A DNA stretch of 64,000 bases, taken from contig JBAIAA010000783.1 in assembly GCA_037893245.1 (NCBI GenBank), positions 1,178,001 through 1,242,000 of the forward strand, in the 5' to 3' direction. Below are positions 1 through 64,000 of the stretch, piece after piece. A program made the translations under genes and the position numbers. Below the pieces are notes generated by a model. That model did not search any database. It saw only the letters and a list, made by a program, of their open reading frames with translations, and was not told the origin of the DNA. The stretch's first letter is position 1. The number at the start of each line of letters is the position of its first letter. The DNA comes from Crossaster papposus. Taxonomy: Eukaryota; Echinodermata; Asteroidea; Velatida; Solasteridae.

Positions 1-539
1 CATGGCGGCGGCCAGAGTCACAGCCAACATGGCAAAGGCAGGCAATTCAGTATTCTTATTATAAGAATGTAAGGTTTATTTAATTAAAGAAATACCTAAT
101 TATTATTATTATTTTTATACTATATTTTGTACTTATTTATTATTTTCTTATTATTTTCTTATTATTTATTATTTATATTATTCTTATTCTCTTTTTATAA
201 TTATAATTACAATCTTGTTATATAATTGTTTCTTGTATCCCATTCAGCTTGGAGAACTCCTCGACAATGTTTCTTTTGGGTAATCCTTCGGGAGCTAAAT
301 GGCATTTTGTCTTTGTCTTGGTTATTATGTTTTGTCCATGCATCTAAAGCTTTTATTTTATGTTTTCTTTGTAATTTTGGTCTGTGCATTTGTTGATGTT
401 TCCCGAGAAATACAATAGAGAAAATAGAGAATAGTCAGGGTACATGTAGGCTAACTAGGTGTTCATGATGAGTAATCACTTCTTAAACAAAGACATAATT
501 CATGTTGTTTTATGTTATACGTATATCTCTAGGGTGGTG
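1..539. other. AT-rich intergenic DNA, nothing recognised
   Basis: Runs of TTATTATT and TTTTATA dominate. I see no coding frame with biased codons, no splice pattern and no terminal repeats. Confidence 0.5.
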
Positions 540-1180
540 CTTTGTGGATTCAATATAGGGCTTCGAATAATGACCTTTGACCTTAAAGGTCATATGTGGC
601 GGTCAATTTGTATCCTACATTTATATCACAAGAATTTACATTGTTCTACTTCCAGTGTAATTATGACCATTTAGACACCAAGATCATACAAGTATTATGT
701 AGTTGCCGAGATACAATTTATAGTGTTTTAGTCCAGGGTCAATGACCTTTGACCTCTGCTCCTAGAATAAATAATAACTCCCATACCCGCCACGTAAGTT
801 ACAATTAGTCTCTTCGATTTGTTTGTACTCATTTTTACTTAATGATAATTTTCCTGTTATAAATATGACATTTTAGTAATAAAATATTTTGTTTGACCTT
901 TGACCTTATTTTCAGAGGTCAGGATTTGGTCCCAAGGGTCAATAATTATTTGATGTCATCTTCTTTTGTAATTCTGTGCATTTTGACACTAAGATCATCT
1001 ATATACCATATTTTGTTGCTGAAATATTTTTTGTGATTTTTAGTGATTTAGGCAGGGGTCAATGACCTTTGACCTCTAATAAAAAAGTTCCCCAACCCCT
1101 ATCCCTCCTTCCTTTTTTTGTAGTTGTCCATACCCATACCCACCAAAATCAGTTGAAATTAGCTTATTTTAAAAAATTTC
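540..1180 (+). repeat. dispersed repeat with TGACCTTTGACC words, copy 1
   Basis: The block carries several copies of the word TGACCTTTGACC spaced by about 150-350 bp. It is matched in inverted orientation by 38286-38710, including a shared stretch around 1080-1160 (AGTTGTCCATACCCATACCC) seen there as its complement. This makes it an interspersed repeat rather than a gene. The word resembles a direct repeat of nuclear-receptor half-sites (DR1 type), but that reading is only suggestive. From 1181 to 1574 I see nothing else. Confidence 0.6.
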
Positions 1181-1574
1181 ACAGATTGGCTCAATATATG
1201 GCTAATTTAGGGTTACTAGTAGGGGGTTTCAATAATATGTATTTCCAAAAGTCACAGCAAAGGATACATTACAATTTCACAATTTAAATATGTTGTTGTT
1301 GTTTTTTAAATTTAACATTGGGATTTTCTTTTGCAGTTTTGTCTTTTAAATTATCTGTGTGAGCACTTATTTTTAAATTATATTCTCAATTTAATTCTTT
1401 GTTCAGTTTTATATTGAATGATTTGTAATTATGATGCCCTATCTTAATCTAAATGTTTAGTTTTCTATGTTATAACCTTTTTGCCAAATAAACCATCAGT
1501 AATAATACATGGTTGACAATTCTTTGCCCAAAAGTACATATTAATTTCCTTGAAAGACGGACACAGCATATTAC

Positions 1575-1978
1575 AGGTAGGATAAACCATTTGCAGATAT
1601 CGACAATATTTACTACCTATTTATTAAGAAATATCTTACTCAATTGAAAGTAAATAATAATTCAAGGCATCCAGCAAAATGATTGCGCTAGATATCCTGT
1701 AATTATTCTGGAAAATATAATTTTATAAAGAATAATTCGCGATCGCCGGACGGCGATCGCGAAAAAACAAAGATAACATAAGAATAAATGCCCGACGCCG
1801 GTTGAAAACAAACGCCGTTTTTCGTGCTTTTCTCGGCATCCATGATTGTAAAACTTCGGACTGGTCAGTTAAACAATATTTACTATACAAACCCCCCCCC
1901 CAAAAAAAAAAAAAATAATAATAATAAAATCTACCCATTCGTGATAATTCAAGCAATTACCAATGGTGTACCCTACCT
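1575..1978. mobile_element. TTAA-target MITE (AGGTAG-family), copy 1
   Basis: The ends are AGGTAGGATAAACCATTTGC on the left and the inverse, ATGGTGTACCCTACCT, on the right. The right flank is TTAA (1979-1982); the left flank is TTAC, one base changed. The interior holds a palindrome around GCGATCGCCGGACGGCGATCGC and a segment 'TTGCGCTAGATATCCTGTAATTA' shared with the copies at 21034, 23170 and 59935. There is no transposase. TTAA duplication is typical of piggyBac and Kolobok transposons; this is a non-autonomous member of one of them. Confidence 0.75.
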
Positions 1979-2043
1979 TTAAAGGAGTGCATCTTACTTT
2001 CAGATCGAATCTGCAGATCAAATCGTAAAAAAAGAATTAGGCC

Positions 2044-3365
2044 TATAGACAGGGCCAAGACCAGGGAAAACTAAGGGTTTTTCCTGTCAAGGTTTTCTCA
2101 ACGGTTTCATCATCCTGAACCTCAACCATTTGATAATAGCTTGGGGGCCACCCTGATTTTTGCCCCTAATTCAAAATGGCCGCCAAAATCCAAAATGGCC
2201 GCTAATTTTACATACATTACATATATACTGCTAATTACATTTAATATCAACGTTTTTTTTAGTGATTCTGTCATCTTGAATGTACACCCATTGAAGTTAG
2301 CTCCAGAGCCACCCAGAATTTGGCCTCAAATCTAAGATGGCTGCCAAAATCTAAAATGGCTGCCAAAATTACTCTAATCAGGTTTATACTGCTTCTTGTT
2401 TTTTTCTGTCAGATTTGTTTTTAGTGATTCCGTCATTCTAAGCCCAAGGCCTTTAAGATTAGTCTGGGGAATACCCAGGATTTATCGTCCAATCCAAGAT
2501 GGCTGTCAAAATGGCTGTCAAAATGGCTGTCAAAATGGCTGCCAAAATGGCCATCAAAAGCATCTTACTTAAATTTAAAGTACATCTTCGTTTTGTCCTG
2601 GTAAAGTTCACTACAGTTGGTTTCATTGTGGCGTTCCGAAACTAAGCCTTTTGGAATTAACTTGTGGCTACCCAATATTTGTCCGCCCTAATCCAAAATG
2701 GCTACCAACATTACCTTAATCAGATTTAAACGGTCTCTTATTTATCCCCCATAATTTAGTAAAGGACCTGGCTCAGACATGTATGTAGATTATTTAGGAG
2801 AGGATAACTCAAGTGTTCTAGGCTGATTTGACCCCAAGGAACAACTTGGGATGTGTTCCAAAATCTTTATCCGGGGCGAACAGCCCGGAAATGACCACGC
2901 CCTTTTTTAAATGACCATGCCCTATTTTTGGGAAGTGCTACTTCCGACATAGCTGTATCTTCTAAACCGTTGGAGCTAGACATTTTATGATGTGCTCAAG
3001 ATGTTCATTTTATATTTTACAAGAACATTTCTAAAAACCGTTCGGTCAACTTATTACCATACAAATAAATACATACACCGGGAATTTCCATATATATTTA
3101 TTAATTAAACTTTCCAAACTTAGAGCAAAGTTAGAACATTTGTGTCATCTACTAGAGTTTAACTGACAATTATGAGCAGTGTTCATTCAGTGATGGGTTC
3201 TTACACCAATCACCTCCCTTGCATTTGCAGTATTTGCAACAATGGATCCAAGCAACTCGCCTTCTGGTTTTGAGATCACAATCTCAGGGACTAATGAATT
3301 ACCCCTTTTTACAAAACCATAAGACGCAGCATTCAAAATCAAGGTTCGCTTTCCTCTTCTTCCCC
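2044..3365 (+). repeat. left arm of fold-back element
   Basis: Inverse of the right arm, including the outer GACAGGGCC end, the AAAATGGCTGTC tandem block at 2495-2560, the GGGCGAACAGCCCGGAAA block near 2875, and the innermost part, which encodes on the minus strand the C-terminal piece of the element's ORF. Confidence 0.7.
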
Positions 3366-3489
3366 TCTCTTTATTCTTGATGCTGTCCTTTCTGTAAGTG
3401 TCAAAGGACATGGTGACCTTTGGCGATCTTCCATCAGCAAAACTGCTTTCCAAGCATTCTATGTTGAGTGGCGCACCACCAGATAACAA
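3187..3489 (-). pseudogene. fragment of transposon-associated ORF (left, inverted copy)
   Basis: This minus-strand frame reads from a middle piece (SFADGRSPKVTMSFDTYRKD) directly into TLILNAASYGFVKRGN and KPEGELLGSIV. The same C-terminal piece occurs on the plus strand at 4107-4256, so the element holds two inverted, differently deleted copies of one ORF. In the last part the original frame appears to be the neighbouring one, which reads CCKYCKCKGG, a cysteine-rich tail. I recognise the family as an uncharacterised transposon-linked protein; function unknown. Confidence 0.6.
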
Positions 3490-3539
3490 GACACAAAACC
3501 TCTATACCTAGTATATCACCAAAGGCATGGATTGTGTCA

Positions 3540-4256
3540 GCTGTGTGTGCTTCTCCATTCCTTCGGCTCAACTGCACACACGAGGAAGCTGATGATGACA
3601 GGATGATGTTCCATGTGCAGGACATTATAAGTTACCGGACAGGACCTACATCCCTGACGCTGTTATCAGGTGACACATAATGTGTCATCAGGTCAATTTG
3701 AGAGATCTTGGCCTCCAAGAGTTCTGTCTCATCCACAACTCAAGAGTGAAAAGATCAATATTACCACTCCACGATATCTGCATAACGCTGGGAGACGAGC
3801 TCACAAAGTGTCTTCCAGCACTCCATGCGCTGACTGGATGCGATACAACCAGCAAGATATCAACTAAACCTGCAGCCCTGAATGCTGTCCGCAAACCAGA
3901 AAATGCAATACAGATGGCAGAAACATTCTTGGTCAAGTGTCTTAAACCATCAACAGACCTGCAGACATTTGATGACCTGCGTCTCGCTGCATTTGATAGC
4001 AATGCCCTCAAGAAAGACTTTCAGAGAACCACTTGCACCTCAACTAATGCAAGAAAACATATCATATAGAGCCTATTACCAACAGCAGCTGTGGGTCCAA
4101 GCCCCATTTAGAGACGCCACCTTGATTTTGAATGCCGCGTCTTATGGTTTTGTAATAAGGGGGAATTCACTAGTCCCCGAGACTGTGATCTCAAAACCAG
4201 AAGGCGAGTTGCTTGGATCCATTGTTGCAAGTACTGCAAATGCAAGGGAGGTGTAA
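3540..4256 (+). pseudogene. broken transposon ORF with HEEAD / LTGCDTTS motifs
   Basis: A frame near 3575-3630 gives THEEADDDRMMFHVQDI and then LTLLSGDT followed by a stop. The reading continues in another frame from 3680 (CHQVNLRDLGLQ, LPALHALTGCDTTSKISTK, NALKKDFQRTTCTSTNARKH) to a stop at 4067-4069, and in a third frame from about 4090 (TLILNAASYGFV). At least two frameshifts show it is dead. The spaced acidic motifs (HEEAD, SGDTD-like, TGCDT) are known from uncharacterised, mobile-element-linked proteins and suggest a PIN/FEN-like nuclease fold, which I state only as inference. Confidence 0.65.
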
Positions 4257-5907
4257 GAACCCATCACTGAATGAACACTGCCCATAATTATCATACCTGG
4301 GCTCTGTTGTGTTACTTTATAATAATTAAATGCTTGTTTTCTTTCTTTAAAAAAATCCTTGTATTGTTTAAATTCCGAATTGTCAGTTAAACTCTAGTAG
4401 ATGACACAAATGTTCTAACTTTGCTCTAAGTTTGGAAAGTTTAATTAATAAATATTTATGGAAATTCCCGGTGAATGTATTTATTTGTATGGTAATAAGT
4501 TTTAGAAATGTTCTTGTAAAATATCAAATGAACATCTTGAGCACGTCAGAAAATGTCTAGCTCCAACGGTTTAAAAGATACAGCTATGTCGGAAGTAGCA
4601 CTTCCGATAAAAAGGGCGTGATCATTTTTAAAAGGGCATGGTCATTTTAAAAAGGGCGTGGTCTTTTCCGGGCTGTTCACCCCGGATAGAGATTTTGGCA
4701 CACATCACAAGTTGTTCCTTGGGGTCATATCAGCCTAGAACAGTTGAGTTATCCTCTCCTAAATAATGTGCATACATGTCTGAGCCATGTCCTTTACTAA
4801 ATTATGGGGGATAAATAAGAGACCGTTTAAATCTGATTAAGGTTATTTTGGTAGCCATTTTGGATTTGGGCGGACAAATCTTGGGTAGCCACAAGTTATT
4901 TTCAAAAGGCTTAGGTTCAGGACGCCACAATGAAACCAACTTTAGTGAACTTTAACAGGACAAAACGAATATGTACTTTAAATTTCAGTAAGATGCTTTT
5001 TATGGCCATTTTGGCAGCCATTTTGACAGCCATTTTGACAGCCATCTTGGATAAGACGATAAATTCTGGGTATTCCCCAGACTAATCTTAAAGGCCTTGG
5101 GCTTAGAATGACGGAATCACTGACAAAACTCTGACAAAAAAAATGGAAGCAGTATAAAACTGATAAGGGTAATTTTGGCAGCCATTTAAGTTTTTTTGGC
5201 GGCCATCTTGGATTTAAGGCCAAATTCTGGGTTTCTCTGGAGCTAAATTCAATGGGTGTACATTCAAGATGACAGAATCACACAAAAAACGTTGATATTA
5301 AACGTAAATTTAGCAGTATATATGTATTTTATGCAATTTTGGCAGCCATTTTAGATTTTGGCGGCCATCTTGGATTTGAGACCAAATTCTGGGTTTCTCT
5401 GGAGCTAAATTCAATGGGTGTACGTTCAAGATGACAGAATCACAAAAAAACGTTGATATTAAACGTAAATTTAGCAGTATATATGTATTTTATGTAATTT
5501 GAGGCCAAATTATTGGTGGCTCTGGAGCTAAATTCAATGGGTGTACATTCAAGGTGACAGAATCACAAAAAAACGTTGATATTAAACGTAAATTTAGCAG
5601 TATATATGTATTTTATGTAATTTGAGGCCAAATTATTGGTGGCTCTGGAGCTAAATTCAATGGGTGTACATTCAAGACGACAGAATCACTAAAAAAACAC
5701 GTTGATATTAAATGTAATTAGCAGAATACATGTAATGTATGTAATATTAGCGGCCATTTTGGATTTTGGCGGCCATTTAGAATTAGGGGCAAAAATCATG
5801 GTGGCCCCCAAGCTAATATCAAATGGTTGAGGTTCAGGATGATGAAACCGTTGAGAAAACCTTGACAGGAAAACCCTTAGTTTTTCCAGGTCTGGGCCCT
5901 GTCTATA
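4112..5907 (-). repeat. right arm of fold-back element, with internal tandem repeats
   Basis: Inverse match of the left arm. It is longer because a block beginning GGAGCTAAATTCAATGGGTG is repeated about four times (near 5239, 5401, 5525 and 5648; two of the intervals are about 123 bp). The expansion is confined to this arm, so it arose after the arms formed. Confidence 0.7.
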
Positions 5908-6392
5908 CAAGGTCTCGAAGTAAAAGTAGATTCCGGTAGAAAAGTTGGATTGTTTGTTATTGAATTATTCAAATTGTGCCCAAAACAAAACATTTTCCAG
6001 GGGTTTACAGACGCGGTTACAAAAAGGGGAAAAGACAGATTTTGGTTGAGTGAATAAATGGCATATATACATGTATACAAGTTTACATTTATTCCTGGAT
6101 ACGTCTATTGTCCCCGTTGTGAAAGCAGGCGCAAAATAATATCGCTTCAGCCGTTTATTAGCGATGTTTCCATCCATAGGCCGGTAACTCAACGAAATGT
6201 AACGAAGCATCACGAATGGCATAGAGTCGCTAGTCGAAGCCAGCCGAAGCCTCCCGAAGCCTCGGTGTTCCAAAACTTTAAGGCTTGTCGCGGAGCCTCA
6301 TGAAGACGAAGCCTCATAAATTGAAGCCGGAGCCGAAGCCAAAGCCTGAAGGTTTGGAAAAGGGCCCTCGAAGCGCACCATTGAAACTCGTA
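5908..6392. other. intergenic, GAAGCC-rich stretch
   Basis: Contains a cluster of GAAGCC/GAAGCCTC words at 6236-6345, repeated in loose tandem. No gene seen. Confidence 0.5.
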
Positions 6393-6446
6393 CAGTCAGT
6401 CCGCAGCGCACTGAAAAGCCGTTTATTTTATGTGCGCTTTATGCAT

Positions 6447-7748
6447 TAGCCTCTGTCATGAAATGACGAAAATCAACCGAAGAGGGCGTTTTGCGGAAAT
6501 TTGTCAATATGGCTTCCGAGCTCTCGCGTAAGACTAACGTAAGTAGCTATACCATGGAAGAAAGACAACAGATAGTTAGTGAATTGCGGGGAAATACTTA
6601 ATAAAAAATGGCCAATCATAAAACTAGATTTTCTTTCCTGCACTTGAAAAGACCCGCCGTGTATTTATGTTCCTTAGAAAACCGGTTAGGCCCAATTAAC
6701 ATTTAAACAAAACAAAAAATTCAGTGGCACTGAACTGAAGCTTTATTTGAAAGCCATATTTGAATGCCATACAGTAAACAAATTCTGGGGCCAATTCATA
6801 CAACTTGATACATGTACAAGCAATATTATTTTTGTATTTTTAATTATTTTTTGACATCAAATATAAATTTGGGGCTTTACACACAAGCACTTGGTTCACA
6901 TAATTACTATATGGACGTTAAACCTTAACATTCCTGATCCTGCAATGTTAATTTAAAAACCAGTTTTAAATACTGTCACATTAAATGTACAGACGCCTGT
7001 GAAATCTAGTAATATTTTACCCTTTTATTGACTGAAACCTGACATTAAAAGAAGTTCGTAAATATTAAACTTGAATTTTTCAAGAATTATTCAATTGCGC
7101 CACGACCAATTAGGGAGCACTCGGTCGATTCAGTTGTGTGCACAATTTCTGGTCGCCACCGTTTTGGTTTTTTTTTCGGACTAAGCTTACACCTAAATTG
7201 TTAACAGAGGGTAAATAGCAAGCATTAATAACATTAACATGGTAAGGGAACAATGAATTTGCAGTTTGTCAACAAAGAAGTATGGCAACATTGCATGAGG
7301 AAAGTCGGCCCAACATTTACTGTTTATAAACAATGTAAACGTCGAAGTACAGCTATAGCTCTCCCAAAGGTCGAGTTGTCTCAACGGGCGAGTTGTCTCA
7401 ACGGGCGAGTTGTCTCAACGGTCGACTTGTCCCGAGTCGAGTTGTCTCAACGGTCGACTTGTCTGACATCCGCTAGCTACGCACGTACGTATATAGCGCA
7501 CTGAGCACGCTTTCACAAACTGACCATTTTTTCAGTCGCTGTTTCTTTCTCTTTCGTAATTTTACGGTTTTGGATGACATTTAACCTTATGCCTACGGTT
7601 TATCCTCTCGAAATAACCACAGCCTTTAGAGCTCCGGCGTAAGCCATAAAGTTCTGACATCGACGACACACGTGTTGCTGTTGGTAAGCGCCGCCATTTT
7701 GACAATTTTCCGCGCGTTGACCTTTTAGAAAGGTCATGACAGAGGCTA
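6447..7748. mobile_element. nested TIR element inside copy 1
   Basis: Ends are TAGCCTCTGTCATGA and the inverse TCATGACAGAGGCTA. The related copy at 30286-32609 shows the empty site (GCATGGCAC read on the complementary strand near 32553), so insertion duplicated at most the dinucleotide AT. The interior has no recognisable coding sequence. Confidence 0.65.
7369..7465. repeat. 17 bp minisatellite, CGAGTTGTCTCAACGGG type
   Basis: About five tandem copies, alternating between CGAGTTGTCTCAACGGG and CGACTTGTC variants, within the nested element. Confidence 0.75.
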
Positions 7749-8524
7749 ATGGCACTTTTTGCGTGACCTCGTTTTTGAATATTTAATGAGCTGGCGACGA
7801 CGCCTTTAATTTGGTCCGAAACATTTGTTTTATTCACCGACTGTCAATATTATGTATATTTTCTTTTGGATAAGGAAACATTCTGGTATATTATAAAATT
7901 ATATTGGAAATTATAAGACATTTAGAGGGTGACATTTATAACGTAAAAAAAAGCTTCCGAACCCACAAATTGACCTTTACAAAATGACGAGATTTTCCCA
8001 TTTTCTGGCGGTGGCCACAACCCAATTTCATCCTGATGTTAAAGATAATTTCATATTTTTTCAAAAAACTGTCGATTTTGGGTTGATTTTAACTTGGTCC
8101 AGTCAGGGCGCAGAAAATACTAACGTTCACAAGAAAGTAACGAACGGAACATCCCGCCATGACAGTCCATATTCTTTCTGCGCCCTCATTGGTCGAAAAT
8201 GACGTCATTGAAAAAGGCTTCGTTATAACGTGCAGTTCATGCACATTACAGTCGCAGTTGTTTTTCGTGTACGTGTATTTCTTTCGTTGTAAGCTCGAGT
8301 GAAAAGGATTTATCTGCTAATCAGTGATTACAAAAAAATTGCCTGCATAAAACAATGAATACAGCAAAATAAACCAAAAAACAAGCGACAAATGAAGTCG
8401 TTGTTTAAAATTTATTGATAACAATAACATTGATAAATTATAACTTTTACAATAATTTATATCTGTATTGTGAGGTTGGTTTATAAAAGAAACTGCACAT
8501 TTTATTTAAAACTTGCATGTAATC

Positions 8525-8675
8525 GCAAATCGCAAATCGAAAATATTTACTACCGAATTATTAAGAAATATCTTACTCATCTAAAGGTAAATAATGATTC
8601 TAGGCACCCAGCAAAATTATTGCGCTAGATATCCTGTAATTATTCTGAAAAATATAATTGTATAACAAAACAATT
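8525..8675. mobile_element. fragment of the AGGTAG MITE family
   Basis: Shares TATTTACTACCGAATTATTA and GCGCTAGATATCCTGTAATT with the full copies. It abuts the SGNH fragment at about 8676 and replaces the rest of that ORF. Confidence 0.6.
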
Positions 8676-8820
8676 GGGTGATGTTCTCTTTGAGATACGT
8701 TGTGAAAGAATCTCCAAGGACAAGAGCTAAATTTGCCTGTGGGCCTCGATCCGTAGAGGCTTCCGACATGCTAGCGATGGCTGCGATGGCGATGGGCATG
8801 GCCATGGCGGTGGACGGCAT
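8676..8820 (-). pseudogene. SGNH/GDSL-like hydrolase fragment (copy 1)
   Basis: The minus strand reads ALVLGDSFTTYLKENITQ after a low-complexity start. GDS is the block I motif of SGNH/GDSL hydrolases, with the nucleophilic Ser. The frame is cut immediately after this block by a MITE fragment, so blocks III and V are missing. The same ORF is longer in the related element at 31343-31709 (LVLGDSLTKYLKENIT). This is a dead passenger or former element gene. Confidence 0.65.
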
Positions 8821-9682
8821 GACCTATTACTACAAATGTACCTAGTATAAGAAACATATTGGAAGACAGAAAAGGTAACTATGAAGTTTAGCAGTGACTA
8901 TTAAACAAGTTTTATAATTTTAAACAAAACATAGGCCTATTTGTTTGTATACATGCAAGACAAATCAATTTTGTATGCATGACATGAAGGCAGAAACCAG
9001 GGGGGGGGGCCCAGCAAAGTGCGCCACCAACGTTGAAATGTATCTCATTCATTATTCCACGCTCACGAGCCTAGCTAGCCGCACATCTCACACAGTAAAT
9101 ACGTATAGATCGCTACCTCAAAGCGCACCATTGAAACATGTACAAATTTGCTCCGTGCATCGCTCCCCGAATTCAGTGATTTAGCCAACGTCAGCAAAGC
9201 CAGGTACACGGAAATTGTTTGGAGAGATGTCATTTTCTGCCATTTTCGTTCGAAAACAACACAATAAAACGCATGGGGTTCACAGACTTTTTTCAAAAAT
9301 TCAGTATATCACTGCGACATCCTAAGTTAAAAGTATCCATGGAAAAAAAATAGTGGGTTCAAAGCAGGATTTTCCACAATTTATCGATTATTATTGCCCT
9401 TTTTAGGGGAGGTATTTGTTGACGTCGGTTGGGTATTTGTGCACAATCTCCACGTGCGTCAACGGTACGTCAACGTTCATTTTTTTTCGACTGCTTTTTT
9501 CATTTTCAATACAATTGTTGTCATTGGATGATAAAAATTAAGGTAAATAACAACCTTTTTTAACTACACTACAAGATGTTAAGATTGGATGCCAAAAACT
9601 CGTTATTTTTCGCATGAAACAATTGTTCCCCCCTATTTTGAGAATGGACGTTACCACAGCGTTTCGCAATCGCAGCCTCGAA

Positions 9683-9703
9683 GGCCCCCCCCCCCCCCCC
9701 CCC
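9683..9703. repeat. poly-C run
   Basis: A run of about twenty C. Similar runs occur at 18291, 18430, 21076 (G), 11546 (G), 14321 and 15519, mostly inside repeats. Confidence 0.9.
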
Positions 9704-10420
9704 TGGCAGAAACCTAACTTTAGCATATAAATAAGCCACACAAAACAAAAGAATTACATGTGCTTGTGTGCATAATGAAATACACGCTCTGCGTAGGCCT
9801 AATTACAAGCCGAAAGCCATGACCGAAAAAGTTGAAATCGCGCGCACGAAAATCGCCGCAAAATACATGAAAAACATTTCGCCACAGGCTAAATTGTATA
9901 TCAAACGGAATATCATTGCTTCCTTTATCGATGTGTAGTGATCATTTTTGGCAATATTTGTTAGTCCAGTCAGGGCGCAGAAACTAAACACACGACAACA
10001 ATTTTCTTTAAAATCATACCCTAACAAAATTCTGCCAAAAACATACATACTGAATCTCGTCATATTTTATATCATTCGATTCAGAAAAACGTTCGCTTTC
10101 CACTTACCACGTCATCTTGCAGAATCACTGCTTTGTTTGCAGTGTGTAGTTCGTTAAAACAAAGGTGCCGAACTCTTGCAATTACTCGCGTAAATCTCGT
10201 GGCCGATTTGCGACGCAGGCCGTGCAAATAAAATTCGGGATATGACCTCATTAACGCGTGCGCTGCGGACTGACTGAACCAATAAAATATTTAATTCAAC
10301 AAATTTATAACGGTTAGGTTACAACCAATATGTATTGGTTCCCACGCAACCAATTACACAACGTGGACAAAGTACGTTAATGTAATGAAATAATACCAAT
10401 AATACCAAATTAACTTATCT

Positions 10421-10689
10421 AGGGTGACGCGGGAGCGTCACGCCCAACGGGTTCGCCCGGCTGGGAGTGGCAGCGCCGCGGCACACTTACTTTGCCAGTG
10501 CACCGATTGTGCGTTAATTTTATTCTTCTTTTTTCAGTCCGACTGGAATAACTCGCGATCGCTCCACGGAATCGAAAAGAACCCAATAACGAAAATGATC
10601 AGGAGATCAAGGGCATGAGTTCTATTGGGACAGAATTTTGATTTTCGACTTCTCAGAGGGGGTTGTCATACGAATCTGACCATCTGACA
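10421..10689 (+). repeat. tandem direct repeat, unit 1 (354 bp period)
   Basis: Begins AGGGTGACGCGGGAGCGTCA and ends CTGACCATCTGACA; repeated almost exactly 354 bp downstream. The GC-rich first 75 bases contain GGGAGTGGCAGCGCCGCGGC. No coding role seen. Confidence 0.8.
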
Positions 10690-10774
10690 ATGACAAAAAA
10701 ACAACAATGTGAATGAATTTTCTCAGTTCGACGACAGAGGGGGTTGTCATACGAATCTGACCATCTGACATGTG

Positions 10775-11055
10775 AGGGTGACGCGGGAGCGTCACACCCA
10801 ACGGGTTCGCCCGGCTGGGAGTGGCAGCGCCGCGGCACCCTTACTTTGCCAGTGAACCGAGTTTGCGTTAATTTTATTCTTCTTTCTTTCTTCTTCAGTC
10901 CGACTGGAATAACTCGCGATCGCTCCACGGAATCGAAAAAAAACCAATGATCAGGAGAAAATAATCAGGAGATCAAGGGCATGAGTTCTATTGGGACGGA
11001 ATTCTGATTTTCGATTTCTCAGAGGGGGTTGTCATACGAATCTGACCATCTGACA
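10775..11055 (+). repeat. tandem direct repeat, unit 2
   Basis: Second copy of the unit at 10421, differing by a few substitutions and a longer TTCTTTC tract. An extra copy of GTTGTCATACGAATCTGACC lies in the spacer at 10744. Confidence 0.8.
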
Positions 11056-12132
11056 TGTGAATTTCCTCAGTTCGACGAAAACGGCACTAAAAGCATCTGT
11101 GAATGAATGCATTCCTTAGTGAAACTCGGTGCAAGAATGTGTGATATTTCTTGCGTTTTTGTGAGTTTCGGGCGTTTTATCATTTGCTAGTGTCAGTGCG
11201 CATGTACTGCGCAATTGTGCGGCGTTGTTTGCAAGTGTGCGCTGCGCAAATGCCGCCAAAACGCTTGCGCACACAACCACAAATTTCAGCTCTGGCAATA
11301 ATTTTCGCTGTCTGAATCGCTTCAAATTATCGGCAATTACGGTCAATTCTGTGTTTCTGTCTAACTTTCTTGCTTCTGCCGCAATTTTGTTTCATTTCCT
11401 GCTGAAAATTGTCAAACTATTTTGCTTTTTTGCAGCAGTCACAGTGTGCCCTTTGTAGTGAAGCACAACGGCAACTTGACGCAGGACAATATCATCACAA
11501 TCGCAGACGTTCGCCGATGACAACGACGACGCCGACTGGCAGGAGGGGGGGGGGGGGGGGGGGGGAGGTTAAAAAAAGTAACAAAACACCCGAAATAACG
11601 AAGCTAAAACGTATTTTGGCTTCAAAAGTGACCAATTTAGACAATTAAGACAGAAACAACGAAGTAGCAGCTGCTATTGACTAGTGCTATCTCCTCACAG
11701 GTATACTAGGTAGGAGGTAGGAGCTAATGGGTATACGGAGAACAATGTAATGGTGTACAGTACTATATAGTATATACATACTAGTAGCCCGCAAGACGCA
11801 ACACCGTAGGTCTGACGGCAAAGTAGGCTGATTGGTTTATTTAGAGTCGGGTAGGTTAGTAGATGGGCTCGACTAACTGTAACGGGTGTTTCTGTTCTGT
11901 GTGGGAAGAACGTGTACCGAGGTGTCAACTTGCATCTATACTCAACAACCGTTTGCTGTTTGTTCGCACATCGGCAAACTTACATTGTGTTTTTTTGCAG
12001 GTTTCCTTCGCTCGGAATCTACGCATCGATTTCCGGGCACAACAAGCGATAGACGATTGCTTGTAAGAGGTAAGAGAAAAAAACGTAAAAAAAACTTCAA
12101 AACAAAAACAAAACACAAAACTAAAAAAAATA
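11056..12132. other. non-coding region upstream of the GC-rich ORFs
   Basis: Holds a G run at 11546 and a possible short exon at 12001-12069, with acceptor TTTTTTTGCAG before it and donor GTAAGAG after it; no protein match supports that exon. From 12070 to 12132 the sequence is almost pure A with a few C, forming an A-rich leader immediately before the ATG at 12133. Confidence 0.4.
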
Positions 12133-12678
12133 ATGGCGCGCAGTGCGGCCGACAAGCGACGGCCGCCCAAGGCGTCGCCGCGTCGCCGACTGCACCGCAA
12201 ACCCTACGGGGCGCGGGAGAGTGAGCTGCCACTCGTCGACAGCAGCCAGTCGCAGTACACTAGCGACGCGCACGAGATACAAGCGCACATGCCCAAGTTG
12301 CCCTGCGGCGACAACACCGGGCCGCAGGCGGCGCATCGCGCGCGGGCGCACTCGTGCTCGCGCGATAGGGCGCATAAGATAAATCGGCGTCGGCGCAGTC
12401 ACTCCGCGCAGCCACGCGACGACACGCGTCCGGCCCAGCACGTGCAGCTGCTCTACACGCAGTTTATGCACATATGGCTGGACGCGCGTCGCGACCGCAT
12501 GGCGCGCATTCCGCGTCGAAAGCGACGCCCCAAGTTCCATGCGCCGGCGCCGCTCACCATCACCAAGCGAGAGAGTGAGCTGACACTCTGCAACAACAGC
12601 CCGCCGCAGTACAAGGGCACCTCACTGCCGCACAAACAGAAGTGTGCCGGCAAGTGCAGCCAGCTGCCCTCCGAGTAG
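12133..12678 (+). CDS. GC-rich, Arg-rich hypothetical protein, 181 aa
   Basis: I do not recognise this protein. The start has a good eukaryotic context (A at -3, G at +4) and follows an A-rich leader. Third codon positions are mostly G or C, in sharp contrast with the AT-rich surroundings, which argues for a real, perhaps foreign, coding sequence. The product is strongly basic with many Arg, His and Lys. Two parts resemble each other: RESELPLVDSSQSQYTS near residue 28 and RESELTLCNNSPPQYKGTS near residue 145. Its stop codon TAG is formed by the first three bases of an inserted transposon (12676-13478), so the original protein was probably longer or different at its C-terminus. A nucleic-acid packaging role would fit the composition but is a guess. 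Confidence 0.45.
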   Translation: MARSAADKRRPPKASPRRRLHRKPYGARESELPLVDSSQSQYTSDAHEIQAHMPKLPCGDNTGPQAAHRARAHSCSRDRAHKINRRRRSHSAQPRDDTRPAQHVQLLYTQFMHIWLDARRDRMARIPRRKRRPKFHAPAPLTITKRESELTLCNNSPPQYKGTSLPHKQKCAGKCSQLPSE

Positions 12679-13478
12679 ACTTGATCCAAGTCGGGATTAT
12701 GTGGTAACATTGCTCATGGTCATCCACACTGTGCGCCTCGCGTCACGTCCACGCTTATCAGTAGCGCGCCCTCATGCGCCACCCATGCTCATGTGTGGTT
12801 CAGAAATCCCGACTTGACGGATGTGCCACACGTTTGTACACAACCTATGGGCTCATCTACCGAAAACGGTAGCGGCCAATCAAATTGCAGAATTGTATAA
12901 ATTAGCATATATCTGTAATAATATGAACTTTGACCCAGTTGTGTGACGGACATACGTGGACATTGTGATGTACAATGTACATACACATGTGCATAGTGTA
13001 CATTATGTGTAAATGTACAAACGGTTTAATAGTCTTGCTATCGTGTACATTGTCCGGCCGTTAAGTTTTCACTATACCATACTCTAACTAAATAAACGAA
13101 GTATGGACGCAGTTATTTAATTTGAAAAAGGCATCTAGTGACAGTACTGCCTACCATTCTTCCATAGTCCGTTAGCGGTCTAGCGAGTCCGTACCGATTG
13201 GCGGACTTATTTGGCATACATCGCGCATAACCATGTGATGCGTATGCAAATAATTTATGAATAACTACATATCACCGCGGGGGGTTTGATTGGCCGATCC
13301 GTCAAGTCGGATTTACTGCACTGACATGATGACATCGCGTTGATGCCGATAGCGGAACGACAACCAGATGACGGCGCCTTTTTTCTAAGGCCAACAAAGC
13401 ACATAACTATTCGGCCGGATTGACGAAAGCAAATTGGTAGTCTTAACTCCATGGTAAGTCCGACTTGGGTCAAGTCTA
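12676..13478. mobile_element. 803 bp TIR transposon with 9 bp target duplication
   Basis: Terminal inverted repeats are TAGACTTGATCCAAGTCGG on the left and the inverse CCGACTTGGGTCAAGTCTA on the right (one mismatch). The flanks are the perfect 9 bp duplication CCCTCCGAG at 12667-12675 and 13479-13487. A second inverted pair lies inside (CCCGACTTGACGGAT near 12809 and ATCCGTCAAGTCGG near 13298). There is no transposase. A 9 bp duplication is typical of Mutator-like elements, so this is probably a non-autonomous one. Confidence 0.85.
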
Positions 13479-14134
13479 CCCTCCGAGTACATTGCGCGCG
13501 CCTCTACGCGGCATACGAGAAATTGCGCCGACTGCGCACGCACAAGCGGCGTATCGCCCGCCTCTTCAAAGAGGATGCGCAGTGGTGGGCGCACACGGGC
13601 GTCAAAGCGCTGCTGCCGCCGTCGCCGGCCACCATCATCGAGCTCCTCTTCAAAGAGGATGCGCAGTGGTGGGCGCAAACGGGCGCAAAAGCGCTGCTGG
13701 CGCCGCCCGTGACGGTCGAGCAGACGTCGCTCCCAACGCCTGCCATGCAAATCGTACAGTCGCCCGGCGCCGACATGACGATGCTCGGTCACGTCGCTGG
13801 CGCTCGTACGGCGAAAGCCAAAAAGAAGCGCGCGAGCGTTGCAGTGAAAAATCTGCCCAAACGCGCCGCCACCAGCACATCCGCGCAGCCAAGCAGCGCA
13901 GCGCCGCCACCGCAAAAGCGGGCGCAACCGAAGCGCAAAGAGCAGCGCGAGCGTCTGCGGCAGTTGCAGTCGGCCGCTGTCGACGCCGAGTTTGCCGCTT
14001 ACGACAGTCGCGCCGACAACCGTGACGCGCTCGAAGCGCGCTTGCGTGAGCTTGTTGCCATGGCGGCGGACGGTGACTGCATTCTGTCGGCGCGCGAAAA
14101 ACTTCTTACTGTTCAAACACAAGCTACTAAATAA
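13451..14134 (+). CDS. GC-rich hypothetical protein, 227 aa, with 28-aa duplication
   Basis: Not recognised. Codons from about 13488 on have strongly GC-biased third positions, like the ORF at 12133, so it belongs with it. An 84 bp tandem duplication (13562 and 13646) gives LFKEDAQWWAHTGVKALL and LFKEDAQWWAQTGAKALL. The middle is Lys/Arg/Ala/Pro-rich and the end (KEQRERLRQLQ, LEARLRELVAMAADGD) looks helical. The ATG used here lies inside the inserted transposon and overlaps a splice-donor-like ATG|GTAAGT, so the native start is unknown. The stop TAA overlaps an AATAAA signal. After removal of the transposon and one duplication, this frame does not join the frame of the upstream ORF. Confidence 0.45.
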   Translation: MVSPTWVKSTLRVHCARLYAAYEKLRRLRTHKRRIARLFKEDAQWWAHTGVKALLPPSPATIIELLFKEDAQWWAQTGAKALLAPPVTVEQTSLPTPAMQIVQSPGADMTMLGHVAGARTAKAKKKRASVAVKNLPKRAATSTSAQPSSAAPPPQKRAQPKRKEQRERLRQLQSAAVDAEFAAYDSRADNRDALEARLRELVAMAADGDCILSAREKLLTVQTQATK

Positions 14135-14136
14135 AA
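14131..14136 (+). terminator. AATAAA polyadenylation signal overlapping the stop codon
   Basis: The hexamer overlaps the TAA stop of the ORF ending at 14134, an unusually compact arrangement for an animal gene. The position may be off by one base. Confidence 0.4.
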
Positions 14137-14144
14137 GAAAGTGG

Positions 14145-15705
14145 ACAAGTCAAAGGTAAAATGCTCTGAGAGCATAATAAAAGGGCCAACGGGTTTCCAG
14201 TTAAAGTAAAATGATGTGCGAGCATTCCAGCTAAAGTAAAATGCTGTCTCAGCACTGCACTCGCGTCAAAAAGGAAGTGGACAAGAGAATGCCAACGGGT
14301 TTTACCTCTTACCCCCCCCCCCCCCCCCCCCAACAAGCGCAGACCGAGCGAAAAGTCAGCAGGTGTGGGCCACTAGTTTGGTGTGGGCGGGTCGAAACCG
14401 TTGCTTTCCCACCGAGCAGTAGATGTTAACTGGTTAGCACCGTACCGTAATCACTGCATTTATTTGCATACACTAATGCTGGTGGGTCATCGTAAGATAG
14501 CCATTACGGCTTGGATGGAGTTCAATTTTGGTTTTGCGTTGCTATAAAGAGTACTATCACCAATGTTCGATATACGCTGCGCGCTCTCCTGCACTGACGA
14601 CACTGTCTGAGAGGTCCTAGGTGCCGCTATGCACGCTCTTCTACTCTGGCGCATACTAGCTACGCCCATAATTCTAACCTACACCCTCCAGCTAGCCCAA
14701 GACACTTGACAGCCTTCGCTCCGCTTTGCATGCACATCTGCGCCGGCGTACTTTCAGCATCTGTCAGCTACACCTAATGCATGAGCGCCTGTGCCTGCAT
14801 AGGGTTGTAACAGGTCATCACGTCAGTTGACAATGACAATTCTACTTAGCACCGCCTTCTTTCTCCCCCTTTAGACCACCTTACGTAGCTGTGCCTTGCG
14901 CGCATTTGTCTCACAAACGCTCGCAAATACACAGCGAACGCACGCTTTCTCTAATTCATCCGACACGTGTGCCGGATTCAAAAAAAAACGATGTCACCTT
15001 GCTTCAATACTCAACAACTTTTGCACGGAAACATGTGAGCGCCAACAGCAGCATACTTACTACTTGATACACAGCGCGCACAGAGCGGGTAAGAAGTGAA
15101 CTTCACCGTGGGCCCACAGCGCGTGTCGAGATTATCCGTTAATAAGCCCATTATAAGCTTATTTATAAGCTCGTGCTCATCCGCCCTATCGCGCGAGCAC
15201 GAGTTATTGTTTACGCGCCGTCCATTTCGTGCCAGTTATTCAGCTACGTGACCACCGACCGCGTTACATAGCCGGTGATCGCCTTCCCACTCTCTTGCGT
15301 TGCGGCCTTCTCTCTCTCGCAGAGAGTGCAGTGCTTCCCCCTCCAATGCGTGTGTCTCTCTCTCATTGGCTCATTGAGTCGGTGCTTTAGACTACCCGAT
15401 TGTGAGTCCATGCTGCTATGGAAGGAGGGGGCGAGGTGGGAGGGCAACGGTTTCGACCCGCCCACACCGAACTAGTGGCCCACACCTGCTGACCTTTCGC
15501 TCGGTCTGCGCTTGTTGGGGGGGGGGGGGGGGGGGGGGTAAGAGGTAAAACCCGTTGGCATTCTCTTGTCCACTTCCTTTTTGACGCGAGTGCAGTGCTG
15601 AGACAGCATTTTACTTTAGCTGGAATGCTCGCACATCATTTTACTTTAACTGGAAACCCGTTGGCCCTTTTATTATGCTCTCAGAGCATTTTACCTTTGA
15701 CTTGT
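14145..15705. repeat. 1.56 kb inverted repeat, about 260 bp arms
   Basis: The left arm 14145-14403 and right arm 15445-15705 are near-perfect inverses, starting ACAAGTCAAAGGTAAAATGC at the outer end and reaching a GTGTGGGCGGGTCGAAACCG block at the inner end. Each arm holds a long C or G run at the same place (14321; 15519). The loop of about 1 kb has no recognised gene, though part of it near 14995 resembles the sequence near 11925. No target duplication is visible. It begins 11 bases after the stop of the preceding ORF, so it could be the terminus of the element that carried the GC-rich ORFs. Confidence 0.75.
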
Positions 15706-16029
15706 TACACATTGCAATACGCATACATACAATAATAAACTATTCCTATTAGATATTACCTACTGAACACTTACTACACTTAGCTTTTGCCGTTGTTAGT
15801 TTTATAGTTCGCTTTTTTGTCCACGACGAAGTCACAGCTAGTTTTTTTATGAATAATATCAAAATTTGATTACGGATGAAATGTTATGTGAATTGTTCAC
15901 TATATGTTTGCACAAACATCTGAATTAAATCATGGAATCGTTTGAATAATTACATATTATGGTCAACAAATGAAATGGACTAAATACCACAATTTAACAT
16001 CGACTATTGTCAAAACAAATGTCCTCACT
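15706..16029. other. AT-rich intergenic, nothing recognised
   Basis: No repeats, frames or signals that I can support. Confidence 0.5.
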
Positions 16030-16262
16030 TCTGATTGGTCAGTTGCTGTAGGTATATTTCCTACATTATGATTGGTCAATACCTTGGTTACAAGCTCGAC
16101 CAATATGACTGGTTGTAGGGCAACCAACATATTGGTTATGAATGACCAATATTGGTTGGTACCTTGGTTGCAAGCTCAACCAATATGGTTGAAGGATAAC
16201 CAATATATTGGTTATGAATAACCAATAGATTGGTTAATACCTTGGTTACAAGCTGAACCAGG
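16030..16262. repeat. ATTGGTT / AACCAAT degenerate tandem repeats
   Basis: Alternating AACCAATAT and ATTGGTTAT words with repeated TACCTTGGTTACAAGCT, in loose units of about 100 bp. They form many short inverted pairs. Confidence 0.7.
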
Positions 16263-16812
16263 ACCGATGAGATCGATTTTCTCTATGCATGGGTTGTTAA
16301 AACAAATACAAAATAAAGAGTTAATCTTGGAAAGCAATTACAAAAGTAATGGTAAGAATCAGGTCGCAATTCTTGTAACCATTTTCTTCTTTACTGACAC
16401 CCGCTATTGTTATACATTGGTATTGTACGTAAGTGTTGGCAGCCATTTTGAAAAATGGCGGCCATCTTTGATTTCCAGTGATTTATGATTTGTTAATTAT
16501 AAATGACCAACGAGAGGTAAATTGCAGCTTTATTGTATGACCATTTCTTTTGTAAAGAAAACATGGCCGCCATTTTGAATTTTTGAATTGTTTCTATTTT
16601 TGAATTGATAAGGGGTACATTTGGTGGATAGTTGCAACTTTTGGTGCTTGTATGACGAATTAATCCAATGTAACATTAACTGTTACCATTTAGTGGCGGC
16701 CAAAAGTTGTTTCTATTTTTGAAATGAAAAGGGGTACATTTGGTGGATAGTTGCAACTTTTTGTGCTTGTATGACGAATTGATCCAATGTAATATTAACT
16801 GTTACCATTTAA

Positions 16813-17491
16813 GCCCTTTTCACACTGCAGAGCCAATCCCCGGAAAATAAATCCCCGGGAAATTCCCGGGGATTTTTTACCCCACCAACACCCCAGCAAC
16901 CGTTCACACTAGACACATTTGGTAACTCCCGGGGACACTATTTCCCGGGAATTTGCACGGTCGTTTCACACTGGCCATCAAACCCCGGGAAATTATAAAT
17001 ACACGTACACGAGAAGGAAGCTAATAAACACAGTCTTGTTCACGACACTTCTTTTTATTAAATATTAAAACCATTCATTTTGCTCATATTCTTTAAAATT
17101 AAATTATTTGTATAATTTTCAAACGTTATTATTTGTCTTTTGCACTTAACTGTAAATATATTTACAAGTTTAAAAGGTACTGATTACAATACTAAATCAC
17201 CGCGCGAATTATTTGGCTCGCTATTTGTGACCCTGTGACCTTTCGAGATTACCCGTGGACGCAAAAAGGTGGGGTAAGTTCAAACCCTGCGACGTTCACA
17301 CTAGTTGCTTTTCCCCGGGAAAAACGTTAAACCCCGGGGATTTCTCCTTTAACCCTACTCCCAAGCAGGGGTAAATATTTCCCGGGGAAAAGCAGTTTCC
17401 CAGGGATTTCTTTGGCAGTGTGAACAGACCGACCGAAATTCCCCGGCAATTCCCTGGGGAATTGCCGGGGAAATCGTTGTGTGAAAGGGGC
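16813..17491. mobile_element. TTAA-target non-autonomous transposon, CCCCGGGA family, copy 1
   Basis: Ends are GCCCTTTTCACACTGC and the inverse GTGTGAAAGGGGC, flanked on both sides by TTAA (16809-16812 and 17492-17495). The interior is rich in CCCCGGGGAATT words near both ends. No transposase. Confidence 0.8.
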
Positions 17492-17495
17492 TTAA

Positions 17496-17799
17496 GTCAC
17501 CGCGCAAATTTTTTGGCGCGCTATTTGTGACCCTGTGACCTTTCGAGATTACCCGTGGACGCAAAAAGGTGGGGTAAGTTCAAACCCTGCGACGTTCACA
17601 CTAGTTGCTTTTTCCCGGGAAAAACGTTAAACCCCGGGGATTTCTCCTTTAACCCTACTCCCGAGCAGGGGTAAATATTTCCCGGGGAAAAGCAGTTTCC
17701 CGGGGATTTCATTGGCAGTGTGAACAAACCGACCAAAATTCCCCGGCAATTCCCCGTGGAATTGCCGGGGAAATCGTCTAGTGTGCCAAAGGGGCTTTA
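17496..17799. mobile_element. CCCCGGGA family, partial copy 2
   Basis: Repeats the right 300 bp of copy 1 (from GTCACCGCGCAAATTTTTTG to the AAAGGGGCTTT end) directly after it, giving a head-to-tail partial dimer. Confidence 0.75.
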
Positions 17800-17969
17800 G
17801 TGGCGGCAATCTTGAAAAAATGGCCGCCATATTGGATTTTCATTTGGCTAACGGGGTTTTTGTGTACAATGACCCCAACAGAGTAGTTATGCCTATTTTG
17901 GTGCTTGTATCATCAAATTCAATATTGTGCTGAAGAAAGTTATTAATCTGCAGTGCAGGACTATTTATA

Positions 17970-18032
17970 TAGCCTAAATCTAGCGCAATCCTTTTGCTAA
18001 GTTTCGATATCTGCAAATGTTGTTTCCTACCT
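17970..18032. mobile_element. end fragment of the AGGTAG MITE family
   Basis: Has GATATCTGCAAATGTTG and ends CCTACCT followed by TTAA. Confidence 0.5.
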
Positions 18033-18149
18033 TTAAACTGATGAATTTATCAGTTGTATGGATGCAATTCCAACTTAAGAGTAGTCACTGACCGCACACT
18101 TATAATGTTGATTCAACATTCAAGTTGTATGCGTGTAGTATCATGCCCC

Positions 18150-18445
18150 AGGCCCGTAATACAAAATAATAAAAGGTCTACAATTTCCGGGGTAAATAAT
18201 GGCATTTTGATGTAGAAATAACTGTACTGGCACACGGAAAAATTGTGTCTCGTTTTTGGTCCCATAAGTACAATATTCCCCCAACCCCTCACCCCCCCCC
18301 CCCCCCCCCTCCCTAATTTACCAAAAGGTCCACATTTTCCGCGGTAAATAATAGTAATTTGATGTAGAAATAACGGTACTAGCACTCGAACATTTCTAGT
18401 TTCATTTTTGGTCCCGTCAGTACAAATTCGCACCCCCCCCCCCCC
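18150..18445. repeat. tandem duplication of about 150 bp ending in poly-C
   Basis: Two copies, each with GGTAAATAATNG...TTTGATGTAGAAATAAC and TTTTTGGTCCC, and each followed by a long C run (18291 and 18430). Confidence 0.65.
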
Positions 18446-18464
18446 CCCCCCCCACCAACCGTTC

Positions 18465-19032
18465 ACACTAGACACTATTTCCAGGGAATCTGCACGGTCG
18501 TTTCACACTGGCCATCAAACCCCGGGAAATTATAAATACACGTACACGAGAAGGAAGCTAAACACAGTCTTGTTCACGACACTTCTTTTTATTAAATATT
18601 AAAACCATTCATTTTGCTCATATTCTTTAAAATTAAATTATTTGTATAATTTTCAAACGTTATTATTTGTCTTTTGTAATTAACTGTAAATATATTTACG
18701 ACAAGTTTGAAAGGTACTGATTACAATACTAAATCACCGCGCAAAATATTTGGCTCGCTATATGTGACCCTGTGACCTTTCGAGATTACCCGTGGACGCA
18801 AAAAGGTGGGGTAAGTTCAAACCCTGCGACGTTCACACTGGTTGCTTTTCCCGGGGACAAAACGTTAAACCCCGGGGATTTCTTTTTTAACCCTACTTCC
18901 GAGCAGGGGTAAATATTTCCCGGGGAAAAGCAGTTTCCCGGGGATTTCTTTGGCAGTGTGAACAGACCGACCGAAATTCCCCGGTAATTCCCCGGGGAAT
19001 TGCCGGGGAAATCGTCTAGTGTAAAAGGGGCT
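18465..19032. mobile_element. CCCCGGGA family, copy 3 (left end truncated)
   Basis: Matches copy 1 from GTTCACACTAGACA onward to GTGTAAAAGGGGC. The left TIR is missing and the poly-C tandem repeat abuts the break. Confidence 0.75.
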
Positions 19033-19627
19033 TGCACCTAATTTTGTAATTTCATTCTTCTCGTAATTTGTTGGCATTGAGTTTAATCTCTGATGTTGAT
19101 TATTTTTACTCGATTTGTTCACACAAATCTATCCATCCTTTTATTTTGCTACTGTGACAATTATAATGACCTAGCTGCCACTTTAATATCATACTAATTT
19201 AAATGTACAATGTTCCATGGTAAAATACAACACTTGCGATGCAAGGAAGAAATGACTTATTTGTGCATATCATCAAGAACATGCAAAGATATATTAAAAA
19301 TAGTATTACAAATTACGATACAATGTATAAATATCTAGAAGGTGCCGTTTTTTGGATCATACATCACCAAATAATAGACGGAGTTACATGTATTTATTTA
19401 GTAGCAAACATTTATTTCTGTTAGTTTCAGGAAGATGAACAAGTCCTCAAAAATGAACCTTTTAGTATTACGAAATGTTAACCTTATCTTAAATGTCAAA
19501 AAGCAACTTGAATGTTTCATTGTTCACCCAAGTATAAACACCGTAAATTGAATTATATATATTTACAAATAAAATAAAAACAATTTGTTTAATGTAAAAA
19601 AACAAACATTAACTTTGCAAATGTTAG
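19033..19627. other. AT-rich intergenic, nothing recognised
   Basis: No gene or clear repeat seen. Confidence 0.5.
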
Positions 19628-20082
19628 AGGTAGTACACACCATTTGCTTTTGCTGTAATTAAAAAAAATATTGTGAAGCTGATCTTTTTAAAATAGTTTG
19701 CGTTCACAGATGCCTGAAAAATCAAGAAATTCAATGTTGTTTTTTTGTTGTCTGGTTCCTCGACTTCCCTTTAGATGAACAGCAATTTATAGACGTCTGG
19801 AAAATTATCAAGTTAAGAAACTAGACTAGTTGGCTGGCACCCATTTAGGAATGTGTAAGAGTAATTCAAATAAAAAAAGAAAACTACAATTATTAAATTT
19901 AATAAACTGGGACAGTGTTTAAGAATAGTCTGGTATTTCCAAGGCCGGCAATTATTGCAAATTGATACAATATTTCACAAGATGCTTGAGACTGTTATTT
20001 ATTTAGACAAATAAGGTGTTTCATAATAATTCAGTAGTTTTGTTTTCTGATGTTTGCAAATGGTGTATGCAATGTACTACCT
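19628..20082. mobile_element. AGGTAG TTAA MITE, divergent copy
   Basis: Starts AGGTAGTACACACCATTTGC and ends AATGTACTACCT followed by TTAA (20083-20086); the left flank is TTAG. Shares CATAATAATTCAGTAGT and GCAAATGGTGTAT with the copy ending at 23471. The interior differs from the other copies. Confidence 0.6.
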
Positions 20083-20478
20083 TTAACATTTTGGTGGTGG
20101 CTATTGAATATTTTGCAATGTGGCAACTTTTTCAGAGACATGGTGAAGAAATGGATGGAAGCACATATCACAGAGGGGCATGCCAATATCTTTATTTATA
20201 ACTGACATGTATACAGATCCTTGTCATTTGATTAGTGAAACTCACATCACAAGGCATTCATTATTACTCCTATTCACGCCGCGGCAAAAAAAGTTCCATT
20301 AATCCATGGTGAATGGGATTTAGTATTCAACAGTTCGGATCATTCTCGTTCCCACGGCTCTAAAACCCGGGGAAGAAGACTGTGATCCTATTTCTATTGC
20401 TCACACAGAATTATGGCAGCCAGCGACGTTAGCAGATGAGCAAACGCTCTAGATATACATGGCAGTTATATAAAACAA

Positions 20479-20627
20479 ATATTAAGTGGCTTTAAATTGT
20501 GAAATTGGAGGAATATTATCACAAGGTAAAATCTGGGTATTTCCATTTCACTTGGCTTTGCCTTGGAAATGATTTTACCTCGCGATAATATTCCTCCCAT
20601 TCCACTCTGAGCCACTCAACATTTGTA
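20479..20627. repeat. short inverted repeat (hairpin) of about 150 bp
   Basis: GGAGGAATATTATC with AAGGTAAAATC at 20511-20537 is mirrored by GATTTTACCTCGCGATAATA at 20571-20590; GTGGCTT and GAGCCAC form outer weak pairs. Probably a small MITE 3' of CFAP96. Confidence 0.6.
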
Positions 20628-20662
20628 TTCTCCTTTTCACCCAAGGGAGCAGTGGCTTGGTT

Positions 20663-20668
20663 TTTATT
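20663..20668 (-). terminator. possible poly(A) signal of CFAP96
   Basis: AATAAA on the minus strand, about 90 bases past the CFAP96 stop codon. Confidence 0.45.
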
Positions 20669-20755
20669 ATATAATATTTACATTTATGACTACCAGTGAT
20701 GTTCTGCAAATTATGTATACCAGTCCTTGAGTGTTGAACACGGCTCAATCTTTTG

Positions 20756-20801
20756 TTACATCGATGCAATGACTTGTTTGAAGTTGCTACTATTGATGGT
20801 T
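20756..20801 (-). CDS. CFAP96: CFAP96 exon 7 (stop codon)
   Basis: Acceptor TTCTTTTAG. Only 46 bp: completes an Arg codon, then TINSSNFKQVIASM and TAA. Matches the family C-terminus in position and pattern (a short Asn/Ser-rich tail after the conserved 'SI..QNV'). Confidence 0.85.
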
Positions 20802-23800
20802 CTAAAAGAAAACAAAATCAAATGAAATATGTTATTTTTTAATACAAAATCATACTCTTAAGTTTTATATGAAATCAACTGTAGATCCACAGGTTTTTAT
20901 GTAACTCAGGATAGACAATGAAATGGTGAACCACCTCTCAATGAAAGGGAATGGACTGATATTGAAGAGAATCTGCCAATATGATCTATGTGAAGTTTGA
21001 TTTAACCATAATGTATGCCATAATTGTTCTTAAAGGTATCATACATCATTGGTAATTATCAGTAATGGGTAAATTGGGGGGGGGGGGGGGGGGAGGGGGG
21101 TTGTATTTTATAGTAAATATAGTTCAACTGACCAGTTCGAAGTTTGACAGTCATTGATGCCGAGAAAAGCATGAAAAACAGCGTTTGTTTTTAACCGGCA
21201 ACGAGCAGTTATTCTTATGTCATCTTTGTTTTTTCGCAAATTTCTTTTTACAATTCTATTTTTTTGAATAATTACAGGATATCTAGCGCAATAATTTTGC
21301 TGGATGCCTAGAATCATGATTTACTTTCAAATGAGTAGGATATTTCTTAAGAACCAAGGGCCTGACGACGGTTGAAAACCTTGGACAGGTCAGTTAAACA
21401 ATATTTACTATAAAATACAACACCCCTAATCGTCCCATTCATGATAATTCAAGCAATTATCAATTGTGTATCATACCTTTAAACACAGTACATGTACTAC
21501 TTATCTACATGTACATGTATGCAACTCATCGTCAAATAGGTACATGTACGTGTAAGGAAGGGGCTTTTCAGGTGATCTTGGGGACAAAACTGATGAATCT
21601 GACTAACCTGATAACATTCTGGCTGATAATTGAGTTGGTTGTGGCAGACTTGGGGCCTGGTGAAGGCATGAATATCTTGCCACTGTTGTTCATTGGTGGA
21701 GGTCCCTTCTTCTTCTTTGGTTTATAAGGATCATTGGAGTGAGAAGGATAAGGGTCGAAGGTTCCTGCCTTAGAACCACCAATCTGCAGTTATGGAAATA
21801 ATCAAAAGAATTGCACAACATTCCAGTGGATTGATTTTGTTTATGTCATGGAATCATGGTGCTTACCATTCCTGCATTTGTATTAGCGTACAACATGTAT
21901 AATGAGTTGTTTTAAAATGAGCAAACTGGTGAGAACTAATTACAGAAAAAGTAGCTTGAAATATCAGCAAAATTCCATCAAATTTTTTTACAACTAAAAT
22001 AAAGGTAATTTGCAAACATGAACAAAATAATTATCAAATTTCTGCAAGTGAATAATAGTCACAAGCACATGGTGTGCTGACTTTTTTAAATACTGCCCCC
22101 TAAATTTTCGAAATACAATGTACATGTATTTTGAAAAAGACATCTATAACTCATGCAACATACCGGTACATGTAGTTCTAGTGCATTCTAAGTCATGGAC
22201 TATTACACAAAGGCAAGTATTCAATTGTGGTTGGTATTTCTTGGAGACATACATGTATATCCCATAGATATCAATGCATTCAGTTAAACAAATAATCCCA
22301 ATTTGGTAAAACCTTCTAAGCAGTACCTTTTCCATTTAAAGTACACTCTCAAAAAAATTGGTAAAACCTTCTAAGCAGTACTTTTTCCATTTAAAGTACA
22401 CTGTCAAAAAAGAAAGTGGTGGGCCTAACAGCCAACAAAGTTTATCCTCAATCCTGATCCTTGCATGTGTTTGAAATAATATTCAAGTGAAAAAAATGTC
22501 TGAGAGCAATTTGATTTGTTTGAGTCATGTCCACTTCTCTGTGGAATCGCCCACATACACATACTGTACAATGTATATCAGCCTTAAATTGGTCTCAGAA
22601 ACATTTGCCTGCCTTCATATGGTACAGGTTGATGTGTATCTTACTTCTTTTGCAGGATGACTTGGCTTGAATGGTTTAACATCTCTTTTGGGGGTTCCAA
22701 GCTTCTTAATTGGTGGCAACGGTTTATCATTGGCATAAGGATTGGAATCAAATGTGGCCTTGGCGTGCATTCCTAGCCTGAAGGCGCCTCCTTTAGTAGC
22801 ACTCTTATGAGACTCTAACTCTTTCTGAAAAAGAATGTCAGATTTACATTTATACTTGCAGCATCTTCCACTTGTTTATGTGTAGAAGAGGACCATTTGG
22901 GCAAATCCATGATGAAGCGTGGACAAATTTGAAAAATTGAAATTTGTAATACATGTATCTTTAGAACTAAAAGCATCACAACAACAAGTGGGGAATCAAA
23001 TTAAAGAGGACAAGGTTCACTGAAAGGGATTCAGCCCACAAAGCCGAAGTCACTCCACCCAGTTTTCAGCTCATTGATCATCCCAGAGTTGGTATAGCGT
23101 TTCATTTGAGTGGTGTGACAGTGAGATTGAATGGAGTTCAGCATGATTTGGGGTCAACAAAATTTGGCTAAAAACATGGATTTTCAAGCGGCGTCGGGCA
23201 CTGGTTATCATGTTGCTTTTGTTATTTTCGTGATCACCGCCCGACGATCATGACGTTTTATAAAATAAAATTAAAATTTTCAAAGCAATATCTAGCGCAA
23301 TCATTTTGCTGGATGCCTAGAGTCATTATTTACTTTCAAATGAGTAAGATATTTCTTAAGAATCATTTTGCTGGATGCCTACTATCATTATTTACTTTCA
23401 AATTAGTAAAATATTTCATAATAATTCAGTAGTAATTTTTTTTCGTTATCTGCAAATGGTGTATCCTATCTTTAAGTAATTTGGAAATATATTTTGTGTA
23501 ACTGTGTGCGTGACTACGGAGGGTCATATTTCTTCAGGAGGGCAAACCCGAGAACATGACAGTATGCATGCAACGTAGCTGCATATGTGACCGGCTCTAC
23601 AAAAACGTGTATTATGTCACAAAAATGTGAAATTGAGCTACATTGTATATGCATGGTTGAAATGCCCACAACGTACAGGTACATCTAAGCTTTCATAATA
23701 GAGCTACATACTGTACGTACAGTAGCCCTCCTAATTTTGGAGCTATGTCGTTGTTACATATCGTTTACTTCCTTCGAGTTTAAATTACACAACTGAGAAA

Positions 23801-26800
23801 ACATGCATTGATCGTGCGCAGTGCTAGAAATCTAGCGCAAAATAAGTAAAAACATAAGATTTCATGGATAGTTGAAACAAGGTGCTAAATCAACTTCAGT
23901 TGATTTGCATAAATAGAGGCCGCGTGAGATCGTTGTTCGCGCTGTATTTTTGCACTGCTAACTGCAGCATGTGTAATTGATTTCAAACGGATAGCAACAA
24001 TGTACATAATGTACACATATGTACATGTACATGTAGCTCTACATGTAGAGGGGTGTTTCACAAAATATTATTGTTTAACTCTGTTTGGACGTGTTTACGA
24101 ATAAATATGTGGTTGGCCGGTATTAAACAATAAGCCAGCTCATGGCCCTACATGTACATGTACCAGTATAGCCCATGAGCTGGTTTTTAACGGACATTTT
24201 AAACCGGCCAACCAAGTATTTATTCCCTTAATAATTCATATGATGATGTCATTATGTGCCAAGTCTGAAGTCTGAAAAATGTTTCAAAAAATAAAGGGGA
24301 GAGGGGCAGAAATGGGGGGGAAATGGGAACAATTATAACAAAATTACTGATCGAGACGAACCTTAGCTCGCCTCACAGTACTGAGAAATAGGAATACACG
24401 TAGTGAGCATGACAAATAGCAGTAAATGGGTCTTGAGACAACAGCCCTTCTATTTTAACTTTTCAAGGTACACATGTACTTACCCTTCTCAACTCCTTGC
24501 CTTTATCATATGGGTTGGATGAGTAATTATATCCCCTGCCTATTGTTAATGAGGGGTACCTGCGTAAGACAAAATGTTACGGTCAAATGAAAGTGAGAAA
24601 ATAAACCTACATGTAATTACATGTACTGTATATGTAACGCGGTTGTCACACTCACCCATATCCTGTTCCAATTTTCCCTGGATTTGTGGTGAAGTTCCGC
24701 CCATCGGATTTGTACGGTTTGCCTGTGTTTTTAACAGGACTGAATGCTGGTACAGGGCCAGCTAGAGTACCATAATGATTGCCAAGACCGCTTCTGAAAT
24801 ACAAAGCATATTGTATGCATGACTGATAGCCTTAGTAATATATTGACTGCCGCGTAATACATGTATTAATTCCAATATTTGGGATTCTTCTTTTTTGTTA
24901 TCTTTCAAAAGGTTTATTTGGTTGATTCTACTTAATTAATACACATCTTTGCTAAAACTACATGTAGTTCGCATCAGAGGATGTGTATGATACACGCTAA
25001 TTTTGTTCAAGAATACAAAACGGATAACGGAAACACGTCACAAGCAACTTGGAGCGAGACCGAAAATACCTGTTAGCGACCGGCTCGCAGCGAACAAGGC
25101 CGGGTGTGCTTACCCACAAATGCCCGCCTAAATCTGCCTTGGATTGATGTTCGTGAAAATAATTACTAATAAAATAAAATAAAAACTAATCCCAGCGCTG
25201 GTTAAACTGGTTTTAAATAAAACAGTTGTCTACAGACTTGAAAAGGAAATGGTTTGTGGTATTCCGGTGTTTGTATGAGTTGTACAATTAAGGCCCTGAA
25301 TAACAGTACACTACAAAGGTCACATTTGAATTGCATTCATTATTTGTTATCCCTGCACATACAGTATGGAAAATAATTCCATGTGATGGTGATCTTAAAG
25401 GTTACATACATGTAACTGAGGTCAAAGGTCGTTTGAAGCCAAAATAGAGAGAACAAAATCACAAAAGTAGGCGATCGAGACTCGATCGTGGTTAAAAATT
25501 ACTCTTTTTTTCCTTCCCGTCATTGTTTTTACAAATGTACAGTATAAATTGCTTGTGAATTTTACTAAATCCAATATTAATTTATGCAGGGCCCCAACAG
25601 AAACCAGGTTTAATTTGTAATGACTGCTTGTGTACACTCTGAGTAAAGAAATGTAATAAATCCATAAATAAACATGTACAGTAGACTCACTGCATTTTGG
25701 TTCCACTGCTCGGCAGAAATGCCTTGCCAAGGTTCTTTTTGCTTTCTTTCAGCTTGTACTGACGTCGCATCTTAACTGGGTCACTGTCGGCCTCCCCTTC
25801 CATGATGCGTGTAAACTTCTCACAAAAGTAGCCGCCTTGCCCTGCTGTCCTGACCTTACTTCCACCAGGCAGCATCTGTTTGCCTTTATAAGCCGCAACA
25901 TTGAAGGATTCTGCAAAAGAATACCGTTACAAAACAACAATTAAACACACGAGACACTATTTAGTGGGGAAGGATATACCGGTAGAATGGAATGTACAGT
26001 ACGTACAGTACCGGTATCCTAACGATCCCAATCCAGCCAAACTCTAACACCATACTTTGTTGGAATTTGATGGGTTGGGTACAATTGGTGTTGATGTACG
26101 GTACATGTACGTTGTAATTCCTTCATCTGGAGATTAATAAAATGTTCTTATGTCTTAGGCCACCCTGTTGGATTCTTGACTTATACTGGTATACATGTGT
26201 ACGGGTACATATGTGGGATTTTGTGGAGTGCAAACAGGCTTCCTCGTGGGTGATTTCACGGCTACCGTACAATGTATACTAGTACGGTAGTTGCTGGCAA
26301 GTTACAACGTATCAGTATGTGGAAATTTAGGGAATACAAGGCAATATATATTTGTGAGTGTGTGCACGTGAACCGGGGCTCCGTTCCACTCAAGCAAACA
26401 ATGTGCTGCCAAGTTTGCCAACTACACGATCAATTTTCAATTGGATGTGCAAACAAAAACTTTGGCAAACATTTTTTGTTTGCCAACATTTTGCACATCT
26501 ATTGGAAAATTGTTAGATACATCATCAGAAATATTCAAGGCAGTGTTTGGCTTGACTTCTAACATTTTACCTTAAGTGATGGAGACACTATAAAATTATT
26601 TTCAATTTTTTTTATTATTATGCTCTTAAAATACATGTATGATGTCAAAATTGCCGTCACGTTTCACTATTAACGTTAGGTCCAGATCGGTTTACATACG
26701 TTTGTTGTCCAGTTCTGGATCAGGTCAAACACTGCTTTGCAAATAAATTTAAAAAAACATGCAAGAAATTATTTTGTTCAGCTAAAACCACCAGAATTAG

Positions 26801-29800
26801 GATGATTTTTAAATAAAATATAAATTATAGAAATACAGAAGACTTCCACTAAGTTTAAAAAGAAAACTTGCGGATTTTTAAAAATAAACTTTGACCCATC
26901 ACAGAACACGTCACAATCGATTGCGCGTGCCAGTGAAGTTAGTACCCAGTACAATGTACACGTGTACGGACTACAGAAACAGGGCATGTACAATATCTCT
27001 GGAACTATTGAACACAACAGCGGTGTTTAATACTAGGGGAATTCGGAATTGTTAGGAAAAATTAACGTCCGTCGATGTCATTTTGTTATAATAATCGATA
27101 TATCGGAAATTCAATATCGAGTATACTCGATATATCAATTATTTTCTGTGTGCAAGATAAAGCCTAAAAACAGCGCTAAATATACTGAAGACCGACAGTT
27201 TAATAGGGATGCATATATGGGTCTTTCCATAAATAAGGGGGCCAAAGAGGGACATTGTGTTATTTCTCAAAATGTAATTTACTTTCTATATTCTTTGCAT
27301 GTTCGTATGGTGGGGATAGCTCATACGTTTAATGTATAACTTCAATTTCTTGAATCAGATGTTTTGTTTTCATATACGATCCAAAACTATCCATCACACT
27401 GTAACGGAGACACCGGTGTCTCAGTTACAGTGTGAAGTGTGAAACTTGTTACTTGTTTTGCCATAAATTAGTAGGTTTTCATTGAAAATTTAAATTTCAA
27501 AGGGTAATATGTAAACATCATTGGTATACTGTAATTCAGCTATTTTCAATGAAAACCTTCAAACGTTGGCCAAGCAGTATAGGCCGACAGTTTTACACGT
27601 AACCGTGACACCATGGTGTCTTTGTTACACCGTGACTCAAAAAGTCCTGTCTCTCTTATTATGCATCATAAATGTCTGAATCTAGCAAAGTGCATAGTAA
27701 TACATGCTACATACATGTACATGTAGCAGGTATTACTATGCACTTTGCTAGATTCAGACATTTATGATATTGCATAATAAGAGAGACAGGACTTTTTGAG
27801 TCACGGTGTAACAAAGTGACATCGGCGATATCGATGTCAAAATAGTATCAAGTATTTGAGTAATATCGATATATTGACGGACGTTAGGCCACGAGAATGA
27901 AAGGTATAGATTTGCGTCCACTGCCCGCATGCCTGAAAAGCTGCCGCACGAACAATTTCATTATTTAATTTTTTTTCATTATTAAAAAAAAAAAAAAAAA
28001 TTATAATTAGGCTACATAAAAAAAATTGATTGTTTCTCATCAGCGGCCGGGCGAATTTTTTGTGCCGGGTGGATATTTTTTTTATATTTTATATACAAAA
28101 TATGAATGTACCGGACGCCCGAAAATTCCAAGATTTTTTATTTTTTTATTTTGTATACTATATGCTGTAAAAACACGCTGTTGAAAGCAATAACAATAAC
28201 AATAACTCACGTTGGAGATGTTCCGCAACCTGACAGCGGGCCAAGGAAATGTTTTTAGTGGCCATACATGTGCCAGAAGCAAGCCGGGAAAATATAAATC
28301 GACGGACAGGAGATCGGAGAAGCCGAGTATAGTTTTAGTAGTGAGAACGGTGTCTGTGTGCCTCTTTCATTAAAAAAACAGGGGTGCTCAAAATTATATG
28401 GGAAAATAAATGGACTTAACTATATTTTTGTGTTTCTACCAACATTATTTGAGCTTTTATTCTATATGAAATGTGTGCATTGGTCAGTTTTGTAAAGTAA
28501 ATCAATTTGTAATTTAGGAAAAGAATGCCATGTCCCAACGAAGTTTTTGTCAACTAGCGCTTTCGCCCCCGCATACTACGCGAGCGCGCGCACCGCGGCG
28601 CCCATACTATAACTGAGCGCTGGAAAACGCCTGACGAGCTTCATAGATTTCTGTGTAGGAAAAACGCACGGCATTCTGGGTAGCGTACATGGTTGCCGCG
28701 CAGCTGAGCCACGGAAGTAGTAACCTACGTTCACAGGTCGCAACAAAAATTATCCAATCAGAGCTGAATGCACATCAGCGCTTACCTCCGCCACCCAGTT
28801 CACCAACATGTACATGTACATGTATATGCGGTGGGCACGAACGAAACCAGCGCGCCTGTAGTTGTATAGTCAGATACCGGTTTCAAAGAATCGGCGATAT
28901 TGTTGTTTGAACATCGGATGGACATTTTTGTTCTATAAAATATAAAATATAAAATGCCCTGACGGACCATTTTTCCAAAAGGGTTCTGATGAGAAACAAT
29001 TTTTTTTTTTTTATGTAGCCTTATAAAAAAAAAAAATCACTTGATCACAGAAATTCTGTTCCAAATTGCCCATAAAACTGTTGTCCTAATCTTCACAATT
29101 CGCGCATTCCTTCCTGATTCTTTGCATTGTTCTCGTGGAGCGAGAATGTTGAAATGTTACACTAGGCTAGACTAGGGCTAAACAATAAAGAAGTTTATTG
29201 ACATTGCATATGATATACTGATATTGATCGATAACATGATCAAAAATTTTACGATTCACTGATCAATATACAATATATTGTTCATGTATAAACTCTGGCT
29301 AAGCCACTGCTTGTATGTAAAACAACAGTCAAAAAAAAATAAAGAATAATGAATAATGAAAATAAGCCTCATGTGTTTTCAAAAAAGTCCGGACACAAAT
29401 CTATAACTTTCATTCTCATGGCCTTAGGAAAAATCATCCAAAATTAGCTTTGCAAATTGCAGGATTTTGCAGTATTAAGGTAAACAGAAGTTGATGCATC
29501 CAGAGAATTTGCAGAATTGAGGGCGTTTTGGGGCTTGCCACTAGAGATTAATGCAGGATCCAGGTCATCAGGCCTAAATTAATGCTAGATGATTTTGCAG
29601 GATTAAGGTTATACAGTACTTGGGTATTTATCTTATTGAGGATTTTAGAGGATTAAGGTTATTTGTTACTTTGTACTCTCAAACTGCTCATGCTCTATGC
29701 ACATTCTTCATAGAGCTTCAGTCAAGGTGTAATTAAGAGACCCTGGTTGTATTAGGGCACTTCGCAGCTGTTTGTTCCATGTTTGGCTGCTTTAATAGCT

Positions 29801-32800
29801 CTAAAGTCTAAACCACTGCAGGATTTTGCGGGATTCTGGCAGTGGTCATCAGCTTTTTGCAGGATTCAGGTTACATACATGTAGAGTTTTAACATTTTGG
29901 AATTGCATGATTGTGCAGAATTCAGGTTACAATGTACGTGTGTAAAAAACAATTGGATTAAAGGGTATTTTAAAAAATTAAAACCTCGATCAAACTACAG
30001 ACATAGAGCTAAATTACTAGAGCGCTAACTTCTAATTTTTAAGCACAGAGATACTTCAAATCCTTTCTGTGCACTGACATTTATAATTCATGTGCGTGTT
30101 GTAAAACATAATAAAAATAGATGGATTAAATTTTGACAGTTTACTCTAAATGCAACGTGCGTGCGCAAACTGTACAGTAGAACAGACAAAAACAACTTAC
30201 GGCGTCATGCCAGTTACTTGATGCGCCCAGCAGGCATCACTTTGTAAATCGAGCCAGTGTTCTAGTAATTTAATATAGCTCTATGCAGTCAGTCCGCAGC
30301 GCACGCGTTAATGAGGTCAAATCCCAAACTTTATTTGCAGGGCCTACGTCGCAAAGCGGCAACGAGACTTACGCGAGTAATTGCGAGAGTTCGACGGCTT
30401 TGTTTTCACGAGCTACACGTTGCAAATGAAGCAGTTATTCTCCAAGATGGCATGGTAAGTGGAAAGCTAACGTTTTTCGGAATCGAATGATTTAAAATAT
30501 GACAAGATTCATTATGTTTTTGACCAAATTTTGTTCACTCGAAGTTAGGGTATGATTTTGAGGAAAATTTTCGCCGTGTGTTTACTTTCTGCGCCCTGAC
30601 TGGACTAACAAATATTGCCAAAAATGACCAATACACATCGATAAAGGAAGCAAAGATTTTTCGTTTGATATACAATTTAGCCTGTGGCGACATGTTTCTC
30701 ATGTATTCTGCGACGATTTTCGTGCGCGCGATTTCAACTTTTTCGGCCATGTCTTTTGGCTTGTACATACGCGGAGCGTGTATTTCATTATGCACATTAC
30801 AGTATTTTTGTATCACTGTGGAGACATGGCTTTGGTGTACAAAATCGTTGGAAAGTCGAGCACGTTTTTCAAAATGCTCCCATTTTAACCATAATTTTGT
30901 TCCTGGGTTGAAATTTCGACCCAATATACCCTAGATTATACCCTAACCCAAACACTAACCCTAACCCACATCCTAATCCTAGTTTTTGAGTAATTTAAGT
31001 AAAATCCAAAAATCTAATTAGTGAAATTCCCAATGGAGACCTATTCATCTATAGAAATTTACCCTCCGGAGACGTTTTGTCTCCATTGTACACATTGTGT
31101 TCATGTCTCCAGAGGGTACCGTATTTCAGAACACAATTCCAAGCACATGTATGTATTTTTTTAATAAGTTGGGCTTCTGCCTTCATCAAGTTCATGTGTC
31201 ATGCATGTTAAAATTGATTTGTTTTTTTCATGTAATGACTTGGGCCTATGCTTTGTTCAAAATTTTAAAATTGTGTTTAATAAATGTACTGCTAAACTTG
31301 ATGATAGATCCCTTTTCTGTCTTTCATTGTTTTTTATACTAGGTCATGCCGTCCACCACCATGGCCATGTCCACCGCCATCCCCACCGCCATCCCAGCAG
31401 CCATCGCCAGCATATCGGGAGCGGAAGGCTAAGGCTCTGGTCCTTGGAGATTCTCTGACAAAATATCTTAAAGAGAACATCACTACTGAGTTAGTAGATT
31501 TGCGAGTAGTGACTCGTCGCGGTACAACAATTTGTGGTCTCAGAAAATTTCTGCTTCGGCATGACATCTCCTTCACAACTGTGCCTGACATTGTAATTCT
31601 TCATGTTGGGACAAACGATTACATTCCAACCCTATTTCTTTTCATTTCTTCAATCAGTATTTATGTACATGTAATTGTGGATGTAATTAAAATAATTTTT
31701 CAGGGTTAAGTTTAACAATTGTATTCAAGCCATTTAACATCAACAGGGTAAATTAATGTAAGCGACAACTTTCAAGTTTCAAATAAAAAGTTCAGTTTAT
31801 TTTATTATTACCTCGCAATACAGATATAAATTGTAAAAGTTTTTATTTATCAATGTTATACTGTTATCAATAAATAAACGACTTCATTTGTCGCTTGTTT
31901 TTATTTTATGTGGCTGGTATACATTGTTTTATGCAGGCAATAAATTGATCAACAAATCAGTCCACTCTTAAAAAGAAAAAACACACTGAATAGCAGATAT
32001 AAATCCTTTTCGCTTGAGCTTACAATTAAAAAAATACACACAAAACAACTGCGTATTGAAATGTGCATGAACTACACGTTACCACGAAGCCTTTTTCAAT
32101 GACGTCATTTTCGACCAATGAGGGCACAGGAAGACTATGGACTGTCATGGCAGGATGTTCCGTTTGCTAATTTATTGAGAACGTTATAATTTTCTGCGCC
32201 CTGACTGGACTAAGTTAAAATCAACCCCAAATCTACAGTTTTGTGATAGAATATGAAATTATCTTTAACATCAGTGTGAAATTGGGTTGTGGCCGCTGCC
32301 AGAAGATGGACAAAATTCGTCTTTTTTTAAAGGTCAATTAGTTGGTTCGGGAGCTTTTTTTACGTTATAAATTGCACCCTCTAAATGTCATATAATTTCC
32401 AATCTGATTTGATAATATAACAAAATGTTTCCTTATCCCAAATAAAATATACATAATATTGGCAGCCAGTGAATAAAACGGATGTTTCGGACCAAATTCC
32501 AGGCGTCGTCGCCAGCCCATTAAGTATTCAAAAACGAGGTCACGCACAAAGTGCCATGCATAAATCGCACATAAAAGGAACGGCTTTTCAGTGCGCTGCG
32601 GACTGACTGTATGGTAACAGATAAACATCTGTAGTAACTGTTTTACAATTGTGTGTATAATTCATCACACTTTTCTCTACTAAATGTACCAGTAGCTTTG
32701 CAATGACAATCAAAAACAATTCGGGAACAGCTCTGTAATGTTCACAACCATTACCGGTATCTTTAGTTTTTTGCTTGATGCCGACAGTCCCGTCGTGGTG

Positions 32801-33053
32801 CAAGCAAGTCGCTGGTCAACCTGAGGAGGTGTATCGTGCGCATTGTCTGGTTTGGGGTGTGTTTTAAAAATAATGCTAGTTTATTTTAAATACAAACAAT
32901 AGCAAAAGTACAATCGAATATATGGCATAAAAACACCAACTTACTTGTTCCAGGCATTTTGTATTTATCCCCAATGGTCACATATTCCATCTCCTGGAAC
33001 AGACCAATCCGCTCCATATCATTCTTGCCAGATCCCTTCTCACCAGGAGGCAT
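20756..33053 (-). CDS. CFAP96: CFAP96 homologue (C4orf47/UPF0602), seven coding exons, 314 aa
   Basis: Cilia- and flagella-associated protein of the DUF4586 family, thought to act at the axoneme or basal body. Coding exons, in order: 32945-33053, 25691-25910, 24656-24793, 24484-24559, 22645-22824, 21608-21783, 20756-20801. All six introns are GT-AG, phases agree and the total is 945 bp without stops. Family signatures, in order: DMERIGLFQEMEYVTIGDKY, YKGKQMLPGGSK, GGYFCEKFTRIMEGEA, KKNLGKAFLPSSGTK, GLGNHYGTLAGPVPAF, TNPGKIGTGYGYPSLTIG, FDSNPYANDKPLPPIKKL, KPFKPSHPAKE, GTFDPYPSHSNDPYKPK, KIFMPSPGPKS. Vertebrate members are close to 310 aa, so the protein is full length. It contains no membrane or signal segment. 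Intron 1 (about 7 kb) contains two transposons. No promoter could be defined; an acceptor-like TTTTCAG at 33112-33118 suggests a further 5' untranslated exon upstream. Confidence 0.93.
21034..21478. mobile_element. TTAA MITE (AGGTAG family), full copy 3' of CFAP96 exon 6
   Basis: Starts AGGTATCATACATCATTGGT, ends TGTATCATACCT, with TTAA on both sides (21030-21033, 21479-21482). A G run at 21076 lies just inside the left end. It sits in CFAP96 intron 6. Confidence 0.8.
21608..21783 (-). CDS. CFAP96: CFAP96 exon 6
   Basis: Acceptor AACTGCAG, donor GTTAGT. Encodes GTFDPYPSHSNDPYKPK, KIFMPSPGPKS and SIISQNVI. Confidence 0.92.
22303..22412. repeat. 55 bp tandem duplication in CFAP96 intron 5
   Basis: TTGGTAAAACCTTCTAAGCA followed by CCATTTAAAGTACACT, repeated once at 55 bp with two differences. 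Confidence 0.85.
22645..22824 (-). CDS. CFAP96: CFAP96 exon 5
   Basis: Acceptor CTTTTTCAG, donor GTAAGA; exactly 60 codons, phase 0 at both ends. Encodes ATFDSNPYANDKPLPPIKKL and KPFKPSHPAKE. Confidence 0.92.
23170..23471. mobile_element. TTAA MITE (AGGTAG family), rearranged copy
   Basis: Right end GGTGTATCCTATCT followed by TTAA. Contains the GCCCGACGATCA palindromic zone and a local duplication of AATCATTTTGCTGGATGCCT (near 23298 and 23361). The left terminus is missing. It is in CFAP96 intron 4. Confidence 0.65.
24484..24559 (-). CDS. CFAP96: CFAP96 exon 4
   Basis: Acceptor TACGCAG, donor GTAAGT. Encodes YPSLTIGRGYNYSSNPYDKG. Confidence 0.9.
24656..24793 (-). CDS. CFAP96: CFAP96 exon 3
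   Basis: Acceptor ATTTCAG, donor GTGAGT. Encodes SGLGNHYGTLAGPVPAFSP to NPGKIGTGYG, the best conserved part of the family. Confidence 0.93.
25691..25910 (-). CDS. CFAP96: CFAP96 exon 2
   Basis: Acceptor TTTTGCAG, donor GTGAGT. Encodes the MLPGGSK, EKFTRIMEGEA and KKNLGKAFLPS blocks. Confidence 0.92.
25911..27394. other. CFAP96 intron 1, 3' portion
   Basis: AT-rich, with TACATGTAC words and short GTACGGTAC motifs. No coding frame or clear element recognised. Confidence 0.5.
27395..27434. repeat. 40 bp palindrome centred on ACCGGT
   Basis: CACACTGTAACGGAGACACC is mirrored by GGTGTCTCAGTTACAGTGTG with one mismatch. Confidence 0.85.
27620..27816. repeat. near-perfect inverted repeat, 95 bp arms, tiny loop
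   Basis: The left arm (27620-27714) from CTTTGTTACACCGTGACTCA and the right arm (27720-27816) are inverse, with only a few bases between. A TACATGTACATGTA core forms the tip. Such a fold would extrude as a cruciform or, if transcribed, give a long hairpin RNA. Confidence 0.85.
27887..29423. mobile_element. 1.5 kb inverted-terminal-repeat element in CFAP96 intron 1
   Basis: The left end (GCCACGAGAATGAAAGGTAT) is mirrored at 29388-29423 (ATAACTTTCATTCTCATGGC), and a second subterminal pair (TGATTGTTTCTCATCAG near 28026 and CTGATGAGAAACAATTT near 28986) lies inside. No transposase. It includes a GC-rich CpG stretch at 28540-28720. Confidence 0.6.
29440..29950. repeat. degenerate repeats of TTTTGCAGGATTAAGGTTA
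   Basis: At least seven variants (29457, 29508, 29549, 29594, 29643, 29817, 29857) spaced irregularly by 40-170 bp. No coding frame. Confidence 0.65.
30928..30980 (+). repeat. degenerate telomere-like CCCTAA repeats
   Basis: ACCCTAA, CACTAACCCTAACCC and CCTAATCCTA within about 50 bp, inside the transposon. A second patch is at 37986-38018. Confidence 0.7.
31343..31709 (+). pseudogene. SGNH/GDSL-like hydrolase fragment carried by the transposon
   Basis: An acceptor-like TTTTTTATACTAG precedes an open frame: a Pro-rich segment (RPPPWPCPPPSPPPSQQPSP), then KALVLGDSLTKYLKENIT with the block I GDS (nucleophile Ser, codons at 31446-31454) and PDIVILHVGTND with block III (Asn, 31607-31619). The frame ends at 31709 in unrelated AT-rich sequence, so block V with the catalytic His is missing and the enzyme cannot be complete here. 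SGNH-like domains of this kind are known as passenger or accessory domains in mobile elements. The frame is otherwise undamaged, unlike the copy at 8676-8820. Confidence 0.7.
32614..32944. other. CFAP96 intron 1, 5' end
   Basis: Nothing recognisable apart from the donor GTAAGTTGG just before exon 1 on the minus strand. Confidence 0.5.
32945..33053 (-). CDS. CFAP96: CFAP96 exon 1 (start codon)
   Basis: ATG at 33051-33053, giving MPPGEKGSGKNDMERIGLFQ. Donor GTAAGT follows; one base of the next codon is left over. This ATG was chosen because the family N-terminus (DMERIGLF) starts about ten residues after Met. Confidence 0.9.
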
Positions 33054-34212
33054 CTTGAAGCCGTCTAGAAACTTGATGTCACAGAATGCTTGTTTGTTTG
33101 CTGTTTACACTCTGAAAACAACCAGTCCAAATAAACACCTGAAATTCAGTTTTGGACTCGACACGTATCACAACAATACTAAAGTCTAGCGACACGGCAG
33201 CAGAGTGTCTGATGCAGCTTGCGGAATTGACATTGAAATTTCATCCGAATCGTAAGTAAACCTTAGTACCACAATCTTAATCGTCGATGTGTACCTGTAT
33301 CTCAGATGGCTTATCAAGTACTTTTGTGGCCGTTTTGAGGGTGAAATCGGATGTTTCTTTGGGCAAACATATGAGAAAAGTGGCATTTTGATTTTAATGC
33401 AAGATAATCAATGTGACTCCCTAGGACCCTACTATCGCCAGATTATGTCCAAATGTTAAAAAAGCGATGTACTTGTAGGGTCCTAGTTACTCGGACTACT
33501 ACTTACAGTAACCTGCAACCCTCTAAAACCTATTTCATTTTAATTTCGAAGATTAGACTTGCCGAAAACAGCCTGAATTTCTTTTGCGATCCGGAACTAG
33601 GAAAACGTTTTCGCCAGATGATGTCCAAAAGTTTAAAAAGCGTAGTCCGAGTTTATACTGGACTCTAGTTATCGCTTTTTTAACATTTGGACATTATCTG
33701 GCGCTACTAAAGTCCGAGCAAATTCTGCATGCATCATGCCAAATCTCTCAAAGGGAAACTCCACCCATCATTGCATGATGTTAAAGAGTATCAATTGCCA
33801 TTGTGACTTGATTTTTATTTCATTTTTATCGGTTTCGGTGATCATATAAAAAAGAGATTTTCTCGCACTGCGCTTACTGTCATGCGAGCCGCCATTTTGT
33901 TCTGGTTTATCGGTATATCCGAAATATTGTGACGTGGTGTCTGCACCATCAGTATCGATAGCGGCCCTGCGCGCGCAAGGAAAGCAAGTGAACCCTTTTG
34001 TGTACGGCATAGTATGTACACATGACATAATGTGTACTGTACATGTGAAAGTGGGCTCAAAATCATTACTAGCTCACATATTTTCTATTCTTCTCAGAAA
34101 ATACAAAAATAAACGATAGTTTGTGGCGTGTCAAGTCGATATTCTTCACCACATAATCGGTGGTGTCCAAAAGCTAAAAAAGCGATAACTAGAGAGTCCA
34201 GTATTACTCGGA

Positions 34213-35618
34213 CTTAGACCGAGTTACTGGCCTCTAGTTATCGCTTGTTTAACATTTGGACATCATCTGGCGCATCTACTAGAGGCCGAGGACGTTAACG
34301 CGTTAAATTCCAAATCTCTTAAATGTGATTCAAAAAGTCGCCCAAATCCACACAAATACCTAACAAAATACCTTAAAATCACCTAAACAGCCTTCCATGT
34401 GTGTCCAAGTACGTCGGGGTGGTCTTCGGGGGTACTCACGATCAATTATTTGCTTGCAAATCAAGGAAATTCGACCCAGTATTCGAGCGACTACTGCACA
34501 GTTGCTGTTCACAACCAGGAGAGAATGTGACGTGCGCGCGCATCATATCGTGGATGTCAGTGACGTAACAGGTCAAAGTGTATCAACCGGTGGTAAACAA
34601 CAAGCGCGCGGCGCAGCGACTGTTTTATGTCATGGCACAAGCTGTACGGTGGCTGCGTGCTGATGAGGAGACACCAATCGCTCTCGGGCGGGGATAGCGC
34701 ACAATGCTTGCAATCGCGAGGAGTATGACAATGCAAAATACTAATGTTTATTATAATCATAACAAAACAATAATAATAATTTCGGTTAAGTGAAGTGAAA
34801 TGGTAAATTATAATGCCTTCCTAGATGCGGATCCGCGATTGCAAGCATTGTGCGCTATCCCCGCCCGAGAGCGATTGGTGTCTCCTCATTAGCACGCAGC
34901 CACCGTACAGCTTGTGCCATGACATAAAACAGTCGCTGCACCGCGCGCTTGTTGTTTACCACCGGTCGATACACTTTGACCTGTTACGTCACTGACATCC
35001 ACGATATGTTGCGCGCGCACGTCACATTCTCTCCTAGTTGTGAACAGCAACTGTGCAGTAGTCGCTCGAATACTGGGTCGAATTTCCTTGATTTGCAAGC
35101 AAATAATTGATCGTGAGTACCCCCGAAGACCACCCCGACGTACTTGGACACACATGGAAGGCTGTTTAGGTGATTTTAAGGTATTTTGTTAGGTATTTGT
35201 GTGGATTTGGGCGACTTTTTGAATCACATTTAAAGGTAGTATACACCATTTGCAGATATCGAAAATATTTACTACCGAATTATTAAGAAATATCTTACTC
35301 ATTTGAAAGCCGGACGGCGATCGCGAAAAAACAAAGATAACATAAGAATAACTGCCGAACGCCGGTTGAAAACAAACGCTGTTTTTCGTGCTTTTCCCGG
35401 AATCCATGATTGTAAAACTTTGGACAGATCAGTTAAACGATATTTATTATGAAATACAACCCCCCAAATCTACCCATTAATGATAATTCAATCAATTAAC
35501 AATGGTGTATCCTACCTTTAAGAGATTTGGAATTTAACGCGTTAACGTCCTGTAGCGCCAGATGATGTCCAAATGTTAAACAAGCGATAACTACTAGAGG
35601 CCAGTAACTCGGTCTAAG
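34213..35618. repeat. large inverted repeat, about 505 bp arms, one arm carrying a MITE
   Basis: The left arm 34213-34718 and right arm 34834-35618 are near-identical inverses; the 88-residue reading frame at 34397-34663 recurs on the other strand at 34889-35155 with one residue changed. The right arm is longer only because a 284 bp MITE is inserted in it. The spacer is about 115 bp. The arms do not encode a recognised protein. Confidence 0.85.
35234..35517. mobile_element. TTAA MITE inserted in the right arm, with empty site in the left arm
   Basis: Starts AGGTAGTATACACCATTTGC and ends AATGGTGTATCCTACCT. The flanks are TTAA at 35230-35233 and 35518-35521. The left arm has the unoccupied site with a single TTAA at 34319-34322 (CTCTTAAATG), which proves the 4 bp duplication and precise ends. 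Confidence 0.92.
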
Positions 35619-35621
35619 ACT

Positions 35622-36590
35622 AATGGTTTATTATATTGTTTAACGGCGGTTAACCTGTAAAAAACCTCTCTATCTCTGTCCTACGCCGGGCGTCGGGAGC
35701 CCCATAGTTCTGGGTAGCGCCGGATAATTCCTTTCAAAATGTTAAAAAAGCGATAACTAGAGTCCAGTAACTCGGTCTAAAAAAAGCGATAACTAGAGTA
35801 GAGACCAGTAACTCGGTTTAGTACTAGGATGGCTCCACCAACAGCCAAATATTGTTACGTTAAAAACTAGTACGTCAGGAAACCAGACAGTTTAGTAACG
35901 ATAGCAATAGTCAGGTGGGCGGCGTACATAAACAAAATAGGCTACTTACTCTGTTTAGTGTTACGGGCCTATCGCACGGAGGTGGTATAGGAATGGTGCT
36001 TTGCAGATAAAACACAAAATATTTGATGTGCAACACACGCTTTTTCAAATATATCCTGTTGATTTGAAATGTTCAATGGTTCAACAATAATCAACTTTTC
36101 CACTTTCAGTAACTTCAGCAAGTATGATTACGATTTCGAACGATAAAGTTGGGACCGTATACATGTACTTCATACAAATACTATGTTGCATTTGCCCTAT
36201 CCAGGCTTCGTCGTATATGTAATGTACATGCGCGTGTGTACGTACACGTACTTACACACGTACGTATGCATCACGTTGCCAAGTAACGATTCACCGTAAA
36301 CCGTTCACCTGGGGCCAATTTCATAAAACGTGTAAGCACCAAAATTTGCTTAGCATGAAAATTCTTCCTTGTAAAAAACAGGATTAGGCTACAAACCAAA
36401 ATTTCAGTTGATGTTTTATGACTGGTATTCAGCTCTTTTTTGCTTTGAATGAAAAAACACATGGAGTTTGGGCCGATAACCTGTTTTTACTGAGCAAGAC
36501 TTTTTTGTGCTAAGCACATTTTTACAGGCAAAAACAGGCTAAAAATCAGGGGCGGCGATTTCTTGTTACATGTGGGGGCCGGGTGGTGCC
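35622..36590. other. intergenic, nothing recognised beyond short repeats
   Basis: Contains two partial repeats of the GCGATAACTAGAG motif (35750, 35788) and a GTACGTACACGTAC-rich patch near 36240. No gene seen. Confidence 0.5.
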
Positions 36591-36591
36591 G

Positions 36592-37040
36592 GGTGGTGGG
36601 GGGGGGGGGGGGGGGCGGGTGGTGGGGGGGGGGGGCGGGTGGTGGGGGGGGGGGGGCGGGTGGTGGTGGGGGGGGGGGGGGGGGGGCGGGTGGTGGTGGG
36701 GGGGGGGGGGGGGGGGCGGGTGGTGGTGGGGAGGGGGGCCAGGTGGTGGTGGGGGGAGGCCGGGGGGGGGGGGCGGGTGGTGGTGGGGGGGGGCGGGTGG
36801 TGGTGGGGGGGGGGGCGGGTGGTGGTGGGGGGGGGGGGGGGCGGGTGGTGGTGGGGAGGGGGGCCGGGTGGTGGTGGGGGGAGGCCGGGGGGGGGGGGCG
36901 GGTGGTGGTGGGGGGGGGGGGCGGGTGGTGGTGGGGGGGGGGGGGGGCGGGTGGTGGTGGGGAGGGGGGCCGGGTGGTGGTGGGGGGAGGCCGGGGGGGG
37001 GGGGGGGGGGGGGGCGGGTGGTGGTGGGGGGGGGGGGGTT
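36592..37040 (+). repeat. 450 bp G-run microsatellite (GGGCGGGTGGTGGTGGG type)
   Basis: Almost entirely G with short GGTGGTGG and GGCGGG interruptions in a loose 40-60 bp higher-order pattern, including a repeated GAGGGGGGCC(A/G)GGTGG block. The open frames through it (Gly/Trp-rich on plus, Pro-rich on minus) are compositional artefacts. Potential G-quadruplex tract. Confidence 0.9.
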
Positions 37041-37041
37041 A

Positions 37042-37870
37042 TTTTTTAAAGATGTATGGAACATGCGAGCGCAGAGCGCGAAGCATGATTACGGCGTGGG
37101 TCCTTTTTAGATTTTTCCTTCAAAATAAATATACAAGTGATTTTATTATCTACTTTGGGGTATGACACATTATTAAAGATGGACTACAACGAAAACTCAC
37201 ACATTAAATTTATTACCGGACCTTGTTTATGTTGTGTTCAGGTAACACTTTATTGTTACGGTCATGTTTTTCTCTAAATAATTTTGTTGCAATTTGACCG
37301 AAAAAATTAGACCTCGATTCTTCGATTTTGAAATTTCCTGCCCTGTACTGGTTCCCGGCAAAGATCCACTGAAAACCACAATGAAATCCACGATATAGTA
37401 CCAGCGGACTTGTAAACCAGCGAAAAGTGATGACGTACTACCCATGAGCAACCGAGAGTAAACAAAAGACGCCATGTTATTCCGTGTGTATTATGTATGC
37501 GTTTTCAAATAGTTGTACCAAAATATAGCCTAGCTTGTCCGCTGTTATTCCGCATTGCATTGTACGGTAAAAATGCACGCACACGATCGACCCGAGTAAA
37601 TCGTCATGGGTAGTATACGTCACACACAAAGTATGAATTATTCATGAGTTAAGGGCTTTTGCTGAAACTGAGTTTTTCTGGGTCGTAGAACGCCGATCAA
37701 TTTCGGGTTTTTTTGGCATGAAGGAACGTTTTATTGAATACTAATGATATATTAGTAATCATTATACATTTTCTCGAACAAAAACAGCAACACAGCCTTT
37801 ATCATTATTCCGTTGTACAGTCCATCCTTAAACGTTTACAACTTCTCTTACCATCTTTCCTCGATACCCG
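37042..37870. other. intergenic, nothing recognised
   Basis: No supported gene or repeat. Confidence 0.5.
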
Positions 37871-37872
37871 TA

Positions 37873-37980
37873 CCCGTACCCAGGCCTGGACGCGATAATT
37901 TTTGTCTGCAGGTAGGTTGGTACATTAGCCAATTAGAACACCGATGGTGTTGACGTCATCGATGATGTTAGAGTTGTCTG
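37873..37980 (+). repeat. repeat flanking the tandem array, left copy
   Basis: CTGCAGGTAGGTTGGTA and GTGTTGACGTCATCGATGAT occur here and, inverted, at 58517-58640 on the far side of the array about 20 kb away. Confidence 0.7.
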
Positions 37981-37985
37981 GGACA

Positions 37986-38018
37986 ACCCTAACCCCAACC
38001 CTTAACCCCTAACCCTAG
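37986..38018 (+). repeat. telomere-like CCCTAA patch
   Basis: Degenerate ACCCTAACCCC, CCCTTAACCCC and TAACCCTAG units. Confidence 0.65.
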
Positions 38019-38045
38019 TCAGATTCCACACAACCATGACAGAAT

Positions 38046-38230
38046 TTTGTTCCGTCACTCGAAGTTAGGGTACTGATTTTAAGGAAAATTGTTGTCGTGT
38101 GTTTAGTTTCTGCGCCCTGACTAGACTAACAAATATTACCAAAAATGATCACTACACATCGATGAAGGAAGCAATGATCTTTCGTTTGATATACAATTTA
38201 GCCTGTGTATTTCATTATGCACACAAGCAC
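38046..38230 (+). mobile_element. fragment of the CAGTCAGTCCGC transposon family
   Basis: TTAGTTTCTGCGCCCTGACT, AAAATGATCACTACACATCG and TTTCGTTTGATATACAATTT match both larger copies (30540-30800; 9800-10060 inverted), with an internal deletion joining TTTAGCCTGTG to TATTTCATTATGC. Confidence 0.75.
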
Positions 38231-38285
38231 ATTAGTAATGACATTAGTATCCCTAACTTAGGGTTCATCTGTGAAACCATTTAAA

Positions 38286-38710
38286 AGAAGCTAATTTCAA
38301 CTGATTTGGGTAGGTATGGGTATGGACAACTACCAAAGAAAAAAGGAGGGATAGAGGTTGGGGAATTTTTTAATTAGAGGTCAAAGGTCATTGACCTCTG
38401 CCTAGATCACTAAAAAAGTATTTCAGCAACAAAATATGGTATATAAATAATCTTGGTGTCAAAATACACAGGATTACGAAGAAGATGACAGAATAACTAC
38501 TGACCCTTAGAATAAAATCATGACCTCCGAAAATGAGGTCAAAGGTCAAAAATAGACGTGTTATCACTAAAATGTCATATTAGTAAGAGGAACATTACCA
38601 TATTATATAAAAATTAGCACAAACAAATCGAAGGGGCTAATTTCAACTTATTGTGGCTGGTATGGGGGTTATTATATATTCCAAGAGCAGAGGTGAAGGG
38701 TGAAATTTTG
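38286..38710 (-). repeat. TGACCTTTGACC repeat, copy 2 (inverted)
   Basis: Inverse of 540-1180. Its edge near 38710 interrupts the hairpin of the oldest Helitron-like copy. Confidence 0.65.
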
Positions 38711-38716
38711 ACCGCT

Positions 38717-39822
38717 TCGCGCGGCACCTGCTAGCTGGGTGGAATCGTAACTTATAGATACACCTTGTTGACGTCTTAAAAACACAATGGATTGTATGAC
38801 AAACAAATCGCGAAACTTAGCGAGTAGAGTACCAGCTAGAAAGTATTTCGAGCGCACGAAATTATTTCGAGCTCACGAACATATATTCCTGGAGCGCACG
38901 AAGTCATTTCGTGGCCACTAAAACATTTCGAGCTCACGAAATAAGTTATTTTGAGTGCACGAAATAAAATACTCAAATTATTTCGTAACGGTGATTTTTA
39001 TTCGTCATATGTCCCTTTAGGGGCTCCGTAGAATACCATCGACTCTGAATAACAAACAATCTTTGTAAAAATATTCCCGACTTCCGAACTAATAATACTA
39101 AATAGGCAGTCCATCTTCGTTTGCATGCTGCCTGCGTCTCGTGATTTTTTAACAGGAATCGTACGGGAAACAATACGAACCACTTCGGGATTTCTGATTT
39201 ACATCATCGTGAAAATCGTGATTAAAAAAACCAACAGGCCGGCCACCTGACAGTGCGCCCTCAACTGACGTAATGCAGTCACGTTTCTAAATTGCATATT
39301 CATATCCACCATCGCCATACAATTTCGCGACATTTTTGCACGATCAAAGTTGAAATTGAGGCAATAGCGATATGTTTCGGAGTGTTTTGAGACAGATAAT
39401 GTTGTAATATTTAAGTATCGACGATGTGAAGCAAAGACATTTGCCCAAAAAGCAACACGAAAGGAATAAATCATTTGTTAACGTTCCCAACCTGCGACTG
39501 AAACGTGGTCGACGCGCACGAATTCGAACCCGAAAACGAAGCCCGCGCTCAACTGGTACTAGTATGTTTACTCCGCAATAACCAAGGAAGTATAAATCGG
39601 GGCACCAGCTCAAATAACACATGGGACGGGGCCGCCCAATGGCGAATAACAAACTCGGCACCAACTCGGCCACCGCGCAAGCAAGGCGGATACAATTAAT
39701 TTGCGAAGGCTTCGTGTAACGCATGTAGCCGCCGCTTAATCGCAAACAGCCAACAATTTGGTAACCGGGTTACGGTAGTACGATTTCGGGAAGGCTTCGG
39801 CCCGAACTCCGGGCAGCGATTT
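38717..39822 (-). mobile_element. diverged, truncated Helitron-like copy (possible founder)
   Basis: Matches the array units over about 1.1 kb with visibly more substitutions and a small extra segment near 39560. Its 3' hairpin is cut (only GCCGCGCGAAGCGG survives on the minus strand), and the 5' part beyond the GGCCCGAACTCCGG block is missing. Confidence 0.75.
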
Positions 39823-40496
39823 TTTTTTCCGTACCGTTAACGCGTCAGATCGGCTAATATTATTGCGCAGAACGACTTGGTCAGAGACCACGCGCGATAT
39901 CGAACCGTACGAACGTCGCGCACAATGTAATGTACATGTACACATGTATATAAATTTGCTTCCCTCCGTCCCCACTCTGTTATTAATGTGCATGCGTTCT
40001 AGGTGCTTTTGTTCTATGTTCTGTGTCAATGTGGTCGCCTTCTTGATAGCAGTTGCTGTGCTGTTGCAAATGTTTATTTTCAGCCTCTTTGCATGTTTGT
40101 TGTACCATGGAGCTATAGCTCCATGGTTGTACCATAGAGCAAGGAACAGACTCTATGGTTGTACTGTGTGGGCTACTCAGAGTCAGAGGTCCGATTTTAG
40201 TGATCTAAAGCTCTTAGTCTTAGTGACACTAATTGTAGAAGAAAAGCTATTGTTTTGGTTTCCTTTTTTTATGCCTTAGCTGCTCGACAAGGTTAGTCTA
40301 CATGTACCTGTAATGTGAAAAATAAAAATATGAAGTACCGGTAAATAAAGTGTGTCAATCATTACGTCATAGCTATAAGCGGAGAGGGCTTCCACAAAAT
40401 GAAGGTATGATTTCTACTTGCATGCTATTATGCTGTAAATATTGTTATACATCAATGCTTATACCTTTTAACTTTATCTAAAACTGATTATGGGAA

Positions 40497-40564
40497 CCAA
40501 TTCCCATATAAAATAATAACCAATTCCCATATAAAATAATAACCAATTCCCATATAAAATAAAA
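40497..40564. repeat. 23 bp tandem repeat, three copies
   Basis: AACCAATTCCCATATAAAAT followed by AAT, three times in a row. Confidence 0.9.
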
Positions 40565-40807
40565 ACAATATCAATAATATAATATACCGTAAAACGGGGC
40601 AAATAGGAACACAGAGGTGAATAGGGACAACAAACAGAAAATCTTTTCTAAGTAATAATGCAGATCCTTTTCATTTCTTTTATATATGTACAACAGGCCT
40701 ACAGCTGTCCAACCATGACTCACAAGACGGAAAACAACTAACAGTAACATCTACCCCTGCATGGAAGAAACTCCGACGTCTTGGAATAGGCCTATGTTTC
40801 ACATATG

Positions 40808-40979
40808 AAGCACGATATGTGGCAGAGAAAACCCCCCCTCTTTTGTGTTGACCATTGTGTTCCCGGAATCTCAGGAATTCCTTTTAGGTTTCAAGGGGGG
40901 ATGGGTTAGGTTACAATAGTGTCGAGTGCGTATAAAGTATAGGGATAAGAGGGGGGTATCCCTCTGCCACATATCGTGC
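40808..40979. repeat. about 170 bp inverted-repeat element
   Basis: AGCACGATATGTGGCAGAG near 40808 is mirrored by CTCTGCCACATATCGTGCT near 40962, each followed inward by a C or G run. A GGTGAATAGGGACA word occurs outside on each side (40617, 41180). Confidence 0.65.
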
Positions 40980-41546
40980 TGGGTATGTTTCAAATCGCGA
41001 TGTGGTCAAAACGTTGCATCTATCTTCGGACCCACTGGAGATAACCATCAGATTTCACATCCAAGACCTCACAAATATGGTCATACATGCGAGGTTGGAG
41101 AAGGAAATCATTTGCATTAGTCCTTATTATATTTTGTTTTAATTTTCTTTTTAATTTTCAGATTGTTGCTAAACAAGCGGGGTGAATAGGGACAGACTAT
41201 ACAGATTTATATAGAGATTGACATCTGTGGTATGATTCTACAGGGCATAGAATCGGAAAGACTCCTATTAACTTCTATTTTGTTCCCATATTTGTCATCT
41301 GTTTCAGATTTTTTCCTTGCCAGAGTTTGTTTGCGTTTGTTCTCACTTCTTTGTTTTTTTCCTTACCCCCCCCCCCCCTCCCCCACATTACTCCTATTAA
41401 TTTTATACCTCTTTGTTAGTTTTCCTTTTGATCTTCACCCTGGACCCCCTCCTTTTTGTTCCCCACCCTAATTCACACCCCTTTGTCCCTCCATTTGTCG
41501 ATTGTTCTACTGGACTGGGTGCTTTTTCGTTTGTGTTTCTTTTGCC

Positions 41547-43080
41547 GCACGAAGTCATTTCGTGGCCACGACAACATTTCGAGCTCACGAAATAAGTTAT
41601 TTTGAGTGCACGAAATAAAATACTCAAATTATTTCGTAACGGTGATTTGTATTCGTCATATGTCCCTTTAGGGGCTCCGTAGAATACCATCGACTCTGAA
41701 TAACAAACAATCTTTGTAAAAATACTTCCCGACTTCCGAACTAATAATACTCAATAGGCAGTTCATCTTTGCTTGCATGCTGCCTGCGTCTCGTGATTTT
41801 TTAACATGAATCGTACGGGAAACAATACGAACCACTTCGGGGTTTCTGATTTACGTCGTTACGATTGAAAAAAACCAACAGACCGGCCGTCTGACAGTGC
41901 GCCCTCAACTGACGTAAGGCAGTCCCGTTTCTAAATTGAATATTCATATCCACGATAGGCCTTACAATTTCGCGACATTTTTCAACGATAAAAGTTAAAA
42001 TTGAGGCAATAGCGATACGTTTCGGAGTGTTTTTAGAGTGATAATGTTGTAATATTTAAGTATTGACAATGTGAAAGGAAGAAATTTTGCCAGAAGGCAA
42101 CACGAAAGGAATAAATCATTGTTTTTACGTTCCAAAACTGTGACTACAAAATGGTCGACGCGCAGGAATTCGGAGGCAAAGCCGAAGCCGAAACGTAGTC
42201 ACGTTTCTAAATTGCATATTCATATCCACCATCGCCATACAATTTCGCGACATTTTTGCACGATCAAAGTTGAAATTGAGGCAATAGCGATATGTTTCGG
42301 AGTGTTTTGAGACAGATAATGTTGTAATATTTAAGTATCGACAATGTGAAGCAACGAAATTTGCCCAAAAGGCAACACGAAAGGAATAAATCATTTTTTA
42401 ACGTTCCAAGCCTGTGACTGCAATGTGGTCGACGCGCACGAAATTCAAAGCCGAAAACGAAGCTGGCGCTCAAACTCCGCAATAACCAATGGAGTATAAA
42501 GGTCAAATAACACGGGACGGGCCGCCCAATCGCGAACAACAAACTCGGCACCAACTCGGCCACCGCGCAAGCAAGGCGGATACAATTAATTTGCGAAGGC
42601 TTCGCGTAACACATGTAGCCGCCGCTTAATCGCAAACGGCCAACAATTCGGCAACCGAGTTACGGCAGTACGATTTCGGGAAGGCTTCGGCCCGAACTCC
42701 GGTCAAGGACAATGCAAAAATAACGCAATAGTTCGCGCAAAAAGGCCCGCAGACATCGACAGGCAATCGAAAAGCGATTACGCGTTTATCGGTAACGTCC
42801 GTTTCTTTTAAATCTCACCACGGACGAATACGATTTTTTTTAAATCTTATTCCCCGGGGGATTCCCCGGGGGATTCCCCGTCGCGAACGGTCCGGCACCC
42901 CGCCGCACCGACGCCGGCGGCACGCGCGCGCGGCGACAAGTCGCCCGACTAAAAGCCAACATGGCGCCAACCACGCGCCAAGATGGCGCGGCCCTGTGTT
43001 CCAAGATGGCGCGGCCCTGCGTTCCAAGATGGCGGCGCCCCGGGACAAGATGGCGCATTTAACATCTTTTATAGTATAGA
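41547..43080 (-). mobile_element. Helitron-like unit, type A, 3' end missing
   Basis: Begins within the unit at GCACGAAGTCATTTCG, lacking about 197 bases including the hairpin. It corresponds exactly to 46201-47734, offset 4654. A 270 bp internal duplication (41925-42195 against 42197-42460) distinguishes type A. Confidence 0.8.
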
Positions 43081-44547
43081 CTAGCAGGATGCCGCGCTTC
43101 GCGCGGCACCTGCTAGCTGGGTGAAATCGTAACTTATAGATACACCTTGTTGACGTCTTAAAAACATAATGGATTGTATGACAAACAAATCGCGAAACTT
43201 AGCGAGTAGAGTACCAGCTAGAAAGTATTTCGAGCGCACGAAATTATTTCGAGCTCACGAACAGATATTCTTGGAGCGCAAGAAGTCATTTCGTGGCCAC
43301 GACAACATTTCGAGCTCACGAAATAAGTTATTTTGAGTGCACGAAATAAAATACTCAAATTATTTCGTAACGGTGATTTTTATTCGTCATATGTCCCTTT
43401 AGGGGCTCCGTAGAAGTACCATCGAGTCTGAATAACAAACAATCTTTGTAAAAATACTTCCCGACTTTCCAACTAATAATACTCAATAGGCAGTCCATCT
43501 TCGCTTGCATGCTGCCTGCGTCTCGTGATTTTTAACAGGAATCGTACGGGAAACAATACGAACGAACCACTTCGGGATTTCTGTTTTACATCATCGTGAA
43601 AATCGTGATTAAAAAACCCAACAGGCCGGCCGTCTGACAGTGCGCCCTCAACAGACGTAATGCAGTCACGTTTCTAATTTGCATATTCATATCCACCATC
43701 GCCATACAATTTCGCGACATTTTTGCACGATCAAAGTTGAAATTGAGGCAATAGCGATATGTTTCGGAGTGTTTTGAGACAGATAATGTTGTAATATTTA
43801 AGTATCGACAATGTGAAGCAACGAAATTTGCCCAAAAGGCAACACGAAAGGAATAAATCATTTTTTAACGTTCCAAGCCTGTGACTGCAATGTGGTCGAC
43901 GCGCAGGAAATTCAAAGCCGAAAACGAAGCTGGCGCTCAAACTCCGCAATAACCAATGGAGTATAAAGGTCAAATAACACGGGACGGGCCGCCCAATCGC
44001 GAACAACAAACTCGGCACCAACTCGGCCACCGCGCAAGCAAGGCGGATACAATTAATTTGCGAAGGCTTCGCGTAACGCATGTAGCCGCCGCTTAATCGC
44101 AAACGGCCAACAATTCGGCAACCGAGTTACGGCAGTACGATTTCGGGAAGGCTTCGGCCCGAACTCCGGTCAAGGACAATGCAAAAATAACGCAATAGTT
44201 CGCGCAAAAAGGCCCGCAGACATCGACAGGCAATCGAAAAGCGATTACGCGTTTATCGGTAACGTCCGTTTCTTTTAAATCTCACCACGGACGAATACGA
44301 TTTGTTTTAAATCTTATTCCCCGGGGGATTCCCCGGGGGATTCCCCGTCGCGAACGGTCCGGCACCCCGCCGCACCGACGCCGGTGGCACACGCGCGCGG
44401 CGACAAGTCGCCCGACCAAAAGCCAACATGGCGCCAACCATGCGCCAAGATGGCGCGGCCCTGTGTTCCAAGATGGCGCGGCCCTGCGTTCCAAGATGGC
44501 GGCGCCCAGGGACAAGATGGCGCATTTGTCATCTTTTATAGTATAGA
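43081..44547 (-). mobile_element. Helitron-like unit, type B, 1467 bp
   Basis: Complete TC...CTAG unit without the internal duplication. Near its 5' end it has four AAGATGGCG words and two GGGGGATTCCCC blocks. Confidence 0.85.
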
Positions 44548-46003
44548 CTAGCAGGATGCCGCGCTTCGCGCGGCACCTGCTAGCTGGATGAAATCGTAAC
44601 TTATAGATACACCTTGTTGACGTCTTAAAAACATAATGGATTGTATGACAAACAAATCGCCAAACTTAGCGAGTAGAGTACCAGCTAGAAAGTATTTCGA
44701 GCGCACAAAATTATTTCGAGCTCACGAACAGATATTCTTGGAGCGCACGAAGTCATTTCGTGGCCACGACAACATTTCGAGCTCACGAAATAAGTTATTG
44801 TGAGTGCACGAAATAAAATACTCAAATTATTTCGTAACGGTGATTTTTATTCGTCATATGTCCCTTTAGGGGCTCCGTAGAATACCATCGACTCTGAATA
44901 ACAAACAATCTTTGTAAAAATACTTCCCGACTTCCGAACTAATAATACTCAATAGGCAGTTCATCTTTGCTTGCATGCTGCCTGCGTCTCGTGATTTTTT
45001 AACAGGAATCGTACGGGAAACAATACGAACCACTTCGGGATTTCTGAGTTTACATCATCGTGAAAATCCTGATTAAAAAACCCAACAGGCCGGCCATCTG
45101 ACAGTGCGCCCTCAACTGACGTAATACAGTCACGTTTCTAAATTGCATATTCATATCCACCATCGCCATACAATTTCGCGACTTTTTTGCACGATCAAAG
45201 TTGAAATTGAGGCAATAGCGATATGTTTCGGAGTGTTTTGAGACAGATAATGTTGTAATATTTAAGTATCGACAATGTGAAGCAAAGAAATTTGCCCAAA
45301 AGGCAACACGAAAGGAATAAATCATTTTTCAACGTTCCAAGCCTGTGACTGCAATGTGGTCGACGCGCACGAAATTCGAAGCCGAAAACGAAGCTGGCGC
45401 TCAAACTCCGCAATAACCAAGGGAGTATAAAGCTCAAATAACACGTGACGGGGCCGCCCAATGGCGAATAACAAACTCGGCACCAACTCGGCCACCGCGC
45501 AAGCAAGACGGATACAATCAATTTGCGAAGGCTTCGCGTAACGCATGTAGCCGCCGCTTAATCGCAAACAGCCAACAATTCGGCAACCGAGTTACGGTAG
45601 TACGATTTCGGGAAGGCTTCGGCCCAAACTCCGAGCAAGGACAATGCAAAAAAACCGCAATAGTTCACGCAAAAAGGCCCACAGACATCAACAGGCAATC
45701 GAAAAGCGATTACGCGTTTATCGGTAACGTCCGTTTCTTTTAAATCTCACTTCGGACGAATACGTGTTTTTTTTTAAATCTTATTCCCCGGGGGATTCCC
45801 CGGGGATTCCCCGTCGCGAACGATCCGGCACCCCGCCGCACCGACGCCGGCGGCACACGCGCGCGGCGACAAGTCGCCCGACGAGTCGCCCGACCAAAAG
45901 CCAACATGGCGCCAACCACGCGCCAAGATGGCGCGGCCCTGTGTTTCCAAGATGGCGGCGCCCAGGGACAAGATGGCGAATTTAACATCTTTTATAGTAT
46001 AGA
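44548..46003 (-). mobile_element. Helitron-like unit, type C, 1456 bp
   Basis: Complete unit. Distinguished by GCTGGATGAAATCG at the 3' side, CGCCAAACTT, and a duplicated GTCGCCCGAC near the 5' side; it has one fewer AAGATGGCGCGGCC block. Confidence 0.85.
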
Positions 46004-47734
46004 CTAGCAGGATGCCGCGCTTCGCGCGGCACCTGCTAGCTGGGTGAAATCGTAACTTATAGATACACCTTGTTGACGTCTTAAAAACACAATGGATTGT
46101 ATGACAAACAAATCGCGAAACTTAGCGAGTAGAGTACCAGCTAGAAAGTATTTCGAGCGCACGAAATTATTTCGAGCTCACGAACAGATATTCTTGGAGC
46201 GCACGAAGTCATTTCGTGGCCACGACAACATTTCGAGCTCACGAAATAAGTTATTTTGAGTGCACGAAATAAAATACTCAAATTATTTCGTAACGGTGAT
46301 TTGTATTCGTCATATGTCCCTTTAGGGGCTCCGTAGAATACCATCGACTCTGAATAACAAACAATCTTTGTAAAAATACTTCCCGACTTCCGAACTAATA
46401 ATACTCAATAGGCAGTTCATCTTTGCTTGCATGCTGCCTGCGTCTCGTGATTTTTTAACATGAATCGTACGGGAAACAATACGAACCACTTCGGGGTTTC
46501 TGATTTACGTCGTTACGATTGAAAAAAACCAACAGACCGGCCGTCTGACAGTGCGCCCTCAACTGACGTAAGGCAGTCCCGTTTCTAAATTGAATATTCA
46601 TATCCACGATAGGCCTTACAATTTCGCGACATTTTTCAACGATAAAAGTTAAAATTGAGGCAATAGCGATACGTTTCGGAGTGTTTTTAGAGAGATAATG
46701 TTGTAATATTTAAGTATTGACAATGTGAAAGGAAGAAATTTTGCCAGAAGGCAACACGAAAGGAATAAATCATTGTTTTTACGTTCCAAAACTGTGACTA
46801 CAAAATGGTCGACGCGCAGGAATTCGGAGGCAAAGCCGAAGCCGAAACGTAGTCACGTTTCTAAATTGCATATTCATATCCACCATCGCCATACAATTTC
46901 GCGACATTTTTGCACGATCAAAGTTGAAATTGAGGCAATAGCGATATGTTTCGGAGTGTTTTGAGACAGATAATGTTGTAATATTTAAGTATCGACAATG
47001 TGAAGCAACGAAATTTGCCCAAAAGGCAACACGAAAGGAATAAATCATTTTTTAACGTTCCAAGCCTGTGACTGCAATGTGGTCGACGCGCACGAAATTC
47101 AAAGCCGAAAACGAAGCTGGCGCTCAAACTCCGCAATAACCAATGGAGTATAAAGGTCAAATAACACGGGACGGGCCGCCCAATCGCGAACAACAAACTC
47201 GGCACCAACTCGGCCACCGCGCAAGCAAGGCGGATACAATTAATTTGCGAAGGCTTCGCGTAACACATGTAGCCGCCGCTTAATCGCAAACGGCCAACAA
47301 TTCGGCAACCGAGTTACGGCAGTACGATTTCGGGAAGGCTTCGGCCCGAACTCCGGTCAAGGACAATGCAAAAATAACGCAATAGTTCGCGCAAAAAGGC
47401 CCGCAGACATCGACAGGCAATCGAAAAGCGATTACGCGTTTATCGGTAACGTCCGTTTCTTTTAAATCTCACCACGGACGAATACGATTTTTTTTAAATC
47501 TTATTCCCCGGGGGATTCCCCGGGGGATTCCCCGTCGCGAACGGTCCGGCACCCCGCCGCACCGACGCCGGCGGCACGCGCGCGCGGCGACAAGTCGCCC
47601 GACTAAAAGCCAACATGGCGCCAACCACGCGCCAAGATGGCGCGGCCCTGTGTTCCAAGATGGCGCGGCCCTGCGTTCCAAGATGGCGGCGCCCCGGGAC
47701 AAGATGGCGCATTTAACATCTTTTATAGTATAGA
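46004..47734 (-). mobile_element. Helitron-like unit, type A, 1731 bp
   Basis: Complete unit with the 270 bp internal duplication. Nearly identical to the other A units (one difference seen near 46691: GAGAGATAAT against GAGTGATAAT at 42037). Confidence 0.85.
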
Positions 47735-49201
47735 CTAGCAGGATGCCGCGCTTCGCGCGGCACCTGCTAGCTGGGTGAAATCGTAACTTATAGATACACC
47801 TTGTTGACGTCTTAAAAACATAATGGATTGTATGACAAACAAATCGCGAAACTTAGCGAGTAGAGTACCAGCTAGAAAGTATTTCGAGCGCACGAAATTA
47901 TTTCGAGCTCACGAACAGATATTCTTGGAGCGCAAGAAGTCATTTCGTGGCCACGACAACATTTCGAGCTCACGAAATAAGTTATTTTGAGTGCACGAAA
48001 TAAAATACTCAAATTATTTCGTAACGGTGATTTTTATTCGTCATATGTCCCTTTAGGGGCTCCGTAGAAGTACCATCGAGTCTGAATAACAAACAATCTT
48101 TGTAAAAATACTTCCCGACTTTCCAACTAATAATACTCAATAGGCAGTCCATCTTCGCTTGCATGCTGCCTGCGTCTCGTGATTTTTAACAGGAATCGTA
48201 CGGGAAACAATACGAACGAACCACTTCGGGATTTCTGTTTTACATCATCGTGAAAATCGTGATTAAAAAACCCAACAGGCCGGCCGTCTGACAGTGCGCC
48301 CTCAACAGACGTAATGCAGTCACGTTTCTAATTTGCATATTCATATCCACCATCGCCATACAATTTCGCGACATTTTTGCACGATCAAAGTTGAAATTGA
48401 GGCAATAGCGATATGTTTCGGAGTGTTTTGAGACAGATAATGTTGTAATATTTAAGTATCGACAATGTGAAGCAACGAAATTTGCCCAAAAGGCAACACG
48501 AAAGGAATAAATCATTTTTTAACGTTCCAAGCCTGTGACTGCAATGTGGTCGACGCGCAGGAAATTCAAAGCCGAAAACGAAGCTGGCGCTCAAACTCCG
48601 CAATAACCAATGGAGTATAAAGGTCAAATAACACGGGACGGGCCGCCCAATCGCGAACAACAAACTCGGCACCAACTCGGCCACCGCGCAAGCAAGGCGG
48701 ATACAATTAATTTGCGAAGGCTTCGCGTAACGCATGTAGCCGCCGCTTAATCGCAAACGGCCAACAATTCGGCAACCGAGTTACGGCAGTACGATTTCGG
48801 GAAGGCTTCGGCCCGAACTCCGGTCAAGGACAATGCAAAAATAACGCAATAGTTCGCGCAAAAAGGCCCGCAGACATCGACAGGCAATCGAAAAGCGATT
48901 ACGCGTTTATCGGTAACGTCCGTTTCTTTTAAATCTCACCACGGACGAATACGATTTGTTTTAAATCTTATTCCCCGGGGGATTCCCCGGGGGATTCCCC
49001 GTCGCGAACGGTCCGGCACCCCGCCGCACCGACGCCGGTGGCACACGCGCGCGGCGACAAGTCGCCCGACCAAAAGCCAACATGGCGCCAACCATGCGCC
49101 AAGATGGCGCGGCCCTGTGTTCCAAGATGGCGCGGCCCTGCGTTCCAAGATGGCGGCGCCCAGGGACAAGATGGCGCATTTGTCATCTTTTATAGTATAG
49201 A
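47735..49201 (-). mobile_element. Helitron-like unit, type B, 1467 bp
   Basis: Complete unit, indistinguishable by eye from 43081-44547 over long stretches. Confidence 0.85.
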
Positions 49202-50666
49202 CTAGCAGGATGCCGCGCTTCGCGCGGCACCTGCTAGCTGGATGAAATCGTAACTTATAGATACACCTTGTTGACGTCTTAAAAACATAATGGATTGTAT
49301 GACAAACAAATCGCCAAACTTAGCGAGTAGAGTACCAGCTAGAAAGTATTTCGAGCGCACAAAATTATTTCGAGCTCACGAACAGATATTCTTGGAGCGC
49401 ACGAAGTCATTTCGTGGCCACGACAACATTTCGAGCTCACGAAATAAGTTATTGTGAGTGCACGAAATAAAATACTCAAATTATTTCGTAACGGTGATTT
49501 TTATTCGTCATATGTCCCTTTAGGGGCTCCGTAGAATACCATCGACTCTGAATAACAAACAATCTTTGTAAAAATACTTCCCGACTTCCGAACTAATAAT
49601 ACTCAATAGGCAGTTCATCTTTGCTTGCATGCTGCCTGCGTCTCGTGATTTTTTAACAGGAATCGTACGGGAAACAATACGAACCACTTCGGGATTTCTG
49701 AGTTTACATCATCGTGAAAATCCTGATTAAAAAACCCAACAGGCCGGCCATCTGACAGTGCGCCCTCAACTGACGTAATACAGTCACGTTTCTAAATTGC
49801 ATATTCATATCCACCATCGCCATACAATTTCGCGACTTTTTTGCACGATCAAAGTTGAAATTGAGGCAATAGCGATATGTTTCGGAGTGTTTTGAGACAG
49901 ATAATGTTGTAATATTTAAGTATCGACAATGTGAAGCAAAGAAATTTGCCCAAAAGGCAACACGAAAGGAATAAATCATTTTTCAACGTTCCAAGCCTGT
50001 GACTGCAATGTGGTCGACGCGCACGAAATTCGAAGCCGAAAACGAAGCTGGCGCTCAAACTCCGCAATAACCAAGGGAGTATAAAGCTCAAATAACACGT
50101 GACGGGGCCGCCCAATGGCGAATAACAAACTCGGCACCAACTCGGCCACCGCGCAAGCAAGACGGATACAATCAATTTGCGAAGGCTTCGCGTAACGCAT
50201 GTAGCCGCCGCTTAATCGCAAACAGCCAACAATTCGGCAACCGAGTTACGGTAGTACGATTTCGGGAAGGCTTCGGCCCGAACTCCGGTCAAGGACAATG
50301 CAAAAATAACGCAATAGTTCGCGCAAAAAGGCCCGCAGACATCGACAGGCAATCGAAAAGCGATTACGCGTTTATCGGTAACGTCCGTTTCTTTTAAATC
50401 TCACCACGGACGAATACGATTTTTTTTAAATCTTATTCCCCGGGGGATTCCCCGGGGGATTCCCCGTCGCGAACGGTCCGGCACCCCGCCGCACCGACGC
50501 CGGCGGCACGCGCGCGCGGCGACAAGTCGCCCGACTAAAAGCCAACATGGCGCCAACCACGCGCCAAGATGGCGCGGCCCTGTGTTCCAAGATGGCGCGG
50601 CCCTGCGTTCCAAGATGGCGGCGCCCCGGGACAAGATGGCGCATTTAACATCTTTTATAGTATAGA
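49202..50666 (-). mobile_element. chimeric Helitron-like unit (C joined to A/B type), 1465 bp
   Basis: The left part carries type C markers (GCTGGATGAAATCG, CGCCAAACTT, GGAGTATAAAGCTCAAATAA). From about 50280 it carries the type A markers (GGCCCGAACTCCGGTCAAGG, ACGATTTTTTTTAAATC). This unit exists only in this period and accounts for the extra 1465 bp. Confidence 0.8.
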
Positions 50667-52122
50667 CTAGCAGGATGCCGCGCTTCGCGCGGCACCTGCT
50701 AGCTGGGTGAAATCGTAACTTATAGATACACCTTGTTGACGTCTTAAAAACATAATGGATTGTATGACAAACAAATCGCCAAACTTAGCGAGTAGAGTAC
50801 CAGCTAGAAAGTATTTCGAGCGCACAAAATTATTTCGAGCTCACGAACAGATATTCTTGGAGCGCACGAAGTCATTTCGTGGCCACGACAACATTTCGAG
50901 CTCACGAAATAAGTTATTGTGAGTGCACGAAATAAAATACTCAAATTATTTCGTAACGGTGATTTTTATTCGTCATATGTCCCTTTAGGGGCTCCGTAGA
51001 ATACCATCGACTCTGAATAACAAACAATCTTTGTAAAAATACTTCCCGACTTCCGAACTAATAATACTCAATAGGCAGTTCATCTTTGCTTGCATGCTGC
51101 CTGCGTCTCGTGATTTTTTAACAGGAATCGTACGGGAAACAATACGAACCACTTCGGGATTTCTGAGTTTACATCATCGTGAAAATCCTGATTAAAAAAC
51201 CCAACAGGCCGGCCATCTGACAGTGCGCCCTCAACTGACGTAATACAGTCACGTTTCTAAATTGCATATTCATATCCACCATCGCCATACAATTTCGCGA
51301 CTTTTTTGCACGATCAAAGTTGAAATTGAGGCAATAGCGATATGTTTCGGAGTGTTTTGAGACAGATAATGTTGTAATATTTAAGTATCGACAATGTGAA
51401 GCAAAGAAATTTGCCCAAAAGGCAACACGAAAGGAATAAATCATTTTTCAACGTTCCAAGCCTGTGACTGCAATGTGGTCGACGCGCACGAAATTCGAAG
51501 CCGAAAACGAAGCTGGCGCTCAAACTCCGCAATAACCAAGGGAGTATAAAGCTCAAATAACACGTGACGGGGCCGCCCAATGGCGAATAACAAACTCGGC
51601 ACCAACTCGGCCACCGCGCAAGCAAGACGGATACAATCAATTTGCGAAGGCTTCGCGTAACGCATGTAGCCGCCGCTTAATCGCAAACAGCCAACAATTC
51701 GGCAACCGAGTTACGGTAGTACGATTTCGGGAAGGCTTCGGCCCAAACTCCGAGCAAGGACAATGCAAAAAAACCGCAATAGTTCACGCAAAAAGGCCCA
51801 CAGACATCAACAGGCAATCGAAAAGCGATTACGCGTTTATCGGTAACGTCCGTTTCTTTTAAATCTCACTTCGGACGAATACGTGTTTTTTTTTAAATCT
51901 TATTCCCCGGGGGATTCCCCGGGGATTCCCCGTCGCGAACGATCCGGCACCCCGCCGCACCGACGCCGGCGGCACACGCGCGCGGCGACAAGTCGCCCGA
52001 CGAGTCGCCCGACCAAAAGCCAACATGGCGCCAACCACGCGCCAAGATGGCGCGGCCCTGTGTTTCCAAGATGGCGGCGCCCAGGGACAAGATGGCGAAT
52101 TTAACATCTTTTATAGTATAGA
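50667..52122 (-). mobile_element. Helitron-like unit, type C with B-like first 60-100 bp
   Basis: Begins GCTGGGTGAAATCG like types A and B, then switches to type C (CGCCAAACTT onward), ending 1456 bp later with the C-type 5' side. Confidence 0.8.
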
Positions 52123-53853
52123 CTAGCAGGATGCCGCGCTTCGCGCGGCACCTGCTAGCTGGGTGAAATCGTAACTTATAGATACACCTTGTTGACGTCT
52201 TAAAAACACAATGGATTGTATGACAAACAAATCGCGAAACTTAGCGAGTAGAGTACCAGCTAGAAAGTATTTCGAGCGCACGAAATTATTTCGAGCTCAC
52301 GAACAGATATTCTTGGAGCGCACGAAGTCATTTCGTGGCCACGACAACATTTCGAGCTCACGAAATAAGTTATTTTGAGTGCACGAAATAAAATACTCAA
52401 ATTATTTCGTAACGGTGATTTGTATTCGTCATATGTCCCTTTAGGGGCTCCGTAGAATACCATCGACTCTGAATAACAAACAATCTTTGTAAAAATACTT
52501 CCCGACTTCCGAACTAATAATACTCAATAGGCAGTTCATCTTTGCTTGCATGCTGCCTGCGTCTCGTGATTTTTTAACATGAATCGTACGGGAAACAATA
52601 CGAACCACTTCGGGGTTTCTGATTTACGTCGTTACGATTGAAAAAAACCAACAGACCGGCCGTCTGACAGTGCGCCCTCAACTGACGTAAGGCAGTCCCG
52701 TTTCTAAATTGAATATTCATATCCACGATAGGCCTTACAATTTCGCGACATTTTTCAACGATAAAAGTTAAAATTGAGGCAATAGCGATACGTTTCGGAG
52801 TGTTTTTAGAGAGATAATGTTGTAATATTTAAGTATTGACAATGTGAAAGGAAGAAATTTTGCCAGAAGGCAACACGAAAGGAATAAATCATTGTTTTTA
52901 CGTTCCAAAACTGTGACTACAAAATGGTCGACGCGCAGGAATTCGGAGGCAAAGCCGAAGCCGAAACGTAGTCACGTTTCTAAATTGCATATTCATATCC
53001 ACCATCGCCATACAATTTCGCGACATTTTTGCACGATCAAAGTTGAAATTGAGGCAATAGCGATATGTTTCGGAGTGTTTTGAGACAGATAATGTTGTAA
53101 TATTTAAGTATCGACAATGTGAAGCAACGAAATTTGCCCAAAAGGCAACACGAAAGGAATAAATCATTTTTTAACGTTCCAAGCCTGTGACTGCAATGTG
53201 GTCGACGCGCACGAAATTCAAAGCCGAAAACGAAGCTGGCGCTCAAACTCCGCAATAACCAATGGAGTATAAAGGTCAAATAACACGGGACGGGCCGCCC
53301 AATCGCGAACAACAAACTCGGCACCAACTCGGCCACCGCGCAAGCAAGGCGGATACAATTAATTTGCGAAGGCTTCGCGTAACACATGTAGCCGCCGCTT
53401 AATCGCAAACGGCCAACAATTCGGCAACCGAGTTACGGCAGTACGATTTCGGGAAGGCTTCGGCCCGAACTCCGGTCAAGGACAATGCAAAAATAACGCA
53501 ATAGTTCGCGCAAAAAGGCCCGCAGACATCGACAGGCAATCGAAAAGCGATTACGCGTTTATCGGTAACGTCCGTTTCTTTTAAATCTCACCACGGACGA
53601 ATACGATTTTTTTTAAATCTTATTCCCCGGGGGATTCCCCGGGGGATTCCCCGTCGCGAACGGTCCGGCACCCCGCCGCACCGACGCCGGCGGCACGCGC
53701 GCGCGGCGACAAGTCGCCCGACTAAAAGCCAACATGGCGCCAACCACGCGCCAAGATGGCGCGGCCCTGTGTTCCAAGATGGCGCGGCCCTGCGTTCCAA
53801 GATGGCGGCGCCCCGGGACAAGATGGCGCATTTAACATCTTTTATAGTATAGA
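52123..53853 (-). mobile_element. Helitron-like unit, type A, 1731 bp
   Basis: Complete, matching 46004-47734 at an offset of 6119. Confidence 0.85.
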
Positions 53854-55320
53854 CTAGCAGGATGCCGCGCTTCGCGCGGCACCTGCTAGCTGGGTGAAAT
53901 CGTAACTTATAGATACACCTTGTTGACGTCTTAAAAACATAATGGATTGTATGACAAACAAATCGCGAAACTTAGCGAGTAGAGTACCAGCTAGAAAGTA
54001 TTTCGAGCGCACGAAATTATTTCGAGCTCACGAACAGATATTCTTGGAGCGCAAGAAGTCATTTCGTGGCCACGACAACATTTCGAGCTCACGAAATAAG
54101 TTATTTTGAGTGCACGAAATAAAATACTCAAATTATTTCGTAACGGTGATTTTTATTCGTCATATGTCCCTTTAGGGGCTCCGTAGAAGTACCATCGAGT
54201 CTGAATAACAAACAATCTTTGTAAAAATACTTCCCGACTTTCCAACTAATAATACTCAATAGGCAGTCCATCTTCGCTTGCATGCTGCCTGCGTCTCGTG
54301 ATTTTTAACAGGAATCGTACGGGAAACAATACGAACGAACCACTTCGGGATTTCTGTTTTACATCATCGTGAAAATCGTGATTAAAAAACCCAACAGGCC
54401 GGCCGTCTGACAGTGCGCCCTCAACAGACGTAATGCAGTCACGTTTCTAATTTGCATATTCATATCCACCATCGCCATACAATTTCGCGACATTTTTGCA
54501 CGATCAAAGTTGAAATTGAGGCAATAGCGATATGTTTCGGAGTGTTTTGAGACAGATAATGTTGTAATATTTAAGTATCGACAATGTGAAGCAACGAAAT
54601 TTGCCCAAAAGGCAACACGAAAGGAATAAATCATTTTTTAACGTTCCAAGCCTGTGACTGCAATGTGGTCGACGCGCAGAAAATTCAAAGCCGAAAACGA
54701 AGCTGGCGCTCAAACTCCGCAATAACCAATGGAGTATAAAGGTCAAATAACACGGGACGGGCCGCCCAATCGCGAACAACAAACTCGGCACCAACTCGGC
54801 CACCGCGCAAGCAAGGCGGATACAATTAATTTGCGAAGGCTTCGCGTAACGCATGTAGCCGCCGCTTAATCGCAAACGGCCAACAATTCGGCAACCGAGT
54901 TACGGCAGTACGATTTCGGGAAGGCTTCGGCCCGAACTCCGGTCAAGGACAATGCAAAAATAACGCAATAGTTCGCGCAAAAAGGCCCGCAGACATCGAC
55001 AGGCAATCGAAAAGCGATTACGCGTTTATCGGTAACGTCCGTTTCTTTTAAATCTCACCACGGACGAATACGATTTGTTTTAAATCTTATTCCCCGGGGG
55101 ATTCCCCGGGGGATTCCCCGTCGCGAACGGTCCGGCACCCCGCCGCACCGACGCCGGTGGCACACGCGCGCGGCGACAAGTCGCCCGACCAAAAGCCAAC
55201 ATGGCGCCAACCATGCGCCAAGATGGCGCGGCCCTGTGTTCCAAGATGGCGCGGCCCTGCGTTCCAAGATGGCGGCGCCCAGGGACAAGATGGCGCATTT
55301 GTCATCTTTTATAGTATAGA
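53854..55320 (-). mobile_element. Helitron-like unit, type B, 1467 bp
   Basis: Complete; one visible change from the other B units is GCGCAGAAAATTC near 54675. Confidence 0.85.
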
Positions 55321-56776
55321 CTAGCAGGATGCCGCGCTTCGCGCGGCACCTGCTAGCTGGATGAAATCGTAACTTATAGATACACCTTGTTGACGTCTTA
55401 AAAACATAATGGATTGTATGACAAACAAATCGCCAAACTTAGCGAGTAGAGTACCAGCTAGAAAGTATTTCGAGCGCACAAAATTATTTCGAGCTCACGA
55501 ACAGATATTCTTGGAGCGCACGAAGTCATTTCGTGGCCACGACAACATTTCGAGCTCACGAAATAAGTTATTGTGAGTGCACGAAATAAAATACTCAAAT
55601 TATTTCGTAACGGTGATTTTTATTCGTCATATGTCCCTTTAGGGGCTCCGTAGAATACCATCGACTCTGAATAACAAACAATCTTTGTAAAAATACTTCC
55701 CGACTTCCGAACTAATAATACTCAATAGGCAGTTCATCTTTGCTTGCATGCTGCCTGCGTCTCGTGATTTTTTAACAGGAATCGTACGGGAAACAATACG
55801 AACCACTTCGGGATTTCTGAGTTTACATCATCGTGAAAATCCTGATTAAAAAACCCAACAGGCCGGCCATCTGACAGTGCGCCCTCAACTGACGTAATAC
55901 AGTCACGTTTCTAAATTGCATATTCATATCCACCATCGCCATACAATTTCGCGACTTTTTTGCACGATCAAAGTTGAAATTGAGGCAATAGCGATATGTT
56001 TCGGAGTGTTTTGAGACAGATAATGTTGTAATATTTAAGTATCGACAATGTGAAGCAAAGAAATTTGCCCAAAAGGCAACACGAAAGGAATAAATCATTT
56101 TTCAACGTTCCAAGCCTGTGACTGCAATGTGGTCGACGCGCACGAAATTCGAAGCCGAAAACGAAGCTGGCGCTCAAACTCCGCAATAACCAAGGGAGTA
56201 TAAAGCTCAAATAACACGTGACGGGGCCGCCCAATGGCGAATAACAAACTCGGCACCAACTCGGCCACCGCGCAAGCAAGACGGATACAATCAATTTGCG
56301 AAGGCTTCGCGTAACGCATGTAGCCGCCGCTTAATCGCAAACAGCCAACAATTCGGCAACCGAGTTACGGTAGTACGATTTCGGGAAGGCTTCGGCCCAA
56401 ACTCCGAGCAAGGACAATGCAAAAAAACCGCAATAGTTCACGCAAAAAGGCCCACAGACATCAACAGGCAATCGAAAAGCGATTACGCGTTTATCGGTAA
56501 CGTCCGTTTCTTTTAAATCTCACTTCGGACGAATACGTGTTTTTTTTTAAATCTTATTCCCCGGGGGATTCCCCGGGGATTCCCCGTCGCGAACGATCCG
56601 GCACCCCGCCGCACCGACGCCGGCGGCACACGCGCGCGGCGACAAGTCGCCCGACGAGTCGCCCGACCAAAAGCCAACATGGCGCCAACCACGCGCCAAG
56701 ATGGCGCGGCCCTGTGTTTCCAAGATGGCGGCGCCCAGGGACAAGATGGCGAATTTAACATCTTTTATAGTATAGA
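55321..56776 (-). mobile_element. Helitron-like unit, type C, 1456 bp
   Basis: Complete, matching 44548-46003. Confidence 0.85.
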
Positions 56777-58463
56777 CTAGCAGGATGCCGCGCTTCGCGC
56801 GGCACCTGCTAGCTGGGTGAAATCGTAACTTATAGATACACCTTGTTGACGTCTTAAAAACACAATGGATTGTATGACAAACAAATCGCGAAACTTAGCG
56901 AGTAGAGTACCAGCTAGAAAGTATTTCGAGCGCACGAAATTATTTCGAGCTCACGAACAGATATTCTTGGAGCGCACGAAGTCATTTCGTGGCCACGACA
57001 ACATTTCGAGCTCACGAAATAAGTTATTTTGAGTGCACGAAATAAAATACTCAAATTATTTCGTAACGGTGATTTGTATTCGTCATATGTCCCTTTAGGG
57101 GCTCCGTAGAATACCATCGACTCTGAATAACAAACAATTTTTGTAAAAATACTTCCCGACTTCCGAACTAATAATACTCAATAGGCAGTTCATCTTTGCT
57201 TGCATGCTGCCTGCGTCTCGTGATTTTTTAACATGAATCGTACGGGAAACAATACGAACCACTTCGGGGTTTCTGATTTACGTCGTTACGATTGAAAAAA
57301 ACCAACAGACCGGCCGTCTGACAGTGCGCCCTCAACTGACGTAAGGCAGTCCCGTTTCTAAATTGAATATTCATATCCACGATAGGCCTTACAATTTCGC
57401 GACATTTTTCAACGATAAAAGTTAAAATTGAGGCAATAGCGATACGTTTCGGAGTGTTTTTAGAGAGATAATGTTGTAATATTTAAGTATTGACAATGTG
57501 AAAGGAAGAAATTTTGCCAGAAGGCAACACGAAAGGAATAAATCATTGTTTTTACGTTCCAAAACTGTGACTACAAAATGGTCGACGCGCAGGAATTCGG
57601 AGGCAAAGCCGAAGCCGAAACGTAGTCACGTTTCTAAATTGCATATTCATATCCACCATCGCCATACAATTTCGCGACATTTTGCACGATCAAAGTTGAA
57701 ATTGAGGCAATAGCGATATGTTTCGGAGTGTTTTGAGACAGATAATGTTGTAATATTTAAGTATCGACAATGTGAAGCAACGAAATTTGCCCAAAAGGCA
57801 ACACGAAAGGAATAAATCATTTTTTAACGTTCCAAGCCTGTGACTGCAATGTGGTCGACGCGCACAAAATTCAAAGCCGAAAACGAAGCTGGCGCTCAAA
57901 CTCCGCAATAACCAATGGAGTATAAAGGTCAAATAACACGGGACGGGCCGCCCAATCGCGAACAACAAACTCGGCACCAACTCGGCCACCGCGCAAGCAA
58001 GGCGGATACAATTAATTTGCGAAGGCTTCGCGTAACGCATGTAGCCGCCGCTTAATCGCAAACGGCCAACAATTCGGCAACCGAGTTACGGCAGTACGAT
58101 TTCGGGAAGGCTTCGGCCCGAACTCCGGTCAAGGACAATGCAAAAATAACGCAATAGTTCGCGCAAAAAGGCCCGCAGACATCGACAGGCAATCGAAAAG
58201 CGATTACGCGTTTATCGGTAACGTCCGTTTCTTTTAAATCTCACTTCGGACGAATACTTAAATCTTATTCCCCGGGGGATTCCCCGTCGCGAACGATCCG
58301 GCACCCCGCCGCACCGACGCCGGCGGCACACACGCGCGGCGACGAGTCGCCCGACCAAAAGCCAACATGGCGCCAACCACGCGCCAAGATGGCGCGGCCC
58401 TGTGTTCCAAGATGGCGGCGCCCAGGGACAAGATGGCGAATTTAACATCTTTTATAGTATAGA
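56777..58463 (-). mobile_element. terminal Helitron-like unit, type A variant, 1687 bp
   Basis: The 5'-most unit. It lacks one GGGGGATTCCCC block, part of the T tract and one AAGATGGCGCGGCC block, 44 bp in total, and has a few private changes (57139, 57682, 57866). Its 5' TC abuts ordinary sequence (TATATATC) with A immediately before, giving the array's outer 5' boundary. Confidence 0.85.
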
Positions 58464-59034
58464 TATAAGATATATATAAATATAGATGATGATGATCTGT
58501 CCATGTGTAGAGGTCAGTGCACACAACTCTAACATCATCGATGACGTCAACACCCTCTGTGTTCTGATTGGCTAATAAATGTACAATATGTATACCAACC
58601 TACCTGCAGAAAGAAATTCGCGGCCTGGACGTCCAACGTGGTCTGTCTGGTCTCTGTGCGCTCCGTTCACAGTGAGTAAACATGCGGGAGGCCAATCACA
58701 GACCGATCGTTACAAACAGTTTGTACATGCCGCGCTGTCGAGTCTCCAACGTTTATTGGGCGTTTATTCGACTTTACTAAGTCACTTCTTGATTATAATC
58801 TCATGCGCGTGCATTACACGTTTTCGGGTAGCCACGCGCGCCTTGACTAAAGGCTACTTTCCACGAGACGATATAGTACCTGGTTTAAACTCAATGCAGG
58901 GAAAGTAAACTTACGACACTCGCATTTGCTGGGCTGCGTGGTGCTGGCCTGTCAAGGGCCGGGGTATTTGCATGTGACGGACTCAACGCAAATTAGGACG
59001 CCTACCTGTAAAAAGTGGGGGATGATTACATTGG
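58464..59034. other. right flank of the array
   Basis: Includes the inverted partner (58517-58640) of the repeat at 37873-37980. Beyond it I see no supported gene. Confidence 0.5.
58517..58640 (-). repeat. repeat flanking the tandem array, right copy
   Basis: ATCATCGATGACGTCAACAC and TACCAACCTACCTGCAG are the inverse of the copy at 37873-37980. Confidence 0.7.
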
Positions 59035-59256
59035 TCATCCCTCCAGGTCAAAAAGTGTCGTACGTTGCTGATGTTGGGTTTGAATCATCAGCAGGTCGGA
59101 GAATGGGATTTGTTGATTAGTGAACTGGTCTCGTTGATGCCATATTTCCCGAGCAGAGAGACCGCGCGTGGGGATGCGGGAATTGAAGTTTGCGGTTGCG
59201 AGAGAGAGGGCCAAGGGTGTAGCGGGTCCTCCCATGGGGTCGAGGCGTAGGAGTTC
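59035..59256 (-). pseudogene. retrotransposon integrase, C-terminal part
   Basis: Reads EEELLRLDPMGG, LATANFNSRIPTRGLSARE and QRDQFTNQQIPFSDL, typical of the end of the integrase core of this retrotransposon group. It continues the pol at 61645, from which it is separated by a hAT-like insertion. Confidence 0.75.
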
Positions 59257-59934
59257 CTCCTCCACACGGGCGTCAATCCTGGGGGGGACAGGGGGACACG
59301 TCCCCCCCATATTTTGAAGGGTGGGGGACACAATATCAAATGTCCCCCCCATGTTTTTGAACTCGTGTATCTCATAATAGGGCAATATGTACTGTAGCGG
59401 AAACTGTCAAGAATAGCGGAGCGGCGGCGTAAGTGTGACGAATTTACACGGAGTCCATCCAAGTCCAACAACGGCTGCGGAGCCAACAGAACCGGACATA
59501 TTAACGCGCTACTGCGGGTTTGACCGCCCTATGCAGGCGTATGTGCGCGTGCGAACTCGATCTTCACGTGTGATGGTACGTGTGCATGCATGCATGTACA
59601 TGTACATACGTGAACATACTGTTCGCCTGAAAACAGGCGTTAACTCGTCCAGACGTAATCTCACTTTTGTCCTAAATTTATATTATTTGTTGCTGTAACA
59701 TAGCCCCTGAAATCGATAATTCAGTAAATGATGTTTTGCAGCCATATTCATACTGTATCATGTAGGTTGTGTGTGGACTTCGGCTGTGGTTAAAATCTGT
59801 GTTTTTGGTAAAGTTGTAGCCTTGTTTGAGAAAGTTTTGTGTGTACAAAAGTTCAGTGAAGTGCGTGTGCCATTGGCTGTGCTTGATCGTGTTCAACTCT
59901 AGCAAACCTTCGCAAAGCTGATCAAATCGCAATA

Positions 59935-60307
59935 GGATACACCATTGGTAATTGCTCGAATTATCAGGAATATGTAGATTTAGGGTTGTATTTTATAGTA
60001 AATATCGTTTAACTGACCTGTCCGAAGTTTTACAATCATGGATGCCGAGAAAAACACGAAAAACAGTGTTTGTTTTTAACCGGCGTCGAGCAGTTATTCT
60101 TATGTTATCTTTGTTTTTTCGCGATCGCCGGCCGGCGATCACAAATTTTTCTTTATAAAATTTTACTTTTCAGAATAATTACAGGATATCTAGCGCAATC
60201 ATTTTGCTGAATGACTAGAATCATTATTTACTTTCAAATGAGTAAGATATTTCTTAATTTTGGTAGTAAATATTTTCGATATCTGCAAATGGTGTATACT
60301 AGCCCCT
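59935..60307. mobile_element. TTAA MITE (AGGTAG family) nested in the hAT-like element
   Basis: Starts AGGATACACCATTGGTAATT and ends GGTGTATACTAGCCCCT followed by TTAA. The left TTAA is lost. It contains CGCGATCGCCGGCCGGCGAT and GATATCTAGCGCAATCATTT as in the other copies. Confidence 0.75.
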
Positions 60308-61599
60308 TTAACTAATATCTACCGTACCACTTGGGGGCGCACGTTTAGGGCTTTTTTAATCTCTGGGTTCGGATTTGTCTTCGTCTTAGGATCAAGGGGA
60401 TTTTAGGCTACTGCGAGAACTCGAGCCACATTCTGGTGCCTGTTGTGCTTCAGAAACATTCAATCAGTTGATATGAACCTATGCAAAAGTCGGATATTTC
60501 TATTTCCTTTATTTCTCTTTACTTCTCAGTGATTCCGAAGTCGCAGGCGAACCGAAGCCAAAGACGCCAAGCAAAGGTTTAACTTACACGTAGCAGACGA
60601 CTAATGCGCGGCGCGAGAGATCTTTGCCCGAACATTTCACTTGCATTTTAATAGTGGTTGTTCATTCATTTTACCATAACTGAACATTTTATTCTTCACT
60701 TCCATCACACTGAAACAATAACAAATAACTTCCTGGAAATTTCTACTGTTATCAGTTGGCCGTCAATCAAATGTCAAAGACTTGGGATTTATTATTTGAA
60801 TTAATTCGACGGTGGAATAAAACAAAAACCGGCACCTCCGATTGAATCTGGGCTTAATACTTTCAAGATACTTGATAAATACTTTTCAAGATACATGTAC
60901 TTCTCCGTAACTTATTTGAAAACGTAAACCGATGAAACCTTATCTCATTAATTTTACAGGACACCGACATAAATGCAGATGGGAATTATTCCAGGTTTTC
61001 TTGTGTTTCTAAACTACATTCAAAATCTTTTGCACCATTTCGTTTGCGGAAATAGTTTTCTAATAGTTTCCAGGGATAACATTTTTTGCGAATTTTTTTC
61101 ACCAGAAAAGTAAGAATTAAAATTACCAAGCTAGTATTAAATGCACTTTAATTCCTAAACAAATTATCCATGTTTAAATTTTCGACTTGACTATTTGTTA
61201 TCGAGTAAAAACAGGTATGTGTTAGAGTCAGGGGACCACTGCGCCCCGGGTATGGGTATGGGTATGGCGCCCCCAGAAACACGTGGTTCTCCCTTCAAGT
61301 TCTCTCTTATATCGTGTCCGATGTAAACCACAGGGTTTTCTCGAGAACGGTAAAACATGAGGTTGGTTTCCTTTCAACCAGACATTTGAAATAGGATAAG
61401 TAAACAATCAAAAAAAAAGATTTCTGGGGATTCCAAGAGTGCCCCTTTAGGTCTTCGCAGGAAGACGCTCGCCGTCTGGGCTTGTCATAATTATGCCGGC
61501 CGCATGATATGCTGGCTGTGCCAACATCTCTTGTGCACTCGCGTTGACGTTTGTATAATGTGCATGCTAAACCCCTCTAATAATTCTTGACTTCAGTAA
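60308..61599. other. interior of the hAT-like element
   Basis: AT-rich with no recognisable transposase or captured gene. Confidence 0.5.
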
Positions 61600-62466
61600 T
61601 GTCCCCCCCACATTTGAAATGGGATTGACGCCCCTGCTCCTCCAGTTAACGGACTGCCTTCTCTGCAACTGGATTCTTATTGGGTTTTTTGATGCGGCCA
61701 ACCTCAATGTTCATGTGGTGTCGTTTTAGGAGGTCGTCGCGGACAAGGCGTGCGAACCCCGGGGCATGGTCAGTACGGATTACCGCAGGGGGGCCGTCCA
61801 ATGACCGGAGCTCGATGCATATGCAAATTAATGCCTCTCAGAGTGTGTCATGGCGTTCGTTGTCTACGTGCACGATGCATGAACGACGTAGCGTTTTCTC
61901 GCACAACAAGGATAAGTTGGCGGTTGCGTTTGATGACATCAGCAGAAAATAAGATGCCGACTGTGTCTGGTGGGTCTCCGCATGTCTGTTTGATCACGTT
62001 GTGCGGCGTGGTGCGAAGGGATGCACAATGATGACAACTGGTTGTCACCTGGTCAATAGCTCTGTCTATGTCAAGGGCATAAAAGTACCGGTTGGTGGCG
62101 GTGTGGAGTTGGTGATGAGTGGGATGGTTTAGCTGAATGTGCAGTGCTGTGAGTAGGCCGGTGAGTAGGCCTACTTGGCGAGGGACGATGATGCATTCGC
62201 GTGTCGCAACAGAGGTTGGTCACGACGGACTATTAACATCCCAACGAGGCAACGTTGAGGTAGCGCTTGACGTCTTTGATGTTAGTAAGCTTCTTAGATG
62301 GGCGAGTGCCTTGGACGAGGTGGGCACGGGTGCGTCTAAGGTCTGGGCATTCGGACTGGACTTCTGCCCAGGCTGCTCTACTGGTGAACGGAAGCTTGGC
62401 GTTACCAGAAATCACGTCCTCTGTTGATATCCGTAGGACAACGGACTTCTCCTCGCGCTCTACGAA

Positions 62467-62892
62467 TTAAGGCGCAAATTTGGCAGGTAGGGTTGTTGCA
62501 GGGCATTGCGGCTGGCGAAATCGGAGGGAATATTCGCCGACCCGGCAAGGTGCCGAACAGATGCCTGATAACGGCTGACTGTGGAAAGGAATGTTGAAAC
62601 GCGGGGGCTTGCTGAGAATCCCCCCCCCCCTCCCCCGGCATAGTTTCTCATAGGCTTGTACGCATGACTTGCTGTCGGTGAGTATGCACGCGTGATGTTT
62701 CGACTGAATTATGATGGGACTGAAGTGCTTAGTGGATGCAGATATGGAGAGGGCTTCAACTTCGCATGGCAACCATGTGGGCTGGCGACCTCGCAATTTT
62801 GCACTGAAGAAACCGGACAGGAGAGGTTTGGCATCGCGAGTGATATAGAGTGTTGAGCCATTGCTATGCTTTTTGACAGAGCCATCTGTCAC
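62467..62892 (-). pseudogene. RNase H domain of the decayed pol
   Basis: [16 protein letters not shown] (first Asp), [20 protein letters not shown] (Glu) and [15 protein letters not shown] (second Asp) give the usual D-E-D pattern; then a frameshift at a C run (62620) into [17 protein letters not shown] and [17 protein letters not shown]. Confidence 0.8.
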
Positions 62893-63169
62893 GATCCACA
62901 GCTGGTCGTCTGGACGTGGGAGGGTGATGGTTTAGGCAGAGGTCAATGCTCCCTGAGCTTGTTGGAATGCTGTCCGTAGGTCATCTGACCATGTGAGTTT
63001 GTCTTTGGCATGTCGTACAGCTATTATATTGCTTCATCCAATGGAGACATTAGGCTGTAGCATTCCGGGATTACTCGTGACAAGACTTTGAAGGCGCCAA
63101 TGAATGACCTCAATACGCCAACCTTGTCTGGAATGATGCAAGTCGAAAGAGTAGCTACTCGGTGAGGGC

Positions 63170-63670
63170 TTGCTTAGATTGTGCCGTTGCACCAGATCCA
63201 GCCCAATATTGTTGTGTTCTTTGGGCAGACCACTGTCTTTGCTGCGGAAAGGCGCAAGCGGCTTTTGTACAAGACATGCAGAACAGATCTCCAGTTGGTG
63301 AGTAGCTCGTCGAGGGTGTTTCTCCCGCAATAGAGGTCATCGGCGAGCTTTGCAACAACACCTTTTTCAAGGTGGTCCCAAAGCCGTCTCAGAACCAGGC
63401 ATGCCCATTGCTGATCGTGTATAAACACGGACACCACGAAATGGTGTTGCGACCCCGCAGTATTTCATTGACTGGCGAGACAATGGGATCTGGTAGAATG
63501 CACTGGTGAGATCTGTGGCGATAAGGTATTTCATAGTCAACATCCGGCATGAGGGAGGGCTGAGGCTTACTACATCTGCCTACGTCAGCAAAAGCGGTTA
63601 CGAGCCGGAAGCCGCCGCTTGGCTTCTTAATAAGGAATGAATAATTGAGGTACTCGACATTGATTCCCAT
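63170..63670 (-). pseudogene. reverse transcriptase domain of the decayed pol
   Basis: [20 protein letters not shown] (template-binding blocks), then [12 protein letters not shown] and [20 protein letters not shown] in a shifted frame, then VVAKLADDLYCG with the catalytic Asp pair (ADD in place of the usual Y-x-DD). At least two frameshifts and a small deletion separate these blocks. Confidence 0.85.
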
Positions 63671-64000
63671 GTCTTCCGGGCGGGCGAAAACTCCCAGTTT
63701 CTCAAGTTCGTCAATTTTTGCTGCAGCTCGCGAAGCTTGTCCTGGGCATATTGTGGCAGACGGCCTTTGCGTTGTGGGGGTTGAACTGGACCCATGTTGA
63801 CAACTGCCTCAAAAGGGCCGGCGGCACCATTGTAGCCTGGGAACATTGGGTTGAATACCTCATCGTAATCTTCATGGAGGGTGCGAAATTTTGCCTGTGT
63901 GTCAGAGTCGGAGTTCATCATGTTGCTAGGATCAAGTGAGATTGGAGCGGAGTGTGTCGTGTCCGTTGTTGTGGGACTTGGGATTTTTGGATCGTTTGCC

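Follow-up and report, generated by a model that had tools for sequence, protein, structure and literature searches.

Flush Stacking of Helitrons at the 5′ Ends of Resident Helitrons and a Proposed Route from Dispersed Transposon to Satellite

Introduction

Helraiser circles that carry a CTAG-TC join were used as donors, according to excerpts of PMC4778049 and PMC5876387. In maize, consecutive insertions were inferred by Du et al. (2008) for a pair of Helitrons of which only the upstream element is found in some lines. The excerpted text (PMC2267711) already names the option that the A|T target consisted of a host A and the T of the resident element, and the lines with the upstream element alone could, for these authors, also be explained by a GT target on the 3′ side. 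The same excerpts relate that Pritham and Feschotte (2007) expected an A between independent insertions, hence their reading as tandem repeats. For three tandem copies of fungal elements, insertion at the 5′ end or rolling-circle replication is offered in the retrieved passages of PMC5148889. No report of preferential insertion at Helitron left ends was found across the titles, beginnings of abstracts, and passages that were searched.

Presented here is the analysis of a Helitron array in the window (the whole 64-kb stretch of DNA that was analyzed, C783:1178001-1242000) and of related copies in the Crossaster papposus assembly (1.02 Gb in 1841 contigs). The genome counts are counts of exact matches and may include both haplotypes of one locus.

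Results and Discussion

Architecture of the Array

The array lies on the minus strand of the window and runs from 58463 to 41546 (16.9 kb). Its units are as follows, in 5′ to 3′ order.

56777..58463, minus strand: unit C* (5′-most), 1687 bp; host A|TC at 58463; the 5′ ~300 bp are B-like and the remainder is C-like
55321..56776, minus strand: unit B1, 1456 bp
53854..55320, minus strand: unit A1, 1467 bp
52123..53853, minus strand: unit C1, 1731 bp; an internal segment of ~275 bp is duplicated
50667..52122, minus strand: unit B2, type B
49202..50666, minus strand: unit D, 1465 bp; hybrid, 16 C-type sites and then 35 B-type sites, one switch
47735..49201, minus strand: unit A2, type A
46004..47734, minus strand: unit C2, identical to C1
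44548..46003, minus strand: unit B3, identical to B1
43081..44547, minus strand: unit A3, identical to A2
41546..43080, minus strand: C unit cut on its 3′ side, without hairpin or CTAG

The initial annotation had described complete 3′ termini followed without spacer by complete 5′ termini, and all 10 joins in the window are indeed exact CTAG|TC joins (CTAGTCTATACTATAAAA, minus strand; 0.04 matches expected by shuffling). The hairpin GCCGCGCGAAGCGCGGC lies upstream of every join at 10 exact minus-strand sites, and the 10 plus-strand matches to it with 3 mismatches are the identical sites read back. The 5′ end of the array at 58463 is complete, with a host A preceding TC (ATATCTTATA|TCTATAC). 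The description of ~17 kb of intact Helitron ends holds for the 10 joins and fails for the last unit, which is cut at 41546; no CTAG end followed by a host T is present in the window.

The units fall into A, B, C, D, and C* types that are ~96.6-98.9% alike, whereas copies of the same type are 99.93-100% identical and are arranged as a higher-order repeat; the identities were measured on the nine complete units between joins. The satellite-like character that had been noted for this array is therefore borne out in the window, where a tandem array with a homogenized higher-order repeat is found. Whole blocks, not single neighbors, are duplicated identically. In unit D, 16 consecutive informative sites match C and the next 35 match B, and this single switch is what unequal exchange would give. 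In unit C*, the first seven informative sites are B-like and the later ones are C-like except for one.

A separate fragment of the same family is found outside the array.

38713..39815, minus strand: fragment cut at both ends, the 3′ break lying within the hairpin; 93% identical to unit D

Elsewhere in the window, positions 34319-35233 align with their own reverse complement over 915 bp (92%), and a G-rich low-complexity block of ~440 bp occurs at 36598-37038. Scans against Rfam and for tRNAs found nothing in the window, and a search of viral contigs with the 5′ end pattern gave 0 matches.

Identification of the Units as Helitrons

The units begin with 5′ TC and end with 3′ CTAG, a form of the Helitron terminus CTRR, and a hairpin is located ~10 nt from the 3′ end, with the terminal CTAG also paired here. 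The hairpin is extended by a 36-nt palindrome, CTAGCAGG...CCTGCTAG, which includes the terminal CTAG and ends exactly at the junction (for example 56777..56812, minus strand; DNA fold z of -5.84). Among 204 strand-wise matches, the near-palindrome being counted on both strands and a few loci overlapping, the form CTAGCAGG...CCTGCTAG was found 192 times and the compensatory pair CTAGCGGG...CCCGCTAG 8 times.

Insertion between A and T without target duplication is shown by two empty sites and by the base counts on both sides of the elements. Solo copies with these same ends, which the initial annotation had named as a check of its Helitron assignment, are flanked by A...T in all 10 cases that were read. 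For two of the 10, the empty sites (GCAGTA^TAAACC and GCAGTA^TATATG) correspond to uninterrupted repeats in the window in which A and T are rejoined.

2306..2492, minus strand: other repeat with the empty A^T site of the solo copy at C52:39498(-)
2126..2337, minus strand: other repeat with the empty A^T site of the solo copy at C113:682259(+)

A Rep/helicase element with the same ends, the second check that had been named, is present at C259:1494232-1505169. This element contains an uninterrupted open reading frame of 1832 amino acids that matches PF14214 (3.3e-62) and PIF1 (6.5e-78) in profile searches, and is predicted to be an autonomous RepHel element (Helitron_like_N plus PIF1) with the ends of the short units. 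The match to the short units reaches 91% over ~900 bp at the 5′ end and 96% over ~850 bp at the 3′ end. Because of these matching ends, the short units are best read as putative non-autonomous derivatives of a RepHel element of the same genome, formed by internal deletion. A short unit lies flush on either side of the C259 element.

Across the genome, 150 scored matches to PF14214 (Helitron_like_N) were obtained from 273 candidates, and none were obtained in 14 control genomes. Scores of 171-217 bits were recorded for 14 of the 150; the other 136 score ~124-131 bits, with frames of up to 3470 codons, and are perhaps Helentron-like.

Joins across the Genome

Genome-wide, 655 exact flush CTAG|TC joins were counted. 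The 100 joins listed fall into 49 groups, of which 24 hold one join, 13 hold two, and 12 hold three or more; the largest group among these holds 9. Exact 5′ ends are preceded by A in 376 cases and by another base in 690, and this other base is G in 97, T in 3, and C in none of the 100 listed. The 3′ CTAG ends are followed by T and then a base other than C in 266 cases, by TC and then a base other than T in 58, and by a base other than T in 4. A preference of the host targets for TC is thus not obvious, TCT hosts being indistinguishable from joins by the 3′ end patterns used.

Each of the 79 A-preceded 5′ ends listed as far as C119:794859 was assigned the next event found within 3.5 kb, namely a join in 30 cases, a 3′ end followed by T and not C in 17, another A-preceded 5′ end in 4, and nothing in 28. 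Because the list of joins stops at that position, six later C119 ends were omitted, and the tally is without the 3′ ends followed by TC and then a base other than T.

The initial annotation had argued that independent insertions would leave A|T host bases between copies. This argument is not supported, since a host A and the 5′ T of a resident element already make up the AT target, and spacer-free joins are therefore compatible with independent insertion. Insertion at the 5′ edge of a resident yields A[TC...CTAG][TC..., with nothing between the copies.

Joins were also sought at the two AT sites that follow within the 5′ end. The patterns for these sites exceed that for the boundary by 4-5 letters and are hence somewhat stricter. 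The counts at the boundary and these two sites are 655, 25, and 0. The 25 joins at offset 4 (TCTA|TAC) occur at 16 places and have their simplest explanation in insertion into a resident 5′ end; no join at offset 9, the following internal AT, was found genome-wide. Joins in the opposite, head-to-head orientation at the same AT number 0, and long palindromes of this kind may be unstable or misassembled.

Some arrangements were observed beside these counts. Eight offset-4 joins, several of them 3202 bp apart, lie at C549:106209-131882, where block amplification of a nested pair seems to have taken place. At L023, a two-unit stack (3130-7078, plus strand) is located within another family-1 unit of opposite orientation. 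Partial repeats of the 5′ end, 12 bp long (TCTATACTATAA), stand immediately before a full 5′ end at L018, L020, and L051 and in the flank of C95:398224(-).

Relatedness of Neighboring Units

Units were extracted from 20 loci chosen for holding joins and from the window. Cutting required both end patterns, with at most 3 substitutions; decayed units are therefore absent from the set, and one locus, L014, gave none. Two of the 69 extracted units were dropped (start not TCT or TAC), leaving 67 from 19 of the 20 loci and the window. The 38 consecutive pairs were reduced to 32 flush pairs by removal of one offset-4 join and five pairs that are not flush (L013 units 1-2; L016 units 1-2 and 4-5; L020 units 2-3; L023 units 2-3, on opposite strands).

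The 32 flush pairs, all outside the window, have a mean divergence of 0.0419 (median 0.0438), compared with 0.0484 (median 0.0470) for 2092 pairs from different loci, or 0.0497 (median 0.0477) for the 1522 such pairs without the window. A mean as low as that of the flush pairs was reached in 49 of 5000 shuffles; with all 38 consecutive pairs, the count is 219 of 5000. Flush neighbors are nearly as different from each other as from copies elsewhere, with a small excess of likeness. This excess is carried in part by three pairs, two of which differ by less than 1% (L011, 0.59%; L012, 0.81%) and the third by 1.03% (L026 units 2-3). The remaining 29 pairs differ by more than 1.03%, and their closer relatives are at other loci. 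The nearest relative is within the same array for 6 of 57 units (2.2 expected). Flush occupation of a resident 5′ TC by the CTAG of another, usually not closely related copy is very frequent.

An order in which the 5′-most unit is the youngest was seen in 20 of the 32 flush pairs (p 0.22). Among consecutive pairs it was seen in 24 of 41 (p 0.35), and among sets in 12 of 18 (p 0.14). All three results lie in the expected direction and none is significant; at some loci the array does not begin with the first unit extracted.

These divergences bear on the origin that the initial annotation had favored, in which the array arose in one step, either by rolling-circle replication that ran past the terminator or by capture of a multimeric circle of one element. 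The exact CTAG-TC joins, the count of 0 head-to-head joins, and the Helraiser circles with the same join (in the excerpts of PMC4778049 and PMC5876387) agree with such an origin, as do the few alike flush neighbors and the slight overall likeness above shuffled pairs. Neighbors in a concatemer of one element would be near-identical at origin, whereas 2 of the 32 flush pairs differ by less than 1%. The joins to a second family (below) and to a full RepHel element, and the duplication of whole blocks in the window, also argue against this origin. It is largely unsupported by the mostly diverged neighbors and the joins to another family, is disfavored for most joins, and is unlikely as the source of the array.

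Joins at the 5′ Ends of a Second Helitron Family

A second family is represented by a predicted RepHel-coding element at C17:883866-870507(-), with frames of 1102 and 560 codons, that begins TCTATACTATTAATCC. Collinearity with the short units (family 1) at the 5′ end extends over no more than the first 10 bases; a 16-nt stretch, GCATGGTTGGCGCCAT, was identified by eye in both at different distances from the end. At the 3′ end the two families share 94 bp at 93%.

The 5′ ends of family 2 that are preceded by A, G, or T number 113, and the preceding base is A in 64, G in 26, and T in 10 of the 100 listed. CTAG was found upstream in all 20 of the 26 G-preceded ends that were read. At six diagnostic sites, for which the family-2 3′ reference is one fully linked element so that the test leans on one sequence, 16 of these 20 upstream ends are family 1 throughout. 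Two more (L064 and L075) depart from family 1 at the farthest site alone, which makes 18 of 20 essentially of family-1 type; L067 is truncated, and L063 is a mixture in which the sites closest to the join are in the family-2 state. Two of the six remaining G-preceded ends (C7 and C17) are flush and lie within L011 and L016, where the full upstream units keep the family-1 type up to their ends, with the exception of site -87, which is variable within family 1. The 14 upstream units examined on family-2 ends form ~10 groups at ~1.5%, two of them (L084 and L087) aligning poorly to family 1 in that stretch. Eight joins follow the CCCGCTAG form of the 3′ end. Flush occupation by CTAG ends is likewise seen at 5′ ends of family 2. 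At C877:832645-832687, a gap of 5 bp, with one base unread, separates a family-1 3′ end from the family-2 5′ end that follows.

Homologous recombination of circles with resident copies, or fusion of circles before integration, would also explain exact head-to-tail joins, and mosaic units do exist among those extracted. Such recombination would put the tail of family 2 itself before a family-2 5′ end, and this was seen in 1 of 20 cases (L063). The other evidence against it is the family-1 type up to CTAG of 18 of 20 heterojunctions and of both full units (L011 and L016), together with the collinearity of the families over the first 10 bases only at the 5′ end, compared with ~94 bp shared at the 3′ end. 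Recombination of circles is accordingly disfavored and appears quite unlikely.

Composite Movement and Assembly

A few stacks formed once might have moved as composites or been copied with their flanks. Certain neighbor pairs recur (6 against 2.5 expected; 48 of 1000 shuffles as high): a C-type unit followed by a ~1880-bp type is found at L009, L010, L022, and L025, several of the eight offset-4 joins at C549 are 3202 bp apart, and a 5′ flank is common to L024 and L022. Against this, first and second units can differ in age (0.17% against 1.7% when L022 is compared with L010), and many kinds of upstream unit occur on family-2 ends, so that a composite origin is very unlikely. The recurring neighbor order and the mosaic units imply additional roles for exchange and perhaps for joint movement. 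Repeats are hard to assemble and some loci may be two haplotypes, but assembly error is scarcely credible, since the 655 joins are spread over many contigs among the 100 listed, and in 5 of 20 loci (L009, L017, L021, L025, and L028) the whole stack lies in one contig with flanks unlike the other fetched loci. Rolling-circle concatemers, circle recombination, composite movement, and assembly error were each rejected as the main cause.

Proposed Mechanism

The array is probably best read as the product of strand-specific integration at resident 5′ ends, followed in the window by unequal exchange. The Y2 transposase would accept the resident 5′ terminus (A|TC, its nick site at initiation) as an integration target. 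The resident A|TC would be cut as in initiation and the ends swapped with those of the incoming circle, such that the CTAG of the circle would be joined to the resident TC and the host A to the incoming TC. A|TC is regenerated at the 5′ edge of such a product, and stacks can therefore grow. Later unequal exchange between units may have given hybrids such as unit D and multiplied blocks, which would appear as the near-identical higher-order repeat.

More generally, we lean toward the view that Helitron transposase may home to Helitron left ends as a preferred, strand-specific target, even in a family collinear over just the first ten bases. Each insertion would rebuild the target, and stacks would accrete mostly unrelated copies, including before RepHel elements, and seed satellites. 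Accretion followed by unequal exchange would provide a stepwise path from dispersed transposon to satellite.

Comparison with Known Systems

Tandem Helitrons were already known, and the scale and the evidence for targeting are the addition made here. Stacking is not common to all Helitrons, to judge from the excerpts of PMC13286980, in which inverse PCR on wheat genomic DNA gave no tandem copies of Xuan1. The tandem Helitrons of plant centromeres (Xiong et al., 2016, as cited in passages of PMC5876387, PMC5148889, and PMC7348941) likewise form arrays; those arrays are described there as often truncated and centromeric, whereas two-ended units in short arrays on many contigs are found here. Self-insertion and three tandem copies are reported for Helitrons of Fusarium and Metarhizium in the retrieved part of PMC5148889, where the elements are non-canonical and the cases few, in contrast to the canonical elements of this genome.

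The tandem Helitrons of the Myotis bat (Pritham and Feschotte, 2007, as related in PMC2267711) have perfect head-to-tail joins, as here, and the expectation of an intervening A fails for insertion at a resident 5′ edge. In the maize pair of Du et al. (2008), two different Helitrons are likewise joined at CTAG|TC; the excerpts of PMC2267711 describe one pair, compared with the 655 joins, the test with a second family, and the controls at internal sites presented here. Support for rolling-circle transposition has been drawn from exact head-to-tail joins (PMC5876387, in the part retrieved), whereas most of the joins described here look like separate insertions at resident left ends. A different origin is thus offered for tandem Helitrons, with a concrete target rule that is testable in existing transposase assays.
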